Assembly: GCF_025716875.1 (NCBI RefSeq)
Contig: NZ_JAOVZB010000002.1
Coordinates: 372,001 to 436,000, forward strand
Source: Marinomonas sargassi
GTDB taxonomy: Bacteria > Pseudomonadota > Gammaproteobacteria > Pseudomonadales > Marinomonadaceae
Direction of reading: 5' to 3'
DNA length: 64,000 nt
The position numbers and the translations under genes were made by a program. Positions 1-64,000 of the stretch are shown here, in pieces. The notes beneath the pieces are model-generated. The model saw nothing but the letters and a program-made list of their open reading frames with translations, had not been told where the DNA came from and ran no database searches. Numbering within the stretch: the stretch's first letter is position 1; every line of letters begins with the position of its first letter.

Positions 1-74
1 TCAGGGAAATCTGTGATGATTTTGAATTGAACCTCGCCACAATGGCAGCTTCCAAAGTATTCCTTTTCAATCAT
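1..74 (-). CDS. GFA-family (CENP-V/GFA domain) protein, partial
   Basis: Only the first 24 codons lie in the window; the gene runs off the left edge. The start codon at 74 follows an AGGAG site at the usual distance. The N-terminus contains GSCHCGEVQF, the zinc-binding opening motif of the glutathione-dependent formaldehyde-activating (GFA)/CENP-V domain family. Members bind zinc, but most have no proven reaction, and the formaldehyde link is doubted for many. The family call rests on this short motif alone. Confidence 0.6.
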   Translation of the reverse strand, partial: MIEKEYFGSCHCGEVQFKIITDFP

Positions 75-206
75 GCGACACCTTTCTCCTGAACTAATAT
101 ATGGTATAGAAAAGTAACTCTAAACTATGGCTTATTCAGAGCGTTAAATAGAGTTGCCTTGGAATACTATTACCTACTCATTACTAATTGTTCAAGGATA
201 TTTACC

Positions 207-764
207 ATGTCAGAAAAAACAAAAATGTTAGCGGGTGAGCTTTATGACCCCTATGACGATGAATTAACAGAGCTAAGGCGAAAAGCCCGTATTTCCACTG
301 AGCGTTTCAATAGCATCTCCGCTATGGATAAAGAAGAAAGGGCAAATCTATTAAAGTCCTTGTTTGACAGTACAGGGAACAACATACACATTGAGCCTTC
401 TTTCCAATGCGATTATGGTTCGAATATTCATGTGGGGGAAAATTTCTACGCCAACTTTAACTGCGTTATTTTGGATGCGGCTGAGGTTCGGTTTGGTGAT
501 AACTGTATGATTGCGCCACAAGTGGGAATCTACACAGCGACACACCCTTTAAACCCAGTAGAAAGAAATACTGGGCTAGAGTACGCCAAGCCAATTACTA
601 TAGGAGATAACGTCTGGATAGGTGGTCATGCCACTATTAATCCTGGTGTTTCCTTAGGAGACAACGTCGTCGTAGCATCCGGGGCTGTGGTCACCAAGAG
701 CTTTGGCAGTCATCTGGTGATTGCTGGCAACCCTGCCAAGGTTATAAAGGAGATCTCACTATAA
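207..764 (+). CDS. Maltose/galactoside O-acetyltransferase family protein
   Basis: A 185-residue cytoplasmic acyltransferase of the left-handed beta-helix (hexapeptide repeat) class. It begins with the short helical N-terminal domain typical of Maa/NodL/LacA (MLAGELYDPYDDEL). The hexapeptide coil follows, with the family features NANFN-like FYANFNCVIL, the catalytic-histidine region YTATHPLNP, and IGDNVWIGG. Family members move acetyl from acetyl-CoA to a sugar hydroxyl. The frame stays open upstream to a TTG at 159, but the ATG at 207 was preferred because it matches the family N-terminus and has an AAGGA site nearby. The exact sugar cannot be read from sequence. Confidence 0.85.
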   Translation: MSEKTKMLAGELYDPYDDELTELRRKARISTERFNSISAMDKEERANLLKSLFDSTGNNIHIEPSFQCDYGSNIHVGENFYANFNCVILDAAEVRFGDNCMIAPQVGIYTATHPLNPVERNTGLEYAKPITIGDNVWIGGHATINPGVSLGDNVVVASGAVVTKSFGSHLVIAGNPAKVIKEISL

Positions 765-806
765 AAATAAACGCCAGCGAGCAAAACTCCACTTGTCCGT
801 TCAAGT

Positions 807-1163
807 CTATATATTCTGACCAACACGCCACAGCACACCAGAAGGATCAATGATGACAAAATCTAACATACCCCATGGTTGCTCAACGGGCTCTGTCATT
901 TTGACCTGATATTTAGATGCGATGCCAGCATTTTTTAGTTGCGTATGACAAGCGTGAGCATCTTCCACTAAAAGGTGCATCATGAAGTTATTTGCATGCT
1001 CCTCTTCATAGAAATCCTGTAAAAGAAAACTCGAATCACCTGATTTGAAGTAAGCTATGCCATTATTGTCTGAAGCCATTTCAAAACCAAAATCCACATA
1101 AAACTGCTTCGACAATTCATAGTCTTTAGCAGGTACAAATGCCTTAATTTCAATACTCTTCAT
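807..1163 (-). CDS. VOC superfamily (glyoxalase/bleomycin-resistance-like) protein
   Basis: A 118-residue single-domain protein with the paired beta-alpha-beta-beta-beta modules of the vicinal oxygen chelate fold. It opens with FVPAKDYELSKQFYVDFGF and ends with the characteristic DFVIIDPSGVLWRVGQ. Such proteins bind a metal or a small ligand and range from lyases to resistance proteins. No substrate is indicated. It stands alone, facing the preceding acetyltransferase gene. Confidence 0.75.
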   Translation of the reverse strand: MKSIEIKAFVPAKDYELSKQFYVDFGFEMASDNNGIAYFKSGDSSFLLQDFYEEEHANNFMMHLLVEDAHACHTQLKNAGIASKYQVKMTEPVEQPWGMLDFVIIDPSGVLWRVGQNI

Positions 1164-1524
1164 TTTCCTTTCCTCTAAATGCTCTACCCATAACAGTTAA
1201 ATTGATAACAGGAACACTGAACTATCGAGCAAGCATCATATATGATCAAAAAAACATCAAAGATCCATCAATAAAGTTGAAGTTCTTCATAGACAGAGTG
1301 CTAGAATATGCGCCAAATTATGGGGTTCGATAATAGTATCAATGTCTCTATCAGGTCTAGCTTCAAGTAAAGCGAGTATCTAAAACTGTCATAGAAAATT
1401 CATTTCTCGACTATCCTATATATTCTTACAATGCCCACAACCCAATAACACGATGGCAGTGAAACGTCCTGCCAAATAATCGCTTGCCACTCAATTCGGT
1501 TTGGCTAAATAAAAAGGACCATCA
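1164..1524. other. Intergenic stretch with no recognised feature
   Basis: About 360 bases lie between the divergent VOC protein and antiporter genes. I see AT-rich sequence that must contain promoters for both genes, plus an AAGGA ribosome site just ahead of the antiporter start. No stable hairpin, small gene or RNA motif was recognised. Confidence 0.5.
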
Positions 1525-2829
1525 ATGAACGCTTGGTATTTAATTTGTTTTTTATCCGCCATTGCGATTTTTATCGCTTTTGCGAACCAATTTATCGTCA
1601 AGATGCAAACCACCATAGCGATCACCACGGGCTCTGTGATTATCTCTTTATTACTGACATTAGCAGTAATGGTATTAGGTGATGAAACGGCACTCTTCAT
1701 TACCGAAATCGTCTCCGAAATAGACTTTAATCAGCTATTACTTAAAGGAATGCTAGGCTTTTTACTCTTTGCTGGTGCTTTAGAAATCGACCTTGCGGCA
1801 TTAAAAAAACAACGCTGGGAAATCACGGTTCTCGTACTCTTCTCTACCCTGCTCTCCACTTTTATAGTGGGCTATTTGAGCTTTTATATTTTCCACTTTT
1901 TGGGCTTCCCTCTGCCGTTTATTTTTTGTTTGTTATTTGGCGCACTCATCAGCCCAACCGACCCGATTGCAGTATTGGCAATTATCAAGCAAATGAGTGC
2001 TCCAAAAGGTATTTCCATTCAGGTTGAAGGCGAGTCTTTATTTAATGACGGTGTTGGCTTGGTGATTTTTACCACCATATTCACAGTCGCTTTTTACGGT
2101 ATCGACCCTAACTTCCACGATGTATCAGAAATGTTCTTAAAAGATGCCGTAGGCGGTATCGCCTTTGGTCTAGCCATTGCGGTCTTGGGACACTTCACCA
2201 TGATCAACTGTAAAGACGCTAACATCCGTCTACTGATTACCTTAACCATACCTACAGCGGGTTTTGCTCTAGCCAATATCTGGGAAATATCGGGTGCGCT
2301 AGCTATGGTAACCAGTGGTATTTTCCTAGGGAACATCACCCGAGACAAAACAGCGAAAAGGCGTGGACCTGATAGCAACCGCTACATTAAAGACTTTTGG
2401 CACGCCACAGACAGTTTCTTAAACGCTCTGCTGTTCCTCATTATCGGTATGCTACTTGTCACCATGCCACTCAGTTGGACGGCAATAGGCTTTGGTTTGA
2501 TGATGATACCTGTGGTGCTGTTTGCGCGTTTCATCAGTATTGGCAGCCCTTTCATTCTATTTAAACGTTTTCGAAGCTACGACAAACACACAGTGAAGAT
2601 TCTAACTTGGGGTGGATTAAGAGGGGGTCTATCACTCGCTATGGCCGCTTCCATTCCTGCGAATAAGGTAAACATTGATGGCCACGATTTACACGATATG
2701 ATGGTTATCATTACCTATGTAGTGGTCATTTTCTCCATCATAGTACAAGGCTTAACCATATCGCCATTGATTCAAAGCAGCATCAAAGCAGCAGAAGAAA
2801 AAGCCAAGTTTAGCTCTAAAGAAGACTAA
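1525..2829 (+). CDS. Na+(K+)/H+ antiporter, CPA1 (NhaP/NhaG-like) family
   Basis: A 434-residue inner-membrane protein made almost entirely of hydrophobic segments. It shows the CPA1 signatures: SPTDPIAVLAI, which carries the ion-binding aspartate pair region; GESLFNDGVGLVIF; and WGGLRGGLSLAMA near the end. These antiporters expel Na+ (or K+) in exchange for protons and so regulate cytoplasmic pH and sodium, which fits a marine bacterium. The C-terminus is short, ending soon after the last helix with a charged tail, so the large regulatory domain seen in some relatives is absent. An AAGGA site sits seven bases before the ATG. Confidence 0.9.
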   Translation: MNAWYLICFLSAIAIFIAFANQFIVKMQTTIAITTGSVIISLLLTLAVMVLGDETALFITEIVSEIDFNQLLLKGMLGFLLFAGALEIDLAALKKQRWEITVLVLFSTLLSTFIVGYLSFYIFHFLGFPLPFIFCLLFGALISPTDPIAVLAIIKQMSAPKGISIQVEGESLFNDGVGLVIFTTIFTVAFYGIDPNFHDVSEMFLKDAVGGIAFGLAIAVLGHFTMINCKDANIRLLITLTIPTAGFALANIWEISGALAMVTSGIFLGNITRDKTAKRRGPDSNRYIKDFWHATDSFLNALLFLIIGMLLVTMPLSWTAIGFGLMMIPVVLFARFISIGSPFILFKRFRSYDKHTVKILTWGGLRGGLSLAMAASIPANKVNIDGHDLHDMMVIITYVVVIFSIIVQGLTISPLIQSSIKAAEEKAKFSSKED

Positions 2830-2841
2830 GAAAAAACCAAT

Positions 2842-2880
2842 GAGGCATGCCACTTCGAGCATTACGGCATGTCTCACTTT
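2842..2880 (+). terminator. Likely transcription terminator hairpin
   Basis: Ten-base arms at 2842-2851 and 2866-2875 pair with a single G-T wobble and are followed by a short T-rich stretch. It lies 12 bases after the antiporter stop codon and between convergent genes, so it may serve both. Confidence 0.5.
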
Positions 2881-2912
2881 CATAACATTTTTCGTAATTT
2901 AGAGATCAAGTA

Positions 2913-3341
2913 TCACCATTTCCCTGTATTTTCCATACTTAACCATGGCTCTTCTGGCTCTAAATAACCCTCTTGAAGGAGCTCAATAGAAATACCATCA
3001 GGTGATTTTACAAAAGCCATATGACCATCACGTGGCGGGCGATTTATCACCACACCGGCATCCATCAAACGTTGGCAGGTTTCGTAAATATTTTCGACAC
3101 GGTAAGCAAGGTGTCCGAAGTTTCGACCTCCGTCATAGGCTTCTTCAGCATCCCAGTTATAGGTTAATTCCAACTCCGCATCTGGTTGATTCGGTGGAGC
3201 AAGAAAAACTAATGTAAAGCGACCTTTCTCACTGCCTTTACGTCTTGTCTCGACTAATCCGAGTAAATCACAGTAAAACTTTTTGCTCTCTTCTATATCG
3301 CTCACGCGTATCATTGTGTGTAAATATTTCACTTTAATCAC
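2913..3341 (-). CDS. gloA: Lactoylglutathione lyase-like VOC protein (GloA type)
   Basis: A 142-residue VOC protein closer to true glyoxalase I than the other VOC genes in this window. The N-terminal module reads [16 protein letters not shown] with LELTYNW, and the C-terminal module holds [14 protein letters not shown] and [11 protein letters not shown]. The metal ligands of glyoxalase I (two His, two Glu) have counterparts in HTM, ELTYNW, GHLAYRV and IELLQ. The enzyme would isomerise the methylglyoxal-glutathione hemithioacetal to lactoylglutathione. The C-terminal [14 protein letters not shown] tail is a typical small extension. The symbol is tentative among paralogues. Confidence 0.7.
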
Positions 3342-3412
3342 CCTTACGTAATAGCTTTTGCCTAAATTCTAAATAGGATCGCCTGAAAGCAGCTCTATGA
3401 TAAAACCTGAGT

Positions 3413-4321
3413 TTACCACTTATTCCTGAGCACGATAAAAACACCCGAAACGACCAAGAAAATAGAAATAAACTCCATTGTCTCAGGCAGTCGCCAATCC
3501 GCTATAAAACCATAGGTTAAGCTAGACAAGGTCTCGAATACCAACAACTGACCACATAAGCCAATTGGCAGGTTTCGTGATGCACGATTCCATAAAACTG
3601 CTGCCCACCAAGATACAATCACACCTAAAAAGAGACTAATGCCAAGCAGCGACCACAAACTTGAGCTGGGTTTAGAAAAAAGTACGGAGAACCAATCCGT
3701 AAAGATCATAATAAAAGGCAAACTGATAAGGCATTGCAACAAACAACCTATGCCGATTGCTAACGCCCATGTGTTAGAGGTAATTTCTGAGTTATGTTTT
3801 AAAAAACGAGCATTACCAACACCAAAATAGGTCCACATAACCAGCGCGCCAAAGGCTAATAGACTCCCTACAAGGTAGTTTTCAGCGAGGTGAGTGCCAG
3901 TTTTATGCTGAACGCTTAATGCCAACATCCCCGAAAGAATCAACAAAATAGGTAATAACAGCCGCCTAAAAGGAATGTTTCTTTCGAGGAAATTACCCGT
4001 TATCAGCAATGACACAGGCAAGATTCCTATGATTAAACTGGTAGTAACAATACCCCCGAAGTGAATGCTACTAGCCAGCAATAAGTAGTAACCAAAGTTA
4101 CCCACGAAGCCAAATAAAAAGGCAAATAACCACTGTTTGTTGGTCAGCCCCTGCCAATGCTTACGTGCAAAAAACATAATAAGAAGGGACAAAATACCGT
4201 AGGAAAAATAGCGCCCCAACGCGATAACCGTGGGGTTCGTATCTTCAAGAATATGAGGAATTAGAAAAGCCGTTCCCCAAATACAATTAACAAAAATTCC
4301 CAGTCCAATATAAAACATCAT
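3413..4321 (-). CDS. EamA/DMT-superfamily membrane transporter
   Basis: A 302-residue protein with about ten predicted transmembrane helices in two homologous halves, the layout of the drug/metabolite transporter superfamily (EamA domains). The first half starts with GLGIFVNCIWGTAFLIPHIL. The second half begins around residue 150 and ends with FETLSSLTYGFIADWRLP, equivalent to the EamA motif near helix 9. Members export amino acids, purines or other metabolites. The substrate cannot be assigned. It stands alone between the gloA-like gene and the thiamine operon leader. Confidence 0.8.
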   Translation of the reverse strand: MMFYIGLGIFVNCIWGTAFLIPHILEDTNPTVIALGRYFSYGILSLLIMFFARKHWQGLTNKQWLFAFLFGFVGNFGYYLLLASSIHFGGIVTTSLIIGILPVSLLITGNFLERNIPFRRLLLPILLILSGMLALSVQHKTGTHLAENYLVGSLLAFGALVMWTYFGVGNARFLKHNSEITSNTWALAIGIGCLLQCLISLPFIMIFTDWFSVLFSKPSSSLWSLLGISLFLGVIVSWWAAVLWNRASRNLPIGLCGQLLVFETLSSLTYGFIADWRLPETMEFISIFLVVSGVFIVLRNKW

Positions 4322-4591
4322 CCCTGTATTTACCTTCTCTTGTTGAGTACATTATTAGCCGATAATTATCACTTAAACTTCCCTTTATGAAGAATGAAAT
4401 ATCCGCGATCCAAAGTGAGATTTATTGCTCCTTTGTAGAAAAAAAGAGCCCTATTTCATCACAAAAGCCATTCTATAAATATCTAAAAAAAGCATTTTTG
4501 AAAAAATTTAAATTATATTTTTTCTTTTAAAAAACAGAGAGTTTCTACTACTTAGAGATAGTTTTACCGCATCTTTTGAAAACTTCCTTGC

Positions 4592-4620
4592 TTGTAAACT
4601 GAATTTAAGTCTTTTATGCT
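4592..4620 (+). promoter_or_regulatory. Possible sigma70 promoter of the thiamine operon
   Basis: TTGTAA at 4592-4597 and TATGCT at 4615-4620 are separated by 17 bases. They sit just upstream of the TPP riboswitch, so transcription would begin a few bases before its first stem. The call is by pattern and position only. Confidence 0.4.
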
Positions 4621-4632
4621 TGCCTCAATTAT

Positions 4633-4722
4633 TCCGTCGGGGTGCTTAATTTAATTAGGCTGAGAGATGTACTTCATCAACCCGGTGAACCTGATCCGAT
4701 TAGTATCGGCGTAGGGAACGGA
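4633..4722 (+). promoter_or_regulatory. TPP (THI-box) riboswitch
   Basis: The conserved THI-element blocks occur in order: GGGGTGC near 4639-4645, CTGAGA at 4660-4665, ACCC near 4680-4683, GAACCTGATC at 4687-4696 and GTAGGGAA at 4711-4718. The closing stem P1 forms from 4633-4637 with 4718-4722. It lies about 80 bases before thiD and should reduce expression of the whole downstream operon when thiamine pyrophosphate is plentiful. The stretch after it (to 4801) contains only a weak five-base hairpin without a T-run, so control at translation start is at least as likely as early termination. The rest of the 480-base gap, 4322-4590, is very AT-rich and shows nothing else. Confidence 0.95.
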
Positions 4723-4801
4723 TACGATGTCATGCAGCCTATTTTTTGCATTCTTTCGTGCATTCTTTTCCTATGTCGCTTGGTAAAACTTGGTGATATA
4801 G

Positions 4802-5647
4802 ATGTCTGTTCTATTTGAAAAAACTTCTTCCAAAGCAACACCGATCGCACTAACCATTGCGGGTTCAGACAGTGGTGGTGGGGCTGGTATTCAGGCAGAT
4901 TTAAAAGCCTTTTCCGCTAATGGTGTTTATGGCGCCAGTGTCATCACCGCTGTGACGGCACAAAATACCCAAGCCGTTACCGCTGTCCACGCGATTCCCA
5001 TTGATGTTGTTTCTGCTCAAATATCCGCTGTACTCAGCGACCTAAATGTCCAAGCCATTAAAATTGGTATGCTCTTCTCCAGTGAGTTAGTCGAAGCTGT
5101 TGTCCAAGCCCTAAAAGACTTCCAAGGCTTAGTGGTATTAGACCCTGTGATGATAGCGAAATCTGGCGATGCGCTTTTGCAAGAAGAAGCGGTCAATGCC
5201 TTAAAAACAAAACTCATTCCCCATGTGGATCTACTCACCCCTAATTACCCAGAAGCGCAAGTTTTATTAGGGCGCTCCCCAAATGAGAGCTTTGACGAAA
5301 AACAGTTAGCCACATACGCCACAGAACTTCTTAAACTCGGCTCCAAACAAGTTTTATTAAAAGGCGGCCATGGTGAAAGTGAAACATGTACGGACGTATT
5401 AGTCGGCCATGATGAAGCACCGCTAGTACTCCAAGCACAACGTATCAATACCAAAAATACCCATGGAACAGGCTGCACTTATTCTTCCAGTATTGCCGCA
5501 TGGTTAGCGAAAGGTGAGAGCATGGCGAAAGCAGTGGAAGAGTCCCACCGTTACTTACATCGTGCGATTGAAAACTCCGATCAGCTTGATATTGGACACG
5601 GCCATGGTCCTGTACACCATTTCCATAATCTTTGGGCACAAAAATGA
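4802..5647 (+). CDS. thiD: Hydroxymethylpyrimidine / phosphomethylpyrimidine kinase
   Basis: A 281-residue ribokinase-fold enzyme that phosphorylates HMP and then HMP-phosphate to HMP-pyrophosphate, the pyrimidine half of thiamine. The N-terminal ALTIAGSDSGGGAGIQADLK is the family signature for substrate binding. DPVMIAKSGDALL and the C-terminal anion-hole motif NTHGTGCTYSSSIAA are also present, the last carrying the catalytic region. Length is near the family norm, with a short N-terminal addition. It is the first gene after the TPP riboswitch, and its stop codon overlaps the next start as ATGA. Confidence 0.95.
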   Translation: MSVLFEKTSSKATPIALTIAGSDSGGGAGIQADLKAFSANGVYGASVITAVTAQNTQAVTAVHAIPIDVVSAQISAVLSDLNVQAIKIGMLFSSELVEAVVQALKDFQGLVVLDPVMIAKSGDALLQEEAVNALKTKLIPHVDLLTPNYPEAQVLLGRSPNESFDEKQLATYATELLKLGSKQVLLKGGHGESETCTDVLVGHDEAPLVLQAQRINTKNTHGTGCTYSSSIAAWLAKGESMAKAVEESHRYLHRAIENSDQLDIGHGHGPVHHFHNLWAQK

Positions 5648-6669
5648 GTACGGCTTCTGCGTTAAATATCCAACCGTTAGCGGACAAAGTGACTATCCTT
5701 GGCGGCGGCGTAGCAGGACTTTGTGTCGCTACAGAGCTAGTAGAGCGAGACATCATTCCTACCATTGTTGATCGCCAAACAGAGCTCGGCCCTCAAGCTT
5801 GTTCTTGGTGGGCAGGCGGTATGCTAGCACCTTTTTGTGAAGCGGAAAGCGCAGAAGAAGATGTCGTTACCTATGGAAAAACAGCCGCCCAATGGTGGCA
5901 AGAGCATACTGGTTTAGTTCAGCAAAAAGGCTCTTTGGTATTAGCACTGAATCGTGACCAAGCTGATTTACAACGTTTCGCTAAACGTACTGAAGCTTAT
6001 GAAATGCTAGACGAAGGCGCTATTGCTGACTTAGAGCCAGACTTAGAAAAGCGCTTTCGACGAGGCCTGTATTACCAAGCAGAAGCGCATTTGGCACCGC
6101 GTGATGCTTTGCGCGCGCTAAAGGAAAAGCTCATCAAAAAAGGCGTGCAATTTATACATAAAACAGCTGAGCCCGAAACTCTAGCAAAGGATGGTCTTGT
6201 CGTTGATTGTCGTGGCATCAAGGCCAAGCCAGACTTAGAGGGTCTACGCGGGGTAAAGGGTGAAATGCTGATTTTACGCTGCCCAGATGTGCAATTAGAG
6301 CGCCCTATTCGTCTACTTCATCCAAGGATTCCGCTTTATATTGTGCCCCGTGGCGATGGTATTTACATGCTGGGGGCCACCATGGTGGAAAGCAGTGCTA
6401 AACAACATGCCACGGTTCGCTCAGTTATGGAATTACTGAGCTCAGCATACGCCTTAAACCCTGCTTTTGGGGAAGCTGAAATTCTAGAGATAGGCGTCGA
6501 TAGTCGCCCTGCATTTCACGATAACTTACCAAAAATTCGTCACCAAGGTCAGATTATTCAAGCCAATGGTCTCTATCGACACGGTTTTTTATTGGCACCT
6601 TCACTGGCAAAGATGGTGGCAGATTACATTCATTTAGGTACCGAACCTCAATGGTTCGAGGCCATATAG
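5644..6669 (+). CDS. thiO: Glycine oxidase ThiO (FAD-dependent)
   Basis: A 341-residue FAD-dependent amine oxidase of the DAO family. The dinucleotide-binding glycine motif ILGGGVAGLCVATEL is near the N-terminus, and the C-terminal LYRHGFLLAPSLAKMVADYI matches the FAD-contacting end of ThiO proteins. It oxidises glycine to iminoglycine (dehydroglycine), which ThiG needs for thiazole formation. This is the oxygen-dependent alternative to ThiH. The chosen start is the ATG at 5644, which overlaps the thiD stop. An in-frame ATG four codons earlier at 5632 also exists but would lengthen the overlap. The position inside the thiamine operon supports the assignment. Confidence 0.9.
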   Translation: MSTASALNIQPLADKVTILGGGVAGLCVATELVERDIIPTIVDRQTELGPQACSWWAGGMLAPFCEAESAEEDVVTYGKTAAQWWQEHTGLVQQKGSLVLALNRDQADLQRFAKRTEAYEMLDEGAIADLEPDLEKRFRRGLYYQAEAHLAPRDALRALKEKLIKKGVQFIHKTAEPETLAKDGLVVDCRGIKAKPDLEGLRGVKGEMLILRCPDVQLERPIRLLHPRIPLYIVPRGDGIYMLGATMVESSAKQHATVRSVMELLSSAYALNPAFGEAEILEIGVDSRPAFHDNLPKIRHQGQIIQANGLYRHGFLLAPSLAKMVADYIHLGTEPQWFEAI

Positions 6670-6683
6670 AAGCATTGATTTTT

Positions 6684-6884
6684 ATGAAAAACATACAAGT
6701 AAACAGCGAAAACATTAGCTGCCAAGCCGAGAATCTGGCTGATTTATTAACTGAGCTAAATTATGGCGATGCTATTGTCGCCACCGCTCTGAACGGTGAC
6801 TTTGTGGCACAAGGTCTTCGTGCAAGCACGCCATTAAAAGATGGCGACCGCATTGAAATACTCGCCCCAATGCAAGGAGGCTAA
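6684..6884 (+). CDS. thiS: Sulfur carrier protein ThiS
   Basis: A 66-residue ubiquitin-like protein ending in the obligatory Gly-Gly (MQGG). That terminus is adenylated by ThiF and converted to a thiocarboxylate that donates sulfur to the thiazole ring. [14 protein letters not shown] is the classical ThiS ending. The frame is open upstream into the thiO 3' end, but the ATG at 6684 gives the normal ThiS length. The gene is followed after two bases by thiG. Confidence 0.93.
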
Positions 6885-6886
6885 CC

Positions 6887-7660
6887 ATGAAAGATTTTTA
6901 CGGCACTAAACTAGAAACACCTTTTATGTTGGGAACAGCTCAATACCCTTCTCCCGCGATTCTATCCAATGCCTTTAAGCGCAGTGGCGCCAGCGTGGCA
7001 ACCGTATCCTTACGCCGCGAAGCTAGTGACGCCAAAGCAGGGCAAGATTTTTGGCAGCTGATTAAAGAGCTAAATGTACATATATTGCCGAATACTGCTG
7101 GCTGTCACACAGTAAAAGAAGCGGTTACCACAGCCCATATGGCACGAGAAATCTTCGGCACACCTTGGATTAAGCTAGAAGTCATAGGTGAAGAAGATAC
7201 CTTACAACCTGATGTATTCGGCCTAGTAGAAGCGGCTCGTATTCTCTCGGAGGAGGGTTTTCAGGTATTCCCTTACACCACAGAAGACTTAGTCGTAGCC
7301 GATAAACTGGTCGATGCTGGCTGCCGTGTTCTCATGCCTTGGGGCGCGCCTATTGGCTCTGGCATGGGGCTCAACAATGTCTTTGGCCTGCGAGCTTTGC
7401 GCTCTCACTTCCCAGATATTCCTTTGGTAGTTGATGCTGGCTTAGGCTTACCGAGCCAAGCGGCACAAGCGATGGAACTGGGAATGGATGCAATCCTGCT
7501 CAACACCGCCGTATCTAAAGCCGGCGACCCAGCCAAAATGGCAGAAGCGTTTGCCTTGGCTATTCGCTCAGGGCAACTAGCAGAACAAGCTGACCCTATG
7601 CAGCCCCGTGATATGGCTTCCCCTTCCACCCCTTTACTCGGCAAAGCCTTTTTGGATTAA
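6887..7660 (+). CDS. thiG: Thiazole synthase ThiG
   Basis: A 257-residue TIM-barrel enzyme that condenses deoxyxylulose 5-phosphate, dehydroglycine and ThiS-thiocarboxylate into the thiazole phosphate. Recognisable features are [13 protein letters not shown] at the N-terminus, the Schiff-base lysine region [12 protein letters not shown], the phosphate-binding [12 protein letters not shown] and [19 protein letters not shown]. It begins two bases after thiS, with GGAGG from the thiS 3' end serving as its ribosome site. Confidence 0.95.
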
Positions 7661-7664
7661 ACAC

Positions 7665-8327
7665 ATGAAACTCAGTCGTTTTTACCCAGTTTTTGACAGT
7701 AGCCAATGGATAGCTCGCCTAGTGCCTTTGGGAATCAAGCTTGTTCAGTTACGAATCAAAGACAAGCCGCAATCCCACATACGTGCAGAAATTTTGAAGG
7801 CTAAGGAAATTTGCGAGAAACACGGCTGTACCCTCGTCATTAATGATTATTGGCGTCTGGCAATCGAGCTCGGTTGCGATTGGATTCACCTAGGCCAAGA
7901 AGATTTAGACAGTGCCGATATGGCACAAATCAAAGAGGCTAATATCAAGGTTGGGGTCAGTACCCATGACCTAGAAGAGCTACTAAGAGCCTACCAATTA
8001 GAACCTGACTATATAGCGCTCGGCCCAGTGTATCCGACCATTTTGAAAAAGATGAAATGGCATCAACAGGGTTTAGGAAGAGTCACAGAATGGAAAGAAA
8101 AGATGGCGGACACCCCATTAGTCGCCATTGGTGGTATGTCGGTAGAAAGGGCTGAAGGTGCTTTTGCTGCAGGTGCCGATATCGTCGCTGCGGTTACCGA
8201 TATCACCCTAAATAAGAACCCTGAACAGCGCATCATAGAATGGCTAGAAGCCTGCGACATAACTGTAAATAGAGAGTTCGTTCAAGACTTTGCAAATCAA
8301 AATGCACAACAGGAAGAGTCAGCGTGA
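7665..8327 (+). CDS. thiE: Thiamine-phosphate synthase
   Basis: A 220-residue TIM-barrel enzyme that joins HMP-pyrophosphate to thiazole phosphate, giving thiamine monophosphate. It shows LVQLRIKD, INDYWRLAIELGCDWIHLGQ, the phosphate-binding loop around YIALGPVYPTI and the C-terminal AIGGMSVERAEGAFAAGAD. The loop after GPVYPT reads ILKKMKW where many ThiE have TQTKDM-like sequence, a modest variation also known in ThiE2-like members. The start at 7665 was chosen over an upstream in-frame ATG (7608) inside thiG because it gives the normal N-terminus. Its TGA overlaps the GTG start of thiF. Confidence 0.92.
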   Translation: MKLSRFYPVFDSSQWIARLVPLGIKLVQLRIKDKPQSHIRAEILKAKEICEKHGCTLVINDYWRLAIELGCDWIHLGQEDLDSADMAQIKEANIKVGVSTHDLEELLRAYQLEPDYIALGPVYPTILKKMKWHQQGLGRVTEWKEKMADTPLVAIGGMSVERAEGAFAAGADIVAAVTDITLNKNPEQRIIEWLEACDITVNREFVQDFANQNAQQEESA

Positions 8328-9313
8328 GCCGTTACCAACGCCAAACCTGTTTGTCAGAAGTGGGCGACAGTGGACAACAAGAAATCGCTGCAGCTCATGT
8401 ACTTGTTGTGGGAGCTGGAGGTCTAGGATGTGCAGTTTTACCTTACCTTGTCTCTGCTGGCGTTGGCCATATCAGCTTAGTTGACGAAGATACCGTGTCT
8501 CTTTCGAATCTTCATCGCCAAGTACTGTATCGCGAGACAGACCTAGGCGCGTTAAAAGTAGACTGTGCGAAACAGCATTTAATGACGCTCAATGACGAGT
8601 GCCAAATTACAACTCATGCGAGCGCCCTGACAGCCAGCAATGTCGCCACCCTTTGTAGCACAGGCTCAGTCGACCTTGTTTTAGATTGTGCTGACAATTT
8701 TGCCGTGAGCTACATCTTATCTGATTATTGTCATACCCACGGGCTGCCTCTCATTTCTGCATCTGCCCTAGGTTTCAATGGCTATGTAGGCGGCTTTTGT
8801 GCTGGCAAGCCTTCTTTACGAGCGGTTTTTCCAGAGCTTCCACAGCGTGCTCAAAATTGTTCCTCCGCGGGAATCATGGGGCCAGTTGTCGGTACCATAG
8901 GCTGTATTCAAGCACAATTTGCACTTAACTTTTTACTCAAGCTACATCCCTCTCCACTTGGTCAATTGCTGTCCATCGACTTACAAAATCTGCGCCAAAG
9001 CAGTTTCCGTTTTGATGAGGCACCAGAGCCACCCTTAACACAGCACTTAGGCTTTTTAGCCATTGAAGACATTACACCAACAGATTGGCTCGTGGATTTA
9101 AGAGGCATAAAAACTCAACAAACATCTGAAAATCGTCCAGTTCAACACTTATCACTGGATGATTTTCAACAAGAACAAGCAACACCGAATACTAACCAGC
9201 GCGCCGTTATTGTTTGCCGAACTGGGCTCACAGCATGGCGAGCGGCACGAATTTTACAAAGCTATTGGCAAGGCGAAATTGGCTTAATTGCATTGGGTGA
9301 CGACCCTTTGTGA
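8324..9313 (+). CDS. thiF: ThiF/MoeB-type adenylyltransferase with C-terminal rhodanese-like domain
   Basis: A 329-residue E1-like enzyme that adenylates the ThiS C-terminus. The nucleotide-binding VVGAGGLGCAVLPYLVSAG and the LVDEDTVSLSNLHRQVLY block are intact, and GPVVGTIGCIQAQFALNFLL matches the E1 core. Residues about 250-329 form a short rhodanese-like module with a cysteine loop CRTGLTAW (Cys298) that could carry persulfide sulfur, as in MoeB-rhodanese fusions. The usual zinc-binding CxxC before LFP is replaced by SLRAVFP, and no second CxxC is seen, so the zinc site is missing. Translation starts at GTG, overlapping the thiE stop. E1 family is certain; ThiF rather than MoeB rests on context. 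Confidence 0.85.
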   Translation: MSRYQRQTCLSEVGDSGQQEIAAAHVLVVGAGGLGCAVLPYLVSAGVGHISLVDEDTVSLSNLHRQVLYRETDLGALKVDCAKQHLMTLNDECQITTHASALTASNVATLCSTGSVDLVLDCADNFAVSYILSDYCHTHGLPLISASALGFNGYVGGFCAGKPSLRAVFPELPQRAQNCSSAGIMGPVVGTIGCIQAQFALNFLLKLHPSPLGQLLSIDLQNLRQSSFRFDEAPEPPLTQHLGFLAIEDITPTDWLVDLRGIKTQQTSENRPVQHLSLDDFQQEQATPNTNQRAVIVCRTGLTAWRAARILQSYWQGEIGLIALGDDPL

Positions 9314-9374
9314 GTAACCGACTCGCAATTCAATGGAAGATAACCTTCATTAACTAAAAAAAATGGTCTCGATT

Positions 9375-10070
9375 ATGACAAGTGACATACCAGACTACGG
9401 CAAAACGTTCGCGCTTATGCGTGAAGGCTGTGTCGAACAATGGCAAGCGTACATCCAACACGATTTTGTAAAAGGTTTAGCTGACGGCTCTCTACCTGAA
9501 GAAGCCTTCATACATTACATGGTGCAAGATTATGTATACCTCATTCACTATGCTCGCGCATGGGCACTGGGTGTGGTGAAAGCCGAATCGTCTGAAGAAA
9601 TGCGTTTATGTGCAGCAACGGTGGATTCCCTCATCAACCAAGAGTTGTCTCTGCACGTGGAAACCTGCGCCGCTCAAGGAATTGACGAATCCTCCCTATT
9701 CAACGCCAAAGAAGAATTAGAAACCATAGCATACACACGCTATGTGTTGGATTCTGGCCTACAAGGGGACTTCTTAGATTTGATCTTGGCATTAGCTCCT
9801 TGTGCATTTGGCTATGGTGAAGTGGGCATGCGCCTAAAAGGCAGCCTCTACGACGGCCACCCTTACGAAAAATGGATCAAGATCTACGCGGGTGAAGAAT
9901 TCCAAAATGTCTGTGTCGAAGTGGGTCGTTTAGTGGATTTGGCCATTGCAACTCGTGTGGGTGATAACCCAACTGCCAGCCCTCGCTGGAACAAGATGCA
10001 AGAGCGCTTTACCAAGGCAACCGAGTTAGAAGCGAATTTCTGGACCATGGGTTTACGAGCAGGAAAATAA
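9375..10070 (+). CDS. tenA: Thiaminase II / aminopyrimidine aminohydrolase TenA
   Basis: A 231-residue all-helical TenA-family protein. TenA hydrolyses aminomethyl-aminopyrimidine, a breakdown product of thiamine, to HMP and so salvages the pyrimidine. The motif FIHYMVQDYVYLIHYARA, the nucleophile region ALAPCAFGYGEVG and the C-terminal ATELEANFWTMGL with the catalytic glutamate are all present. The start is uncertain: an ATG four codons upstream (9363) is in frame, and neither has a clear ribosome site. It follows thiF by about 60 bases and probably shares its transcript. Confidence 0.9.
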   Translation: MTSDIPDYGKTFALMREGCVEQWQAYIQHDFVKGLADGSLPEEAFIHYMVQDYVYLIHYARAWALGVVKAESSEEMRLCAATVDSLINQELSLHVETCAAQGIDESSLFNAKEELETIAYTRYVLDSGLQGDFLDLILALAPCAFGYGEVGMRLKGSLYDGHPYEKWIKIYAGEEFQNVCVEVGRLVDLAIATRVGDNPTASPRWNKMQERFTKATELEANFWTMGLRAGK

Positions 10071-10130
10071 GACTGCTTGCATAACCCTTTATAAAAAATA
10101 CTAACAAACGTTTAAAGAACAGGAAATAAA

Positions 10131-11570
10131 ATGATAAATGCACAATCAGCCATACTTTGGCTCGGCTTATTTGCCGCACTATTCGCCGTTGCAGGACTTG
10201 TATTTGCACGTCGCCAACAGGATGGCATGGAAGATTTTATCGTTGCACGTAATAGCCAAACCAGTAACGCCACTTTTCTTACACTGCTCGCTACAACAAT
10301 GGGCACGTGGGTCTTGTTTGGCCCAGCGGAAGCCGCTACTTGGGGTGGTATTGGTGCCGTTTTAGGCTACGCTCTAGGCGTATTAATCCCTCGCCTTGTG
10401 ATGATCCCCCTTGGTACACGTATTCGTCAAATCATGCCAACAGGACACACGCTAACGGAGTTCGTTTACGCCCGTTATGGCCGCAGTGTTTATGTTTTCG
10501 TGCTTTTCATCATGCTGTTTTACCTCTTTATTAGCTTAACAGCGGGCCTAACAGGGATTGCTCAAATGGTTGCATTATTAGCACCAGTTCCACTTTGGGT
10601 AACAGCCTCTATCGTTATGCTATCAACTCTGCTTTACACCCTATATGGCGGCCTAAAAGTCACCATCTTCACAGACAGATTACAGATGATTGTTATCTTG
10701 CCTTTCATTATGTTGATCTTGTTCTTAGGTTGGCAGGCGACTGGCGGTTTCACACCTGCTATCGAAGGGTTGAAAGAAAAAGCACCTCAATTGCTTAACC
10801 CATTTGATACCAATAGTTTACAGACGGGTGTGACTTTCTTCCTAGCGGTTTGCTTAACAGGCCTTTTCTACCAAGGTACGTGGCAGCGTATTTTCGCAGC
10901 TAAAGACGACAAAGTGATTCGCAATGGCTTTATTTTGAGTGGCGTTGTTAGCTTCCCTATCATCCTCGCACTGGGTCTATTTGGTTTAGCTTTCGTTGGT
11001 TTGTCTTTACCGGGTTCAGGATCAACAGCTTTATTTAGTGTGATGCTAGGTGATGCACCTTACTGGTTATTAATCGGCATGATCTTCTTTGGTTTGGCTC
11101 TGATTATGAGTAGTGCTGATTCCACTATTAGTGGCTTCCACAGTTTATTCATCATCGACCTAAACCGCATTATGCCAAACCTAGCTGAGAATAAACTGGC
11201 GAAAACCTCTCGTTGGTTAATCATAGTGATCTCTGTATTGGCACTATTGGTTGCTTCAAAAGGCTACAGTATTTTGTACCTTTTCTTGCTGGCTGATTTG
11301 CTATGTTGTGCGGCGGCCTTCCCAGTATTCTTTGGCTTCTACAACGCTCGCTACCAAAGCTACCAAGCTCTATTAAGTATCATTGGTGGTTTAGTGGCTG
11401 GTTTCTTCTACTTCCCTATGCCGTGGGAGCCGATTGCCTTCTTATTTGAATCCTTTGTACTGGCGACACTGGTGCCTGTTGCGATCTCATTAGCTTTACT
11501 GGTACTACCAAGTAAAAAAGCGTTCGATTTCTCTAACATTAGCCAAACGGTGAAAAAGCTAAGTAACTAA
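10131..11570 (+). CDS. Sodium:solute symporter (SSS family), candidate thiamine-precursor transporter
   Basis: A 479-residue inner-membrane protein with about thirteen hydrophobic helices. It carries SSS (PanF/PutP-type) features such as DFIVARNSQ after helix 1, ATTMGTWVLFGPAEAATWGG, LYGGLKVTIFTDRLQMIVI and FFGLALIMSSADSTISGFHSLFIIDLNR, the last matching the SSS sodium-site signature. It is the last gene of the riboswitch-controlled operon, next to tenA, so HMP or a degraded thiamine moiety is the likely substrate. PanF-like proteins called ThiV have been predicted for that role, from memory of thiamine-regulon comparisons. An AGGAA site precedes the ATG. Substrate is inference. Confidence 0.8.
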   Translation: MINAQSAILWLGLFAALFAVAGLVFARRQQDGMEDFIVARNSQTSNATFLTLLATTMGTWVLFGPAEAATWGGIGAVLGYALGVLIPRLVMIPLGTRIRQIMPTGHTLTEFVYARYGRSVYVFVLFIMLFYLFISLTAGLTGIAQMVALLAPVPLWVTASIVMLSTLLYTLYGGLKVTIFTDRLQMIVILPFIMLILFLGWQATGGFTPAIEGLKEKAPQLLNPFDTNSLQTGVTFFLAVCLTGLFYQGTWQRIFAAKDDKVIRNGFILSGVVSFPIILALGLFGLAFVGLSLPGSGSTALFSVMLGDAPYWLLIGMIFFGLALIMSSADSTISGFHSLFIIDLNRIMPNLAENKLAKTSRWLIIVISVLALLVASKGYSILYLFLLADLLCCAAAFPVFFGFYNARYQSYQALLSIIGGLVAGFFYFPMPWEPIAFLFESFVLATLVPVAISLALLVLPSKKAFDFSNISQTVKKLSN

Positions 11571-11602
11571 GCATTAGCTAAACGCTACTATCAGCACAAA
11601 CC

Positions 11603-11632
11603 AAAAAGCCCAGCATCTACTGGGCTTTTATT
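11603..11632 (+). terminator. Rho-independent terminator of the thiamine operon
   Basis: Arms 11604-11613 and 11620-11629 form a ten-pair stem with a GCCCAG/CTGGGC core, six-base loop and T-run. It lies 33 bases past the symporter stop codon. Confidence 0.85.
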
Positions 11633-11683
11633 TGTCTTATCCATTATGTCTCTTAACTATTATTTATACGCCTATTAAATAGA

Positions 11684-12631
11684 TTAGGAATAGTTAACCG
11701 AACCCTCAGGGTAAGGAATCAGGTCGTTAACACTTTGCGCCACAACTTTTCTAAACCATTGCACCGCAGGATCATTAGTTTTTGACCGCGGCCAGCAGAT
11801 ATAATAATTGGTTTCAGGGAAGGCAACAGGCACCTCTTTCATTACCAAGCCAAATTGCTCACTGAACCTCTGAGATAATAAGCCTGCGGTACTCATCAAT
11901 AACGAGGTTTTCCCCACCGTTTCTAACGCAGACAAGAAGTAAGGGGTACGAAAAGCAAAGTGCCTCTCTTTCGCACGCTCCCCCAGCAAGGTGTCACTTA
12001 GTACTCGCCCTGAGCCGCCCATACTCACTAAAACATGAGAGTAACCCAGATAATCCTCTAATGTGATGGTGTCTTGCTCTGCTAAAGGGTGATGTTTAGA
12101 CATAATGCAGTGAAACTTTTCCCGCCCTAATAATTCTTTATGAAAGCTATTAGGCACCTGAATGTATTCACTGCATAACACCACATCAAGTGGCTGTTCG
12201 ATAGACTGTAACAGGCTATTTTCGGTAATTGTGGTGGTTTCAAGTACAGCTAGGGGCGCTTCTCCATAAAAGCGTTTGGCAATCTCAGGCACATAGGCCT
12301 GAGCCTGATAATGGGAGGTTTTTAGATGGAAGGTTCGCTCACTCTGGGCTGGTATAAAATTAGGGGAAGACTCCATATGCACCATTTTTTCGATCATATA
12401 GCGGATTGGAGTTTCTAACTCTAATGCTCTGGAAGTCGGCAACATTTCTTTTGAAGTACGAATAAACAGCGGATCATCAAAAGCATTGCGAAGCCTTATA
12501 AGCAAACGACTCATGGCCGACTGACTAAGTGAAAGACGCTCTGCTGCACGGCCAACATGACGCTCTTCAATAAGGTACAAAAAGCCCGTTAAGGATTTTA
12601 GGTCTAGCTGCTGCAAGGCATTCGAAATCAT
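11684..12631 (-). CDS. LysR-family transcriptional regulator
   Basis: A 315-residue LysR protein. The N-terminal winged helix-turn-helix (about residues 8-65) reads LIEERHVGRAAERLSLSQSAMSRLL, and the rest is a periplasmic-binding-like co-inducer domain. The ATG at 12631 is preferred over a TTG two codons upstream. It is divergent from an EamA-type transporter gene only about 100 bases away, the usual arrangement for a LysR regulator and its target. The inducer is unknown. Confidence 0.85.
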   Translation of the reverse strand: MISNALQQLDLKSLTGFLYLIEERHVGRAAERLSLSQSAMSRLLIRLRNAFDDPLFIRTSKEMLPTSRALELETPIRYMIEKMVHMESSPNFIPAQSERTFHLKTSHYQAQAYVPEIAKRFYGEAPLAVLETTTITENSLLQSIEQPLDVVLCSEYIQVPNSFHKELLGREKFHCIMSKHHPLAEQDTITLEDYLGYSHVLVSMGGSGRVLSDTLLGERAKERHFAFRTPYFLSALETVGKTSLLMSTAGLLSQRFSEQFGLVMKEVPVAFPETNYYICWPRSKTNDPAVQWFRKVVAQSVNDLIPYPEGSVNYS

Positions 12632-12735
12632 AAGCAATACTCGATTTAAGAATAATAGTTAGAAACATTATGCATTAGATTAAAAGCTAATAAAACGCCA
12701 TCCTTTAGCTAACAAATTTGATTAAGGGAAGAAGA

Positions 12736-13659
12736 GTGACTCAAGCAAAGCATGCATTTTTATATGGCTTATTTTTTAGTGCGATTACCGTATTCTTCTG
12801 GGGTATGCTGCCTATTGCCTTGAAAGTATCGGGGAATTTCTATGACCCCATTACACTAACTTGGTTTCGCTTCGCGATTGCAGGTGTCATTCTGGGGCTA
12901 TGGCAATGGCGTCGTGGCAGCTTAAAAGAGTTTAAATTGCTAGAGAAAAAGCACTGGGGACGATTAATTGTTGCCGGCTCTTTTTTAATCATCAATTACA
13001 CAACTTTCGTGTGGAGCTTAAACTATCTATTACCCGGCTCAGCACAGCTTAGCTTTCAAGTAGCACCGCTCTTTCTGGCACTCGGTGGTATATTTTTCTT
13101 AGGTGAGAAAGTACATTGGAAACAGTGGCTGTGCTTTCTAGGTATTGGAATAGGTATGCTCACTTTCTTTCACCCTATTTTTGGGGAAAGCGGCCAAGGT
13201 TCTATTTGGCTCGGTGTTCTTATAGTGCAGGTTTCCGCAGCCGCTTGGTCAATATACGCATTACTGCAAAAGTCGCTTTTTAAACATTTATCCCCTTCAA
13301 ATATCCTATTAGCGATTTATGCCTACGCTGTAATTGTTATGCTGCCTTTTTCATCACCAAGTAAACTGTCATCAGCCTCAGTAGAAGATATATGGATCCT
13401 TATATTTTGTAGCCTGAATACATTGATCGCCTACGGTGCTTTTGCTCAAGCTATGCGCTATTGGCAAACCGTACAAGTGAGTGCCGCTGTAGTATTAACA
13501 CCCGTCACTTCGTTTATTCTTACCGAGCTATGTGTCTACCTAAACTGGTGGCCCAACAGTATATTTTCGTCACATGCTGACAGTTTAAGTTTGCTAGGAA
13601 TGTTACTCGTAGTAATAAGTGCTATCTATGTACAAATAATGAGTGCTAAAAAGCATTAA
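12736..13659 (+). CDS. EamA/DMT-superfamily membrane transporter
   Basis: About 307 residues with ten predicted helices in two EamA repeats. The first repeat has FFWGMLPIALKV and DPITLTWFRFAIAG; the second starts around residue 160 with SAAAWSIYALLQK and ends VVLTPVTSFILTEL. The start is taken as GTG at 12736, preceded by AAGGGAAGAAGA; the frame continues upstream only to a TTG at 12718. Divergent transcription from the LysR gene suggests control by it. Substrate unknown; exporters of amino acids or metabolites are common in this family. Confidence 0.8.
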   Translation: MTQAKHAFLYGLFFSAITVFFWGMLPIALKVSGNFYDPITLTWFRFAIAGVILGLWQWRRGSLKEFKLLEKKHWGRLIVAGSFLIINYTTFVWSLNYLLPGSAQLSFQVAPLFLALGGIFFLGEKVHWKQWLCFLGIGIGMLTFFHPIFGESGQGSIWLGVLIVQVSAAAWSIYALLQKSLFKHLSPSNILLAIYAYAVIVMLPFSSPSKLSSASVEDIWILIFCSLNTLIAYGAFAQAMRYWQTVQVSAAVVLTPVTSFILTELCVYLNWWPNSIFSSHADSLSLLGMLLVVISAIYVQIMSAKKH

Positions 13660-13878
13660 TCTCAGGTTATAAGTAAGGTGTTATCAAGTTGATTTTTTAA
13701 CCCTAAACAAATGATTTATTTGCTCGGTCGCACTCAAGCATAATTTCATTTTATAGGTTGAAATAATTTCATCCAAAACTCTGTAAAAGTCACGTAATCA
13801 CCATGACTAAATACGAATTAAACTCTATTTTTATGGTAGCCTAAGCGAATTCAATAAAGCCTCAAGTTGGAGATAGTT

Positions 13879-14469
13879 ATGAAAAAAATTCCCATGATGA
13901 TAGTAAACGCCTTATTAGTCATTTTCTGCTTTGCTAACCCTGCATATGCACACGAAATGGCTGACGGTGGTGGCTTTATCTCTGGCCTTAGCCATCCTGT
14001 TTTAGGCTTTGACCATCTACTGGCAATGCTAAGTGTTGGTATTCTAAGTGCTCAAATGGGTGGTCGTGCTATTTGGACAGTGCCAGCAACCTTCGTTGCC
14101 GTTATGTTTATTGGTGGTGTAATGGGTATGCAAGGCATTTCCTTATTCTCTGTTGAATTAGGCATTGCTGTTTCCGTATTCGCATTGGGCGTGACTATTT
14201 GTGTGGACAGAAAACTACCTGCACTTATCGCTATGATGTTCGTTGGCTTCTTTGCCGTATTCCACGGTTACGCACACGGCATCGAAATGCCTTATTTAGC
14301 TGAGCCAGCGCTTTACGTCTCTGGTTTCCTTCTAGGCACAATCGCCATTCATATTGCAGGCGTTATTGTCGGTACATTCTTAGGAAAATTAAGCCAAGGC
14401 GATCAAAAATTGAAATACCTAGGTGCAGCCATTGGCGGCATTGGCTTCCATTTGATTATGCTGACCTAA
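13879..14469 (+). CDS. HupE/UreJ-family metal (nickel/cobalt) permease
   Basis: A 196-residue membrane protein with a cleavable-looking signal peptide ending near NPAYAHE and six hydrophobic segments. The family motif HPVLGFDHLLAMLSVG follows the mature N-terminus, and a second histidine site FHGYAHGIEMP lies in a later helix. HupE/UreJ proteins carry nickel or cobalt into the cell for hydrogenase, urease or cobalamin. No such enzyme gene is adjacent, but a cobalamin cluster lies 25 kb away in the same window. The ATG at 13879 follows GGAG. No cobalamin riboswitch was seen in the 220 bases upstream. Confidence 0.88.
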   Translation: MKKIPMMIVNALLVIFCFANPAYAHEMADGGGFISGLSHPVLGFDHLLAMLSVGILSAQMGGRAIWTVPATFVAVMFIGGVMGMQGISLFSVELGIAVSVFALGVTICVDRKLPALIAMMFVGFFAVFHGYAHGIEMPYLAEPALYVSGFLLGTIAIHIAGVIVGTFLGKLSQGDQKLKYLGAAIGGIGFHLIMLT

Positions 14470-14533
14470 TTAAATTAGGAGCTCAGTTAAGAAGCCTACA
14501 AATATACTTTCAAAACTTTGATGGTTTCTTTTT

Positions 14534-14571
14534 AAAGCCCTTTAATAGTTTTCTATTAAGGGGCTTTTTTA
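14534..14571 (+). terminator. Rho-independent terminator
   Basis: Arms 14534-14548 and 14553-14567 form a 15-pair stem with one G-T wobble and a TTTT loop, followed by more Ts. It follows the hupE-like gene by about 65 bases. Confidence 0.88.
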
Positions 14572-14694
14572 TTAGCTTATCTTCTAATCTCACTACCTTT
14601 TCTTTCACTCAGTTTTAATACTGTCATTAATGTTGTTTGCTCACAAAAACTGATAGAGTCAAAGGCACATACATAACCATTTGAAAAAGAGCTC

Positions 14695-14955
14695 ATGAAA
14701 AAAATTAAAAATGAAATTGCACTGAGTAAAAAAGCCATTCAAGTTGGGGAAAACTACGCATTAAAACGAGGCTACGCAGGCTTCTCTTCAACCATGTCAG
14801 CCAATGAAAAGACAGAAGCTATCTATCGTTTATTAGTATTAGATAAGCTGATTGTTGCATTACCAGAAGACCAAGAAAACCTACAAACTATGAAACACAA
14901 ACTGGCTCTTTGGATAATGAAGCATCTGCCAAAAGACGATCCACTATTGCAATAA
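14695..14955 (+). CDS. Small conserved protein, DUF5062-like
   Basis: An 86-residue soluble protein with mostly helical, charged sequence (KKIKNEIALSKKAIQVG, then MSANEKTEAIYRLLVLDKLI). It resembles, from memory, DUF5062 proteins of Vibrio and Shewanella, for which no function is known. It has its own promoter region after the preceding terminator. No signal peptide, membrane segment or metal motif is visible. Confidence 0.6.
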   Translation: MKKIKNEIALSKKAIQVGENYALKRGYAGFSSTMSANEKTEAIYRLLVLDKLIVALPEDQENLQTMKHKLALWIMKHLPKDDPLLQ

Positions 14956-15037
14956 GCTCAAGTATTATTGGTAAACTTTTGGCAACAATAGACTATCAAA
15001 AAACCGAAAAGAGGTTTTGTCTAAAACCAATAGAAAA

Positions 15038-15943
15038 CTAACAAAAGTGACCTTTACTCTGTTGTAGAGCATTGCGGAAATGTTCTATCAACAAGGTCAG
15101 TTTTGTGTCGGTTAAACGGGTATTTGGGTAAACCGCGTATATACCCAATTTTTTACTGGCAAATTCATCTAGAACACTGACTAGCTTGCCATTATTCAAC
15201 TCATTAAAGATCAGCGCTCTTGGTAAATAGGCAATGCCAAAGTCCCCCATCACAGCTTGCTTAATACTGTCTAAATTATCTGCTTGAAAGCGCCCGTTCA
15301 CAGGCAAAGAAAGATCTATACTCTCAACATAAAACTTCCAAGGTTCCGCTTTGCCTAATGGAGATTTGTAGACTAAACAATGGTGCTTCATCAGGTCATC
15401 TGGGTATTCTGGCATACCATGGGTATGGAGATATTCAGGCGTTGCGCAAACCACCCATTGAGAATCTACTAAGCGCCGTGCGACTAAAGAGGAGTCACTC
15501 AGGTCTGCCGTACGTATCGCCAGATCATAGCCTTCATCCAGAATATTCGGCAGTCGATTGGTCACATTAAGCTCTAATTCAATACCTGGGTATTGCTCAC
15601 AGAACTCGACTGCTGCCCGATTCAGCACCAAATTGGCGGTCACAACAGGCATAGTAATACGTATTTTCCCTCGCACATCACTACCAAAACCAGAAACCAC
15701 ATCTTTTGCATCCTGCACTGCGGCTTGAGCAATTTTGGCTTTTTTATAAAGGGCTTGCCCTGCTTCGGTGAGGCTTAGTTTTCTAGTGGTTCGGTACAGG
15801 AGCTGTACATTCAGAGCTGCCTCTAAACGTGCAATACGCTTACTGACTACCGACATGGTGATGTTGTGTTTTTCGGATACACGAGAGAAGGAAGATTCCT
15901 CTACAACATGAACAAACAGTAAGATGTCATCTGCTTTTACCAT
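15038..15943 (-). CDS. LysR-family transcriptional regulator
   Basis: A 301-residue LysR protein of the DmlR/AaeR-like subgroup, shown by its N-terminus ADDILLFVHVVEESSFSRVS and helix-turn-helix ISMSVVSKRIARLE-like sequence (ITMSVVSKRIARLE). Residues about 90-290 are the ligand-binding domain, with YPGIELELNVTNR and GYDLAIRT typical of the subgroup. It is divergent from a D-lactate dehydrogenase gene across 125 bases and may control it. Inducer not readable from sequence. Confidence 0.85.
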   Translation of the reverse strand: MVKADDILLFVHVVEESSFSRVSEKHNITMSVVSKRIARLEAALNVQLLYRTTRKLSLTEAGQALYKKAKIAQAAVQDAKDVVSGFGSDVRGKIRITMPVVTANLVLNRAAVEFCEQYPGIELELNVTNRLPNILDEGYDLAIRTADLSDSSLVARRLVDSQWVVCATPEYLHTHGMPEYPDDLMKHHCLVYKSPLGKAEPWKFYVESIDLSLPVNGRFQADNLDSIKQAVMGDFGIAYLPRALIFNELNNGKLVSVLDEFASKKLGIYAVYPNTRLTDTKLTLLIEHFRNALQQSKGHFC

Positions 15944-16027
15944 AGTAATCTCTGTACGATTATGTCAAAAAAGGAAAAAATAAAATCGTTTTTGACTATA
16001 TATTAAGCGGCGCTGGAATTATAGAGT

Positions 16028-16047
16028 GGCATTATAAAAATAATGCC
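16028..16047. promoter_or_regulatory. Perfect palindrome ahead of dld (candidate operator)
   Basis: GGCATTAT at 16028-16035 and ATAATGCC at 16040-16047 are exact inverted repeats around AAAA. They sit 21 bases before the first dld start and in the LysR-dld divergent interval. It could be an operator or a 5' leader hairpin close to the ribosome site. Confidence 0.45.
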
Positions 16048-16068
16048 TACCTTTCGGAGCAATAAGAG

Positions 16069-17775
16069 ATGAAACAGCACCCAGCCGTTGTAGAATTTTC
16101 AAAAATTTTATCCAACCAACATATTGAAACCAACGAACGCCGTACTGAACACTATCGTTCTGGTTGGCGCTCCGGCAAGGGCACTGCGTTGGCTGTACTT
16201 TTTCCGCAAACATTGGTGGAATATTGGCAAGTTTTAAAAGTCTGTATTGCCCATGATTGCATCGTCATAATGCAGGCTGCAAAAACAGGCTTAACCGAAG
16301 GCTCGACGCCAAGCGGTAACGATTACGACCGTGATGTGGTTGTTATCAACACTCTTTCGATGAATCAGCTACTGATATTAGGCGAAGGCGAGCAAGTCAT
16401 CAGCTTCCCGGGAACAACCTTACATAAGCTTGAAAAAACATTAAAACCGCTATCACGCTCACCACATTCAGTTATTGGGTCTTCTAGCCTTGGGGCGACT
16501 ATTGTTGGTGGGGTTGCCAATAACTCTGGCGGTGCTTTAGTGAAACGAGGGCCTGCTTATACCCAGCTATCTTTGTTTGCTCAGGTTAACGAAAAAGGTG
16601 AACTGAACCTCGTTAACCATTTAGGTATAGACCTAGGTGAATCCCCAGAAGAGATTCTACAAAACCTAGAAGATGGTAACTTTGATCATTCCTCTTTCAA
16701 TGCAGACCCAAACAAACAAGCCAGCGCACAAAATTACCAAGAGTTACTACGAAATGTGGATGCTAATACCCCAAGCCGCTACAACGCAGACACCTCACGC
16801 TTGTATGAAGCCAGTGGCTGCGCAGGAAAACTTGCAGTTTTTGCTGTAAGGCTCGATAGCTTCCCTGTCGCGAAAAAAGAAAAGTCTTTTTACATTGGTA
16901 CCAACAGCGCGTCCGCTCTTACTCAGTTACGACGCAGAATCTTATCTGAATTCACCAACCTTCCTGAAGTAGGCGAATACGTTCATCGTGATATTTTTGA
17001 TGTTGCAACAAAATATGGTAAAGACACCTTTTTAAGCATCAAGCACCTAGGCACGGACAGAATGCCAAAGATGTTCGCCCTAAAGGGTAAAATCGACTCT
17101 GTATTGAATAAGTCCGCACTCGCTCCTGACTACCTAACAGACAGAGTGATGCAAGGCGTTGCCAAATTATTCCCTCAACACCTGCCAAAGCGCATGCTGG
17201 AATTTAGAGAAAAGTATGAACACTACCTCATATTAAAAATGAGCGATGAAGGAATCGCTGAGGCAGAAAAGTTCTTACCCGAATTCTTTGATGACAAAGA
17301 CAATGGTGCCTATTTCGAATGTAATGCAGAAGAAGCTTCTAGTGCTTATTTACACCGCTTTGCCGCAGCGGGTGCCGCTATTCGTTATCAATTGCTACAC
17401 CAAAAAGAGGTTGGCGAAATGATAGCCCTTGATATCGCCTTGCGCCGTAACGAGTTTGACTGGGTAGAACAGCTTCCTGCATCGTTACAAGAAAAGATCG
17501 ATAAATCCTTATACTACGGACATTTTTTCTGCCATGTATTTCACCAAGATTACGTACTTAAGAAAGGCGTAGATGCCAAAGAAGTAAAGGCAGAAATGCT
17601 CAGAATTTTAGATGGTCGCGGTGCGAAATACCCAGCAGAGCACAATGTGGGTCATCTTTATAAAGCTGAAGATGATCTCGTTAAGTTCTACAAAAAGCTC
17701 GACCCAACTAATACCTTTAATCCGGGTATCGGCAAAATGGAAAAAACCAAGCGCAATTGCTCTTGTTGCTTATAA
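16069..17775 (+). CDS. dld: Quinone-dependent D-lactate dehydrogenase (first copy)
   Basis: A 568-residue peripheral membrane flavoenzyme oxidising D-lactate to pyruvate and passing electrons to quinone. The N-terminal FAD-binding PCMH domain includes AKTGLTEGSTPSGNDYDRD and SVIGSSSLGATIVGGVANNS. The middle and C-terminal Dld-specific parts include HRDIFDVATKYGKDTF, YYGHFFCHVFHQDYV and the end YPAEHNVGHLYKA with DPTNTFNPGIGKM. The length matches the Escherichia coli Dld type. The protein ends in a cysteine-rich tail NCSCCL, also cysteine-rich in the second copy at 49.8 kb. It is divergent from a LysR gene. Confidence 0.93.
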   Translation: MKQHPAVVEFSKILSNQHIETNERRTEHYRSGWRSGKGTALAVLFPQTLVEYWQVLKVCIAHDCIVIMQAAKTGLTEGSTPSGNDYDRDVVVINTLSMNQLLILGEGEQVISFPGTTLHKLEKTLKPLSRSPHSVIGSSSLGATIVGGVANNSGGALVKRGPAYTQLSLFAQVNEKGELNLVNHLGIDLGESPEEILQNLEDGNFDHSSFNADPNKQASAQNYQELLRNVDANTPSRYNADTSRLYEASGCAGKLAVFAVRLDSFPVAKKEKSFYIGTNSASALTQLRRRILSEFTNLPEVGEYVHRDIFDVATKYGKDTFLSIKHLGTDRMPKMFALKGKIDSVLNKSALAPDYLTDRVMQGVAKLFPQHLPKRMLEFREKYEHYLILKMSDEGIAEAEKFLPEFFDDKDNGAYFECNAEEASSAYLHRFAAAGAAIRYQLLHQKEVGEMIALDIALRRNEFDWVEQLPASLQEKIDKSLYYGHFFCHVFHQDYVLKKGVDAKEVKAEMLRILDGRGAKYPAEHNVGHLYKAEDDLVKFYKKLDPTNTFNPGIGKMEKTKRNCSCCL

Positions 17776-17782
17776 GAAAAAC

Positions 17783-17824
17783 AGAGATAACCAATTAAAC
17801 GATCCCTTGGTTATCTCTTTCTTT
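17783..17824 (+). terminator. Rho-independent terminator after dld
   Basis: Perfect 12-base arms at 17783-17794 and 17807-17818 with a 12-base loop, then TTTCTTT. It starts eight bases after the dld stop. Confidence 0.85.
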
Positions 17825-17949
17825 AATTATCAATAAAATATTGATTCTGATTAGATATAAAGCCAGTTTATCTACAATAAAATAACAACTATATTGATTT
17901 CATTATCTGAGTTCGACACGTTTTTCGAACCAAATTTGAGGATATCAAT

Positions 17950-18966
17950 ATGAAATATACAACTAACCATCAAAGCACTCCAACTCAAAACACTCTATCT
18001 CAAAGCACTCTAACTCAAAGCCCTGTTACTCAAGGTACAGTTGCTCAAAGTACAACTGCTCAAACCCCATTATTAATGGCGCAAAACCTTGTCTTGCCTT
18101 CACGAGAAGAGATGCTCCAGCGTGCACCTTCTGTTCAGCACTTTTGGGATTCAAACCGCAACTTATTGGCTGACGCTTGGCAGGAATGGGAGGCAATTCC
18201 AAGTAATCAGCTAAATATTGAAAGCGACCTACTTTTAGACGAAAAATTACGTGCTGCAGTCACTCAAGCATGGCGTGAACCCGCCATTGAGTCTGAGGTA
18301 GAAAATTTATGGCAAGAGGTATCAACGGATGTTTATCAGAGCCAGTTCTTTGACCCAGAACAAATCGTCGAGCTACGTAATTACTTAGATAAAGTCGCTG
18401 CAAGTGAAATCCCCATGCGCCCTCCCTACGGAATTGTATTGAACCGCTATGGTGCCATGCTGGATCCACGTTCAGAGGGGTATCTTGCTGCGCCTAGTTT
18501 TCAAAAGCTTTACCGCAAAATTGTGGACGAATATATGCGACCTATCGCACGCCTTTTGTTCCCAGAAATAGTCGGCTACGACACACAAAGCTTTGGCTTT
18601 TCTATCCAGTATCAAGCAGGGAAAGACACTTCTCTTCGACTTCATACGGATGCGTCGTCGGTTACCCTAAATATCAATATTAACCTTCCTGATGAAGAGT
18701 TCGCCGGCTCAGAAGTAGACTTCTATGACCCGAGCACAGGTAAGGTAAATAGGCTCTCCTTCAAGCCGGGGACAGCAATGATACATAGGGGCAACGTCGC
18801 CCATGCAGCGCAACCGATAACCAGCGGTACACGCTCCAACCTTGTACTTTGGCTTTATGGAGATCGTATGCAAATACCCAATGGCAGGAATCAAAATACG
18901 AGTATAGATGCAGCTCAACGTTGGACTACTCCTACCAGTAAACAGGATACCTTCGCACCATTTTGA
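17950..18966 (+). CDS. 2OG-Fe(II) oxygenase superfamily protein with N-terminal pentapeptide repeats
   Basis: A 338-residue protein. The C-terminal half is a double-stranded beta-helix oxygenase: the iron ligands read HTD in LRLHTDASSVTLNIN and the distal histidine is in HRGNVAHAA, followed by the 2-oxoglutarate-binding arginine in SGTRSNLVLW. A short ENLWQEVSTDVYQ region precedes it. Residues 8-40 are six 5-residue units rich in Gln, Ser and Thr (see repeat). The ATG at 17950 has GAGGATAT ahead. A later in-frame ATG would exclude the repeats, but no better ribosome site is seen there. Substrate unknown. It sits alone between two hairpins. Confidence 0.75.
   Translation: MKYTTNHQSTPTQNTLSQSTLTQSPVTQGTVAQSTTAQTPLLMAQNLVLPSREEMLQRAPSVQHFWDSNRNLLADAWQEWEAIPSNQLNIESDLLLDEKLRAAVTQAWREPAIESEVENLWQEVSTDVYQSQFFDPEQIVELRNYLDKVAASEIPMRPPYGIVLNRYGAMLDPRSEGYLAAPSFQKLYRKIVDEYMRPIARLLFPEIVGYDTQSFGFSIQYQAGKDTSLRLHTDASSVTLNININLPDEEFAGSEVDFYDPSTGKVNRLSFKPGTAMIHRGNVAHAAQPITSGTRSNLVLWLYGDRMQIPNGRNQNTSIDAAQRWTTPTSKQDTFAPF
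17971..18060 (+). repeat. Six tandem 15-bp units coding QSTLT-like pentapeptides
   Basis: Units start at 17971, 17986, 18001, 18016, 18031 and 18046, each beginning CAA and coding Gln-Ser/Asn/Gly-Thr/Pro-x-Thr/Ser/Ala; a partial seventh starts at 18061. They lie in frame at the oxygenase N-terminus and could expand or shrink by whole units without shifting the frame. Confidence 0.85.
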
Positions 18967-19008
18967 GATATTAAAGGGAGCAACTAGTAAGTTGCTCCCT
19001 TTAATATC
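18967..19008 (+). terminator. Perfect 18-base inverted repeat, probable terminator
   Basis: Arms 18967-18984 and 18991-19008 are exactly complementary around a six-base loop, starting right at the oxygenase stop codon. There is no long T-run after the stem, though its last bases are AT-rich, so it could equally be an mRNA-stabilising hairpin. Confidence 0.7.
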
Positions 19009-19221
19009 TGCAAAGTAATTACTCTAGGATTCGACAACAAATCCCCAAGTTTCAGTAGTATCTCTCTCTATAAAATACACCTTAGTAAATTGTTTAATAA
19101 ATAATCAAGTTAAAGCATTTTCTTTTGAATCTATGTGCTAGACTCCCGCCTATTCAGAACCTACACCAAACCTTCAGTCAGCAAAATCTGCTGCTTATCT
19201 AATATTTAAAGAGTAACCAAA

Positions 19222-19992
19222 ATGCAAAACCTTACTACGGATGGACAACAGCTCGTTAATGGCCTTTGTGCTAGATATAACCTGAGCTATGACGCTGTGT
19301 TACATATGCTGATAGCAGTCAACAATGGATCTGGCGGTATGGCGCAGTTTAGTTGCCCAGAGTTAGGTGGATCTGGTCAATGGATGCGTGGCGGCATGAC
19401 AATGGTCGGTGATATGTTTAATTATGGACTGAAAGCTACCGTCGATAATTTATGTAATGAGCTTGCAAACGGCCTCGCTAATCTACAAGTGTTTGTACCA
19501 ATTCCACAGGGTACACCGGGTAGCAGTTTATGGTGGCCGGGAGACTTAGGACAACCCTTTAGCAGCGGTGCACAAAACAACATTCGTTACGCTGTATTCC
19601 CTAATCGTTTAGCCGTTGAGCTCAACGGTCAGGTTACTGTTTATAACACGCTAGACAACAACATTAGCGGAGTAAACCAACAACAAGGTGGAGACTCATC
19701 CCTCACCTTTAGTAGTCAATATGGCACTATTGCTGTTAGCAGTTTACCTATTGTTTCTGGTGCAGGGCTAGCACCTGCACCGCAGCAAAATTTTGCAGAG
19801 CCAGTTCAGCAAAATAATAATTTTCAGCCTCAACACCAAAACTTAGATGCTCCGACTATGAATCTAGCTAGCTCAAACTCAATTGATGAGACAATTCAAA
19901 TTATCGAAAAGTTAGCCAAGTTAAAAGACATGGGAGCTATATCTGAAAGTGAATACAATAGTAAAAAAACAGAGCTGCTGAATAAAATTTAA
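19222..19992 (+). CDS. SHOCT-domain protein of unknown function
   Basis: A 256-residue protein. Residues about 1-115 are glycine-rich with regular helices (GQQLVNGLCARYNLSYDAV, then CPELGGSGQWMRGGM), giving a compact conserved-looking block. The middle is Asn/Gln-rich linker. The last 35 residues (IEKLAKLKDMGAISESEY) are a SHOCT motif, a short helical C-terminal domain thought to mediate oligomerisation. No signal peptide or membrane helix. The N-terminal block is not a family I can name beyond other SHOCT-linked hypotheticals. Confidence 0.65.
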   Translation: MQNLTTDGQQLVNGLCARYNLSYDAVLHMLIAVNNGSGGMAQFSCPELGGSGQWMRGGMTMVGDMFNYGLKATVDNLCNELANGLANLQVFVPIPQGTPGSSLWWPGDLGQPFSSGAQNNIRYAVFPNRLAVELNGQVTVYNTLDNNISGVNQQQGGDSSLTFSSQYGTIAVSSLPIVSGAGLAPAPQQNFAEPVQQNNNFQPQHQNLDAPTMNLASSNSIDETIQIIEKLAKLKDMGAISESEYNSKKTELLNKI

Positions 19993-20017
19993 GTGTTCTG
20001 CTGAGTTCAATCTATCA

Positions 20018-20068
20018 ATAGAAAAGCCAACAGTTTGGGATCAGTTCCGAGTGTTGGCTTTTCTATAT
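20018..20068. terminator. Bidirectional terminator between convergent genes
   Basis: Fifteen-base perfect arms at 20018-20032 and 20052-20066, with A-run and T-run inside the stem ends, lie between the SHOCT gene and the leftward diguanylate cyclase gene. Confidence 0.8.
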
Positions 20069-20110
20069 AAAGTAAGGTGTAAGAATATTTATTAATGCAC
20101 TGGACTATTA

Positions 20111-21184
20111 TCAATGCTGGCAACAAATCACTCTGTTTCGGCCTTCTTTCTTGCCTTGATACAAAGCGGTATCTGCATGGTTGATCAAGGTCTCAGGCGC
20201 ACTTAATTGACCAACTTCTGAGCAGCAAATGCCCACTGTTGCTGTAATAGTAATACTGTTATCTTTAAACAGGAAAGGAGCAGATTCTAGAGTTTCTAAT
20301 ATTTTATTAGCAATATTCTCGGCCTGCTCTGCAGTAACATCTGACAATATAATTAAAAACTCTTCCCCACCATAACGCCCAACAGAATCACCTTTAGTTC
20401 TCAGTGAAGTTTCCAGTATTTTTGCAACATGAACTAATACTTGATCCCCCACAGAATGGCCGTATTGATCGTTAATCCTTTTAAAGAAATCAATATCAAG
20501 CATTATGACTGCATAAGCCTCGCCTTCAAGTAGAGACCTTTCATGTATTTGATACAAAGACTTTAAGACACTACGGCGGTTAGAGATCTTTGTGAGTACA
20601 TCCATATTGGCCTGACGATTCAGTCTAGTACTATAAATATTAGTGATGCGAAGAAACTCAACGCTAAATATTGTAGAGAGAATGGTTGATAGTACTATCC
20701 AAAATGCCCGTGATTTGGTTTTTGATTCCGAAACAATTTCTTCAGTGTAATTTGGCAGGTGCATCTCAGAAACTAGTAAGGCAACGACAAGTACAGTCAG
20801 CATAACGCACATAAGCCAAGCCGCTTTCGCGCTATAAACAAGTAAACAGATAAAAATGGGAATAATTGGAAAAATAACAGAAAACTGGCTATTTACCCCA
20901 CCAGAAATGACAAGCAAAGGAACCAAAGCAAGTAAGCTATAAAAAATAATAATAAAGCTGAGAGTTACTTTTTTAATTTGTGGAGAGATGTAAAAATAAA
21001 ATGACAAACCTAAACAGGAATTAAACACTCCGATATAAGTAAAGACCATAGACTGCTCTACAAACATCGGTCTTACCACTGTTGCAAAAGCAATCAAACA
21101 AGCAACATAGAGCATGCACTTTTTAGCAAGTAAAACTCTTAAAACCTCGGTGTCCACTTTATCACTTCCTGCAACATCAAACAT
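20111..21184 (-). CDS. Membrane-anchored diguanylate cyclase (GGDEF)
   Basis: A 357-residue protein. Residues about 20-185 hold five or six hydrophobic helices with little periplasmic sequence, a MASE-like sensory anchor. Residues about 190-357 are a GGDEF domain: DVLTKISNRRS opens it, DIDFFKRINDQYGHSVGDQVL follows, and the active site reads GGEEF at 272-276. It should make cyclic di-GMP. The inhibitory RxxD site is not present in its normal register (LRTKGDSVGRY), so product inhibition may be weaker. No partner gene is adjacent. Confidence 0.88.
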   Translation of the reverse strand: MFDVAGSDKVDTEVLRVLLAKKCMLYVACLIAFATVVRPMFVEQSMVFTYIGVFNSCLGLSFYFYISPQIKKVTLSFIIIFYSLLALVPLLVISGGVNSQFSVIFPIIPIFICLLVYSAKAAWLMCVMLTVLVVALLVSEMHLPNYTEEIVSESKTKSRAFWIVLSTILSTIFSVEFLRITNIYSTRLNRQANMDVLTKISNRRSVLKSLYQIHERSLLEGEAYAVIMLDIDFFKRINDQYGHSVGDQVLVHVAKILETSLRTKGDSVGRYGGEEFLIILSDVTAEQAENIANKILETLESAPFLFKDNSITITATVGICCSEVGQLSAPETLINHADTALYQGKKEGRNRVICCQH

Positions 21185-21337
21185 TGTTCAAAAAATAACC
21201 ATCAGTATATAGTTTTACATGTAAAAGAGAATACTTAGTATTTAAATAGCCTTTTTTATTAGTGCAACTTAGAAAAGCTGCACTAACTACAGCTCTCAAG
21301 GGCGAAAAAAGTGATCAGTGGAAGAGGCAATATTTCC

Positions 21338-22255
21338 CTAAAACTTTGCTTTTAAGCGATAAATGGCTTTTTTTACTTCTTCAGCGTGAGTGAGGTGGAT
21401 AATATGATTAGCCTCTTCTAAAAAGACCACGTCTAAATCTGCCGAGGTAAAAATGTTTGGTGCTTTAACTGCACTACCGGGTCTCACTAAACCGTCTTTT
21501 TTGCCTTGCACAATCACAATGGGCAAATCCAATTGAGAGAACAAATATTGCGCCTCAGCTAAACTAGGTTGAATGGCCATCACTTCATCATTGGAGTGGC
21601 GCCACATGGCAGGCAGGATAAAGTCGGGAAGCCAATCAAAAAGTTTATTGAACCATCTTGCTTCCGCTAGAGCTGGGTCTAAATCGCCTGCCAAGATGAC
21701 GATACCTTTGACTAAATGAGGGTAATCGGCCGCCAGTTTTGGCACCAAAGAACCACCTAAAGAATGCCCCACTAAAATGACTTTCTCTTCGTCATTAGCT
21801 CGCCATATCGATTCTAACATAGGGCCAATAAGAGCTGACTGGGCAGCTAGGTCACTTGGAAACCTTGAATTAGGATAAGTAGACCCTCCCCACCCTGGTC
21901 TATCCATGGAGTACACATAAAAATCCTGCTTCAACTCTTCGTCTAAAAAGTATTGGGCAAAGCCCTCCCAGCTACCCGGAGTTCCATGCACAAACACTAA
22001 GCTTTCTTTATCAAGGGAGTGATTCGATTCAGAATGGCTTGGAATGGCTTCAACATAATGAAGAGAATAGTCAGACAAGGCGAGTGTGTGATGCTCTTTA
22101 AGCTCTGGTGCATTGTTTAATTGCTTAATCGTAGCTTGGTTTTTTCTCATATCATCGTCCATAAAACAGGCAGTTAAGAAAAGTGAGACGCAGACAAATA
22201 CAATATACCTAACAAGGCTCACTGCGCTAAACAGATTCTTATTGGGGAGCAGCAT
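21338..22255 (-). CDS. Alpha/beta-hydrolase lipoprotein
   Basis: A 305-residue protein starting with a signal peptide and lipobox LTAC, so it is probably lipid-anchored. The hydrolase fold follows: oxyanion strand VFVHGTPGSWEGFAQYF, nucleophile elbow GHSLGGS, a downstream acid in the VIVQGKKDGLVRP region, and the catalytic histidine in EEANHIIHLTH. Substrate cannot be read. Being secreted makes an ester or lipid hydrolase in the envelope plausible. It is separate from its neighbours. Confidence 0.8.
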   Translation of the reverse strand: MLLPNKNLFSAVSLVRYIVFVCVSLFLTACFMDDDMRKNQATIKQLNNAPELKEHHTLALSDYSLHYVEAIPSHSESNHSLDKESLVFVHGTPGSWEGFAQYFLDEELKQDFYVYSMDRPGWGGSTYPNSRFPSDLAAQSALIGPMLESIWRANDEEKVILVGHSLGGSLVPKLAADYPHLVKGIVILAGDLDPALAEARWFNKLFDWLPDFILPAMWRHSNDEVMAIQPSLAEAQYLFSQLDLPIVIVQGKKDGLVRPGSAVKAPNIFTSADLDVVFLEEANHIIHLTHAEEVKKAIYRLKAKF

Positions 22256-22342
22256 TAAACTCTATCTCAATTAGAAACACTGCCTGAGACTCTAATGTTA
22301 AGAATAAAGTTCAGTTTGAAAAAGGAGTTTATCAAGTATTTA

Positions 22343-22939
22343 TTACTGACGTTTTATCGCTATGACAGAATAGGTATGCCAGTGTTTCAGTTTCCCAAGA
22401 GAGGTTTTAGCTTTTTCATCTCGTTCAATAAACTTAATAACATCAAAGTTTTCAAACAAGACTCTCACAGCATCCTCTGATAATGGTGTTGTTGGAGTGC
22501 GATAATTGGAAGCCCAACTATCCTTAAGCCCCATAAAATCTCCAACAAAAACGCCACCAGCAACAATAGAAGACTCTAGATTATTCCACGTATTTTCAAA
22601 CACCAATGGGTTCGCAAAAAACAAGCTTGAGCTGGCGTTAATAATGCCTGCTATGGGGTAATCGAAATTTTCAAAAGAAGATTCTGTGATAGATACAGGT
22701 GTAAAAGGGTCAAACCTATCACGGCAAATATCAATGGCATCTGGGTTAATATCAAACCCGTAAACTCGATAGCCCTTTTCTGCAAGATAAGCAATATCAC
22801 GTCCTGTACCACACCCACAGTCTATCGCTACTTCGAGACCGGATTTATTAAGACTGACTGCAAACTCTATACGCTTAGAATGAGGGCGAGATAATGCTTG
22901 ATCATAATATTGTCGCCATACTTCTGTATTTTTATCCAT
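22343..22939 (-). CDS. Class I SAM-dependent methyltransferase
   Basis: A 198-residue single-domain protein with motif I AIDCGCGTGRDIAYLAEKG and an acidic motif II residue in GFDINPDAID, the S-adenosylmethionine site of class I methyltransferases. FENTWNNLESSIVAGGVFVGD is the usual strand-4/helix region. Tellurite-resistance TehB-like proteins and many small-molecule methyltransferases look like this; the acceptor is not identifiable. It lies 22 bases downstream of a VOC gene on the same strand and probably shares its transcript. Confidence 0.8.
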   Translation of the reverse strand: MDKNTEVWRQYYDQALSRPHSKRIEFAVSLNKSGLEVAIDCGCGTGRDIAYLAEKGYRVYGFDINPDAIDICRDRFDPFTPVSITESSFENFDYPIAGIINASSSLFFANPLVFENTWNNLESSIVAGGVFVGDFMGLKDSWASNYRTPTTPLSEDAVRVLFENFDVIKFIERDEKAKTSLGKLKHWHTYSVIAIKRQ

Positions 22940-22961
22940 TTATCGTCTTTCCAGCTAATGG

Positions 22962-23390
22962 CTACACATCCACACAATCAGAATAAAATCTAATTTCTAG
23001 GACATTACCGTCAGGGTCATTAAAGTAGGTGGAAACAGCTGCAACTCCCTGCGCACCAAAGGAATTTTCTCCCGCTGAAGTGAGTTTGGTATTTTGAGAT
23101 TTCAGCCGACCTATAATGTCACTGTATTCTTCTTCCGTCATAGATAGACATATATGATTAATTGGAGTGCCGCCAGCTTCGCTGCCAGTAAAGTTTGTCA
23201 CAAGAGGAAATAAAGTGTCGTATTCCATTAAATCAAAAATAGTTTTTTCATTCAGACGGACACTAGGAAAAGGGGCGTTATTATTGAAATAATCATCTTC
23301 ACGCTCAGGGGTAAAGCCAAGAATATCAACATAAAAATCCAAAGAGCGTCTAACATCCTTTACCCAAATAACAACATGATCTACATCCAT
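22962..23390 (-). CDS. VOC superfamily protein
   Basis: A 142-residue protein with both VOC modules: DHVVIWVKDVRRSLDFYVDILGF at the start and INHICLSMTEEEY with YFNDPDGNVLEIRFY at the end. His4-like, His-in-INHI and Glu-in-LEIRF positions match the metal ligands of the fold. Function unknown. It precedes the methyltransferase gene by 22 bases in the same direction. Confidence 0.78.
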   Translation of the reverse strand: MDVDHVVIWVKDVRRSLDFYVDILGFTPEREDDYFNNNAPFPSVRLNEKTIFDLMEYDTLFPLVTNFTGSEAGGTPINHICLSMTEEEYSDIIGRLKSQNTKLTSAGENSFGAQGVAAVSTYFNDPDGNVLEIRFYSDCVDV

Positions 23391-23554
23391 AAAAACTCCT
23401 TTTTATATTTCTCTAAGTTAGCTTCCAGCTTTCAATTGAGCTTGCATCGCAACATCAGTCTAACACCAAAAAAAGACACTCATTAGGAAGCAGCACAAAA
23501 CTTAAAAGTAATATCCTACGTAACACTTATATTCCCATACTCATTGGCACTATT

Positions 23555-23977
23555 ATGAAAAACTTCTCTCTATTGATGATGGTAGTATTTAGCTCTTCTT
23601 CATACGCTAACCACCCAGTTGTTTTAAATGATCCAACCCCCTTACAGTGGAAAAACCGGCTTATCATAGTAAACGAGCCACAAAAAACAGACTCGGTTTT
23701 AGCGCTTATCAAGGCAAATAATGATGAAATAAATGATCGAGATATAGTCTGGTTTATCTTTGATAATAAAGAGGTCTTAACAAACTACACTGGGCGTTTA
23801 TCAGCTAGATTTACATACAATACTAAGCAGATGTACCTGTTAGGTGAAGACACTGTCACCTTGATAGGTAAAGACAGCGGTTTAAAGTCTCAGCAAAGCC
23901 AAATAAATCTGCCAAATATTTTCTCACAAATTGATGCTATGCCAATGCGACAGAGGGAGATGAGAGAAAGGAAGTAG
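23555..23977 (+). CDS. DUF4174-domain exported protein
   Basis: A 140-residue protein with a signal peptide (cut probably after SSSSYA). The mature part has the DUF4174 pattern: LQWKNRLIIVNEPQ, DIVWFIFDNKEV, VTLIGKDSGLKSQ and the closing IDAMPMRQREMRERK, which is very characteristic. The fold is thioredoxin-like but lacks cysteines in the active position here, so redox activity is doubtful. Function of the family is unknown; the protein is likely periplasmic. Confidence 0.82.
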   Translation: MKNFSLLMMVVFSSSSYANHPVVLNDPTPLQWKNRLIIVNEPQKTDSVLALIKANNDEINDRDIVWFIFDNKEVLTNYTGRLSARFTYNTKQMYLLGEDTVTLIGKDSGLKSQQSQINLPNIFSQIDAMPMRQREMRERK

Positions 23978-24046
23978 CTTTTCAAAACACTACTTCCTTA
24001 AGGCTATTAATGGTCGTCAACATCTAACCCTATTAGGTTGTATAAA

Positions 24047-24571
24047 TCACTCAACATTGTCTTTTATAAAGCGATTTAGTGCTGATACAGAGCGAATTAC
24101 ATGTAAAGACTTCCCCTCTGTACGCTTCTCCAACCTTTCCAAGAAAGCATGGTTCCAAAATTTAGGACACAACTTTAATATTTTATAACTTTCTAGTGCT
24201 CCTTTTAATATTGAACAACCTTCAGGCCAGCCCTCAGGTTTGATAAAGAGGCCTTTTAAGAAACGTTTCGCCACCAGCCAATAAGTTACTGGGTAAGATA
24301 AGTCGATATAAATAATAGTATCCGCTGCTTCCAAGCGTCTATTGAAGGATTCCATTGAATTCATTGGCCCAAAGCCTTCTATGATCCATTTATCCGAGGA
24401 AAGAATGCTCTCATGGGTTTCCTCGTAATATTTTCGATCAACTTCTTCGCCATTTGGCTTATATAAAATAGAGTCCACTGCATACAACTTTATACCTGTT
24501 GCTAAAGCGAGCTTTTTACTTAAGGTGGACTTACCATTTGCTGGCTTGCCAAATACCGCAATTTTTTTCAT
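24047..24571 (-). CDS. Small P-loop kinase (FlaR/adenylate-kinase-like)
   Basis: A 174-residue P-loop NTPase starting KKIAVFGKPANGKSTLSKKLA, a Walker A motif, followed by LYAVDSILYKPNGEEV and IIEGFGPMNS. The arrangement resembles FlaR/topology-modulation proteins and other small nucleoside/shikimate-kinase-like enzymes. Phosphate acceptor not known. The two catalytic arginine-rich helices (FNRRLEAAD, LVAKRFLKG) are present. Confidence 0.65.
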   Translation of the reverse strand: MKKIAVFGKPANGKSTLSKKLALATGIKLYAVDSILYKPNGEEVDRKYYEETHESILSSDKWIIEGFGPMNSMESFNRRLEAADTIIYIDLSYPVTYWLVAKRFLKGLFIKPEGWPEGCSILKGALESYKILKLCPKFWNHAFLERLEKRTEGKSLHVIRSVSALNRFIKDNVE

Positions 24572-24615
24572 TTTAACGCCTCCAACTAAAATAATTACCC
24601 AGAAGCAGAAATAGA

Positions 24616-24638
24616 AAACCCGCCTCTTGGGCGGGTTT
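24616..24638 (-). terminator. Rho-independent terminator
   Basis: A nine-pair GC-rich stem (arms 24616-24624 and 24630-24638). Read on the minus strand it ends in TTTTC, so it ends transcription of the leftward gene at 24795-25793 before the kinase gene. Confidence 0.75.
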
Positions 24639-24794
24639 GATAAATAATTAACGCATCACAAGTCCCACCATTTCTAAGAAATGATGATAATAATTCGAAC
24701 TGTTTTTTGCGTAGGATGTATATTCATAAAATCATTTTGATGAACGAATTATTAAAAGTCAATGCGTTCATTATCTGGCATAGAAAAGCCAACA

Positions 24795-25793
24795 CTATTG
24801 TTCATATCGATACAGACCAAAGCGCTCGATAACCTCTCGATATTTCTCTGTAAGTGGGCCTTGCTTTAGGGGGGGGATGCGCATCTGATCGGTTAAATAA
24901 TTATTCTTAATAAGCTCTCGCTCAAAGTCTTCCGCCAGTTCCACTTTACGTGTTTGTTGAGAGAGGTGAGCCACTTCTGTGATTTCAATGCTCGGGTCAA
25001 ATCGATGGAAGCCCTTATAGCTAAAATGCGCATCCACATGGGCATCGCTTATGCGGATTAACTCTTGCATGATCTCACGGCAAATTAAATTTAGACTCAG
25101 ATCATTCACTTGTAGATATAAGGTTCGCCCTACTGCCTCTGACAAGTGGCTGCCTTGTTCATTGTGAATCTCTAAATCAATCAACCACAAGCCATTGGCA
25201 CGTTGCTCAAGGTGTATTAGCTTAAATTGGCAGTCGTCATAGCTAATACAACTAAGAATCTCTTCTACCCGCTCAAGTGCCGTTAGATTCCAATATGATG
25301 AAGCTTTTTTATGCTCATTACGCTCTCTATTAAGCGTGTAAAACTCTGCCATTAAGGGCAAATCAATATGAGTGTTAAAAGGAGTAGTAATGCTGTCCTG
25401 TATATTCAGCTTAAATAACTCTCGTACTTCATGTTCACGGGCTTTTTTGATCGCTAGAAAAACAGTTTGGATAATCTCAGAGGTTGGCAACTCTGGTTCG
25501 ACTCGCCATTTACGACCAAACAACAACTTTGAATCATTGTTCATATCACTCTTTTTATAGTTGTCATGTCCAACAACCCCAACTTGAATGTAAATACAGG
25601 AATCATCTTGCGCAGCAAAAATGAGATAGCGCGGGTCGTAATCGATTGAGCATATTAAAGCTTCCACACTTTCTAAAGTGTGGTGGTAAGTTAGATAGTG
25701 TTGTGGAATACAAAGTTCACCATTGCTTAGCTCAACCACTGGCGCTTCAGGCATTACTTGTTCGCCTAAGCGAAGCTCAATTTTCTTTTCCAT
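24795..25793 (-). CDS. Hypothetical protein, unrecognised
   Basis: A 332-residue soluble protein with no signal peptide or membrane helix. Visible features are an opening ELRLGEQVMPEAPVVELSNG, a cluster YDPRYLIFAAQDDSCIYIQ and alternating beta-strand/helix content throughout. I do not recognise a family. Codon usage and base composition look like its neighbours, so recent transfer is not indicated. A candidate terminator lies downstream, and the gene has its own upstream interval of about 240 bases. Confidence 0.6.
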   Translation of the reverse strand: MEKKIELRLGEQVMPEAPVVELSNGELCIPQHYLTYHHTLESVEALICSIDYDPRYLIFAAQDDSCIYIQVGVVGHDNYKKSDMNNDSKLLFGRKWRVEPELPTSEIIQTVFLAIKKAREHEVRELFKLNIQDSITTPFNTHIDLPLMAEFYTLNRERNEHKKASSYWNLTALERVEEILSCISYDDCQFKLIHLEQRANGLWLIDLEIHNEQGSHLSEAVGRTLYLQVNDLSLNLICREIMQELIRISDAHVDAHFSYKGFHRFDPSIEITEVAHLSQQTRKVELAEDFERELIKNNYLTDQMRIPPLKQGPLTEKYREVIERFGLYRYEQ

Positions 25794-26034
25794 TTCAATA
25801 CCCTGACCGTTTTTAAAATACTACGAATCTATGTCTAAAAAAGTTCACTGTTTCGGTTCAAATACGATGAGAATCAACGACCTTTAAGAGTAAAAGCTTT
25901 CGGCTAGTATTGTGCTGCCCTTGATAAGACATAAATAAGAAAGGTATATGAAAGTTTTGCGACAAGGTATGATTCAGCCTATTCAGCTACCCTGATGTAG
26001 CAAAACTTAAATAACTTATATGTGAGAAGAGATT

Positions 26035-26418
26035 ATGCTTTCAGGTGTTTGCATTGGTACGAATGACCTAGCCGCAGCAGGTGACTTTTATGACGCGGTG
26101 CTAGCCACTATTGGTATACAGTGTGTTTTTTCTGACTCCCACGAAAAAGGCTATGCAGGAGAAGACGGTAAAATCACTTTTTATGTTTTAACACCATTTA
26201 ATGGAGACAAAGCTTCTTTTGGAAACGGCACCCAAGTCATGTTTTACGCCCCAGATAAAGAAACCGTAAGAACTTTCCATAGGGCAGCCATACAAAATGG
26301 TGGAACTGACGAAGGAGCACCGGGGCCAAGAAATTACCACCCAGACTATTACGGTGCTTATGTGCGTGACCTCGATGGCAATAAACTCAATATCTCAGTG
26401 GAAATTAAAAACCGTTAA
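26035..26418 (+). CDS. VOC superfamily protein
   Basis: A 127-residue protein: GVCIGTNDLAAAGDFYDAVL at the start and YYGAYVRDLDGNKLNISVE at the end mark the two VOC modules. This subgroup, often annotated glyoxalase/bleomycin-resistance protein, contains many uncharacterised small enzymes. It is followed by its own terminator. Confidence 0.78.
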   Translation: MLSGVCIGTNDLAAAGDFYDAVLATIGIQCVFSDSHEKGYAGEDGKITFYVLTPFNGDKASFGNGTQVMFYAPDKETVRTFHRAAIQNGGTDEGAPGPRNYHPDYYGAYVRDLDGNKLNISVEIKNR

Positions 26419-26448
26419 TAGCGTTAGAAAGCAAGCCTTCAACTCTTG

Positions 26449-26493
26449 GTAAAATTAGCCGACGATAACTAGAAAGCAATAGGCTAATTTTAC
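26449..26493 (+). terminator. Terminator-like inverted repeat
   Basis: Twelve-base perfect arms at 26449-26460 and 26482-26493, AT-rich, with a 21-base loop, 30 bases after the VOC gene. The T-run is inside the right arm. Confidence 0.6.
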
Positions 26494-26674
26494 TCACCTC
26501 TTATTTATACCCATTTACTCCCCTACAAAGGCTTATTTTAACTACCTTAAATAATTAAAGTCTGAGATATGCAAGTTACACTTTCTGACATTAATTGACA
26601 TTTCATAACATAGCTACATACTCAAAGATTGTCAGGACAACTAAATAATTAGGCAACTCAAAGGAAGGAGTAAC

Positions 26675-28354
26675 ATGGAATTTTTTAGAAATAGGTCTAT
26701 TGGCCAAAAAATCGGTAGTGCTGTCGGCCTACTATTATCTCTACTCATCATAACGTCTGTATTTAGCATTGCTAGAGTCTCCTCGATCGGGCATGAGCTA
26801 CAAACGGTTCATTCAGAAGACATCCCCCTCACAGCTCTCATATCAGACATAACCATTAAGCAATTGGAAAAGTCCATTGCACTAGAAAAAGCATTTCGAG
26901 TTTCTAACATTACCAGTTCGGATGACTCCATTCATGACTTGATTAATGTTGTTAAACGACTCGCAGAAGAAATTGATGTGGAGATAAAAAAAGGGGAAGC
27001 AATTTTAAAAGTTGCAGCATCACATGCCATATCAAAAGAACTAGAAATAGAATTAGCTCGTTTGAACAAAATACTTCACAGTATTGAAATGGAGCATATG
27101 GAGTTTGAAAAACAAGTCGATGCCATTGTCATTAAAATGGCCGAAGGGCAAGTAATTAACAGCCAAAGTGTTATTCAATTGGAAAATGCTCAACACTTAC
27201 TCAATAAACACTTGGAAGAACTGCTTGTCAAAATTGAACTTATGACTGAGCATGCAATGGAAACAGCCATTCATCATGAAGAAGCTGCGTTAAGTGAGAT
27301 GGTCTGGATTAGTATTATTTCTACTGTCATAGGTTTAGTTTCTGGTATTTTCATCACACACTCCATCACAAAGCCCCTTAACTACGCGACCAATATTGCC
27401 AAACGCCTTGCAGGTGGTGACCTAACCGTTCAAGTCGAAGTGACATCAAAAGACGAAACTGGCCAGCTACTAAGTGCTATGCAGGAAATGGTTAATAACC
27501 TATTAGATATGGTTCACCAAATATCTGCTGCATCAGAACAACTAACCCAATCTACCCATGAAGTTTCGATAGTAACCAGCCAAACAACCAGCAATATATT
27601 ATTACAAAATGATGAGCTTGATCAGGTTCTAGTGGCTATGAATGAGATGAGTAGCTCTATCCAAGAGGTGGCTTCTAGCGCTCAGGAGACATCAGTTTCA
27701 ACCTCGAAAGCAAAAGAGCATGCCCTGACTGGACGCAATAAAATAAATGATGCCTGCGGTGCTATCACTGCATTAGCAAGAGACTTTGACGGAATAAAAG
27801 TCATTGCTGGAAAATTGGAAGCCGAAACAGAAAATGTAGATACCATTCTAGAAGTCATTACAACAATAGCCGAGCAAACCAACCTATTAGCATTAAACGC
27901 TGCAATTGAAGCAGCTCGTGCTGGTGAGCAAGGTCGCGGTTTTGCAGTCGTTGCCGACGAGGTCCGAACTCTAGCCATCCGAACACAAGACTCTATTAAT
28001 GAAGTTCAATCAACCACTAACAGATTAAAATCTGAGGCTCAATCCTCTTCTGATGCAATGGAAAATGGACAGAAAAAAACACAATCAAGTGCTACCCTAT
28101 CCACAGAAGCAGTGCAGTATATTGAAGATATCTATGCTGCAATGGAGCAAATTAGCAATATGAATCTTCAAGTCGCCAGTGCTGCAGAACAACAAAGCTC
28201 GGTAACAGAAGAAGTGAATAGGTCTATCACTCGATTGAACGATTCTGCAAAAGAAAGCTCTGCAGGAGTTTCAATGGTCAATCAAGCCACGGAAGAAATT
28301 GAAGTATTATCCGTTAGCCTAAAAGATCTTATTAGCCGCTTTAAAATCGCTTAA
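26675..28354 (+). CDS. Methyl-accepting chemotaxis protein
   Basis: A 559-residue chemoreceptor. A first transmembrane helix (about 12-31) is followed by a roughly 175-residue periplasmic four-helix-bundle domain rich in heptads. A second helix (about 210-230) then leads to a HAMP linker beginning [22 protein letters not shown]. The highly conserved signalling tip [21 protein letters not shown] lies around residues 395-415. Methylation-type Glu/Gln pairs flank it, but no C-terminal CheR-binding NWETF-like pentapeptide is seen. Ligand unknown. It has its own promoter interval and terminator. Confidence 0.93.
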
Positions 28355-28374
28355 TGAATAAAGCCATAAAGAGT

Positions 28375-28405
28375 AAAGTAATAGACAAAGTAGTCTATTA
28401 CTTTT
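28375..28405 (+). terminator. Rho-independent terminator after the chemoreceptor gene
   Basis: Twelve-base perfect arms 28375-28386 and 28393-28404 with a six-base loop and trailing Ts. Confidence 0.8.
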
Positions 28406-28514
28406 GATTATGTTCATTCGAGAATCTAACAGACTAGTAAAGCAAGTACCTAAGTAAACTTACTAACCCTTTAAGATAAAAATCTTTCAGCCACCTTTCA
28501 GAAAGAGACGAGCC

Positions 28515-29087
28515 TTACTCTCCCATTGTCTTCAAAAATACTTGGTAATAATTATGCGTGTCACAACTTTCAGATTTTACGGTGTCATTCTGGAAGCCAG
28601 CTCTTGAAAGCACCTTCATTGAGGCTATATTTTCTTTTTTCACTCTTCCGAATAACCGAAAATAACCCGCTGTACGAGCTAAACTTAGCAAAGCCAATAC
28701 TGTATTCGTCATACAGCCCCGATGAAGTTCACTCGCCCAGTAGCCTATTTCTGCATTTTCTAAATCAGGGGACTTTATATCAATGGCTGCCACCACATCA
28801 CCAGTCTGAGACATCAGCAGAAAGATAAAGTGCTTTTTTTCTTTCCAGCCGTTAAGCCCTATTTCAAAAAAACTTTCTGCTTTGTCCTTCGTGTATGGAG
28901 TACTGCCAAACAAGTCTTCAAATATCCACTTATAGACACTTGGCTCATTACAAATAGTCGTCACACCTTGAACAAGACTTGGACTAACTTCGAGCTCATC
29001 GATACGCCTCAGAATATACCTTTCTCCCGAAAGGTAATTTTGCACAGGAACAGCGATATCACTAGGAAAGTTTGGCATCATATTCAT
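28515..29087 (-). CDS. GNAT-family N-acetyltransferase (RimJ/RimL-like)
   Basis: A 190-residue GNAT protein. It opens with the RimJ/RimL-style ERYILRRIDELEVSPSLVQG, has GYWASELHRGCMTNTVLALL as the acetyl-CoA-binding region (the RxxGxA motif is partly changed to HRGCMT), and ends FGRVKKENIASMKVLSRAGF. The substrate may be a protein N-terminus or a small amine. In-frame ATGs two and three codons in make the start uncertain. Confidence 0.75.
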   Translation of the reverse strand: MNMMPNFPSDIAVPVQNYLSGERYILRRIDELEVSPSLVQGVTTICNEPSVYKWIFEDLFGSTPYTKDKAESFFEIGLNGWKEKKHFIFLLMSQTGDVVAAIDIKSPDLENAEIGYWASELHRGCMTNTVLALLSLARTAGYFRLFGRVKKENIASMKVLSRAGFQNDTVKSESCDTHNYYQVFLKTMGE

Positions 29088-29162
29088 ATGTTAAAAAGCA
29101 CCTTAAATTTTACTCGTACCTGTTTTCCATCCCACTCATTCAACATAAGCAATGAGGTTATA

Positions 29163-29639
29163 TTAACCAATAATTTGCAGAGGTAATGCCTGAGTATTCT
29201 TTAATTCACTCAATACGGCATTTGAGTTTATGGCGTGAATCTTAGGCAATTTTGATAGGTGCTTATAAAAAAAACGTTCATAGCTTTCCATGTCTTTAGT
29301 GACAATGCGTAATAGAAAATCACTGTTGCCTAGCATTGAATAACATTCCGTTATTTCTGCATGCTGACAGATCGCCTGCTCAAACAAAGCGAGTGTGTTC
29401 TCATCGTTCTCTGATAACTTAACCTCTGTATAGAGTACCAAATTAAAACCCAAGGATTTACGGTTGAGCACAGCGACTTTCTGCTGAATAAACCCTTTTT
29501 CTTCTAGTCGTTGAATTCTTCTCCAACAAGGGGTTTGGGATAGATTAACTTTTTCAGCAATTTCTAAGGTCGATAAGCTTGCGTCAACCTGTAGGCACCC
29601 CAAAATAGCGAGATCTATTTTATCAAGTTCATTATTCAT
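29163..29639 (-). CDS. Lrp/AsnC-family transcriptional regulator
   Basis: A 158-residue regulator. The helix-turn-helix spans about residues 20-45 (STLEIAEKVNLSQTPCWRRI) and is followed by the RAM/ligand-binding domain with HAEITECYSMLGNSDFLLRI. Such proteins respond to amino acids. It is divergent from the 2OG-dioxygenase/PLP-enzyme pair across a 208-base AT-rich interval, which strongly suggests it controls them. Confidence 0.9.
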   Translation of the reverse strand: MNNELDKIDLAILGCLQVDASLSTLEIAEKVNLSQTPCWRRIQRLEEKGFIQQKVAVLNRKSLGFNLVLYTEVKLSENDENTLALFEQAICQHAEITECYSMLGNSDFLLRIVTKDMESYERFFYKHLSKLPKIHAINSNAVLSELKNTQALPLQIIG

Positions 29640-29707
29640 ATTTTTCTCTCCTCATGTTCCGTTTTCGGTATTAGCTACGCATTACTTATGCTCTAATTTA
29701 GTTAATT

Positions 29708-29720
29708 GAAAATATTTTTC
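29708..29720. promoter_or_regulatory. AT-rich palindrome, possible Lrp-type site
   Basis: GAAAATATTTTTC at 29708-29720 is nearly self-complementary and lies in the divergent interval beside the Lrp-type gene. Further A/T blocks with TTAG/CTAA ends occur at 29721-29752. Lrp-family sites are typically repeated, AT-rich imperfect palindromes. Assignment is by context. Confidence 0.35.
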
Positions 29721-29847
29721 TAACAATCTAATTTATTTTAGAAAAATTAGCCAATATTCCTTTTTATAGCGCATTAATAGCAAAATTTTTCTTTTAGTTC
29801 GTCGTTATACTAAAAACCAGTTGCTTAGTATTTATTAAGGAGAACCC

Positions 29848-30477
29848 ATGAAGAATAAATTGCTACTTGCTGCGTTCCAAATACCCCATAATTTTCATTC
29901 CGAATTAGGGATGTATTTCGAACAATTACCCGTTGATCCTTATATCGACGGAGATTATCGACTACGAGGTTATTCTCGTTATCAGAAAAAAGGCGATAGC
30001 TACACTCGCTTACCCCATACACCATTTTGTCAGTCGTCAAATATTAATCGCTTGGTAGGTGACGTTCAGCGTGATTTTTCGCCTATGGATGAGCACATCG
30101 ATCATACGGATGAGCTTCAGCACCTATTACGCTCGTTTGCTGAATATACACTGGGGGGTGAAGATGGCGTTATTGAGGCACATCAAATTCGAGTAACCTG
30201 TGACGCCCAACAAGCGGGTAACCCTGCCCCAGAAGGCATCCATCAGGATGGATTTAACTTTGTAGGAATTTGCTGTCTTAAGCGCCAAGATATTTCTGGC
30301 GGAAACACCAAGATTTTCACTGACTCAGAAGGTGAAGATTTGCACATAAACACGGTGTTAGAAGAAGGCCAATTTATCATTTTTAATGACCAGCGTTATT
30401 ACCACTATGTGTCAGAAACCTTATCAGAACAACAAGGAAAAAAAGGAGTAAGAGATGTCTTCGTTTTCACAGCATAA
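29848..30477 (+). CDS. 2OG-Fe dioxygenase family protein (PF10014-like), amino-acid hydroxylase candidate
   Basis: A 209-residue protein of the 2OG-Fe_Oxy_2 family, which includes L-isoleucine 4-hydroxylase IDO. Iron ligands are seen in GIHQDGFNFVGICC (His-x-Asp) and the distal histidine in NDQRYYHYVSET; RDVFVFTA at the C-terminus supplies the 2-oxoglutarate-binding arginine. The N-terminus has the substrate lid region LRGYSRYQKKGD. It overlaps the next gene by 23 bases, so the two are translated together. Expected reaction: hydroxylation of a free amino acid with CO2 and succinate as by-products. Substrate unknown. Confidence 0.8.
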   Translation: MKNKLLLAAFQIPHNFHSELGMYFEQLPVDPYIDGDYRLRGYSRYQKKGDSYTRLPHTPFCQSSNINRLVGDVQRDFSPMDEHIDHTDELQHLLRSFAEYTLGGEDGVIEAHQIRVTCDAQQAGNPAPEGIHQDGFNFVGICCLKRQDISGGNTKIFTDSEGEDLHINTVLEEGQFIIFNDQRYYHYVSETLSEQQGKKGVRDVFVFTA

Positions 30478-31717
30478 ACCAAAATTACTAGAGCAGATTA
30501 ATAGCATCAGGCAGCAATTTCCTGCTTTAAATACTCAAGACTCCGAGTCCCTACCAATATTTTTTGATGGTCCAGGAGGGACGCAAATCCCTACCTCTGT
30601 TATTGCCGCAGTGGGCGATTATTACCGACAAGGAAACTCCAATTTAGGAGGAGACTTTAGCGTAAGCCGAAAAACTGTTGATATCGTAAATACAGCCCGT
30701 GACTGCGTCGCAACATTGGTTGGAGCAACGTCTCCAAGTACGATTGTTTTTGGCGCGAATATGACCAGCCTAACCCTAAGCTTTAGCCGCTCAATTGGGC
30801 AAACATGGCAGGCTGGAGATAATATTATTTTGTCCGAAGCTGACCACGGTGGAAACCGCAGCGCATGGAAACGTATTGCAGAAGAACGAGGCGTTCATGT
30901 GCATTACATCCCTATTATTGACAAGAAATGTGCGTTGGATCTTAAGTATTTTGATACCTTAATCAATAACAAAACGCGCTTAGTTGCTGTGACCGCTGCT
31001 AGTAACGTGAGTGGTACTAGAACCGATCTAGAACACATTATAAAAGCAGCAAAAGAGAACGGAGCGATAAGTTACATTGATGCTGTGCATCTATTACCGC
31101 ATCAACGTCTTAATGTAACAGAGTTAGACTGTGACTTTTTAGCGGGATCTGTGTACAAATTCTTTGGCCCACATGTGGGATTTGTTTACGGGAAAAAACA
31201 ACATTTAGAAGGCTTTAAGCCTTACAAAGTCGAGCCAGCACCGACCTTCCCACCTAATTGTTGGGAAACAGGAACGCTTAACTTTGAAGCCCTCGCCGGT
31301 ACGGTTGCTGCCATTCATTATATGGCCTCACTCGGTGAAGGTGACTCGTTAGATGAACAACTGGATGATGCTTACCAAAACATTATTCGTTACGAACACC
31401 ATCTAGCAAAAATGTGTCTAGATAAGCTAATCGCTATGCCAGAAGTCACAATCTATGGTGTACATAACGATAGCTACCATGAGAGAACGCCGACCTTCGC
31501 GTTATCATTTGCTAATCACCAGCCTAAAGAAATTGCTCAAGCGTTGGGAGAAAAAAATATTTTCACATGGAGCGGTCACTTGTACGCAGACAAACTTATC
31601 GACTCACTAGGCTTAAGTGATAAAGGCGGGATACTACGAATTGGTCTAACGCACTACAACACCGAAGCTGAAGTTGATTTGTTTATTGAAACGTTAGAAA
31701 GCATTCTTAATAGCTAA
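30455..31717 (+). CDS. Class V PLP-dependent enzyme (cysteine-desulfurase-like)
   Basis: A 420-residue aminotransferase class V protein of the cysteine-desulfurase-like group. Residues about 38-60 read FFDGPGGTQIP and the PLP-lysine motif is SVYKFFGPHVGFVYG. PLP-contacting pieces are EADHGGNRSAW and AASNVSGTRTDLEHI. A cysteine in the mobile loop position of true desulfurases is not obvious, so it is more likely an aminotransferase, lyase or epimerase-type member. AAAGGAG sits eight bases before the ATG, inside the preceding gene. Partnered with the dioxygenase and Lrp regulator, it could process the hydroxylated amino acid. Confidence 0.8.
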   Translation: MSSFSQHKPKLLEQINSIRQQFPALNTQDSESLPIFFDGPGGTQIPTSVIAAVGDYYRQGNSNLGGDFSVSRKTVDIVNTARDCVATLVGATSPSTIVFGANMTSLTLSFSRSIGQTWQAGDNIILSEADHGGNRSAWKRIAEERGVHVHYIPIIDKKCALDLKYFDTLINNKTRLVAVTAASNVSGTRTDLEHIIKAAKENGAISYIDAVHLLPHQRLNVTELDCDFLAGSVYKFFGPHVGFVYGKKQHLEGFKPYKVEPAPTFPPNCWETGTLNFEALAGTVAAIHYMASLGEGDSLDEQLDDAYQNIIRYEHHLAKMCLDKLIAMPEVTIYGVHNDSYHERTPTFALSFANHQPKEIAQALGEKNIFTWSGHLYADKLIDSLGLSDKGGILRIGLTHYNTEAEVDLFIETLESILNS

Positions 31718-31765
31718 GGTTTTGACTAAATATTGAGTTAAAAGTTAACGCTTTTAGAAGGAAAA

Positions 31766-31808
31766 AGACGGCTATATGCACCTCTAGTTAAGGTACTCAT
31801 AGCCGTCT
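31766..31808. terminator. Terminator between convergent genes
   Basis: Ten-base perfect arms at 31766-31775 and 31799-31808 with an A-run before the left arm. It lies between the PLP-enzyme gene and leftward rsuA. Confidence 0.65.
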
Positions 31809-31855
31809 AATATCTTGAAGTACATAAAATTTCACTCTGTCCCTAATCACCCTTT

Positions 31856-32572
31856 CTATTTATCTACAGAGTATTTTCCCAACGAAGCGATTTCAGGCTC
31901 AGTTAAATAACGCCATTGGCCTACTTCGACATCAAGGTAAACATCGCCTATTTGCTCCCGATGAAGCGACACTACACGATTCCCCACGGCAGCAAACATG
32001 CGCTTTACCTGATGGAATCGACCTTCCGTTATAGTCAGTAGTACTTCCTTTGGAGTAAGTATTTCCAGATCAGCAGGCAAGGTTAACTTATCCTCCCCTT
32101 GCAGTTGTATGCCCTTTGCGAACTTCTCTGATATATCAGCTGCAGCATCATTAGACATAGCTCGTGAAAGCCCAACGCGATACACCTTACGGCAGGCATT
32201 TTTAGGTGAAGTAATATGAAATGACCAACGTCCATCATCCGTAATTAACACCAAGCCCGTTGTGTCTGCATCTAAACGCCCTGCAATGTGTAATTCAGAG
32301 ACCTTATCAATATCTAAACAATGAAACACAGATGGGTAAGCTTCATCGATATTTGAGCAAACCGTATTCGCAGGTTTATGCAGCAGAAGATAGCGAAAAG
32401 CCCGAGGAACCAGCTTAACACCATTGAGCAGAACCACATTATTTTCATGGACTTGCATAGCTTCATTCACAGCTAACATTCCGTTAACCAAAACATCGCC
32501 AGCATGAATACACTGAATCGCCTCAGGCTTCGTAAGCTCAGTACTTTTACACAACAACTTATCAAGGCGCAT
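31856..32572 (-). CDS. rsuA: 16S rRNA pseudouridine(516) synthase
   Basis: A 238-residue protein with an N-terminal S4 RNA-binding domain (MRLDKLLCKSTELTKPEAIQ) and the RsuA/RluB-type catalytic domain. The catalytic aspartate lies in the motif AGRLDADTTGLVLITDDG. ITEGRFHQVKRMFAAVGNRV is the conserved second block. It isomerises uridine 516 of 16S rRNA during small-subunit assembly. Length is close to that of E. coli RsuA (231). Single gene. Confidence 0.93.
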   Translation of the reverse strand: MRLDKLLCKSTELTKPEAIQCIHAGDVLVNGMLAVNEAMQVHENNVVLLNGVKLVPRAFRYLLLHKPANTVCSNIDEAYPSVFHCLDIDKVSELHIAGRLDADTTGLVLITDDGRWSFHITSPKNACRKVYRVGLSRAMSNDAAADISEKFAKGIQLQGEDKLTLPADLEILTPKEVLLTITEGRFHQVKRMFAAVGNRVVSLHREQIGDVYLDVEVGQWRYLTEPEIASLGKYSVDK

Positions 32573-32673
32573 GGTAGAAAATTCAAAAAGTGGAAGAGCG
32601 GATTATTATCCTTTCTAAACAAGAATTAGCAAGATATCACTCGTTTTGGAAAAAATGCTTATGTACAAATGAC

Positions 32674-33153
32674 CTAGTTGTAGACTCTATTTTTCCTTTC
32701 ATGCCATGCAATAAATACCAGTGAGATGATAAGCAAAAGCTGAATAGGTGTCCTGATGATTAGTGGTGTCGCAGCTCGTCCATTAAAAGGAATATCATTT
32801 AATGCAGCATAAATGTTTGCAGGAAAAAAACATATCAGCATAACAATCAAACAATAGCTTGCCAGTATCCGTGTTCTTGGTAATAGCAATCCAATTGCCC
32901 CCGCAAATTCAAACAAGCCCGTTAGATATATTATAGAAAGGTCTTTTGGAATAGGCGGTGGAAGCATCGCTAACATATCCAACTTCAATGGCGAAAAATG
33001 ACTACTGCCAATTACACATAAAACTAAGATGACAGCAAAACGAAGGCTATCAGCCAATTGCCAATCCACTTGAAACTTACCTGCACGGCCTCTAAACCTA
33101 CGAAGCAATTCACATAACAAAAAAGTGGGTATAAAAATATAAAGAACAATCAT
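32674..33153 (-). CDS. DoxX-family membrane protein
   Basis: A 159-residue membrane protein with four predicted helices. The DoxX/DoxD-like pattern is visible in GSSHFSPLKLDMLAMLPPP and IYLTGLFEFAGAIGLLLP. Members are linked to redox or thiosulfate metabolism, but most are uncharacterised. It is divergent from a TetR gene about 145 bases away, so it is a likely target of that regulator. Confidence 0.8.
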   Translation of the reverse strand: MIVLYIFIPTFLLCELLRRFRGRAGKFQVDWQLADSLRFAVILVLCVIGSSHFSPLKLDMLAMLPPPIPKDLSIIYLTGLFEFAGAIGLLLPRTRILASYCLIVMLICFFPANIYAALNDIPFNGRAATPLIIRTPIQLLLIISLVFIAWHERKNRVYN

Positions 33154-33298
33154 GGGGACCCTCTATATAAAACACAAACTTAACACTGTTAAGATAGAAT
33201 TATTACTAATTTCTGTCAATATGTGTTTTTGCTCTATTTTTTAATAAAGCATTCATTAAAATAGAGCAGTAAAGCTCATCGAAAAAGGCAAAAAGCCT

Positions 33299-33886
33299 AT
33301 GAAAAACAGTTATCATCACGGTAATTTAAGAGACACTTTGCTATCGAAATCTATCGAGATTTTAAATGACAAAGGGTTGAAAGGTTTGTCTGTGCGAGCG
33401 GTAGCAAAATTAGCTGGCGTAAGTGAAGCTGCTCCTTATAGCCATTTTAAAAATAAAGATAAGCTACTAGAAGCTATTGCGATTGAAGGCTATGAAAAGC
33501 TCAGACAATCACTTGATGAAATGACCGAGTTAACCCGCTTTGAGATGATAGAGCGTTTAGCTATTGGCTACGTGTCTTTTGCATTGGAAAATGTACAACT
33601 CTTTCGCTTGATGTTTGGTCGCGAACTAGCAGAGTTAACAGTCTCGGAGAGACATAGAGAAGCAAGTGCGATGTGTTACGAGCCACTATCCTTAGAGGTG
33701 AGTAAGTTATTAGATAACAAGCAAAGTGGACTCACTGTTGAAGCCGCAACAACCTCAACTTGGTCCATAGTCCATGGTTTGTCGATTTTATTAATTGACG
33801 GAAAAGTCCCCTTTCCAACTGACAGGCAAGAACAACAGCACTTCATTGCTAATCGATGTCATGTCATTACCCTTGCACTTTCTTAA
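33299..33886 (+). CDS. TetR-family transcriptional regulator (WHG-domain type)
   Basis: A 195-residue TetR protein. The helix-turn-helix lies in residues about 28-48 (LSVRAVAKLAGVSEAAPYSHF). The C-terminal domain has the WHG-like pattern with STWSIVHGLSILLIDG. It begins MKNSYHHGNLRDTLL, common to a subgroup controlling oxidoreductase or membrane-protein genes. Divergent from the DoxX gene, which it may repress. Confidence 0.9.
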   Translation: MKNSYHHGNLRDTLLSKSIEILNDKGLKGLSVRAVAKLAGVSEAAPYSHFKNKDKLLEAIAIEGYEKLRQSLDEMTELTRFEMIERLAIGYVSFALENVQLFRLMFGRELAELTVSERHREASAMCYEPLSLEVSKLLDNKQSGLTVEAATTSTWSIVHGLSILLIDGKVPFPTDRQEQQHFIANRCHVITLALS

Positions 33887-34285
33887 GCCCTCTTCATTAC
33901 CATTGCCTTAATAAATAAGAGATCGAGTTAATAAACCTCCCTTTTTACGGAAAACACAAAGTAAGAATGCATGGAAAAAGGCAAAAACGAAATAAAGCGC
34001 GAACAGCTTTAATCTATCGGATGATTAAGGCATCAGTCCTAAAAACTTTCCTATTCTTATAAGATGCCTACCCTAAGGAAACCGTCTCAAAACTTAATTG
34101 CTCTTCAATACCCGCTACTCTATGGACATTAGCTTCTATCCACTCGGACCAGCACGTTTCAGCTCTTACTATTGCTTTGTATGCAGAAATAAACCATTTC
34201 CAAAGTTCATTTCTACTCCTAAAAATATATAAACTTAGTACAGTCTTTACCCTAGTAACACTCCCTTTTTCAAAAGCTAAGTTGA
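33887..34285. other. Non-coding interval with a start-less open frame (possible gene remnant)
   Basis: About 400 bases between TetR and HxlR genes. On the minus strand a frame is open from about 34293 to a TAG at 34068 (some 75 codons). It contains protein-like pieces such as NELWKWFISAYKAIVRAE and WSEWIEANVHRVAGIEEQ but no ATG, GTG or TTG start. It may be the 3' end of a decayed gene. Nothing else is seen between 33887 and 34067. Confidence 0.3.
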
Positions 34286-34618
34286 TTAACTCATTTCATC
34301 TTCTAGATCTTTTAGCTCTTCCACAATAGTAATGAACTTTTTACCAAAAGGCGTTGCAACATACTCTACTTTAGGAGGTATTTCGTTGTATTCGATTCGC
34401 TCAATAATGCCAAAATCAACATTCTTCCGTAGACAATCATTAAGTACCTTGGTTGATAAACCGTCCACACTTCTAACCATTTCACCGGGTCGGTTAATAC
34501 CTTCTGTCAAAAGCTGATATACCGTCAGAGACCATTTACAGCGAAAAACAGCTTCAACAATACGCGTACTACGTTCTGGCACAGAATTAATTTTAACTAT
34601 TTTTTTCTTATTAATCAT
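34286..34618 (-). CDS. HxlR-family winged-helix regulator
   Basis: A 110-residue regulator with the HxlR/MarR-like winged helix: VFRCKWSLTVYQLLTEG, then RPGEMVRSVDGLSTKVLND and the wing residues YNEIPPKVEYVATPFG. The usual N-terminal CP motif of redox or aldehyde-sensing HxlR proteins is absent, but a cysteine occurs in FRCKW and another in NDCLRK. It is divergent from a short-chain dehydrogenase gene about 110 bases away, the common arrangement for HxlR and its target. Confidence 0.88.
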   Translation of the reverse strand: MINKKKIVKINSVPERSTRIVEAVFRCKWSLTVYQLLTEGINRPGEMVRSVDGLSTKVLNDCLRKNVDFGIIERIEYNEIPPKVEYVATPFGKKFITIVEELKDLEDEMS

Positions 34619-34726
34619 AAAGATATACCTTTAAGTACCTACCTTACCAAATAGTACTTACTATTTTTAAGCCCATCTCACTTGTAATCTTGGCCTCACT
34701 TTACATATGAATACGAGGATTAACAA

Positions 34727-35494
34727 ATGGAAAATACAAAGCAACCTATTGCACTTATCGTTGGTGGATCAAGCGGAATGGGATTCGAAAGTGCAAAGCT
34801 TTTACTGAAAAATAACATAAAGACAATCATTGTCGGACGTAATTTAGAAAAGCTAAACAAAGCCAGCCAAGCTTTGTCTGTATATGGAGAGGTTAGCACG
34901 ATTCAAGCAGACCTATACAATCAAGATGATGTACAAAGCATTATTGAGTTTGCGGGCGTTAATAATCTGTATATCAAATACTTACTGAATTCTGCAGGCT
35001 ACTTTAAACCTAAACCATTCGTTGAACACGATAATGGTGACTTCGATATTTACCACGAATTAAATCGCGCCATATTTTTTATATCTCAAGCTGTGGCAAA
35101 GAACATGATTAAAAATGGCGGTGGTTCTATTGTAAATATTGGTTCTATGTGGGCAAAGCAAGCAATCAAAGCAACCCCTTCTTCCGCCTATTCAATGGCA
35201 AAAGCAGGCTTGCATTCATTAACACAGCACATGGCAATGGAGTTAGCAGACAGCAACATTCGCGTAAATGCGATCTCCCCTGCTTTGGTGAAATCAACGA
35301 TTTTCGAATCTTTCATTGATCCAACGGTTATGGATGAAACGCTAGCGACTTTTAATGGTTTCCACCCAATTGGAAGAATCGGTCAGCCAGAAGATGTTGC
35401 TAAAGTCGCAAATCTGCTACTAAGTGATGAATCAAGCTGGGTAACAGGTGCAATATGGGACGTTGATGGTGGTGTAATCGCAGGCCGTAACTAA
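34727..35494 (+). CDS. Short-chain dehydrogenase/reductase (SDR)
   Basis: A 255-residue classical SDR. Cofactor glycine motif [14 protein letters not shown] at the N-terminus, NAG in [10 protein letters not shown], catalytic Ser in NIGSMWAKQ and the YxxxK pair in [13 protein letters not shown]. The end [20 protein letters not shown] is typical. NADP+ preference is suggested by the basic GRNLEKL after strand 2. Substrate unknown; possibly an aldehyde- or quinone-responsive target of the divergent HxlR regulator. Confidence 0.9.
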
Positions 35495-35505
35495 ATAAGT
35501 AAATT

Positions 35506-35541
35506 AAAAAGGTAGCCTGCTTTCCGGTAGGCTATCTTTTT
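35506..35541 (+). terminator. Rho-independent terminator after the SDR gene
   Basis: AAAAAGGTAGCCT at 35506-35518 pairs with AGGCTATCTTTTT ending at 35541 (one G-T wobble) and ends in Ts, 12 bases past the stop. Confidence 0.85.
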
Positions 35542-35670
35542 GCTTTATCTGTGGTGTTATAACACTCCAACTAACAACACTGAGCATATCAATTTATATG
35601 CACTTGGCACTTAAATAATAACCACACATTAGAAACTTTACTCCGGCTCATTTACTCATATGAGCGGTAT

Positions 35671-36285
35671 TTAATTTCGAGCAAGCAATAAATTTCCACC
35701 TGAGAAGCCAAGGAAAAGCGCACAGCCTCGGTTAAATCGCTTAGCCATGGCAGGCTTTGAAAACCACTGCCTTAAATACACACCAAACATGGCGTAAATG
35801 GTTAAAGCCACATATTCAAGTACAAGAGACATAGCACCCAGTGTATAAAACTGCTGAGTAACATTGGCTTCAACATTCACAAACTGAGGCAGAAAGGCAG
35901 TAAAAACAAGAATGGCCTTAGGGTTCCCCGCTGCGAGCAGGAACTCTTGCTTAAATAGGCCACGATAGTTCTTGGTTTTGACGACATCAGTAATAGGACT
36001 CACATCAGAGCGCCAAAGGTTGAAAGCCAGCCAAAGCAAATACAACGCCCCAACTAATTTGATAAGAAGAAACAACATCTCCGATGTATATAAGACAACC
36101 GCCAACCCAGAAGCTGCCAATACAATCATGATTGAGAAAACGACAATCCGACCAAAGCCAGCAATCATCGCCGCTTTCAAGCCATAACAACGAGCATTAT
36201 TCATCGCCAAAAGATTATTGGGGCCAGGTGCCATACTCAAAGCAAAACACGCAGGTATAAAAAGAAGAAGGTTAATTAATTCCAT
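35671..36285 (-). CDS. LysE/RhtB-family amino-acid exporter
   Basis: A 204-residue membrane protein with about six helices. It opens with the family motif PACFALSMAPGPNNLLAMNNARCYG and has KLVGALYLLWLAFNLWR and QEFLLAAGNPKAILVFTAFLPQF, both diagnostic. Exports amino acids such as homoserine, threonine or leucine in related proteins. Single gene at the edge of the AT-rich reverse-transcriptase locus. Confidence 0.9.
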   Translation of the reverse strand: MELINLLLFIPACFALSMAPGPNNLLAMNNARCYGLKAAMIAGFGRIVVFSIMIVLAASGLAVVLYTSEMLFLLIKLVGALYLLWLAFNLWRSDVSPITDVVKTKNYRGLFKQEFLLAAGNPKAILVFTAFLPQFVNVEANVTQQFYTLGAMSLVLEYVALTIYAMFGVYLRQWFSKPAMAKRFNRGCALFLGFSGGNLLLARN

Positions 36286-36459
36286 TTGAAAGTCCTATTT
36301 CCAGTTTTCTTAACTCTTAACAAGGTAGCACGGCCATTACTTATATTCGCCTAAATAACAGTACCCAAACAACAATGCTAAACAGAAATTTGGGGAAGGT
36401 ATGAAACAACTAGGATTCAGCTTTATGTTTACTCCAGCCCCAATTATTCCAATTATTTT

Positions 36460-37524
36460 TTATATTTCTGAAAATGGAATTACACATAATTTACCTGTAA
36501 TCATACTAACCATTTGATACATGAATTGTTTGGGTAATATAGCTACGGCCTCTGTCGCTATAGGCCTAAGTTCACCCTGCATTATTTCTTCAATCTCACT
36601 TGGCCTATACCTAGCAGAATGCCCCAAATAGAACATTAGAAGATAAGAATTACATAAATGGTGGTATGTACCTTCCTGTATGGAGCAATAATACCTATAT
36701 CCATTACGAGTTAGAATGGAGGCAATTCCAAGGGTGGAGTATTCTTTCAACACATTTTTGTAAACACTGGGCCAGTTATCGTTACTGACTTTTTTTCTTT
36801 TCTGACTTCTATATATTACTTTCCCGTCTTTTTCATATGGTTCCAAGAAATAGTCTTTCCTGTTATTTTTCCGGAATTTTTTTGTATCAATACTATTTTC
36901 AAGACCTTTTGGATAATCAACCTCAGTCATAAGATAAGTGGCTGCTTCATTAACACAAAATCTAATATTAATAGGCAAGTACTTTGGCTGTTTGAAAAAA
37001 CCAAGGTTCCTGCTAATACCACTAAGCTCTGGAATAAATGTACATACATTACGAAGCATTAACTCATGCTTACCCGACACTGGAGTTCCCAGTATTTTTG
37101 CAAATTCTAAAAAGACATTTGTACAGTTTTTGATTTTCCCAGATATTGTCAATGAGTGTTTTTTTCCATGAGTATTTGTTATACCGTGATGCTCAGCAAT
37201 ATCCTCAAGCTTTATTTTATTAACAGAAAGAAGTGTTTTAACAAGGTTCATCATACCGTAATAATAAAGTGTGCCTTTTGCAGGCATGCTGACTGACTCT
37301 GCAGCTTTGTAAAAGTCTTCGGCTAGAGATGCAAAATACCTTGCTCTTGTAAAACACTTTCTATTATTACCTACAGATTTATCAATTCTTTCAAGAAGAT
37401 GACCATGCATAAACGACCAAGGGTCAGCTGTCAAAATAGCTAACTCTGCAGGCTCCATTGATATATGCGAGTACCTAACCTTTTGATATTTATATTTTGC
37501 TTCCTTAACTTCTTGTAAAGCCAT
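36460..37524 (-). CDS. YaaC-like protein, partner of the reverse transcriptase
   Basis: A 354-residue soluble, helix-rich protein resembling YaaC-family proteins by FTRARYFASLAEDFYKAA, the LYYYGMMNLVKTLLS block and the C-terminal YLLMFYLGHSARYRPSEI. This family has no established activity. It starts about 100 bases after the upstream reverse-transcriptase gene on the same strand, so the two very likely form one operon. The DNA is clearly more AT-rich than the flanks. No signal peptide, membrane helix or nuclease motif is evident. A role as effector or companion of the RT is inference from linkage. Confidence 0.6.
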   Translation of the reverse strand: MALQEVKEAKYKYQKVRYSHISMEPAELAILTADPWSFMHGHLLERIDKSVGNNRKCFTRARYFASLAEDFYKAAESVSMPAKGTLYYYGMMNLVKTLLSVNKIKLEDIAEHHGITNTHGKKHSLTISGKIKNCTNVFLEFAKILGTPVSGKHELMLRNVCTFIPELSGISRNLGFFKQPKYLPINIRFCVNEAATYLMTEVDYPKGLENSIDTKKFRKNNRKDYFLEPYEKDGKVIYRSQKRKKVSNDNWPSVYKNVLKEYSTLGIASILTRNGYRYYCSIQEGTYHHLCNSYLLMFYLGHSARYRPSEIEEIMQGELRPIATEAVAILPKQFMYQMVSMITGKLCVIPFSEI

Positions 37525-37626
37525 AATCCCTCTAACTAAAAATCTAATAAATAAGGTTGAAGTAAATTTTATTATTACGACTAGCTTATGAGCCTCTCAA
37601 TTATTACAGCACATGCCCTGTTAAAT

Positions 37627-39108
37627 TTATATTTTACGAACAGCACTCGCTATTAGAAAATTCATTTGAGATACGTTGCTAAAATACTTCAGCATATGAT
37701 TCCTATTATTTCTGCTCATACCTCTTGTGCCAACTGCAGATGACCAAGAAAGCCAGTCAGCCCTGCCAACCCTCAGATATTGCTCTCTTATATCAGGTAA
37801 ACCAAACCTCAGATCTGGAATTTCTAAGATCTTACTTTTACTAATATCAGTGGCATACTTATGCTCTAAAAGCTTTACTAAAATTGAGCTATATTCAGAT
37901 GTTCCACCTAAGTATTCTTCAGCTATTTTTGCAAACCAAAATAGTTGTTCTTCAGTAACGATTACTGAGTTATCTAGATGATCAATTATAACCTGAGCTA
38001 ATGAGCTCTTATCATCAATATTTTTGCAGAAATAAAATAGCTTTTTACTTAGATTTGGAAATTTATCAAAAAACACTGCTATATATTCAAGTACATCTTC
38101 ACCTTTATCGTTCATAAAAGTAAGGATAAGCTCTGCATCCATTTCCTCTAACTCGGGATTATGGAGAAGGTTGTATAAATACTCTTGCTGCTCAGAATCA
38201 AGGGTCAACTCACCCTCAATCTCAACTTCTTCTTCACCGTTATACGTTTCTACAAGCTCAGTTCTAACATATAAAAGCTGCTTTCTAACTTCTTCTATGT
38301 GTTCATCCACATTTTCAATAGCAATCTTTCCCTGTTTTGTTTTAGAGCTATTGAAGCTAAGGCCTTTCTCCCCTGAAAGCTGTTGAAGAAGAATAAAGTC
38401 ATGCTCAACCTTTTGCTGATTATTTGAAAAGAGGTAAATATCATCCATGAATCGAAACATTAGATCTGATTTCAATATTCTTGAATTGTCTAAAAACTTA
38501 AGAAACTCTGCACCAATAACCTTGCATGGGTGAATTCCCTGAGGTAAACAATCTACGCTTCGGCCAGAGTTTATTTCTCTCAAAAACTGCCCCAGCCCCT
38601 CAACATCGGATTGGTCCCTATCTCCATCATCAAACCACTTTACAATATCATGGTGATAAACTGAGTTGAAATATGTAGCAATATCAAGTTTCAACCCATA
38701 TTCAAACTTTGCATTGGCTTCAGCTACAGACTTTTTAAACTCTCTATAGGCTTTACTTAGGGGAATAGCTTTGCCATTTTCGAAACGATGCCCAAAACTA
38801 ATTCTATTGTCTGAAAAGTCCTTTCTAAATGAAGTTCGGTTTCTGTTTATTAGATCATATATATAAAATTCGGCAACAGGGTCTAATTTTAATGTTCTCC
38901 TAAGATGCAAACCATGCTTTGCCGCATGACACCTAGCTTGAGGAAGAAAATGATGTGATTCTTCATTATTATTCAGCACACTTTGATATATATATTCACT
39001 TAGTTCAACAGCACCATTTTCAATAACAATTCGATTTGTATCTAAAGGGAACAACCCTTTAGAAAAGTCATCCTTGAAATACTCTACAGTTCTATCCACT
39101 GACGCCAT
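37627..39108 (-). CDS. Reverse transcriptase, Abi/DRT-like
   Basis: A 493-residue protein with the palm motifs of RNA-directed DNA polymerases: motif A KLDIATYFNSVYHHDIVKW (Asp142), motif B CLPQGIHPCKVIGAEFL (188-204), the catalytic FMDD in RFMDDIYLFS (220-223) and motif D GLSFNSSKTKQGK (249-261). There is no group II intron maturase X domain and no msr/msd-type retron signature was recognised. The C-terminal half (about 270-493) is helix-rich without a known domain, ending with the RNNRNH sequence at 466-471 that fits a HEPN RNase RxxxxH pattern. Abi-type and 'unknown group' RTs of this layout act in phage defence. Class not determined. Confidence 0.85.
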   Translation of the reverse strand: MASVDRTVEYFKDDFSKGLFPLDTNRIVIENGAVELSEYIYQSVLNNNEESHHFLPQARCHAAKHGLHLRRTLKLDPVAEFYIYDLINRNRTSFRKDFSDNRISFGHRFENGKAIPLSKAYREFKKSVAEANAKFEYGLKLDIATYFNSVYHHDIVKWFDDGDRDQSDVEGLGQFLREINSGRSVDCLPQGIHPCKVIGAEFLKFLDNSRILKSDLMFRFMDDIYLFSNNQQKVEHDFILLQQLSGEKGLSFNSSKTKQGKIAIENVDEHIEEVRKQLLYVRTELVETYNGEEEVEIEGELTLDSEQQEYLYNLLHNPELEEMDAELILTFMNDKGEDVLEYIAVFFDKFPNLSKKLFYFCKNIDDKSSLAQVIIDHLDNSVIVTEEQLFWFAKIAEEYLGGTSEYSSILVKLLEHKYATDISKSKILEIPDLRFGLPDIREQYLRVGRADWLSWSSAVGTRGMSRNNRNHMLKYFSNVSQMNFLIASAVRKI

Positions 39109-39559
39109 AACTTACCTTTATTCTTTTAGCCTTTTAATAATATATATTCGTTTACATATTCTCAGAATCAACCAAATAATATTCTATACTATTATCTTGA
39201 AAAAACTTCTAAGTTTATTAACAATCCTAAAAATGGGAAAATAGAACATACATGTTATTTCTGAACTCTGATCAGGAGACTACTGCCCGATACCCCTTCC
39301 ATAAAAAAACTATGATTCATTGACCAAAAACAGCTTTAAAAACCATTAAACGAAAATCATGTATTTGTTTTCGTATTTCCCCAGCACCCCTTCGATGCAA
39401 TCCCGATTGCACGACAGCTCGATAGTCGGGTTACCGTGTTTGAAATACCAAGTAAATCACAGAGAATATCCTAAACACCTTACGTAAATGACCGCGTAGG
39501 AGATAAAAAGCTATAAACAGAAAAAGGAGGCGTTAAGATTCTGACCGAAGAGACCTTTT

Positions 39560-39605
39560 GGTTACTTTTGCGGATCTGGGCAAAAGTTACCCGCCCAGCA
39601 GGGCG
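39560..39605. repeat. Two adjacent inverted repeats
   Basis: GGTTACTTTTGC at 39560-39571 pairs with GCAAAAGTTACC at 39580-39591 (one mismatch), and CGCCC 39592-39596 pairs with GGGCG 39601-39605 around AGCA. Sequences of this kind occur as interspersed intergenic repeats in many gammaproteobacteria; that identity is from memory. Confidence 0.6.
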
Positions 39606-39698
39606 GAAAAATACTCCCAACTACAAAGCGTTCTAATGGAAATAGAAAGAACCCCATCCTAGCCTTCCCCTTGAAGAAAGGGGAAGGAACAGACAAAA

Positions 39699-39726
39699 AA
39701 AATACCCAGCCTAAGCTGGGTATTTT
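39699..39726 (-). terminator. Rho-independent terminator of the cobalamin cluster
   Basis: Twelve-base perfect arms 39699-39710 and 39715-39726 with a CTAA loop. On the minus strand the stem is followed by TTTTT, 18 bases past the cbiX-like stop. Confidence 0.85.
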
Positions 39727-39744
39727 CGGATTAAAACAACGCGT

Positions 39745-40968
39745 TTACTTTTTATGAGCAAACGCCGTCTTCGTACAATCCCCATCTAATTTATCTTGCT
39801 CTTCCGCCAAAATATCATCCGTAAACTGCCCCATGAAACAGCAACAAATACCTTCACCTATCATAGTTCTTGGCCCCATTGGATGACCAATATGCTTATA
39901 CACACCATGGCTGTGACCATGCCCATGGCTATGACCGTGCGAATGACCGTGGCTATGGGAATGATCGTGAGAATGTCCGTGTGAATGACTAGGATCGTGG
40001 CTATGGGAATGTCCATGTGAGTGATCGTGAGAATGACTATCTTCGTGTGAATGGGCTTTATCCGTCGCAGCCACACCTTGTGTATCATCCTCTGGGTCCA
40101 CAAACTCCGCATGGTGGTGATGCACATCCACTTCACCCGCCGCAAGTCGGCGTTTGAAAGAACTCATTAAGGTTTCTTCACCGCTTGTTTGCGAGCCTTG
40201 CATGATCTCTTCAACACGATTTTGGAAGGCATCTATCACCCTTGGGTGATCACTTAGGTAAGGCGTTTGAATGAACTTAACCTCAGGGTTTGCTTGTGCC
40301 ACTTTGTCCACATAGCCCTGAATACGCTTAATCAAGCGACCTGTGAATAAGAAGTAAGGGGCAACAACAATGCGCTTATAGCCCAGCTTCATGAGCTTTT
40401 CTAAGCCCACACCAACGGATGGGTAAGTCACACCAGAATAAACCGTATCCGCCCAACCAAAGCCCATGTTTTCGTTCACAATACGAGTCAGCTTCGCTGC
40501 TTCGGCATTGGCTGAGGTATCGGAAGTACCGCGTCCCACCACCACAAGCAAGGTGTCGTATAGATTTTCAGGTGGATTCTCTGGGTCTAAACCAAGGGAC
40601 TCATAAATACGCGCTTGAAAGGCGTTGATCATGTCATCTTGCAAGCCCAACTCACGACCATAGGTCACCTGTAAACCTTGGTTCTTTTCTTCGTAGGTCG
40701 TTAAAACAGAGGGAATATCATTTTTCGCATGGGTGGCCGCAAACAACATACCCGGCACGGCATAGATCTCTTCTACTCCCTGCTTTAATAGGCTGTTTAA
40801 CCCCATGTGAATATTCGGTGCGGAGAATTCCAAGAAACCGTATTCCACTGGCATATCTGGAAAGCGCTCTTTCAGCCCTTTTGCCACTAAGCCAAATTCG
40901 CGTTCGGCGTCTTTGTCGCGACTACCGTGGCCGCAAATCATAATTCCCTGTTTTTTGGTATTGCTCAT
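39745..40968 (-). CDS. cbiX: Sirohydrochlorin cobaltochelatase CbiX-like, with His-rich segment
   Basis: A 407-residue protein with two CbiX domains: MICGHGSRDKDAEREFGLVAK at the start, and a second half from about residue 130 (LLVVVGRGTSDTSANAEAAKL). The active-site histidine lies in GHGSRD and in the metal-binding VPGMLFAATHAKNDIP. Residues about 300-355 are a run of His-Ser/Gly/Asp pairs, a metal storage or delivery stretch seen in CbiX of several bacteria. The end holds a cysteine group GICCCFMG, possibly an iron-sulfur or metal site. It inserts cobalt into sirohydrochlorin-type rings. Last gene of the cob cluster. Confidence 0.85.
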   Translation of the reverse strand: MSNTKKQGIMICGHGSRDKDAEREFGLVAKGLKERFPDMPVEYGFLEFSAPNIHMGLNSLLKQGVEEIYAVPGMLFAATHAKNDIPSVLTTYEEKNQGLQVTYGRELGLQDDMINAFQARIYESLGLDPENPPENLYDTLLVVVGRGTSDTSANAEAAKLTRIVNENMGFGWADTVYSGVTYPSVGVGLEKLMKLGYKRIVVAPYFLFTGRLIKRIQGYVDKVAQANPEVKFIQTPYLSDHPRVIDAFQNRVEEIMQGSQTSGEETLMSSFKRRLAAGEVDVHHHHAEFVDPEDDTQGVAATDKAHSHEDSHSHDHSHGHSHSHDPSHSHGHSHDHSHSHGHSHGHSHGHGHSHGVYKHIGHPMGPRTMIGEGICCCFMGQFTDDILAEEQDKLDGDCTKTAFAHKK

Positions 40969-41055
40969 TCTGTCTCTCTTTCTGTCGCCTTCATGGCGAA
41001 GTGATCATGGTATTAATGCTGTTCTTTCTCATTTTTACATGGCCAGTATTATGAG

Positions 41056-44000
41056 TTACCGGCCTTGCTCTTGCTGCTGATCTAAATCAATCAACAGGGA
41101 TTGAATCTGCTCTTGGTGGTCATCGGCATTTTGCCACATGCCACGTTGAATTGCTTCTAACAATCGCTCGCCCATTTCCTCTAGGGCATGGGGATTATTA
41201 TCGCGCATAAATTGCTGGTTTTTCGGGTCGAGTAAAAGGCTGTCTGTGACTTGTTCGTATTGGTAATCGGATACCAAATCTGTGGTGGCATCGTAGGCGA
41301 ACAAGTAATCCACGGTCGCCGTCATTTCAAACGCCCCTTTATAGCCGTGCTCTTGCATGGCACCGATCCATTTCGGGTTCAAGACACGGGAGCGCACCAC
41401 ACGGTTTAGCTCTTCTTTTAAAGTACGCACCTTAGGGCTGGTCGGATTGGAATGGTCATTATGGTACACGCTCGGCACTTGTCCACTAAACTCAGTGACC
41501 GCATTGGTCATCCCCCCTTGGAACTGGTAATAATCGTCCGAATCGAGAATATCGTGCTCGCGATTATCTTGGTTTTGTACCACTGCGTCTAACTGGGACA
41601 AACGCTCGACAAAAGCGCCTTTCGCTTCAACGCCATCCTGTTGACCTGAGGTTTCACCAGAATGATAGCTACCATCGTAGGCGTAGCCGCCCCAGTTCAC
41701 ATAGGCTTCCGCAAGGTCGGCTTTGCTGTCCCAACAACGCTCGTCAATCAAGCCCTGTAGGCCAGCGCCATATGCCCCCGGTTTACTACCAAATACTCGA
41801 TAAGAGGCTTGTCGACTCGCTTGTGTTTCGTCCATTCCTTGCTCAAGCAAGATTTGCTTACGGGCAGTGATATTTTGACGAATCACATTGCCCTGTCCTG
41901 GTTCTTCGAAATCGGCAATGGCTTGCACAGCCGCGTCATAAAGCCGCATAACATTGGCAAAAGCATCTCGGAAGAAGCCAGATACTCGTAAGGTGACATC
42001 CACCCTTGGACGACCAAGTTGCATGCAAGATAAAACTTCAAAGTCAGTGACACGATTTGATCCCGGTGCCCAAATAGGGCGAACCCCCATCAACGCAAAG
42101 GCTTGGGCAATATCATCGCCCCCCGTTCGCATGGTGGCCGTACCCCACACGGACAAACCTAGGTCTTTCGGGTAATCACCGTGTTCTTGTAAATGGCGTT
42201 GCACTAAGGCTTCCGCCGATTTTTGACCAATTGCCCACGCCGCTGGAGACGGAATGGCTCTATTATCCACAGAGAAGAAGTTGCGACCTGTGGGCAAAGT
42301 ATCTAAGCGCCCTCTTGTGGGTGCGCCACTTGGCCCCGGAGGAATAAAGCCGCCCTCTAAGCCAGTTATCAGCGCCGAGATTTCAGCTTCTGCGCTACGC
42401 TCTAGAGCCGCCATTAAGGTGGTTTTACTGTGGGCTAATAAAGCGGCGGTTTGCGGTAAATCGATTTCGATCAAATCTAAGTTTTCTTGGTGGATGAGAT
42501 GCGCCAACACCAAGTCTTTTGCGAGCAATTCTAACCGCTCTTTGGTGTCAGCATGGGTTCGCCAATCTTCATTACTCACCGCCAACAACTGGGCTGGCTT
42601 ATCGCCTAACCAAGGGGTGCGCAGGCTTTGCATTGGGTCAAAGCTGTCGTCCTTTGCCCATAAATTTAGGTCTTTGGCTAAGCTGTGCAAAATCCCCTGA
42701 CTGGTCACTTCGTTACCGCGGGGTAAGCGCAATAAGGCTACCAATGTATCGGCGAACTTGTCTTCCTCTGGCAATTGGCCAAGGCGATGCAAACCATGGC
42801 GAATCTGTGCTTCTTTAATGTCACATAGGTAAGTGTCTAGCCCCTCAAGTACCGATTTTTCATCTTGGGCATCCACCGAGCTGAGTTCTTCTAATAAGTG
42901 GGTTTCTTGAACCTTTTTGAGAATTTGTTCCCGTAACCAAGTTTCACGACGAATATCCATACCCATAGCTTGGTAGTACTCGTCTACCAAGTTTTCCAGC
43001 TCGGCCATTTCCCCATAGCTTTCCGCTCGTGTCATCGGCGGCATCAGGTGATCAATAATAGTAGCTTGATTACGGCGTTTGGCCTGCGCCCCTTCCCCCG
43101 GATCATTGACGATAAAAGGGTAAAAGTTGGGCATTGGCCCAAGGGCGATATCTGGCCAGCATTCATCAGACAAGGCCGTACCTTTACCCGGTAACCATTC
43201 GAGATTGCCATGTTTGCCCACGTGTACAAAAGCATCCACTTTATAAACGTGACGCAGCCAAAAATAGAAAGCCAAATAGCTGTGAGGCGGCACCAAATCT
43301 GGGTCATGGTAGTTTGCTAACAGATCAAGGTTGAAACCTCGTGCTGGCTGAATGCCCACAAAGGTCTCCCCTAAACGAATACCCGCTAGCATAATGCGCC
43401 ATTGGCCATTTTGCTCTCGGCATTTGTGGTCGTCTTCCGGTGGCCCCCACCTTTCCCAAACCGCTTGTTGAGAGGACAAAGGCAACTGATAAAAATATTC
43501 TAGGTAGGTATCCAGCGCCAAACTCTGCCAACACCCCCGCTCATGAAGGCTATTAGGGTTATTGGTCACCACACCTAATAAAGCTTCAATTAAGCCATTG
43601 CCATCGGCTGGAATATCTTCGATGGGATAATCAGCTTGCGCCAAGGCATTGAGTAAGTTCACCGTTGAAGCAGGGGTATCTAGCCCCACACCATTACCAA
43701 TGCGACCATCTTTGGTTGGGTAGTTGGCCAATACAAATGCAATGCGTTTTTCGCTATTGGCTTTACTGGCAAGGTTGGCGTAGCGCTTAGCCAATTGAGC
43801 GACAAACCTCGCTCGCTCTTCATGAAGCTCATAACGTATCAGGTCGATTTGAGCAGTTTCATGGTAATGGCTTAAAGCTTTAAAGCTCACTGCACGGGTG
43901 ACAATACGGCCGTCCATTTCAGGCAATACGATTTGCATGGCCACATCTCGACTGCGCAAACCTTGAGTTTGCTGCTGCCAGTCTTCTTCCGTACTGCCCG

Positions 44001-44955
44001 ATAAAATCAACTGCAAAACAGGCAAGGGTAAATCAAAAGCTGACTGAAAATCCGTCGGTTCAGAAGCAAGATCAGGCGTACCCACACGGTTCGCCGCAAA
44101 GCCTGTGGTGTTCAAAATAACGCTGGCTTGGGTTTGTGTGGCTAGCGTTTCGATTAAGCTAACGCAAACCGCGTCTTTCAATGAGCCAACGGCAACTGCC
44201 AGTGGCACCATGCCTTCATCTTCCATTACTTCTAGCAAGGCATCGAACATGCCTGTATTGCCACTCTGCAAATGAGAGCGATAGAAAAGCACTAAGGCCA
44301 CAGGCTTATTGGTTAAGTCCGCTTCATAGTGAGACTGCCATTCACTCAGGCTAGACGCTTGGCCTTTGAAATAGAGCAAGGCATTGGGCAAAGGGGCTGG
44401 CTCTCGCCATACAATCTGGTGTTGGAAGAATTCCGCAAAAAGAAATCGGAATAAAGCTTCACTGTTGGCAAGGCCACTTTCACGAAGATAACGCCATACT
44501 CGGTGGGCGTTTTCCATGCTACAGCTAGAAGCTTGCAGTAAGGCAGGATCTGGAGTGTCGTCCCCCGGTACAAAAATAAGAGTGCGGTTTGGCTTGGCTT
44601 GCGCCCACGCTTGCAGCTGTTGAAAGCCATAAGCCCAGTAATGCTCGCCGCCCAATAGGGAAACTACTACTAGGTTTGCCGAGTCCAACACCTTATCTTC
44701 ATAAAGGTCATAGGCGGCGGGTTTTACGAGTTGCATCCAGTTAGCAAGGCGTACCGTTGGTAATTGACTAGCATCCAATCCATCATCGGCTAATTCATCT
44801 GCTAGGGAAGCATGCAGGGAATCTAAACCACTGCCTAAGGCACTTAATACGGAATCAGCAGCAGCCAAAACAACGATATTCGCAGGGGTTTGTCCTAGGT
44901 CGACAATGCCTTCGTCGTCTACAAATCCCCCCGGTTTGGCTGCTAATAGATGCAC
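41056..44955 (-). CDS. cobN: Cobaltochelatase large subunit CobN
   Basis: A 1299-residue CobN/magnesium-chelatase H-type protein. Recognisable blocks: FFQHQIVWREPAPLPNALLYF, RIAFVLANYPTKDGRIGNGVG, VGIQPARGFNLDLLANYHDPD, DAFVHVGKHGNLEWLPGKG and, toward the end, LRVSGFFRDAFANVMRLYD and VYHNDHSNPTSPKVRTL. CobN is the large subunit that, with CobS and CobT, inserts cobalt into hydrogenobyrinate diamide using ATP. No cobS or cobT lies in this window. Length is typical of the family. Between cobW and the cbiX-like gene. Confidence 0.95.
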   Translation of the reverse strand: MHLLAAKPGGFVDDEGIVDLGQTPANIVVLAAADSVLSALGSGLDSLHASLADELADDGLDASQLPTVRLANWMQLVKPAAYDLYEDKVLDSANLVVVSLLGGEHYWAYGFQQLQAWAQAKPNRTLIFVPGDDTPDPALLQASSCSMENAHRVWRYLRESGLANSEALFRFLFAEFFQHQIVWREPAPLPNALLYFKGQASSLSEWQSHYEADLTNKPVALVLFYRSHLQSGNTGMFDALLEVMEDEGMVPLAVAVGSLKDAVCVSLIETLATQTQASVILNTTGFAANRVGTPDLASEPTDFQSAFDLPLPVLQLILSGSTEEDWQQQTQGLRSRDVAMQIVLPEMDGRIVTRAVSFKALSHYHETAQIDLIRYELHEERARFVAQLAKRYANLASKANSEKRIAFVLANYPTKDGRIGNGVGLDTPASTVNLLNALAQADYPIEDIPADGNGLIEALLGVVTNNPNSLHERGCWQSLALDTYLEYFYQLPLSSQQAVWERWGPPEDDHKCREQNGQWRIMLAGIRLGETFVGIQPARGFNLDLLANYHDPDLVPPHSYLAFYFWLRHVYKVDAFVHVGKHGNLEWLPGKGTALSDECWPDIALGPMPNFYPFIVNDPGEGAQAKRRNQATIIDHLMPPMTRAESYGEMAELENLVDEYYQAMGMDIRRETWLREQILKKVQETHLLEELSSVDAQDEKSVLEGLDTYLCDIKEAQIRHGLHRLGQLPEEDKFADTLVALLRLPRGNEVTSQGILHSLAKDLNLWAKDDSFDPMQSLRTPWLGDKPAQLLAVSNEDWRTHADTKERLELLAKDLVLAHLIHQENLDLIEIDLPQTAALLAHSKTTLMAALERSAEAEISALITGLEGGFIPPGPSGAPTRGRLDTLPTGRNFFSVDNRAIPSPAAWAIGQKSAEALVQRHLQEHGDYPKDLGLSVWGTATMRTGGDDIAQAFALMGVRPIWAPGSNRVTDFEVLSCMQLGRPRVDVTLRVSGFFRDAFANVMRLYDAAVQAIADFEEPGQGNVIRQNITARKQILLEQGMDETQASRQASYRVFGSKPGAYGAGLQGLIDERCWDSKADLAEAYVNWGGYAYDGSYHSGETSGQQDGVEAKGAFVERLSQLDAVVQNQDNREHDILDSDDYYQFQGGMTNAVTEFSGQVPSVYHNDHSNPTSPKVRTLKEELNRVVRSRVLNPKWIGAMQEHGYKGAFEMTATVDYLFAYDATTDLVSDYQYEQVTDSLLLDPKNQQFMRDNNPHALEEMGERLLEAIQRGMWQNADDHQEQIQSLLIDLDQQQEQGR

Positions 44956-45019
44956 TTCTTATTTCCCCGTAATTCACTTAATTTGAATATTCAAAACCCC
45001 AAAAGCCTTAACACGATGT

Positions 45020-45125
45020 CGCGAGCGAAGATAAGACAAGGCAAAAACAGACGAGAAAGCGGAGTTTATAAGTTATAAATGAGCATTTCGAGTCTGTTTT
45101 TAACGACGTATTAACAAGCGAAGTA
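45020..45125. repeat. Imperfect inverted-repeat element between cobW and cobN
   Basis: The inner arms AAAAACAGAC at 45043-45052 and GTCTGTTTTT at 45092-45101 are exact, around a central TTATAAGTTATAA (45066-45078). GCGAAG occurs at both edges (45025-45030 and 45118-45123). It resembles interspersed intergenic elements of marine gammaproteobacteria, by memory only. It sits in the 186-base gap of the cob cluster and could act as an mRNA hairpin. Confidence 0.45.
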
Positions 45126-45141
45126 GTCGTGAAAGGTCTTT

Positions 45142-46224
45142 TTAAGCGCTTAAAGAATCAAGCAAGGCACCTTCGATTTGCGATTTAGAAATACCTTTAC
45201 CGATGAAAACCAGTTGCGTTTTACGGGCTTCATCCGCTTGCCATAGACGATCAAAGTAACGGTCTAGACGCGTACCGACCACTTGGAATACCTGACGCAT
45301 AGGCTTGCCATGTACCGCCGCAAAACCTTTTACTCGGAAGATATTATGTTGCTCCACCAGCTGGGTAAGGGTTTCTTGCAAAAGGTCGGATTGCACTTCA
45401 CCAAGGGTGATAACAAAAGAGTCAAAATGATCGTGGGCATGATCATGATGCTCACCATGGGCGTGATGGTGATCATGGTGGTTATGAACTTCTTCAATAC
45501 GGCTTTCGGTTGCAGCATCGATACCCAACAAAGCATCCAGTGCGACTTCGCCATTTTCCACGTAGACGGTTTTCACCGTGCTCGGTACTTCATGGCTAAT
45601 CACACCCTGTACTCGGTCACGGGATGGCTCATCTAGCAAATCGTTTTTGGTCACTACCACAAGATCCGCTGCACTTAGCTGATCATCCAGTAGCTCTTGC
45701 AAACTTGGATCATGATCTAGGCTTTCGTCTGCTTCACGTTGCGCTTGCACCTTGTTTTCATCATGGGCAAAACGACCTGCAGCGACAGCTGCACCATCAA
45801 CGACTGTGATAACCGCATCCACTGTGCAGTATTCTTTAATACCCGGCCAATTGAAGGCTTGTACTAGGGGCTTAGGTAGAGCCAAACCGCTGGTTTCAAT
45901 AAGAATGTGGTCAATGTCGTCACGGCGAGCAACCAATTGTTCCATAACAGGTAAGAACTCTTCTTCTACCGTGCAGCAGATACAACCATTAGCCAGTTCA
46001 TAGAAACCATCATCCCCTTCTCCGGCGCCTTGCTCATCGTCACAATCCAGAGGACAAGAACGCAGTAAATCGGAATCAATATCCAGTTCACCAAACTCAT
46101 TTACGATAACGGCAATGCGTTTGCCTTGGGCTTGTTTCAAAACATTAGACAAGAGCGTGGTTTTACCGCTACCTAGAAAGCCAGTCACGATTGTCGTTGG
46201 AATTTTATTAAGTTGCATGATCAA
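45142..46224 (-). CDS. cobW: CobW-family GTPase metallochaperone
   Basis: A 360-residue GTPase. P-loop GFLGSGKTTLLSN, then a DxxG-like and the metal site GCICCTVEEE (CxCC), NKxD as TKNDLL, and the C-terminal CobW_C domain with IFRVKGFAAVHGKPM. A His-rich insert of about 20 residues (HNHHDHHHAHGEHHDHAH) lies between the two domains. Cob-cluster CobW proteins load cobalt for corrin synthesis. The ATG overlaps the cobM stop as ATGA; a second ATG two codons in is possible. Confidence 0.93.
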   Translation of the reverse strand: MIMQLNKIPTTIVTGFLGSGKTTLLSNVLKQAQGKRIAVIVNEFGELDIDSDLLRSCPLDCDDEQGAGEGDDGFYELANGCICCTVEEEFLPVMEQLVARRDDIDHILIETSGLALPKPLVQAFNWPGIKEYCTVDAVITVVDGAAVAAGRFAHDENKVQAQREADESLDHDPSLQELLDDQLSAADLVVVTKNDLLDEPSRDRVQGVISHEVPSTVKTVYVENGEVALDALLGIDAATESRIEEVHNHHDHHHAHGEHHDHAHDHFDSFVITLGEVQSDLLQETLTQLVEQHNIFRVKGFAAVHGKPMRQVFQVVGTRLDRYFDRLWQADEARKTQLVFIGKGISKSQIEGALLDSLSA

Positions 46225-47030
46225 TCCTTCTCACTTTTAGGTTGCTCTGAAGTCACAGAGCGTGTTTTCGGTTTGTGTACTTTTCTAAATATGTGCGGCT
46301 GACTTTTATCGTAGAGATAAGAATCGGCAAAGTCGTCCGTATCTAAGACCTTGCCCACCAATACTAAGCTAGTGCGGGTAAATTTCTTCTCCCTTACTTT
46401 TGCCACTATGTCAGCTAGGGTACCGACCACAAAATCTTGGTCTGGCCAGCTAGTGCGATAACACACAGCCACAGGGCAATCTTCCCCATAGTGAGGAATC
46501 AGCTCTTCTACAATTTTATGAATGCGGGTAATACCAAGGTGAATCGCCAAGGTCGCGCCACTTTGTGCAAGGGCCGGCAAACGCTCTCTTTCAGGGAAAG
46601 GGGTTTTGCCTTCATAGCGGGTCATGATGACAGTTTGAGACACACCCGAAAGAGTCAGCTCTTTTTTCAATAAAGCAGCTGAAGCGGCCACAGCACTGAC
46701 ACCGGGAATCACTTCGTAATTTATATCCAAAGCTTCTAAACGACGAATTTGTTCGCCAATGGCACCGTATAAAGCAGGGTCACCCGATTGTAGGCGTGCC
46801 ACATCTTTACCCTCTTCCGAGGCTTTTTCGATCACAGCCGTGGTTTCTTCGAGCGTCATTTCTGCTGTGTCGTAAATAGCTTCTGCCGAGCCACGCACAC
46901 TGTCGATGACTTGCATGGGAATGAGAGACCCTGCGTACAGAATGACCTGACAACGCTCTATGGTTTTAACGGCTTTTACCGTCATTAAATCAGGATCGCC
47001 CGGCCCAGCGCCGATAAAGAAAACTGTCAT
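46221..47030 (-). CDS. cobM: Precorrin-4 C11-methyltransferase
   Basis: A 269-residue tetrapyrrole methylase. The family motif FFIGAGPGDPDLMTVKAVKTI starts it, and RLQSGDPALYGAIGEQI and PFPERERLPALAQSGATLAIH are characteristic of CobM/CbiF. It methylates C11 of precorrin-4 using S-adenosylmethionine. Stop overlaps the cobW start, and it is 64 bases downstream of cobJ. Confidence 0.93.
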   Translation of the reverse strand: MTVFFIGAGPGDPDLMTVKAVKTIERCQVILYAGSLIPMQVIDSVRGSAEAIYDTAEMTLEETTAVIEKASEEGKDVARLQSGDPALYGAIGEQIRRLEALDINYEVIPGVSAVAASAALLKKELTLSGVSQTVIMTRYEGKTPFPERERLPALAQSGATLAIHLGITRIHKIVEELIPHYGEDCPVAVCYRTSWPDQDFVVGTLADIVAKVREKKFTRTSLVLVGKVLDTDDFADSYLYDKSQPHIFRKVHKPKTRSVTSEQPKSEKD

Positions 47031-47094
47031 TTTACTACCTTAATTTTCACGCTATTTAAACAACTCTGTCTTTCTAAGAGTTAGGTGTTAAGCG

Positions 47095-47871
47095 TTAAAG
47101 TTTTTTGGAATACCCGCGAGGTGTATAGATCCAATTCTTTTGCCCATTCACTATGTGCTTAGTGTCCGAATTGCCTACGCTGACCATGGTAAACATGTCT
47201 ACGTCTTTGGCATCCAACTCGCCCAATGTCGTGAAGGTAATTTCTTCTTCTGGTCTTGTAAGCTGTCGGCCAATCATCACCGGAGTACTCGCTGGACGAT
47301 ATTGCAATAAGACATCACGGGCGTGGTTCAATTGCCAGTCCCGCTTTTTCGATACTGGGTTATAAAAAGACACCACAAAATCCCCAGCACCACAGGCATG
47401 AAGACGCTTATCTATGGTTTCCCACGGGGTCAGTAGGTCAGATAATGAGATGGTACAAAAGTCGTGACCTAACATGGCACCCACTCGGCTAGCGCCTGCT
47501 TGCATAGCAGAAATACCGGGGATAACTTCTATCTCTACGTCCAACCATTCAGGGTGGTTCTCTTTACCTTGCAACTGCTGGTCGAGCAGTTCAAACACCA
47601 AGGTCGCCATGGCGTATATGCCAATATCGCCGCTGGAAATTAAGGCTGTTGTTTTACCTTCTGCCGCCAAACTTAGCGCCAAACGTGCTCGGCCAATTTC
47701 TTCACCCAGTGGTAAGTCGTGGAATTGTTTGCCTTCGCTCAACTCACCTAATAAATCTAGGTAATAGCCATAGGCCACCCAATCAGTACAAGCTGCTAAT
47801 GCTTTTGTGGCATTGGGTGCTACTAGGCCTAAATCACCGGGCCCCATGCCCATTACAAATAACTTCGTCAT
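47095..47871 (-). CDS. cobJ: Precorrin-3B C17-methyltransferase
   Basis: A 258-residue methylase with the signature LFVMGMGPGDLGLVAPNATKAL, SSGDIGIYAMATLVFELL and VIPGISAMQAGASRVGAMLGHDF, followed by FYNPVSKKRDWQLNHARDVLL typical of CobJ/CbiH. It performs ring contraction and C17 methylation of precorrin-3B. First gene of the leftward cob cluster. No cobalamin riboswitch was recognised in the roughly 240 bases upstream. Confidence 0.93.
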   Translation of the reverse strand: MTKLFVMGMGPGDLGLVAPNATKALAACTDWVAYGYYLDLLGELSEGKQFHDLPLGEEIGRARLALSLAAEGKTTALISSGDIGIYAMATLVFELLDQQLQGKENHPEWLDVEIEVIPGISAMQAGASRVGAMLGHDFCTISLSDLLTPWETIDKRLHACGAGDFVVSFYNPVSKKRDWQLNHARDVLLQYRPASTPVMIGRQLTRPEEEITFTTLGELDAKDVDMFTMVSVGNSDTKHIVNGQKNWIYTPRGYSKKL

Positions 47872-48011
47872 GTCATCTCTATATCAAATCATGCGCTTAA
47901 AACGCGAATAGCAGCATTGTACAGGGGTTGGTGATTTTTTGGGATGAAAAGGTCTAGTTTCAAAATGAACATTGTTCAGGTGGGAGTATAAATAATAAGA
48001 AACAGGCACAA

Positions 48012-48044
48012 AAAAGCCAGTTAGTGTTATTAACTGGCTTTTTG
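48012..48044 (-). terminator. Rho-independent terminator after the peroxiredoxin-like gene
   Basis: Thirteen-base arms at 48012-48024 and 48032-48044. On the minus strand the stem is followed by TTTTT-rich sequence, 65 bases past the stop of the gene at 48109. Confidence 0.8.
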
Positions 48045-48108
48045 GCTATGGAAGCTTCAATTAAATAGCTCTTCGTTATTGAGCTTTCTAATTAAGTAGA
48101 AGAATAAA

Positions 48109-48753
48109 TTAAAGACCTTTCAATACTTCTACTAGTTCTGCTGGCTCTTGGCGAGCTGTGTAGTCAGCATCCACAAAAGCACTAACGATAGTGCCGTCTT
48201 TAGCAATAACAAAGCTTGCTGCTAGAGGCAGATCAAATTGACCTTCACCATTGTGCTTTTCAACTTCAATACCGAAAGACAAGTAAATTGGACGTAGTTC
48301 TTCGGCTAATGAGAAAACAAGGCCAAGGCTTTTCGCGTACTCAGAATTTACGTCCGACAACACAGAAAACTCTAATTCATTCTTTTCTGCCGTAGAAAGT
48401 GACGCGTCTGGCAATTCTGGTGTGATAGCAACAAGGCTAGCACCTTCCGCTTTAATGTTTGCTAACTGGTCTTGGAAAGCTTTTAGTTCTAGGTTGCAGT
48501 ATGGGCACCAGCCACCACGGTAAAAAGTTAAGACAACTGGGCCTTCTTCTAATAGTGATTCTAGGCTTACTGTTTCACCATTTTGATTTGGCAGAGAGAA
48601 AGGCAGAAGTTTTTCAGACACTTTTGGTGCTTTATCAACAATGCCTGTTTCTGAAAGGTTTAGTGTTGCTTGCTTCATCAAAGCTTGAACATGCTCTGGT
48701 GCTTTTTGAACGAAGCCTGCTTTGTATTCTGCGATCTTATCTTGTAATGACAT
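48109..48753 (-). CDS. AhpC/TSA-family peroxiredoxin-like protein
   Basis: A 214-residue thioredoxin-fold protein. The active-site segment reads VVLTFYRGGWCPYCNLELKAFQ, with a CxxC instead of the peroxiredoxin TxxC, which places it in the redoxin/peroxiredoxin-like AhpC subgroup. SVLSDVNSEYAKSLGLVFSL matches AhpC/TSA. Start chosen at 48753 (AGG site; family length) rather than the upstream ATG of the open frame. Divergent from a TetR gene across three operator-like repeats. Likely reduces peroxides or disulfides. Confidence 0.82.
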   Translation of the reverse strand: MSLQDKIAEYKAGFVQKAPEHVQALMKQATLNLSETGIVDKAPKVSEKLLPFSLPNQNGETVSLESLLEEGPVVLTFYRGGWCPYCNLELKAFQDQLANIKAEGASLVAITPELPDASLSTAEKNELEFSVLSDVNSEYAKSLGLVFSLAEELRPIYLSFGIEVEKHNGEGQFDLPLAASFVIAKDGTIVSAFVDADYTARQEPAELVEVLKGL

Positions 48754-48781
48754 GTGAACCTCATCGATAGATTGAATTAAC

Positions 48782-48844
48782 TTGAACATTCATTCAAACA
48801 CCACTTGAACGATCAATCAAGCTATTTTTTGAATGATCACTCAA
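48782..48844. promoter_or_regulatory. Three repeated 16-bp palindromic sites (operator array)
   Basis: Sites at 48782-48797, 48805-48820 and 48829-48844 all begin TTGAA and end TCAA with inverted symmetry (cores ACATTCAT, ACGATCAA, ATGATCAC). Spacing start to start is 23 and 24 bases, about two helical turns. They lie between the peroxiredoxin-like gene and the divergent TetR gene, whose protein is the natural binder. Confidence 0.65.
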
Positions 48845-48916
48845 AATCTTGAGTGAGCTTGATTCAGTCGCTATACTTGCAACACACATCATTTATTAAT
48901 AAAGGCTATCTCTACC

Positions 48917-49489
48917 ATGGCGAGAGCTCAGTTTGACAAGCAACAGGTACTAGAAAACGCATCCAATGCTTTTTGGCGATTGGGCTACAATGCGACCTCT
49001 ATGCAAACTGTGGTAGCAGAAACTGGCCTAAAGCCCGGCAGCATTTATTTGGCTTTTGGCAATAAAGAAGGTTTGTTTAAAGAGTCTCTTGATTTTTATA
49101 CTCAACAATCACTAGCCAAGTTGGAAGCCATTCTGACGCAATATGACAATGCCGAAGCAGCCATTCCACATATTCTGATGAACTTGATTAATGAGTCGTG
49201 CCAGACTGAGTATTGCAGCTGCTTTCTAGTGAAGAGCCAGTTAGAACTCAATGCAGATCAAACTGAACTAAAAGAATATGTTTCTCAGCAGTTAAGAAAA
49301 GTAGAAACCTTATATCAAAGCTACTTTCTGAAAAGTCATTCCGAAGAGGAAGCAAGTGCCAGAGCGGCAAGCTTGATGGTGCATATCTTCGGCATTAGAG
49401 TTTATGGATACCATAGTCATTCAAAAGAGCAGTTGATTGCCGCAGCACGCATTGGCTTACCTTGGCTAATTTGGCCAAATAACGCTTAA
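48917..49489 (+). CDS. TetR-family transcriptional regulator
   Basis: A 190-residue TetR protein with helix-turn-helix YNATSMQTVVAETGLKPGSIY and the LAFGNKEGLFKESLDFY block, as in the AcrR/ComR subgroup (TetR_C_6-like). It contains Cys residues in TEYCSCFL, perhaps a redox or electrophile sensor. Divergent from the peroxiredoxin-like gene and next to three repeat operator sites, so autoregulation and repression of that gene are expected. Confidence 0.88.
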   Translation: MARAQFDKQQVLENASNAFWRLGYNATSMQTVVAETGLKPGSIYLAFGNKEGLFKESLDFYTQQSLAKLEAILTQYDNAEAAIPHILMNLINESCQTEYCSCFLVKSQLELNADQTELKEYVSQQLRKVETLYQSYFLKSHSEEEASARAASLMVHIFGIRVYGYHSHSKEQLIAAARIGLPWLIWPNNA

Positions 49490-49776
49490 CTTTATTGGCT
49501 TAGCCCTCTTGGCTTAACCCTCTTGGCCCAGCCCTTCCCGTATTCCCCTCACCTAATATGAATCTAATTATTCGTTATGAGCGTATTACATCATTGAATA
49601 AATAGTTTGCTATGAGTCTATGCAAAGGCAGCCAGCTCTTATTTTCATGAGCGCTTTCTGTGACCTTTTAGACAAAATCATATTGATGTAACTCAAGACT
49701 TTATTCGCAAATTTCATTTTAACTTTTGCTTAATTCCGTATACTTACCTCGAATTTATTTTATGGTACCCAAGCTT

Positions 49777-51525
49777 ATGTCTAAACTGCCTGTTAACGAA
49801 TTGATTTCGCGTTTTCAAGAGATTGTTGGAAAACGCTACACCCTAACCTCTGCTGCGAAAACCGCACCTTACTGCAAAGGCTTTCGATTGGGTTCGGGCA
49901 GTGCCGTTGCGGTGGCTAGACCGGGTACCTTGTTAGAAATATGGAAACTGTTAGAGGTGTGTGTTGCAGCGGATGTCATTGTTATTATGCAGGCAGCAAA
50001 CACAGGTTTAACCGGTGGTTCAACACCAGATGGCAATAGCTATGATCGTCCTGTTGTTGTCATTAGCACAATGCGTATTAGCGAGATTCAAATTATTGAC
50101 CAAGGCAAACAAATCATCGGCCTTGCGGGCAGTACTTTGTTTGGTTTGGAAGATCAGCTAAAACCGTTTGGGCGTGAACCGCATTCTGTAATCGGTTCTT
50201 CTTGTATCGGTGCTTCTATTGTCGGTGGTGTTTGTAATAACTCTGGCGGTGCTTTAGTTCACCGTGGCCCAGCTTACACAGAGTTAGCGATTTATGCGCA
50301 AGTTAATGCAGAGGGCCAACTACAACTGGTCAATAACCTTGGCATCAAGCTTGGTGACACACCAGAAGAAATGCTGACCAATTTGCATAACGGACGCTAC
50401 CAAGAAGACGATGTGGAGTTCCCTAATAAATTAGCTTCTGATAATCAGTACCATGAACGCGTTCGTGAAATTGATGCGGACACACCATCACGTTTTAATG
50501 CCGATCCTCGCCGCCTTCATGAATCTTCAGGTTGTGCCGGTAAACTGGCGGTATTTGCCGTTCGCTTAGATACCTTCCCGATTGCTGAGAAGCAATGTAC
50601 TTATTATGTGGGTACGAATGATTCCACTGTGATGACACAAATTCGTCGTGACATGTTATCCACTTTTAAGAACCTGCCGATCTCTGGTGAATACCTACAC
50701 CGCGATTGTTACGATGCTTGTAAAAAGTACGGTAAAGATTCTTTCGTTGTCATTGATAAACTAGGCGCTAAATACATGCCTAAGCTGTTTTCAATGAAGC
50801 GCTCTATCGACAGCATGGCGGAAAAAATCCCATTCTTGCCAAGCAAGTTCTCTGACCGTATGTTGCAGTTCATGAGTAAGTTCATGCCAAACCACCTGCC
50901 TAAGCGTATGGAAGACTTCCGTGATAAGTATGAACACCACTGGATTATTGAAACCAGCAACGATTGTGTAGACGAAGCACGAGAATACTTAGAGAGCTTC
51001 TTTCAACATAATGATAACGAAGGTGATTTCTTCGCCTGTACCGAACGTGAGTCAGATCAAGCTATCCTTCATCGATTTGTTGCTGGTGGCGCCATTGGTC
51101 GTAAGCTCATCATGGAAAAAGAGTCAGCGAAGCTGGGTAGTATCATGACTATCGATGTGGCTTTCCCTCGCAACGAGCGTGAGTGGGTAGAAAATCTTCC
51201 TGCAGAAATTGAAGACCACTTGGCCGTAAAACTCTACTACGGACACTTCTTCTGCCATGTTATGCACCAGAATTACATTATGAAAGAAGGTTCAGATGCG
51301 AAAGCCGTTAAGCAAAAAATTCTGAAAACCTATGATGAGCGCGGCGCAGAATATCCAGCCGAGCATAACGTGGGTAATGAATATGTTGCCAAGCAGTCAC
51401 TCCGTAACTTCTATAAGCAAATTGACCCAACTAACAGCTTCAATGCTGGGATTGGTAAAACTAGTAAGCTGAAGCACTATGCCGGTCAAGACGATGGTCC
51501 ATCTTGTGGTTGTAGCCATCACTAA
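49777..51525 (+). CDS. dld: Quinone-dependent D-lactate dehydrogenase (second copy)
   Basis: A 582-residue Dld-type flavoenzyme, clearly a paralogue of the 16.1 kb copy: AANTGLTGGSTPDGNSYDRP, SVIGSSCIGASIVGGVCNNS and YYGHFFCHVMHQNYIM line up with it. The start was set at the ATG at 49777, because the N-terminus then matches other Dld proteins; a TTG at 49726 and an ATG at 49762 lie upstream in frame. The C-terminus ends in the metal-binding-like SCGCSHH. Residues differ enough that the two copies may differ in substrate or regulation. Confidence 0.92.
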   Translation: MSKLPVNELISRFQEIVGKRYTLTSAAKTAPYCKGFRLGSGSAVAVARPGTLLEIWKLLEVCVAADVIVIMQAANTGLTGGSTPDGNSYDRPVVVISTMRISEIQIIDQGKQIIGLAGSTLFGLEDQLKPFGREPHSVIGSSCIGASIVGGVCNNSGGALVHRGPAYTELAIYAQVNAEGQLQLVNNLGIKLGDTPEEMLTNLHNGRYQEDDVEFPNKLASDNQYHERVREIDADTPSRFNADPRRLHESSGCAGKLAVFAVRLDTFPIAEKQCTYYVGTNDSTVMTQIRRDMLSTFKNLPISGEYLHRDCYDACKKYGKDSFVVIDKLGAKYMPKLFSMKRSIDSMAEKIPFLPSKFSDRMLQFMSKFMPNHLPKRMEDFRDKYEHHWIIETSNDCVDEAREYLESFFQHNDNEGDFFACTERESDQAILHRFVAGGAIGRKLIMEKESAKLGSIMTIDVAFPRNEREWVENLPAEIEDHLAVKLYYGHFFCHVMHQNYIMKEGSDAKAVKQKILKTYDERGAEYPAEHNVGNEYVAKQSLRNFYKQIDPTNSFNAGIGKTSKLKHYAGQDDGPSCGCSHH

Positions 51526-51561
51526 GCATTAAAAGCAAGACTGGTAAAAATCAGAGTCAGT

Positions 51562-51589
51562 AAAAACGAGCCTAGTGCTCGTTTTTTTA
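51562..51589 (+). terminator. Rho-independent terminator after the second dld
   Basis: Ten-base arms 51562-51571 and 51577-51586 (AAAAACGAGC/GCTCGTTTTT) with a five-base loop and extra Ts. Confidence 0.88.
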
Positions 51590-51664
51590 TGCTGTTTTTA
51601 TTATCGTTTTCCAGATATTACTTTCCAAAAATACGACTTTCTTCCATAAATTTTCCTTCACGCC

Positions 51665-51696
51665 TTGACCTTAAAGTTAACTCTAAGGTTTATACT
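51665..51696 (+). promoter_or_regulatory. MerR-type promoter with 20-base spacer
   Basis: TTGACC at 51665-51670 and TATACT at 51691-51696 are 20 bases apart, longer than the normal 17. The spacer is a near-perfect dyad ACCTTAAAG / CTCTAAGGT, the classic layout of ZntR/MerR-activated promoters. It lies about 50 bases before the MerR-type gene, so that gene and the permease are autoregulated from it. Confidence 0.8.
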
Positions 51697-51747
51697 TGCG
51701 CTATCACTTAAAAGAAACATCTTTAGTAGCTCATATTGGAGGTAGAC

Positions 51748-52173
51748 ATGAAAATAGGTCAACTCGCCAAATCGTCAGGCATCAGTTCGTCCACCCTTCG
51801 CTACTACGAACAACAGGGCTTAATTCAAGCCAGCAGCCGAAGTGGTTCCAACTATCGTCAATATACTGAGCAAGATTTAAGTACCGCCAAGTTCATCAAG
51901 CGTTGCCGAGATACTGGCTTTAGTTTGGAGGAAGTATCTGAATTACTGTCCATACGTGCTGACAAAGCGAATTATGTTTGTGAAGACGCTAAGCAAATAG
52001 CAGAACAAAAGATTCTTGATGTCGAAAGTAAGATCCAGCAAATGCAACAGTTGCTAAACACACTGCATCAACTCAGCGACGCCTGCTGTGGTGGGGTCGA
52101 AAGTGCGGAATTCTGTCGAATACTCGATACGCTTGAAGCGGACTCTTCAGCGAATAAGGAGAACAACCAATGA
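51748..52173 (+). CDS. MerR-family metal-responsive regulator, ZntR-like
   Basis: A 141-residue MerR protein: KIGQLAKSSGISSSTLRYYEQQGLI is the DNA-binding part, and ASSRSGSNYRQYTEQDL completes the wing. The metal site resembles ZntR/PbrR/CadR: a Cys in NYVCEDAKQIA and the C-terminal CCGG-x8-C in DACCGGVESAEFCRIL. Zinc, cadmium or lead response is likely. GGAGG precedes the ATG at 51748. Its stop overlaps the permease start as ATGA, so the two are coupled. Confidence 0.9.
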   Translation: MKIGQLAKSSGISSSTLRYYEQQGLIQASSRSGSNYRQYTEQDLSTAKFIKRCRDTGFSLEEVSELLSIRADKANYVCEDAKQIAEQKILDVESKIQQMQQLLNTLHQLSDACCGGVESAEFCRILDTLEADSSANKENNQ

Positions 52174-53426
52174 TTATGGAGTTTATAGGCAACTTCTTTG
52201 AACTTTTCATGGAGTCAGCACCTTATTTGTTAATAGGGCTTTTTATTGCTGGCATCATTAAGCAGGCAGTACCCGAATCATGGATTCAAAAAGTGCTTGG
52301 TAAAGACAGCTCTGTGACCACAGCGGCACTGATTGGCGCGCCAATCCCTCTTTGCTCCTGTTCCGTGATCCCAACAGCGATGGGGATTCGTCGGGCAGGT
52401 GCAAGCAAAGCCAGCACAGCCAGTTTCATGGTGGCGACCCCTGAAACAGGAGTCGATTCTATCGGTATCACATTAGCTCTTATGAACCCAATCATGGCCA
52501 TTGCTCGACCTATATCCGCCATTGCCTCAGCCATTGTGGCTGGCAAGCTAGTACAAGTATGGGATAAGGAAACTCCAGCAGGCACTACAGAGACTGACAC
52601 AAAAGTAAGCAGCTGTTGTAGCAATCAAAAGACAGCAGAGCCTAGTGTGAAGGCCGAAACAACGGGCTGTTGTAGCAGTAAACAGGCTAAAGCAGAGCCA
52701 GACATTAAAACTGAAACTGTGAGCTGTTGCAGCAGTAAGAGTAACAAGCCTAAACCTGCTGTTAAAGCAGAAACATCCAGCTGCTGTAGTAGCAAACAAG
52801 AGAAAGCTGAGCCCGCTATTAAACCTGAAACAGCCAGCTGCTGTGGAACACAATCAGCACCAGAAGACACTATCGTTACCAAAGTGGGTCGTGCCATTAA
52901 ATATGGTTACGGAAAGCTGCTTTCTGACTTTATGACATGGTTATTAATCGGTTTATTCTTTGCTGCTATCATCAAGACTTTTGTACCTACTGACTTCTTT
53001 CTTCAATACGGTACCAGTGTATGGGCGATGCTCGTCATCATCCTTATATCCATTCCCATGTATATTTGTGCTACGGCTTCCACGCCTATCGCTGCTGGTT
53101 TGATGCTGTCAGGCATTTCTCCCGGGGCAGCTTTGGTCTTTATGCTTGCTGGCCCTGCGACTAATATCGCCACACTCATGGTGGTAAAAAATGAATTGGG
53201 GAATCGCTCTTTAGCCGCGTATCTAGTCGGTGTAATCGCCACGGCAATAGCATCAGGTTTGATCCTAGATTGGCTAGTGAAATACTTTGATTGGAGCATG
53301 CAGGTTAATGCTGGACACCATCACCCAATGACAGATCCACTCTATATCGCTTCTGCCATTGTGTTAGCTGGGCTTATTGGCTTCCAATATATGAAAAAAT
53401 ATACCCGAAATAGAAACGCGATTTAA
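52170..53426 (+). CDS. Permease of the SO_0444 (DUF318/ArsP-like) Cu/Zn efflux family
   Basis: A 418-residue membrane protein with about eight to ten helices in two halves: IPLCSCSVIPTAMGIRRAG in the first and YICATASTPIAAGLMLSGISPG in the second. The SCS motif is the substrate-path cysteine pattern of these permeases. Between the halves (residues about 146-228) lies a cytoplasmic linker with five CysCys units spaced 18-20 residues, a metal-binding array. Coupled to a ZntR-like gene, so zinc, copper or cadmium efflux is probable. A second ATG two codons in is an alternative start. Confidence 0.85.
   Translation: MIMEFIGNFFELFMESAPYLLIGLFIAGIIKQAVPESWIQKVLGKDSSVTTAALIGAPIPLCSCSVIPTAMGIRRAGASKASTASFMVATPETGVDSIGITLALMNPIMAIARPISAIASAIVAGKLVQVWDKETPAGTTETDTKVSSCCSNQKTAEPSVKAETTGCCSSKQAKAEPDIKTETVSCCSSKSNKPKPAVKAETSSCCSSKQEKAEPAIKPETASCCGTQSAPEDTIVTKVGRAIKYGYGKLLSDFMTWLLIGLFFAAIIKTFVPTDFFLQYGTSVWAMLVIILISIPMYICATASTPIAAGLMLSGISPGAALVFMLAGPATNIATLMVVKNELGNRSLAAYLVGVIATAIASGLILDWLVKYFDWSMQVNAGHHHPMTDPLYIASAIVLAGLIGFQYMKKYTRNRNAI
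52608..52850 (+). repeat. Five tandem ~57-bp repeats coding CysCys linkers
   Basis: Units begin with codons for SCCS, GCCS, SCCS, SCCS and SCCG, each followed by Lys/Gln-rich and EPxxKxET sequence. They fall in the linker between the two halves of the permease. DNA and protein repeat together, so the copy number may vary between strains. Confidence 0.85.
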
Positions 53427-53474
53427 TGGATGTGCAATTTAATAGAAGTGAAAACTAATAGAAGCTCTAACCTC

Positions 53475-55220
53475 TTAAATCAAGGTGCCGTTTAGCCTTT
53501 CTATTTTGCTGTTTTTTCTTAAAAATTCGTGCAGCGGCTCAATATCCAAGGGTTTCGAATAAAGATACCCTTGATGAGCCTCCATACCTAATTTGCGACA
53601 AAAATCAGCTTGTTCCTGCCTTTCAATACCTTCCGCAATGGTTTTTAGTTCTAGCTTATTGAGCATTAACGCTAAGCCTTCCAATACGGTATTAGTCGTT
53701 GAGCCTACAGACAAATCAATCTCATCTAATAAAGACTTATCTACTTTAATAAAATCAATTGGCCATTTGAGTAAATGAGATAACGACGAGTAGCCCGTAC
53801 CAAAATCATCAAAAGCGATTTGAACACCTGCTCCAGCCAGCCTCTCTATGGTTTCCAATGAAGTTTCATCGTCTTCCAGCATTGCGGTTTCGGTAATCTC
53901 TACAATCAAATTGGAAGGTGAAACTTGATGTCGCTCTAGGCAATCAATAAGGAAATAGCCAAATGACCTGTCCTGTAATTGGCGAGGCGATACATTAATC
54001 GAAAGGTAAAAATCATCTCCCCATAAAATATAATCAAGAATATCTTGAATGGCCTTTTCTACTATCCATTTACCCAAAGGAATAATCACACCACTTTCTT
54101 CAGCGATAGGAATAAAAATATCTGGCCTTTGTGTTGAGGTACCGTTTGTCCAGCGCACTAAGGCTTCAACCCCTTTGACGCGGTCATTTTTCATAATAGG
54201 TTGGTATTGCAGTGAAAAATCTTTTTCTATATTCGCCGCTTTAAGTTCCGTCTCAACACTGTATTTAAGAAGCAACTCTTCTTTCATACCATCTTGATAT
54301 AAGCGTATATGTTCACTGGTTGATTTAGCACGATACATGGCAATTTCTGCGCATTTAACCAGCTCACTAGATGAAGTACCATGCTGAGGAAAGGTTGACA
54401 CTCCAATACTACCAGAGCAATGATGCACCACGCCGTCTACCGAAAAGGGCGCTGATAACGCTTTTACTAGGGAGTTACCTTTAACAAGCAAAGATTGGCT
54501 ACTTCCTGAGTAGTCCAAGATAAAGGCAAACTCATCGCCACCAATCCTAAACACCTTTTCATTTGCACCAAACCAGCTAGAAAGTCTTCTACCAATTGCA
54601 CAAATTAATTTATCGCCCACATTATGGCCATGGGTGTCATTCAAGCGCTTAAAATTATTAATATCGATGACCATGATGGCGAATCGTTTGTTACTGCCTA
54701 GGTCTACACTCAATTTATGGGACAAATATTCATCAAAGTAATAGCGATTAAATAACCCTGTTAGAATATCTCTCTCAGCGAGTTGTCTCACTTTTTGATA
54801 GCTACTATGAATAGCTTGTTCGAGTTCGTAGCGTTTTCTCGCCTGAAGTATTGAGCGCTTTAAAAAAGATGCAGAAAGATCCGACTTTAAGATGAAATCA
54901 TGGGCACCAGCATCGATAGACTCAACAATAAGATCATCGTCAGAATGATTACTTATCATGATAATGGTAACGTTATGGCCAGTTGTCGACTCTTTTATAT
55001 CAAAAAGAAAATCTATTCCATTGGCTCCAGGTAACAAGTAGTCAACCAATAATACGTCATAAAAATTAGACTCTAATTTCACTAACGCATCTTGGGCACA
55101 ATTCACTTCGTCAATATTATATTGGTCATTTGAGCCTGCCATAGAGTGTGACAACGCCCTTCTCAACTCTAAGCGAGAAACCGTATCATCATCGATAATC
55201 AATACTCTAAGTTTAGCCAT
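53475..55220 (-). CDS. Response regulator with GGDEF and EAL domains
   Basis: A 581-residue protein: receiver domain residues 1-125 with the phosphoacceptor Asp60 in VLLVDYLLPG, GGDEF domain about 150-310 with GGDEF at 227-231, and EAL domain about 320-575 with EALVRW at 352-357, EITETAML and DDFGTGYSSL. The intact GGDEF and EAL sites suggest that it can make and degrade cyclic di-GMP, tuned by phosphorylation. It is the last gene of the leftward kinase operon. Confidence 0.92.
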   Translation of the reverse strand: MAKLRVLIIDDDTVSRLELRRALSHSMAGSNDQYNIDEVNCAQDALVKLESNFYDVLLVDYLLPGANGIDFLFDIKESTTGHNVTIIMISNHSDDDLIVESIDAGAHDFILKSDLSASFLKRSILQARKRYELEQAIHSSYQKVRQLAERDILTGLFNRYYFDEYLSHKLSVDLGSNKRFAIMVIDINNFKRLNDTHGHNVGDKLICAIGRRLSSWFGANEKVFRIGGDEFAFILDYSGSSQSLLVKGNSLVKALSAPFSVDGVVHHCSGSIGVSTFPQHGTSSSELVKCAEIAMYRAKSTSEHIRLYQDGMKEELLLKYSVETELKAANIEKDFSLQYQPIMKNDRVKGVEALVRWTNGTSTQRPDIFIPIAEESGVIIPLGKWIVEKAIQDILDYILWGDDFYLSINVSPRQLQDRSFGYFLIDCLERHQVSPSNLIVEITETAMLEDDETSLETIERLAGAGVQIAFDDFGTGYSSLSHLLKWPIDFIKVDKSLLDEIDLSVGSTTNTVLEGLALMLNKLELKTIAEGIERQEQADFCRKLGMEAHQGYLYSKPLDIEPLHEFLRKNSKIERLNGTLI

Positions 55221-55248
55221 GAGCTTTATTCACTCTTTCTCTAACGTG

Positions 55249-55674
55249 TTATTTTTTGGGAAGGCAGGCAATACGCCAATAACCATTTAATAAAGACAAT
55301 ATTTCTAAAAATCCTTGCCCAGCTTCTTCTTTAACAAAGTAACCAGCCACATTGTATTGGTAGCTTTTTAGAATATCTTTTTCATCCGCGGAGGAAGTCA
55401 GTATAAAAATAACCGTATCTGCTATTCCCTCCGTAGAACGGATGCTATTTAATAACTCATGTCCACCCATTCTGGGCATATTGAGGTCTAGTAATACTAT
55501 GAAGGGTTTTGAGACCTCACCTGACATCAATATATTTAAAGCTTCTACACCGTCTATCGCTCGAATAAGCGGATTAGCAATTTTCATTTTCGCAAAGCTT
55601 CTTTGAATGGTCATAAAATCTATGTCGTCATCCTCAACGACTAATAATGAAACTTCATCCGAGTTTGAATTCAT
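55249..55674 (-). CDS. Single-domain response regulator (CheY-like, Rcp1 type)
   Basis: A 141-residue receiver domain. Acidic pocket VEDDDIDF, phosphoacceptor Asp in VLLDLNMPRMGGHEL, and Lys in YFVKEEAGQ. The DxDxxD opening and long loop match Rcp1-type receivers that pair with PAS/phytochrome-like kinases. The ATG at 55674 has a strong GGGAGGGG ribosome site; the longer open frame would overlap the kinase gene. Third component between kinase and effector. Confidence 0.88.
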   Translation of the reverse strand: MNSNSDEVSLLVVEDDDIDFMTIQRSFAKMKIANPLIRAIDGVEALNILMSGEVSKPFIVLLDLNMPRMGGHELLNSIRSTEGIADTVIFILTSSADEKDILKSYQYNVAGYFVKEEAGQGFLEILSLLNGYWRIACLPKK

Positions 55675-55693
55675 AACCCCTCCCTTGAGAAAA

Positions 55694-57190
55694 TCAATCA
55701 TTGCTCAGTACATTTTTTGAAGGCCAAACAATGCGAAAGTGAACGCCTTTTGAGCTATCCATAAGTTGAATATTGCCACCGTAGTAATCTATTATCTTTT
55801 GAACAATAGCTAACCCCATTCCACTGCCTTCCACTTTGTCTCTAGGTTGCAGTGTTTGAAACATTTCAAAGATTTTTTGCGCATACATGTCGTCTATACC
55901 CGGACCGTCATCCTGATAATCGATAATATAACCCGACTTATTTTCATCCACCTTGATAGAAATAACACCGACAGATTCATGATGATGCTTAATAGTATTA
56001 TTCAGTAAATTTAACAGTACGATATTCAATGCGGTTTTTGGTAAAAGCACTTCTATATCGGATACATCAAGGCTAAAGCTTTCAGAGTTTTCATTAAGCG
56101 CGTGTATGGGCTTAACAAACTCATTAAATTTAAATTTTTCATAGTCCCCTTCACCAATTCTTTTATGCAAACGAGAGTATTCCAGTAAATCGGATAAAAG
56201 CTGCGACATTCTCTCTGCTCTGCTTTTAATAAGCCCAAACTGAGTAGTAACTTCTGCTGGAAAAAGTTCTCCGTAATCTTCCTCTATCCAATTCACTAAT
56301 TTCTTAATGGCATTTAATGGGGATTTCAGATCATGTGAAGCGGTATAAGCAAATTGCTCTAAATCTTTATTGGACTTTTGTAATCGCTCGATTAAAACCT
56401 CTCGCTCTGTTACATCAATAGATAAACCTAGAATATGGGGGCGCCCATTTAAGCTATCAAAGCGAGTTTTCGTGGTATGCATAGTGCGAACTTTTCCATC
56501 GGGAAAGGTTATTTTTTCAAGCGTTTCACTAAAACCATAATCAAAAGCTTCCCTATCCTTAATAAGAAAAGGTTCCCTATCTTCCAAGCTATAATGCTCA
56601 AGAGTTGTATAACCTACTACTTGGTTACGTAGCTCCTCAGGATATAGATTAATAAAGCGATCATTTGCTCTCAAAATGACAAAGTTTTCATCTTTGACAA
56701 ATATGTAGGCCGGCATGGTTTTTTCAATTAAATCGTAGAACGCATTTTCGTCTTTTAATTGCCGAAAAAGTTGATTGGATTTACTTACTCTACTAAGCGA
56801 ATGATATTGAAGTTTGGCTAGCCTAATCGCGTCCTGCATAGCATAGTCAAAGTGAGCTTGATCAAAACAATCAAGAAAAAAACAGTTCCTAGCGCCCTCG
56901 TTTATTACCTTTCTTTCTAGTTCTTCGTCGTATTGATCTAACACAACAATAACTGGTGTAGGGTGAAACTTATCTATTAAGGAATAACGCAACGAAGTAG
57001 GTAAAGATGAGTGAAGGTGCGTTATAAAAATAACGCAATCGAACTCATCATCTGAAACACTAGTGTGGTCAAACTCTTCATAGGATAAAGAAGTAATCTG
57101 ATGTGGAGTCTCTGAGAAAAGTAAAGGGTCCTCTAAATTAGATGACTTAGAAGCCTTACTATCAATGATAACTAATACCTGATAAGTCAT
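55694..57190 (-). CDS. PAS-domain sensor histidine kinase
   Basis: A 498-residue soluble kinase. Residues 1-125 look like a degenerate receiver (no clear phosphoacceptor: VIFITHLHSSLPTS), a PAS domain lies at about 150-265 (PAYIFVKDENFVILRANDRF), and the HisKA helix carries His286 in ASHDLKSPLNAI. ATP-binding blocks NLLNNTIKHH, DDGPGIDD and GSGMGLAIVQKI complete HATPase. No membrane helix, so it senses an internal or membrane-permeant signal. First gene of a kinase / receiver / REC-GGDEF-EAL operon. Confidence 0.9.
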   Translation of the reverse strand: MTYQVLVIIDSKASKSSNLEDPLLFSETPHQITSLSYEEFDHTSVSDDEFDCVIFITHLHSSLPTSLRYSLIDKFHPTPVIVVLDQYDEELERKVINEGARNCFFLDCFDQAHFDYAMQDAIRLAKLQYHSLSRVSKSNQLFRQLKDENAFYDLIEKTMPAYIFVKDENFVILRANDRFINLYPEELRNQVVGYTTLEHYSLEDREPFLIKDREAFDYGFSETLEKITFPDGKVRTMHTTKTRFDSLNGRPHILGLSIDVTEREVLIERLQKSNKDLEQFAYTASHDLKSPLNAIKKLVNWIEEDYGELFPAEVTTQFGLIKSRAERMSQLLSDLLEYSRLHKRIGEGDYEKFKFNEFVKPIHALNENSESFSLDVSDIEVLLPKTALNIVLLNLLNNTIKHHHESVGVISIKVDENKSGYIIDYQDDGPGIDDMYAQKIFEMFQTLQPRDKVEGSGMGLAIVQKIIDYYGGNIQLMDSSKGVHFRIVWPSKNVLSND

Positions 57191-57686
57191 TAATTAAAGT
57201 CCTTGTTTGTCTATTGTTATTATTTGGCCCTACATTCCTTGTCCAATGAATACATAAAATAGATACATTACAGTTACATTTAAATATTCAAGATGAGCTT
57301 TTATTACATTAATAAACAAAGACTAGACCAAAAACAACCCTTAAAGCTTATGATTTGTGTAAAAGGGGAGTTATATGCCTAACTTCCATTTTTTAAACAT
57401 TTTTCAAAAGAGGAAAAAGTCCCCAACCCCTCCCCTTTCAGGGAAAACCTCTGCGTTTCACCTGCTAAAAAGTACAAACCGCCAAATATCCCATTAGTTC
57501 AAGCACATACAGGCAATTTAAAGGTAATGATAACGATTTGCATTAGATTTTCTCTGTGTGTATCCTGCACCGCCAAATTAAATAACGATGAAAAAACAAC
57601 AAACTATTAACGAAGGGCAAGTAGGCCACACGCAAGAACGGGACATTCATTAGCGCATAGTTTTAGAAAGTAATAGGAAGGTATTA
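57191..57686. other. Non-coding interval upstream of the glutamate-synthase-like gene
   Basis: About 500 bases between the divergent kinase operon and the GOGAT-like gene. The part near the kinase is AT-rich (promoter region). A Fur-like site lies at 57523-57546. An AGGAAGG sequence 10 bases before the ATG serves translation. No small gene or RNA motif was recognised. Confidence 0.5.
57523..57546 (+). promoter_or_regulatory. Possible Fur box
   Basis: AATGATAAC-G-ATTTGCATT within this stretch agrees with the Fur consensus at its outer positions (AATGxxAA type half-sites), about 140 bases before the GOGAT-like start. The inner match is imperfect. Confidence 0.35.
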
Positions 57687-60600
57687 ATGAGAAGCTTATA
57701 TGATAAAGACGCTGAACATTCTAGCTGCGGCGTCGGCTTTATTACTCACAAACTCAGTCTTCAGACCCATGAGCTACTAAACCTTTCCCATCAAGCTCTT
57801 TGTAAGATTCCACACCGCGGCGGTATGAATGCACAAGGCATAGGTGATGGCGCAGGTGTAAACATCGATTTGTCGGTTAATTTTTACCGATACTTAACCA
57901 ACGACAATTCATTAGAGTACGGCGATTTTGGTGTTGGCAACTTCTTTTATCCTTTAAACAGCAATGCCCACCAAACCGCTGAAAGCATTATCTCGAAGGC
58001 ATTAGAAAAGCATGACTTAAGCCTTCTATTATGGCGTGATGTGGAAGTCGATATTAGCGCGGTAAACGAAGCCAGCGCGAAGGAACAGTTATCTATCCGC
58101 CAAGTAGTTTTCTCACGACCAAGCTCGGCAAGCTCTCAAAAAGAATTTGAAGCTATCATCAATGAAGCTCTGCTTGAAATTGAAGAGCCTGCCTTCCAAG
58201 ACGAATACCTACAAGGTTTTTATCCACTCTCTATGAGCTCTTATACACAAGTGTATAAAGGCCGTTTAAATAGCTGGGAAGTCGTACCTTACTTTAAAGA
58301 CTTACAACACCCTGAGCATTGCATTAAGACCTTGTTCTTCCACACTCGATTTTCGACCAATACAGCACCTAATCCAATCTTTGCTCAGCCGTTCCGCCGC
58401 ATGGCCCATAACGGTGAATTAAATACCGATAGAAAAAACCGTCTTAGCGAAAATGCCATTGCTATGTCCCATAACAAGCAGCTTATTTTCCCTAAAGGCC
58501 AATCAGACTCGGCTCGTCTTGACCAAACGTTGGCGCGCCGTATTACTGAAGACGACATGGATATTGTGGAGTCTGTGCTGGCTATGATGCCTCCAGCATG
58601 GGAGAACGATGAGACATTAAGCTCAGAAGTTCGAGACATGCTGGAATACTTCAGCCTTAGCGAAGAGAAAAACGATGGCCCAGCCGCACTCGTCTTTAGT
58701 GATGGTATTAAAGTGGGCGCTCGCCTTGACCGCTTAGGGCTAAGGCCTCTACGTACTGTTGAAACAGACGAATACCTAGCAGTAATGAGTGAAGCGGGGC
58801 AAATCGACTTCCCACCTGAAAGCATTGTCCGCCGTGGCCGTGTTGATGCCGGCGGCATGGTAGTGTTCAACCATGAAAATGGTGAAATCCTTTACACCAA
58901 AGAGGTACTGGAAAGATTAGCAACACAAGCCGATTACCCAGCACTCGTCGAAAAGACTCGTCTTAATTTAACCGATTTACCTGCCCTATCTTTGGCAGAT
59001 GTATCTGTACAATCTGACTTATCCATTCCTGCCAGAATGGTGGCTTACAGCATGAACCAAGAAAGCTTCAAGTTCATGTTGGACCCTATGCTACAAACTG
59101 GCCTAGAGAAGATCTCAGCAATGGGTTATGGCATTGCCCCTAACGCATTAAATGAAGACGAAGGCGGCATGTCTCGCTACTTCAGCCAACGCTTTGCGCA
59201 AGTCACCAACCCGCCTCTAGACAGTATTCGTGAAGCCGATGGTATGACACTGCGTGTTGCCCTTGGCCCTAAGCCTAATTTCTATAATGGCAAAGATAGT
59301 AACAAGCCCCATCAGTTGGTATTGAACTCCCCTATTCTACAGTTGCCACAATTGCAGCAGATTCGCTTGCAGGACAATCTATCTGTAGAAACGGTAGAGA
59401 CTCTATTTACTCCAGACCTTACTAACGAAGCGAACAACCAAGCAAACCTATTGGCTGCTGTTGAAACAGTTTGCAGCCAAGTAGAAACATTGGTGCGCGC
59501 TGGCGGTGAGATCATCATACTGTCTGACCGTAATATCAGCACGAACCAAGCCGCTATTCCCGCCATCATGATTATGGCAGCCGTAAATCAGCGCTTAATC
59601 AAAGCAGGTTTGAGCTTTAATTGCAGTGTCGTTATGGAAACAGGGCAAGCGTCCAACACCCACGACATTGCTTGTCTACTAGGCTTTGGTGCCGCTGCAG
59701 TATGTTCTCTTACGGTTTATTACCGTGCATTAGAATTGTCGAACAGCAATGAAGAAGCACAAGCTGCACTGAATAAGTTCCAAAAAGCCGTTGAAAAAGC
59801 CCTCATGAAAACCATGGGTAAATTTGGTCTATGTACGGCAGAAAGTTACATTGGCGGTGAGTTCTTCGAGAGTAACTTCTTAGACACGAAAGAGCCTCTA
59901 CTAGCCACTATTTTCCCAAATATTGATGCGCCAATTGGTGGTGTTCAATTTGCCGACTTGGCGAAAAGTGCCGCCACTTGGCACGCTAAAGTAACTGAGA
60001 TTCAGTCTGAGAATGAAATTCCAGTACTCGGTCTATTTAAAGAACGTGGCGATGGTGCTGGCCATACCTTTGGTAATACCTCTGTTCGTGAATACCTTAA
60101 TATGACGGAAGAAGACATCCAGTATATTGATGAAAGTACGGATGAGAGCGAAGCGATAGAACAAACAGCATTACCGCAAGACGATAGCTACCGTGACCTA
60201 GGCTTTGAAAAACGCACCGATGAGCAGCTTAACAATGCCACTATCACACCAGCCTACCGCTCTTTCTGTGAAAACTTGTATGCGGAACGTGATGAACGCC
60301 CTGCTTCCTTGCGTGATGTACTGCATCTAGCAGTTAACCTTTGCGATGCGGTTTCTACTGAAGACTTTGCACAAAAGCTGTCAATATTTAATTTAGAAGG
60401 CAACGCAAGCTATCCAGTACAGGGATTGCAGGTTGAGTGCACCGAAGACAACCAATGGCAACTTAGCTTATCTGAGCCTTCTACTGAGCGTCATCAAGCC
60501 TTGGCAGATGCCATTATTAGCCAGTTTAAATGTGAAACACCAAGCACTGTATTGAATGTTTCTGCTGAACAGCTTGTTATGGTACTGAATGACACAGCAG

Positions 60601-63143
60601 TTCAGTTCTTCAGCAAGCTATACACAGCACCGCAGCCAATTGATTTAACTCAAGTGCAACCAGCATGTGAAATCACTTCCGCTTTGGCTTCTGGTGCTAT
60701 GAGTCACGGCGCTCTAGTATCCAGAGCCCATGAAGCCGTCGCCCAAGGCACAAACATTGTTGGCGCCATGAGTAACTGTGGTGAAGGTGGTGAGAACTCA
60801 CGTCGCTATAACACCATCAAAGGCAGTAAGATCAAACAGTTTGCTTCTGGTCGCTTTGGCATTTGGACTGGCTACCTTGCTGATCCTTGCCTAGAAGAGA
60901 TTGAAATTAAGTTGGCCCAAGGTGCTAAACCGGGTGAAGGTGGTCAGCTGCCTGCGGCCAAAGTCGATGTTGAAATCGCCGCCGCCCGTTGTGCGACTCC
61001 GGGTGTTGAATTGATTTCACCTCCTCCTCACCACGACACCTATTCAATTGAGGATTTAGGTCAGCTAATTCACGATGCTAAAGCGGCTCGTGTACGAGTG
61101 ATCGTCAAACTCGTGTCTTCTGAAGGAATCGGTACCATTGCCGTTGGTGTTGCAAAAGCAGGTGCTGATGTCATTAACGTGGCAGGTAACACAGGTGGTA
61201 CAGGTGCTGCCCAAGTCACCAGTTTGAAAAACACAGGTCGTTCTGCTGACGTAGGTATCGCCGAAGTTCACCAAGCACTGAGTGAAAACGGCTTACGTGA
61301 CAAGGTTGTTCTACGTTGCTCCAACTCACACCAAACTGGTTTGGATGTGGTGAAATCTGCCCTTATGGGTGGTGACTCATTTGAGTTCGGTACCACAGCG
61401 CTGATGATGCTGAAGTGTGTCATGGCGAAGAACTGTAATGTGAAGTGTCCAGCAGGTCTCACCACCAATGCCGAAATGTACGAAGGTGACCCGCGTGCCT
61501 TAGCGCAATACTTCATCAACTTGGCCCATGAAGTTCGCGAAATTCTAGCTTCTATGGGTTACCCATCATTGCGTTCTATCCGTGGTAAGAGCCAATTAAT
61601 GGCCTTGATTAATCACAAGTCCTTAATTGGTCGTCTAGATATGACAGGCATGCTGCGTGAAGCAGACACCATTACTTATGAAAAGCCTGTTTACCTAGAA
61701 GCTGATTTCACACCAGATGATAATTACTTAGTGGAGTTCGAGCAGAACTTTATTAAACAACAAGCCGCTTCGATTGATATTCAAGGACCTGCTCTACACA
61801 ACTGCAACAAAACCACTTCTGGTCAGTTTGCCGTTGATATTGAACGCATCCTAAATTACACACTAAGCGAAGAAGAAAAGCGTGCCCACCCTTCCATCAT
61901 GCAGTTAAGCAATGGTCGTTGGGTATTGGCGCAAGACAGTGTCACGATTCATACCAGTAATTCCGCTGGTCAAAGTTTTGGTGCTTTCAACAACACAGGT
62001 ATGAAGTTGGTTCACACTGGTACTTGTAATGACGGTGTTGCCAAAGCAGCTTCTGGCGGTGTGATTGTTATTAAAAACCCAAACAAAGAAGCGCACCCTC
62101 TTTCAGATAATGTGCTGATAGGCAACTTTGCACTCTTTGGTGCTACCGGTGGCCGTGTATTTATTCAAGGCCTAGCGGGTGACCGTTTTGGTGTACGAAA
62201 CTCAGGCTCCGTTGCTGTCGTGGAAGGGGTTGGTGACTTTGGTTGTGAATACATGACCCACGGCTCTGTGGTTAACCTTGGTGAATACGGCAAAGGCTTT
62301 GGTAATGGCATGAGTGGTGGTACCGCTTACCAATACGACCCAAGTGGCGATATTGTGAAGCGTTGCAGCCAAGACAGTGTTATTGCCATTCCTATGACTT
62401 CTGATGATCAGCTAGTGACAGGTCAAGAGCAAGCACTATTGATTCACTTAGAACAACACGCAGAATACAGCCGTTCTAGCTTGGCGAAAAAGTTATTAGA
62501 TAACTGGCAGGAATCTCGTCAGCATTTCTATGTTGTCTTGCCTCGCCCTATGTTGAGCCACCAGCAATCTTCAAGCATTCTTGCCGCAACGAAAACAGCA
62601 CAGATGCAAGAAGAGCTGGCACAGTTCTTTGCCAATCAACAACTGACATTACTGATTGATGCTTATCAAAATGACCAAGCAAGTATCTTTAATAGCCAAG
62701 TGCCTCAGTATGGTGAATGCGATAGTCCGCTGATTTTGAAATACATCATTACTACTGGTGTATTACGCCGCTCTCTAGAGTTGGCACAAAAAGCGAACCC
62801 AAGCGCAGAGCAAAGCCAAACAGACATTATGGCTAAAGCCTTAATCCAGCAAAAAGACCGCAAGCTGGTTGATGCTCTTGTGAAAGACATGAAGGCTTCT
62901 CTAGCTGGCTACTCTGACGATGCACTCGCGGCTTTACTAGCTCAAAAACGCGTTAGTGATTACAAGCGCTCCCTTGAGATCCGTGAAGTGTGGGATATCC
63001 ACTCTATGGGCACCAATGCTTGGATCATTGAGCGAGACCGCCAAAGCCTCGCCGAACTTGCAGAGCACCCAGAGTTGGATGAGCAAATAGCAAAACATTA
63101 TATGAAAGTGATTGCCGACGTTATGCGTTCACAAGCCGCATAA
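57687..63143 (+). CDS. Oversized glutamate-synthase-like protein (GltB related)
   Basis: An 1818-residue flavoprotein related to the large GOGAT subunit. Residues about 14-430 form the glutaminase domain with N-terminal Cys14 (SSCGVGF, probably exposed after trimming) and AHNGELNTDR. The central domain is followed by an FMN domain around residues 960-1390 with SNCGEGGENSRR and the [3Fe-4S] cysteines Cys1244-x5-Cys1250-x3-Cys1254. The GXGXG repeat lies at about 1433-1552. An extra segment of about 150 residues precedes the FMN domain and a tail of about 195 residues follows the normal end, making it longer than the usual 1480-1570. No GltD lies next to it; a diflavin reductase gene follows. 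Confidence 0.85.
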   Translation: MRSLYDKDAEHSSCGVGFITHKLSLQTHELLNLSHQALCKIPHRGGMNAQGIGDGAGVNIDLSVNFYRYLTNDNSLEYGDFGVGNFFYPLNSNAHQTAESIISKALEKHDLSLLLWRDVEVDISAVNEASAKEQLSIRQVVFSRPSSASSQKEFEAIINEALLEIEEPAFQDEYLQGFYPLSMSSYTQVYKGRLNSWEVVPYFKDLQHPEHCIKTLFFHTRFSTNTAPNPIFAQPFRRMAHNGELNTDRKNRLSENAIAMSHNKQLIFPKGQSDSARLDQTLARRITEDDMDIVESVLAMMPPAWENDETLSSEVRDMLEYFSLSEEKNDGPAALVFSDGIKVGARLDRLGLRPLRTVETDEYLAVMSEAGQIDFPPESIVRRGRVDAGGMVVFNHENGEILYTKEVLERLATQADYPALVEKTRLNLTDLPALSLADVSVQSDLSIPARMVAYSMNQESFKFMLDPMLQTGLEKISAMGYGIAPNALNEDEGGMSRYFSQRFAQVTNPPLDSIREADGMTLRVALGPKPNFYNGKDSNKPHQLVLNSPILQLPQLQQIRLQDNLSVETVETLFTPDLTNEANNQANLLAAVETVCSQVETLVRAGGEIIILSDRNISTNQAAIPAIMIMAAVNQRLIKAGLSFNCSVVMETGQASNTHDIACLLGFGAAAVCSLTVYYRALELSNSNEEAQAALNKFQKAVEKALMKTMGKFGLCTAESYIGGEFFESNFLDTKEPLLATIFPNIDAPIGGVQFADLAKSAATWHAKVTEIQSENEIPVLGLFKERGDGAGHTFGNTSVREYLNMTEEDIQYIDESTDESEAIEQTALPQDDSYRDLGFEKRTDEQLNNATITPAYRSFCENLYAERDERPASLRDVLHLAVNLCDAVSTEDFAQKLSIFNLEGNASYPVQGLQVECTEDNQWQLSLSEPSTERHQALADAIISQFKCETPSTVLNVSAEQLVMVLNDTAVQFFSKLYTAPQPIDLTQVQPACEITSALASGAMSHGALVSRAHEAVAQGTNIVGAMSNCGEGGENSRRYNTIKGSKIKQFASGRFGIWTGYLADPCLEEIEIKLAQGAKPGEGGQLPAAKVDVEIAAARCATPGVELISPPPHHDTYSIEDLGQLIHDAKAARVRVIVKLVSSEGIGTIAVGVAKAGADVINVAGNTGGTGAAQVTSLKNTGRSADVGIAEVHQALSENGLRDKVVLRCSNSHQTGLDVVKSALMGGDSFEFGTTALMMLKCVMAKNCNVKCPAGLTTNAEMYEGDPRALAQYFINLAHEVREILASMGYPSLRSIRGKSQLMALINHKSLIGRLDMTGMLREADTITYEKPVYLEADFTPDDNYLVEFEQNFIKQQAASIDIQGPALHNCNKTTSGQFAVDIERILNYTLSEEEKRAHPSIMQLSNGRWVLAQDSVTIHTSNSAGQSFGAFNNTGMKLVHTGTCNDGVAKAASGGVIVIKNPNKEAHPLSDNVLIGNFALFGATGGRVFIQGLAGDRFGVRNSGSVAVVEGVGDFGCEYMTHGSVVNLGEYGKGFGNGMSGGTAYQYDPSGDIVKRCSQDSVIAIPMTSDDQLVTGQEQALLIHLEQHAEYSRSSLAKKLLDNWQESRQHFYVVLPRPMLSHQQSSSILAATKTAQMQEELAQFFANQQLTLLIDAYQNDQASIFNSQVPQYGECDSPLILKYIITTGVLRRSLELAQKANPSAEQSQTDIMAKALIQQKDRKLVDALVKDMKASLAGYSDDALAALLAQKRVSDYKRSLEIREVWDIHSMGTNAWIIERDRQSLAELAEHPELDEQIAKHYMKVIADVMRSQAA

Positions 63144-63175
63144 CGAGACAAAGAAGAATTATTGGAGTTATCGAA

Positions 63176-64000
63176 ATGAGTCATCAAGAAGATAAAACAC
63201 AAAACAAAAACGCAGCGCCAAGTTTAGGCTTTATTCCACAAGACATTCCGTTTAACGACGAGCAACGTCAATGGTTAGGCGGCTTCTTTGCAGGTTTACA
63301 CAGTAAATTAATGGTTGTAGAAGGCAGCACAACACAAACTGCCGCGCCTACTAGCACTCGCCCTATTACTATCATTTACGGCACCCAGACGGGTAACGCA
63401 GAAGGCGTTGCCGAGCTGGCGGCAGAACAAGCCAAAGCACTAGGTCTTAGCCCAGTTGTATTGGATATGGACGATGTGTCTATTGACCAATTTAGCCAAA
63501 TTGAACGCCTACTGATTGTCACTAGTACCTATGGTGAAGGGGAAATGCCCGATAACGCCCAAGCTCTTTGGGATGCAATTAGTGAAGACAGCGCCCCTCA
63601 ACTCGCCCAACTTAACTACAGTGTATTAGCTTTAGGCGACACAAGTTACGACGAGTTTTGTTTGGCTGGTAAGTTATGGGATGAGCGCTTGGCTGAACTA
63701 GGGGCGAACCGTGTCGGTGCCCGTGTCGATTGTGATGTGGCATTCGAAGAACCAGCACAAAGTTGGATGGATGCAGTTATTCCTGCCATCGCTGAAAAAG
63801 GCTCTGACTCTGCTGGAGCAGCTAGTACTGTTTCTACAACCCCTAAAGCGGCTAAGTCGAAATTCAATCGTACTAACCCGTTGATGGCGACTTTAACCAC
63901 CAAGAAAGTACTGACACACCCTGAGTCCAGTAAAGAAGTCATGCACTTCGAGTTTTCACTAGGTGATTCTGGTGAAACTTACCAAGCGGGTGATGCACTA
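63176..64000 (+). CDS. Diflavin reductase (CysJ/nitrate-reductase-flavoprotein-like), partial
   Basis: The first 275 codons are present; the gene runs off the right edge. After an N-terminal FNDEQRQWLGGFFAGLHSKL helix seen in CysJ-like reductases, a flavodoxin domain shows ITIIYGTQTGNAEGVAELA, VTSTYGEGEMPDNAQALW and LALGDTSYDEFC (FMN-binding loops). The visible end (residue 235 onward) starts the FAD-binding NADPH-reductase part with KKVLTHPESSKEV. It would move electrons from NADPH via FAD and FMN to a partner. The start follows TTGGAG, 32 bases after the GOGAT-like stop, so the two genes are probably one operon. Confidence 0.88.
   Translation, partial: MSHQEDKTQNKNAAPSLGFIPQDIPFNDEQRQWLGGFFAGLHSKLMVVEGSTTQTAAPTSTRPITIIYGTQTGNAEGVAELAAEQAKALGLSPVVLDMDDVSIDQFSQIERLLIVTSTYGEGEMPDNAQALWDAISEDSAPQLAQLNYSVLALGDTSYDEFCLAGKLWDERLAELGANRVGARVDCDVAFEEPAQSWMDAVIPAIAEKGSDSAGAASTVSTTPKAAKSKFNRTNPLMATLTTKKVLTHPESSKEVMHFEFSLGDSGETYQAGDAL

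What the first reader, a model, noticed from the sequence alone, without database searches (positions are those of the whole stretch)
29163..31717. Lrp-controlled dioxygenase plus class V PLP enzyme, possible amino-acid hydroxylation-and-breakdown module
An Lrp-type regulator is divergent from a PF10014-like 2OG dioxygenase overlapping by 23 bases with a class V PLP enzyme. IDO-type dioxygenases hydroxylate free amino acids, and a PLP enzyme could cleave or transaminate the product. No named pathway with this pair is known to me.
Basis: partly seen in the sequence, partly recalled or inferred. Interest (0 to 1): 0.6.

Follow-up and report, generated by a model that had tools for sequence, protein, structure and literature searches.

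The report
Two-gene amino-acid side-chain cutting cassette
Two overlapping bacterial genes, one that probably puts a hydroxyl group on the fourth carbon of an amino acid and one that probably cuts the chain next to it to leave alanine and an aldehyde or ketone, travel together through many marine bacteria and some cyanobacteria, although the second is annotated misleadingly as a cysteine desulfurase-like protein.

Summary
The enzyme pair is real: in the 30 closest dioxygenase loci kept by the scan the PLP gene lies directly downstream (30 of 30), and 27 of 30 keep a candidate start codon 23 or 26 bases before the dioxygenase stop. No third gene is shared across the genera; a divergent Lrp relative occurs in 1 of the 30. 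Many more distant dioxygenases lack the PLP neighbour. Best reading: C4 hydroxylation of a free L-amino acid, then Cβ–Cγ cleavage to alanine and an aldehyde or ketone. Reasons: published relatives attack C4; Tyr replaces the desulfurase cysteine in 42 of 42 aligned relatives; the PLP profile ranks FGM3, a 4-hydroxyarginine lyase, narrowly first among solved structures; related dioxygenases sit beside a HpcH/HpaI aldolase in 14 of 50 loci; in four loci the PLP partner comes from another clade. Substrate unknown; no activity shown.

The parts
29163..29639 (-). Lrp/AsnC-family regulator gene, divergent
   Evidence: PF13404 64.8, PF13412 68.7, PF01037 64.3 bits; Lrp equivalog model NF008370 only 113 of 233 bits
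29640..29847 (.). 208-base divergent intergenic region, presumed promoters
   Evidence: sequence; E. coli Lrp consensus (recalled) best match 13 of 15, reached by 88 of 500 mononucleotide shuffles, so not significant; no sigma-70-like site in it by consensus
29848..30477 (+). PF10014 Fe(II)/2OG dioxygenase, predicted C4-hydroxylase of a free L-amino acid
   Evidence: 188 bits; model pLDDT 91.6; nearest folds HrmJ 9dq0 Z 24.7, 3pl0 Z 24.4, BelL 8jms Z 23.9, 8w8h Z 23.6, IDO 6lnh Z 22.0
30241..30249 (+). iron-ligand motif His132-x-Asp134 of the dioxygenase
   Evidence: invariant in 38 of 38 aligned relatives; role as iron ligands by family knowledge
30403..30405 (+). distal iron ligand His186
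   Evidence: invariant in 38 of 38
30444..30448 (+). AGGAG Shine-Dalgarno-like site of the PLP gene, inside the dioxygenase gene
   Evidence: a similar string in 25 of the 27 loci that keep the overlap start
30455..30477 (+). 23-base overlap of the two genes (start of PLP gene to dioxygenase stop)
   Evidence: candidate start kept at 23 or 26 bases before the stop in 27 of 30 related loci
30455..31717 (+). class V PLP enzyme (TIGR01976, 'cysteine desulfurase-like'), predicted Cβ–Cγ lyase of a 4-hydroxy-amino acid
   Evidence: TIGR01976 432 bits, cut-off 352; profile of nine paired enzymes ranks FGM3 first in the PDB
31157..31159 (+). Lys235, predicted PLP Schiff-base lysine (YK motif)
   Evidence: invariant in 42 of 42; position by alignment to SufS
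31583..31585 (+). Tyr377 at the place of the SufS catalytic cysteine
   Evidence: Tyr in 42 of 42; aligned to the Cys of SufS GHHC

Best explanation
A self-contained two-enzyme cassette that removes the side chain of an amino acid. Step 1 (inferred): the PF10014 dioxygenase uses Fe(II), 2-oxoglutarate and O2 to hydroxylate C4 of a free aliphatic L-amino acid. Step 2 (inferred): the class V PLP enzyme takes the 4-hydroxy-amino acid as an external aldimine and, with no catalytic cysteine, breaks the Cβ–Cγ bond by a retro-aldol reaction, giving L-alanine (or 2-aminobutyrate if Cβ carries a methyl group) and an aldehyde or ketone. Candidates: arginine gives alanine + guanidinoacetaldehyde, leucine gives alanine + acetone, isoleucine gives 2-aminobutyrate + acetaldehyde, lysine gives alanine + 3-aminopropanal. 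The 23-base overlap, with its own ribosome site, suggests coupled synthesis of the two proteins. Shown: the genes, their pairing, the overlap, the missing cysteine, the partner exchange. Inferred: reactions, substrate, catabolic purpose, regulation by the neighbouring Lrp-family protein.
For: Pairing: 30 of 30 nearest loci; of the next 50, 9 with the PLP gene downstream and 1 divergent about 0.9 kb away. In the genus 34 of 48 genomes have a dioxygenase relative, 5 of 48 have the PLP gene, and all 5 lie beside a dioxygenase. Genome co-occurrence: of 7 of 369 class genomes with TIGR01976 over cut-off, 5 also have a dioxygenase relative (21 of 369 do); P 7e-6 by genome, 0.0027 by genus, relatedness ignored. 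Partner exchange: in Moritella (3 loci) and Vibrio sp. HI00D65 the dioxygenase belongs to the window clade but the PLP enzyme to the Salinivibrio/Photobacterium GJ3 clade (trees; holding these 4 PLP rows with the window clade is rejected, AU p 0.0006, and Vibrio alone 3e-5). Chemistry, step 1: published PF10014 enzymes hydroxylate C4 of Ile, Leu and Thr (passages of PMC3684760); the nearest folds include HrmJ, BelL and IDO, the first two recalled as attacking C4 of 6-nitronorleucine. Step 2: FGM3 is the best PDB match of the paired-PLP profile, E 3e-79, and cleaves Cβ–Cγ of 4-hydroxyarginine to alanine (passages of PMC10967133); YK, GPH, R-x-PT and LGLSD are shared with FGM3 and not with the SufS rows printed. 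Other partners of the dioxygenase also fit a 4-hydroxy product: a HpcH/HpaI aldolase gene directly upstream in 14 of 50 loci (two of the proteins checked) and a GntC/VioD-like enzyme in Streptomyces (217 of 415 bits). PLP relatives without the dioxygenase lie near aldehyde dehydrogenase in 4 of 4 Rhizobium loci read (of 8 Rhizobium records listed) and beside an alcohol dehydrogenase in Vescimonas.
Against: No activity, metabolite or structure with substrate. FGM3 leads SufS by only 6 bits in the profile search, and with the single window sequence four desulfurase entries rank above FGM3. The fold comparison listed 50 desulfurase-type rows at Z 48.7 to 52.7 and no FGM3 row. Many relatives of the dioxygenase have no PLP neighbour: 29 of 34 genus genomes have no PLP gene, 26 of the 50 more distant loci have neither PLP nor HpcH within about 1 kb, and none of the other 21 class-sample dioxygenase loci (L002-L022, up to 1.5 kb of flank) shows the PLP gene. 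In the order sample only 4 of 9 PLP loci have the dioxygenase beside them. One of the 5 co-occurring class genomes (G107) has a PLP relative outside the paired clade (L157, 29% identical). No aldehyde-handling gene is conserved next to the pair itself. In Rhizobium CIAT894 a PLP relative and a HpcH gene lie together without the dioxygenase.
Confidence: 0.55

Rival explanations
1. The PLP enzyme cyclises or dehydrates the 4-hydroxy-amino acid (as GntC does with 4-hydroxyarginine), so the pair makes a non-protein amino acid.
For: A GntC/VioD-like PLP enzyme takes the downstream place in Streptomyces sp. NBC_00557, so 4-hydroxy products may go that way; PF10014 enzymes elsewhere serve secondary metabolism (PMC3684760 passages).
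Against: That Streptomyces enzyme is of the class I/II type (PF00155), not the class V enzyme of the window; no biosynthetic, export or NRPS gene is shared across the loci of the pair; the best characterised match of the class V profile is a C–C lyase.
Confidence: 0.12
2. The PLP enzyme is an aminotransferase, or a β-eliminating lyase on the hydroxylated amino acid, and a host aldolase or dehydrogenase finishes the breakdown.
For: The class V family includes such enzymes (general knowledge); a HpcH/HpaI aldolase, which would act on 4-hydroxy-2-oxo acids, is the neighbour of related cyanobacterial dioxygenases; in Rhizobium CIAT894 a PLP relative, two short-chain dehydrogenases and a HpcH protein lie together.
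Against: Of the 80 loci none has both the PLP gene and a close HpcH gene beside the dioxygenase, so beside this dioxygenase they look like alternatives; FGM3 does the whole cut alone.
Confidence: 0.15
3. The PLP enzyme is a cysteine desulfurase, selenocysteine lyase or sulfinate desulfinase, as its database name says, and the dioxygenase is a neighbour by chance or acts on a sulfur amino acid.
For: Fold and overall sequence are SufS-like: Z about 50 to SufS entries; annotated 'cysteine desulfurase-like' in public records.
Against: Catalytic Cys replaced by Tyr in 42 of 42; SufS model 228.8 of 475.1 bits, while TIGR01976 is passed at 432 of 352; the tight pairing and start-codon overlap.
Confidence: 0.08
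4. The pair works in the synthetic direction or makes a signal: the PLP enzyme joins an enamine to an aldehyde, as UstD does, or the 4-hydroxy-amino acid is the product and the PLP enzyme limits it.
For: UstD forms γ-hydroxy amino acids by adding an enamine to aldehydes (passages of PMC11976203) and appears in the profile search (7mkv, E 4e-44); B. thuringiensis converts 4-hydroxyisoleucine to an antimicrobial (PMC3684760 passages).
Against: A dioxygenase that already makes a γ-hydroxy-amino acid leaves no need for an aldol synthase; UstD aligns over part of the profile (5-243) and far below FGM3.
Confidence: 0.07

Closest known systems
Fgm1 (P450) and Fgm3 (PLP lyase) of the fusaoctaxin cluster of Fusarium graminearum
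   Same: C4 hydroxylation of an amino acid (arginine) followed by PLP-dependent Cβ–Cγ cleavage to alanine and a second product (review passages); Fgm3 is the top PDB match of the paired-PLP profile
   Different: Fungal, biosynthetic, hydroxylase is a P450; here a 2OG dioxygenase, bacterial, two-gene cassette, substrate unknown
L-isoleucine 4-dioxygenase IDO and HilB (PF10014)
   Same: Same Pfam family; fold match to IDO 6lnh Z 22.0; [quoted passage not shown]
   Different: Partners there are a reductase and exporter (IDO operon) or HilA and a short-chain dehydrogenase; some Hil operons hold a PLP enzyme, but of another family, PF00291; HilB model 27.3 of 350 bits; 18% identity to IDO in the fold alignment
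HrmJ and BelL (recalled: nitrocyclopropyl-alanine formation)
   Same: Among the closest solved folds (Z 24.7 and 23.9); recalled to abstract hydrogen at C4
   Different: Recalled as cyclopropanation in natural-product pathways without a partner lyase
TIGR01976 'cysteine desulfurase-like' (VC1184) family
   Same: Passes the cut-off at 432 bits
   Different: The model is a hypothetical equivalog with no assigned reaction; this work suggests one for its dioxygenase-paired clade
UstD decarboxylative aldolase
   Same: Relative by profile; makes γ-hydroxy-amino acids via an enamine, and retro-aldol loss of product is mentioned (PMC11976203 passages)
   Different: Works in the synthetic direction (aspartate as donor, recalled); distant by sequence

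Membership tests
PF10014 2OG-Fe dioxygenase | Match to the family model above its cut-off | tested here: met
   188 bits, cut-off 23.1
PF10014 2OG-Fe dioxygenase | Iron-binding HxD...H | tested here: met
   H132, D134, H186 invariant in 38 of 38
PF10014 2OG-Fe dioxygenase | Presumed 2OG-binding Arg after the distal His (R202) | tested here: met
   Present in the window and all 18 rows of its clade shown; Met or Phe in 6 of the 38 rows (same-genus, L054, Salinivibrio, Photobacterium GJ3). That R202 binds 2OG is inferred
PF10014 2OG-Fe dioxygenase | Double-stranded β-helix fold like IDO | tested here: met
   Z 22.0 to 24.7 to HrmJ, 3pl0, BelL, 8w8h and IDO; model pLDDT 91.6
PF10014 2OG-Fe dioxygenase | C4 hydroxylation of a free L-amino acid | not testable with these tools
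   Needs enzyme assay
HilB equivalog (3(1)-hydroxy-L-isoleucine 4-dioxygenase) | Curated cut-off | tested here: not met
   27.3 of 350 bits
Cysteine desulfurase (SufS/IscS/CsdA) | Catalytic cysteine in the GHHC loop | tested here: not met
   Tyr377 in 42 of 42; place of the Cys from the SufS alignment
Cysteine desulfurase (SufS/IscS/CsdA) | Curated family cut-off | tested here: not met
   sufS 228.8 of 475.1; CsdA 155.7 of 493.6; IscS 57.5 of 643.2 bits
TIGR01976 (VC1184) | Curated cut-off | tested here: met
   432.1 of 352.35 bits
FGM3-type 4-hydroxy-amino-acid Cβ–Cγ lyase | Nearer to FGM3 than to desulfurases | tested here: inconclusive
   Profile: FGM3 first at E 3e-79, SufS 2.5e-77, a 6-bit lead; single sequence ranks desulfurases first; fold rows close together and FGM3 not listed
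FGM3-type 4-hydroxy-amino-acid Cβ–Cγ lyase | No catalytic cysteine; YK, GPH, R-x-PT and LGLSD motifs | tested here: met
FGM3-type 4-hydroxy-amino-acid Cβ–Cγ lyase | Releases alanine from a 4-hydroxy-amino acid | not testable with these tools
   Needs enzyme assay
Lrp/AsnC regulators | AsnC-type HTH and ligand-binding domain | tested here: met
   PF13404 and PF01037 above cut-off
Leucine-responsive regulator Lrp itself | Lrp equivalog cut-off | tested here: not met
   113.3 of 233 bits; one of 12 matches to it in the genome, itself included

The most novel reading that the evidence does not exclude
A previously undescribed, O2-dependent bacterial route that removes the whole side chain of a common amino acid beyond Cβ without deaminating it: C4 hydroxylation by a PF10014 dioxygenase and retro-aldol cleavage by a cysteine-less 'desulfurase', giving alanine plus acetone (from leucine), guanidinoacetaldehyde (from arginine) or a like carbonyl. 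It would be spread as a two-gene cassette, overlapping in the window's clade, through Vibrionaceae, Moritella, Endozoicomonas, some cyanobacteria and others, and would give a function to part of the TIGR01976 family. In related cyanobacteria a HpcH/HpaI aldolase would do the same cut at the keto-acid level.
Probability: 0.4. Interest if true: 0.72.

Novelty: new variant of a known kind. Interest (0 to 1): 0.56.

Why it matters
If true, it defines a two-step amino-acid degradation (or carbonyl-producing) route that ordinary annotation hides behind the name 'cysteine desulfurase-like', gives TIGR01976 a testable reaction, and supplies a natural enzyme pair for making or breaking γ-hydroxy-amino acids, which are wanted in biocatalysis. 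The exchange of PLP partners between clades offers natural variants for finding what sets the substrate. It would also show that the fungal hydroxylate-at-C4-then-cleave logic has a bacterial counterpart with a different hydroxylase.

Tried and rejected
Lrp as a core part: rejected as a general rule, since by tblastn a divergent Lrp relative occurs in 1 of 30 related loci; the intergenic region aligned to that of L072 gave no clear shared site by eye and Lrp-consensus matches were within shuffles (88 of 500 and 389 of 500 reach the best score). Promoter and terminator scans found fewer sites than shuffles (4 against a mean of 7.3; 1 against 2.3).

Fold comparison to tell lyase from desulfurase: the 50 rows listed lie at Z 48.7 to 52.7 and neither FGM3 nor UstD is among them, so it does not decide.

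A conserved third gene (transporter, aldehyde dehydrogenase): none shared across genera in the neighbour clustering of 80 loci and the window (the commonest immediate neighbours of the 30 close loci, clusters 13 and 14, are confined to 7 Enterovibrio/Grimontia loci), nor in 14 loci read by eye (L129 has a short-chain-dehydrogenase-like ORF after the PLP gene). The SDR–KBL–tryptophanase run beside the dioxygenase in Kovacikia and beside the pair in L119 is a local neighbourhood in two cyanobacteria.

Substrate choice: arginine is hinted at by FGM3, by a GntC-like partner, by agmatinase within about 8 kb of the PLP gene in 2 of 4 Rhizobium loci and creatininase in 1, and by an argininosuccinate-synthase-related neighbour of a distant dioxygenase; leucine and isoleucine by the characterised PF10014 enzymes. 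Not decided. Two of the four Rhizobium loci (L070, L200) share one gene order and are not independent.

Plasmid records: of 37 with a dioxygenase match I read 6: PLP beside it in 3 (Gloeothece, Salinivibrio, Photobacterium GJ3), other partners in Streptomyces, Mesorhizobium and Kovacikia. Of 33 with a PLP match I read 8 others, none with the dioxygenase in view; the Aeromonas stretch begins only 378 bases before its PLP gene.

Literature: searches (open-access library only) listed no paper that I recognised as describing a PF10014 dioxygenase paired with a TIGR01976 enzyme. Seen as found passages only: PMC10967133, PMC8948231, PMC3684760, PMC11976203, PMC13336071. Other papers were seen only as listings with the start of the abstract.

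L090 has its PLP match in two pieces and fell out of the PLP tree under a 300-residue limit. Trees are 'quick' trees with the mixture model off and warn of long branches; the clade tests used a careful tree of 57 of the 89 rows, mixture model off, with groups named after the first tree was seen. L001, L019, L021, L022, L052 and L053 were left out of the dioxygenase tree, and L001, L052, L053, L155, L185, loci from L186 on and rows with E above 1e-25 out of the PLP tree.
Full report
Observation. The dioxygenase (29848-30477) and PLP gene (30455-31717) overlap by 23 bases; the Lrp/AsnC gene (29163-29639) reads away across 208 bases. Families: PF10014 (188 bits), PF00266 (228 bits), and AsnC HTH plus ligand domain. 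In NCBIfam the PLP enzyme passes TIGR01976, 'cysteine desulfurase-like' (432 of 352 bits), and falls far below the desulfurase models listed; the regulator falls below the Lrp equivalog model (113 of 233).

Is the pair real? The 30 closest (L072-L101, 48-71% identical: Pseudocolwellia, Vibrio, Photobacterium, Enterovibrio, Grimontia, Veronia, Moritella, and one contig labelled Planctomycetota) all carry the PLP gene directly downstream, 30 of 30. Of the other 50, mostly cyanobacteria at 37-42%, 9 have it downstream on the same strand and one (L138) divergent, about 0.9 kb away; 14 have instead a HpcH/HpaI-type gene upstream on the same strand (the other 13 are 75-85% identical to that of L108; gap 134-533 bases in the 12 measured); 26 have neither within about 1 kb. 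No third gene is shared across the genera in the neighbour clustering, so the unit is the two genes. In the window's genus 34 of 48 genomes, the window's included, have a dioxygenase relative (31-40% identical apart from the window's own), 5 of 48 have the PLP gene, and all 5 of those genes lie beside a dioxygenase. In a sample of 369 genomes of the class, 7 pass TIGR01976 and 21 have a dioxygenase relative; 5 are shared (P 7e-6; 3 of 5 genera, P 0.0027; relatedness ignored). Three of the five are one genus whose PLP enzymes group with that of Piscirickettsia salmonis; there the two genes lie on different contigs or 0.3 Mb apart. A fourth, G107, has a PLP relative outside the paired clade. Against the pairing, 29 of the 34 genus genomes have the dioxygenase without the PLP gene, in the order sample only 4 of 9 PLP genes lie by a dioxygenase, and none of the other class-sample dioxygenase loci (L002-L022, up to 1.5 kb of flank) shows the PLP gene.

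Coupling. The PLP start codon lies inside the dioxygenase's last codons (RDVF), with AGGAG at 30444-30448. In 27 of 30 related loci an ATG stands 23 or 26 bases before the dioxygenase stop, in 25 of the 27 with a Shine-Dalgarno-like string; in several of them longer frames with earlier starts are also open. The three without it are Moritella, where the Asp codon is GAC and the PLP gene starts 55-169 bases after the stop. GAT is used at that codon in 27 of 27 overlap loci against 66% at their other Asp codons (P 1.6e-5), but GAT also prevails (41 of 47) in the other loci scored, so the test is supportive, not strong.

Partner exchange. The dioxygenase tree puts the window in a 31-row clade, all PLP-paired (SH-aLRT 98), which includes Moritella and Vibrio sp. 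HI00D65. In the PLP tree these four PLP enzymes leave that clade and join those of Salinivibrio and Photobacterium GJ3, whose dioxygenases fall in a different clade. Holding all four with the window-clade PLPs is rejected (AU p 0.0006; Vibrio alone 3e-5), and the six-row group has support 100/100 (57 of 89 rows). So dioxygenases of two diverged clades stand beside one PLP clade, which argues for a shared product beyond simple co-inheritance. The tests were made after the first tree was seen, and the quick dioxygenase tree warns of long branches.

Step 1. Iron ligands H132, D134 and H186 are invariant in 38 of 38; R202, presumed to bind 2OG, is present except in six rows of the Salinivibrio/same-genus group. 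The predicted structure (pLDDT 91.6) matches HrmJ 24.7, 3pl0 24.4, BelL 23.9, 8w8h 23.6, IDO 22.0 and a second HrmJ 20.2-20.6 by Z, then TqaL 18.0, then other rows at 13.0 or less. Passages of PMC3684760 state that PF10014 members hydroxylate leucine, isoleucine and threonine to their 4-hydroxy forms. That HrmJ and BelL attack C4 of 6-nitronorleucine is recalled.

Step 2. Lys235 and its YK motif are invariant (42 of 42), while the place of the SufS cysteine is Tyr in 42 of 42. The nine-sequence profile ranks FGM3 (9x4u) first in the PDB, E 3e-79, with SufS next at 2.5e-77, a narrow lead; the single window sequence ranks four desulfurase entries above FGM3, and structure gives desulfurase-type rows at Z 48.7-52.7 without FGM3. 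By eye the window shares with FGM3, and not with the SufS rows printed, GGxQ near residue 41, YK, GPH, R-x-PT, an aromatic residue at the cysteine place, LGLSD, and His before YNT. A review says that Fgm3 cleaves Cβ–Cγ of 4(R)-hydroxyarginine and gives L-alanine (passages of PMC10967133).

Other partners point the same way. Two of the cyanobacterial HpcH/HpaI proteins were checked (PF03328, 129 and 118 bits); one has as best NCBIfam match the 4-hydroxy-2-oxoheptanedioate aldolase model, at 179 of 369 bits, below cut-off. Such an aldolase would cut 4-hydroxy-2-oxo acids. A Streptomyces plasmid pairs the dioxygenase with a GntC/VioD-like enzyme (217 of 415 bits), GntC being named for γ-hydroxyarginine. 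PLP relatives without the dioxygenase lie near aldehyde dehydrogenase in 4 of 4 Rhizobium loci read (9 kb off in one; two of them share one gene order), with agmatinase in 2 of 4; next to an alcohol dehydrogenase and amino-acid permease in Vescimonas; not in Shinella. In one of the Rhizobium loci a HpcH protein lies with the PLP gene, so the two are not strict alternatives everywhere.

Verdict. The most likely function is C4 hydroxylation of a free amino acid and Cβ–Cγ cleavage to alanine (or 2-aminobutyrate) and a carbonyl compound. The substrate is open; arginine and leucine lead. The Lrp-family gene may regulate the pair here and in Pseudocolwellia (74% identical, divergent) but is not part of the conserved unit.

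Noticed in passing
window 36460-39108 (-): Reverse transcriptase of the DRT5 anti-phage type (PADLOC Drt5, 672 bits, E 2e-202) directly followed by a 354-aa YaaC-family protein (PF14175, 114 bits).
   Followed up: partly
window 17950-18966 (+): Another possible 2OG-Fe(II) oxygenase (PF13640 22.8 and OGFOD2-like 27.4 bits, both under cut-off) with a Thr/Gln/Ser-rich repetitive N-terminus, next to a D-lactate dehydrogenase gene (16069-17775).
   Followed up: partly
window 16069-17775 and 49726-51525: Two D-lactate dehydrogenase-like genes in one window; only the first was matched to Pfam, the second was judged by eye.
   Followed up: no
L065 4920-9358 (Kovacikia minuta plasmid) and L119: Dioxygenase followed by an epimerase-type dehydrogenase, a KBL-like enzyme and a tryptophanase-family enzyme; in L119 the PLP partner is there as well.
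   Followed up: partly
L108 10616-11764 and 13 further cyanobacterial loci: A gene convergent with and close to the dioxygenase in 14 cyanobacterial loci (cluster 4); the L108 copy is DUF711 (PF05167).
   Followed up: no
L064 (Mesorhizobium huakuii plasmid) 3700-12579: Distant dioxygenase overlapping an argininosuccinate-synthase-related gene by 4 bases, with a DMT transporter and an NRPS nearby: a possible arginine-derived natural product cluster.
   Followed up: no
L032, L049, L051, L054, L062, L066: These dioxygenases have Met or Phe in place of the presumed 2-oxoglutarate-binding Arg202 although the iron ligands are kept.
   Followed up: no
L075 10584-11867 (Vibrio sp. HI00D65): PLP enzyme of the exchanged clade that keeps the overlapping ATG and a window-clade-like N-terminus (MSSFLPPN), as if only part of the gene had been replaced.
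   Followed up: no
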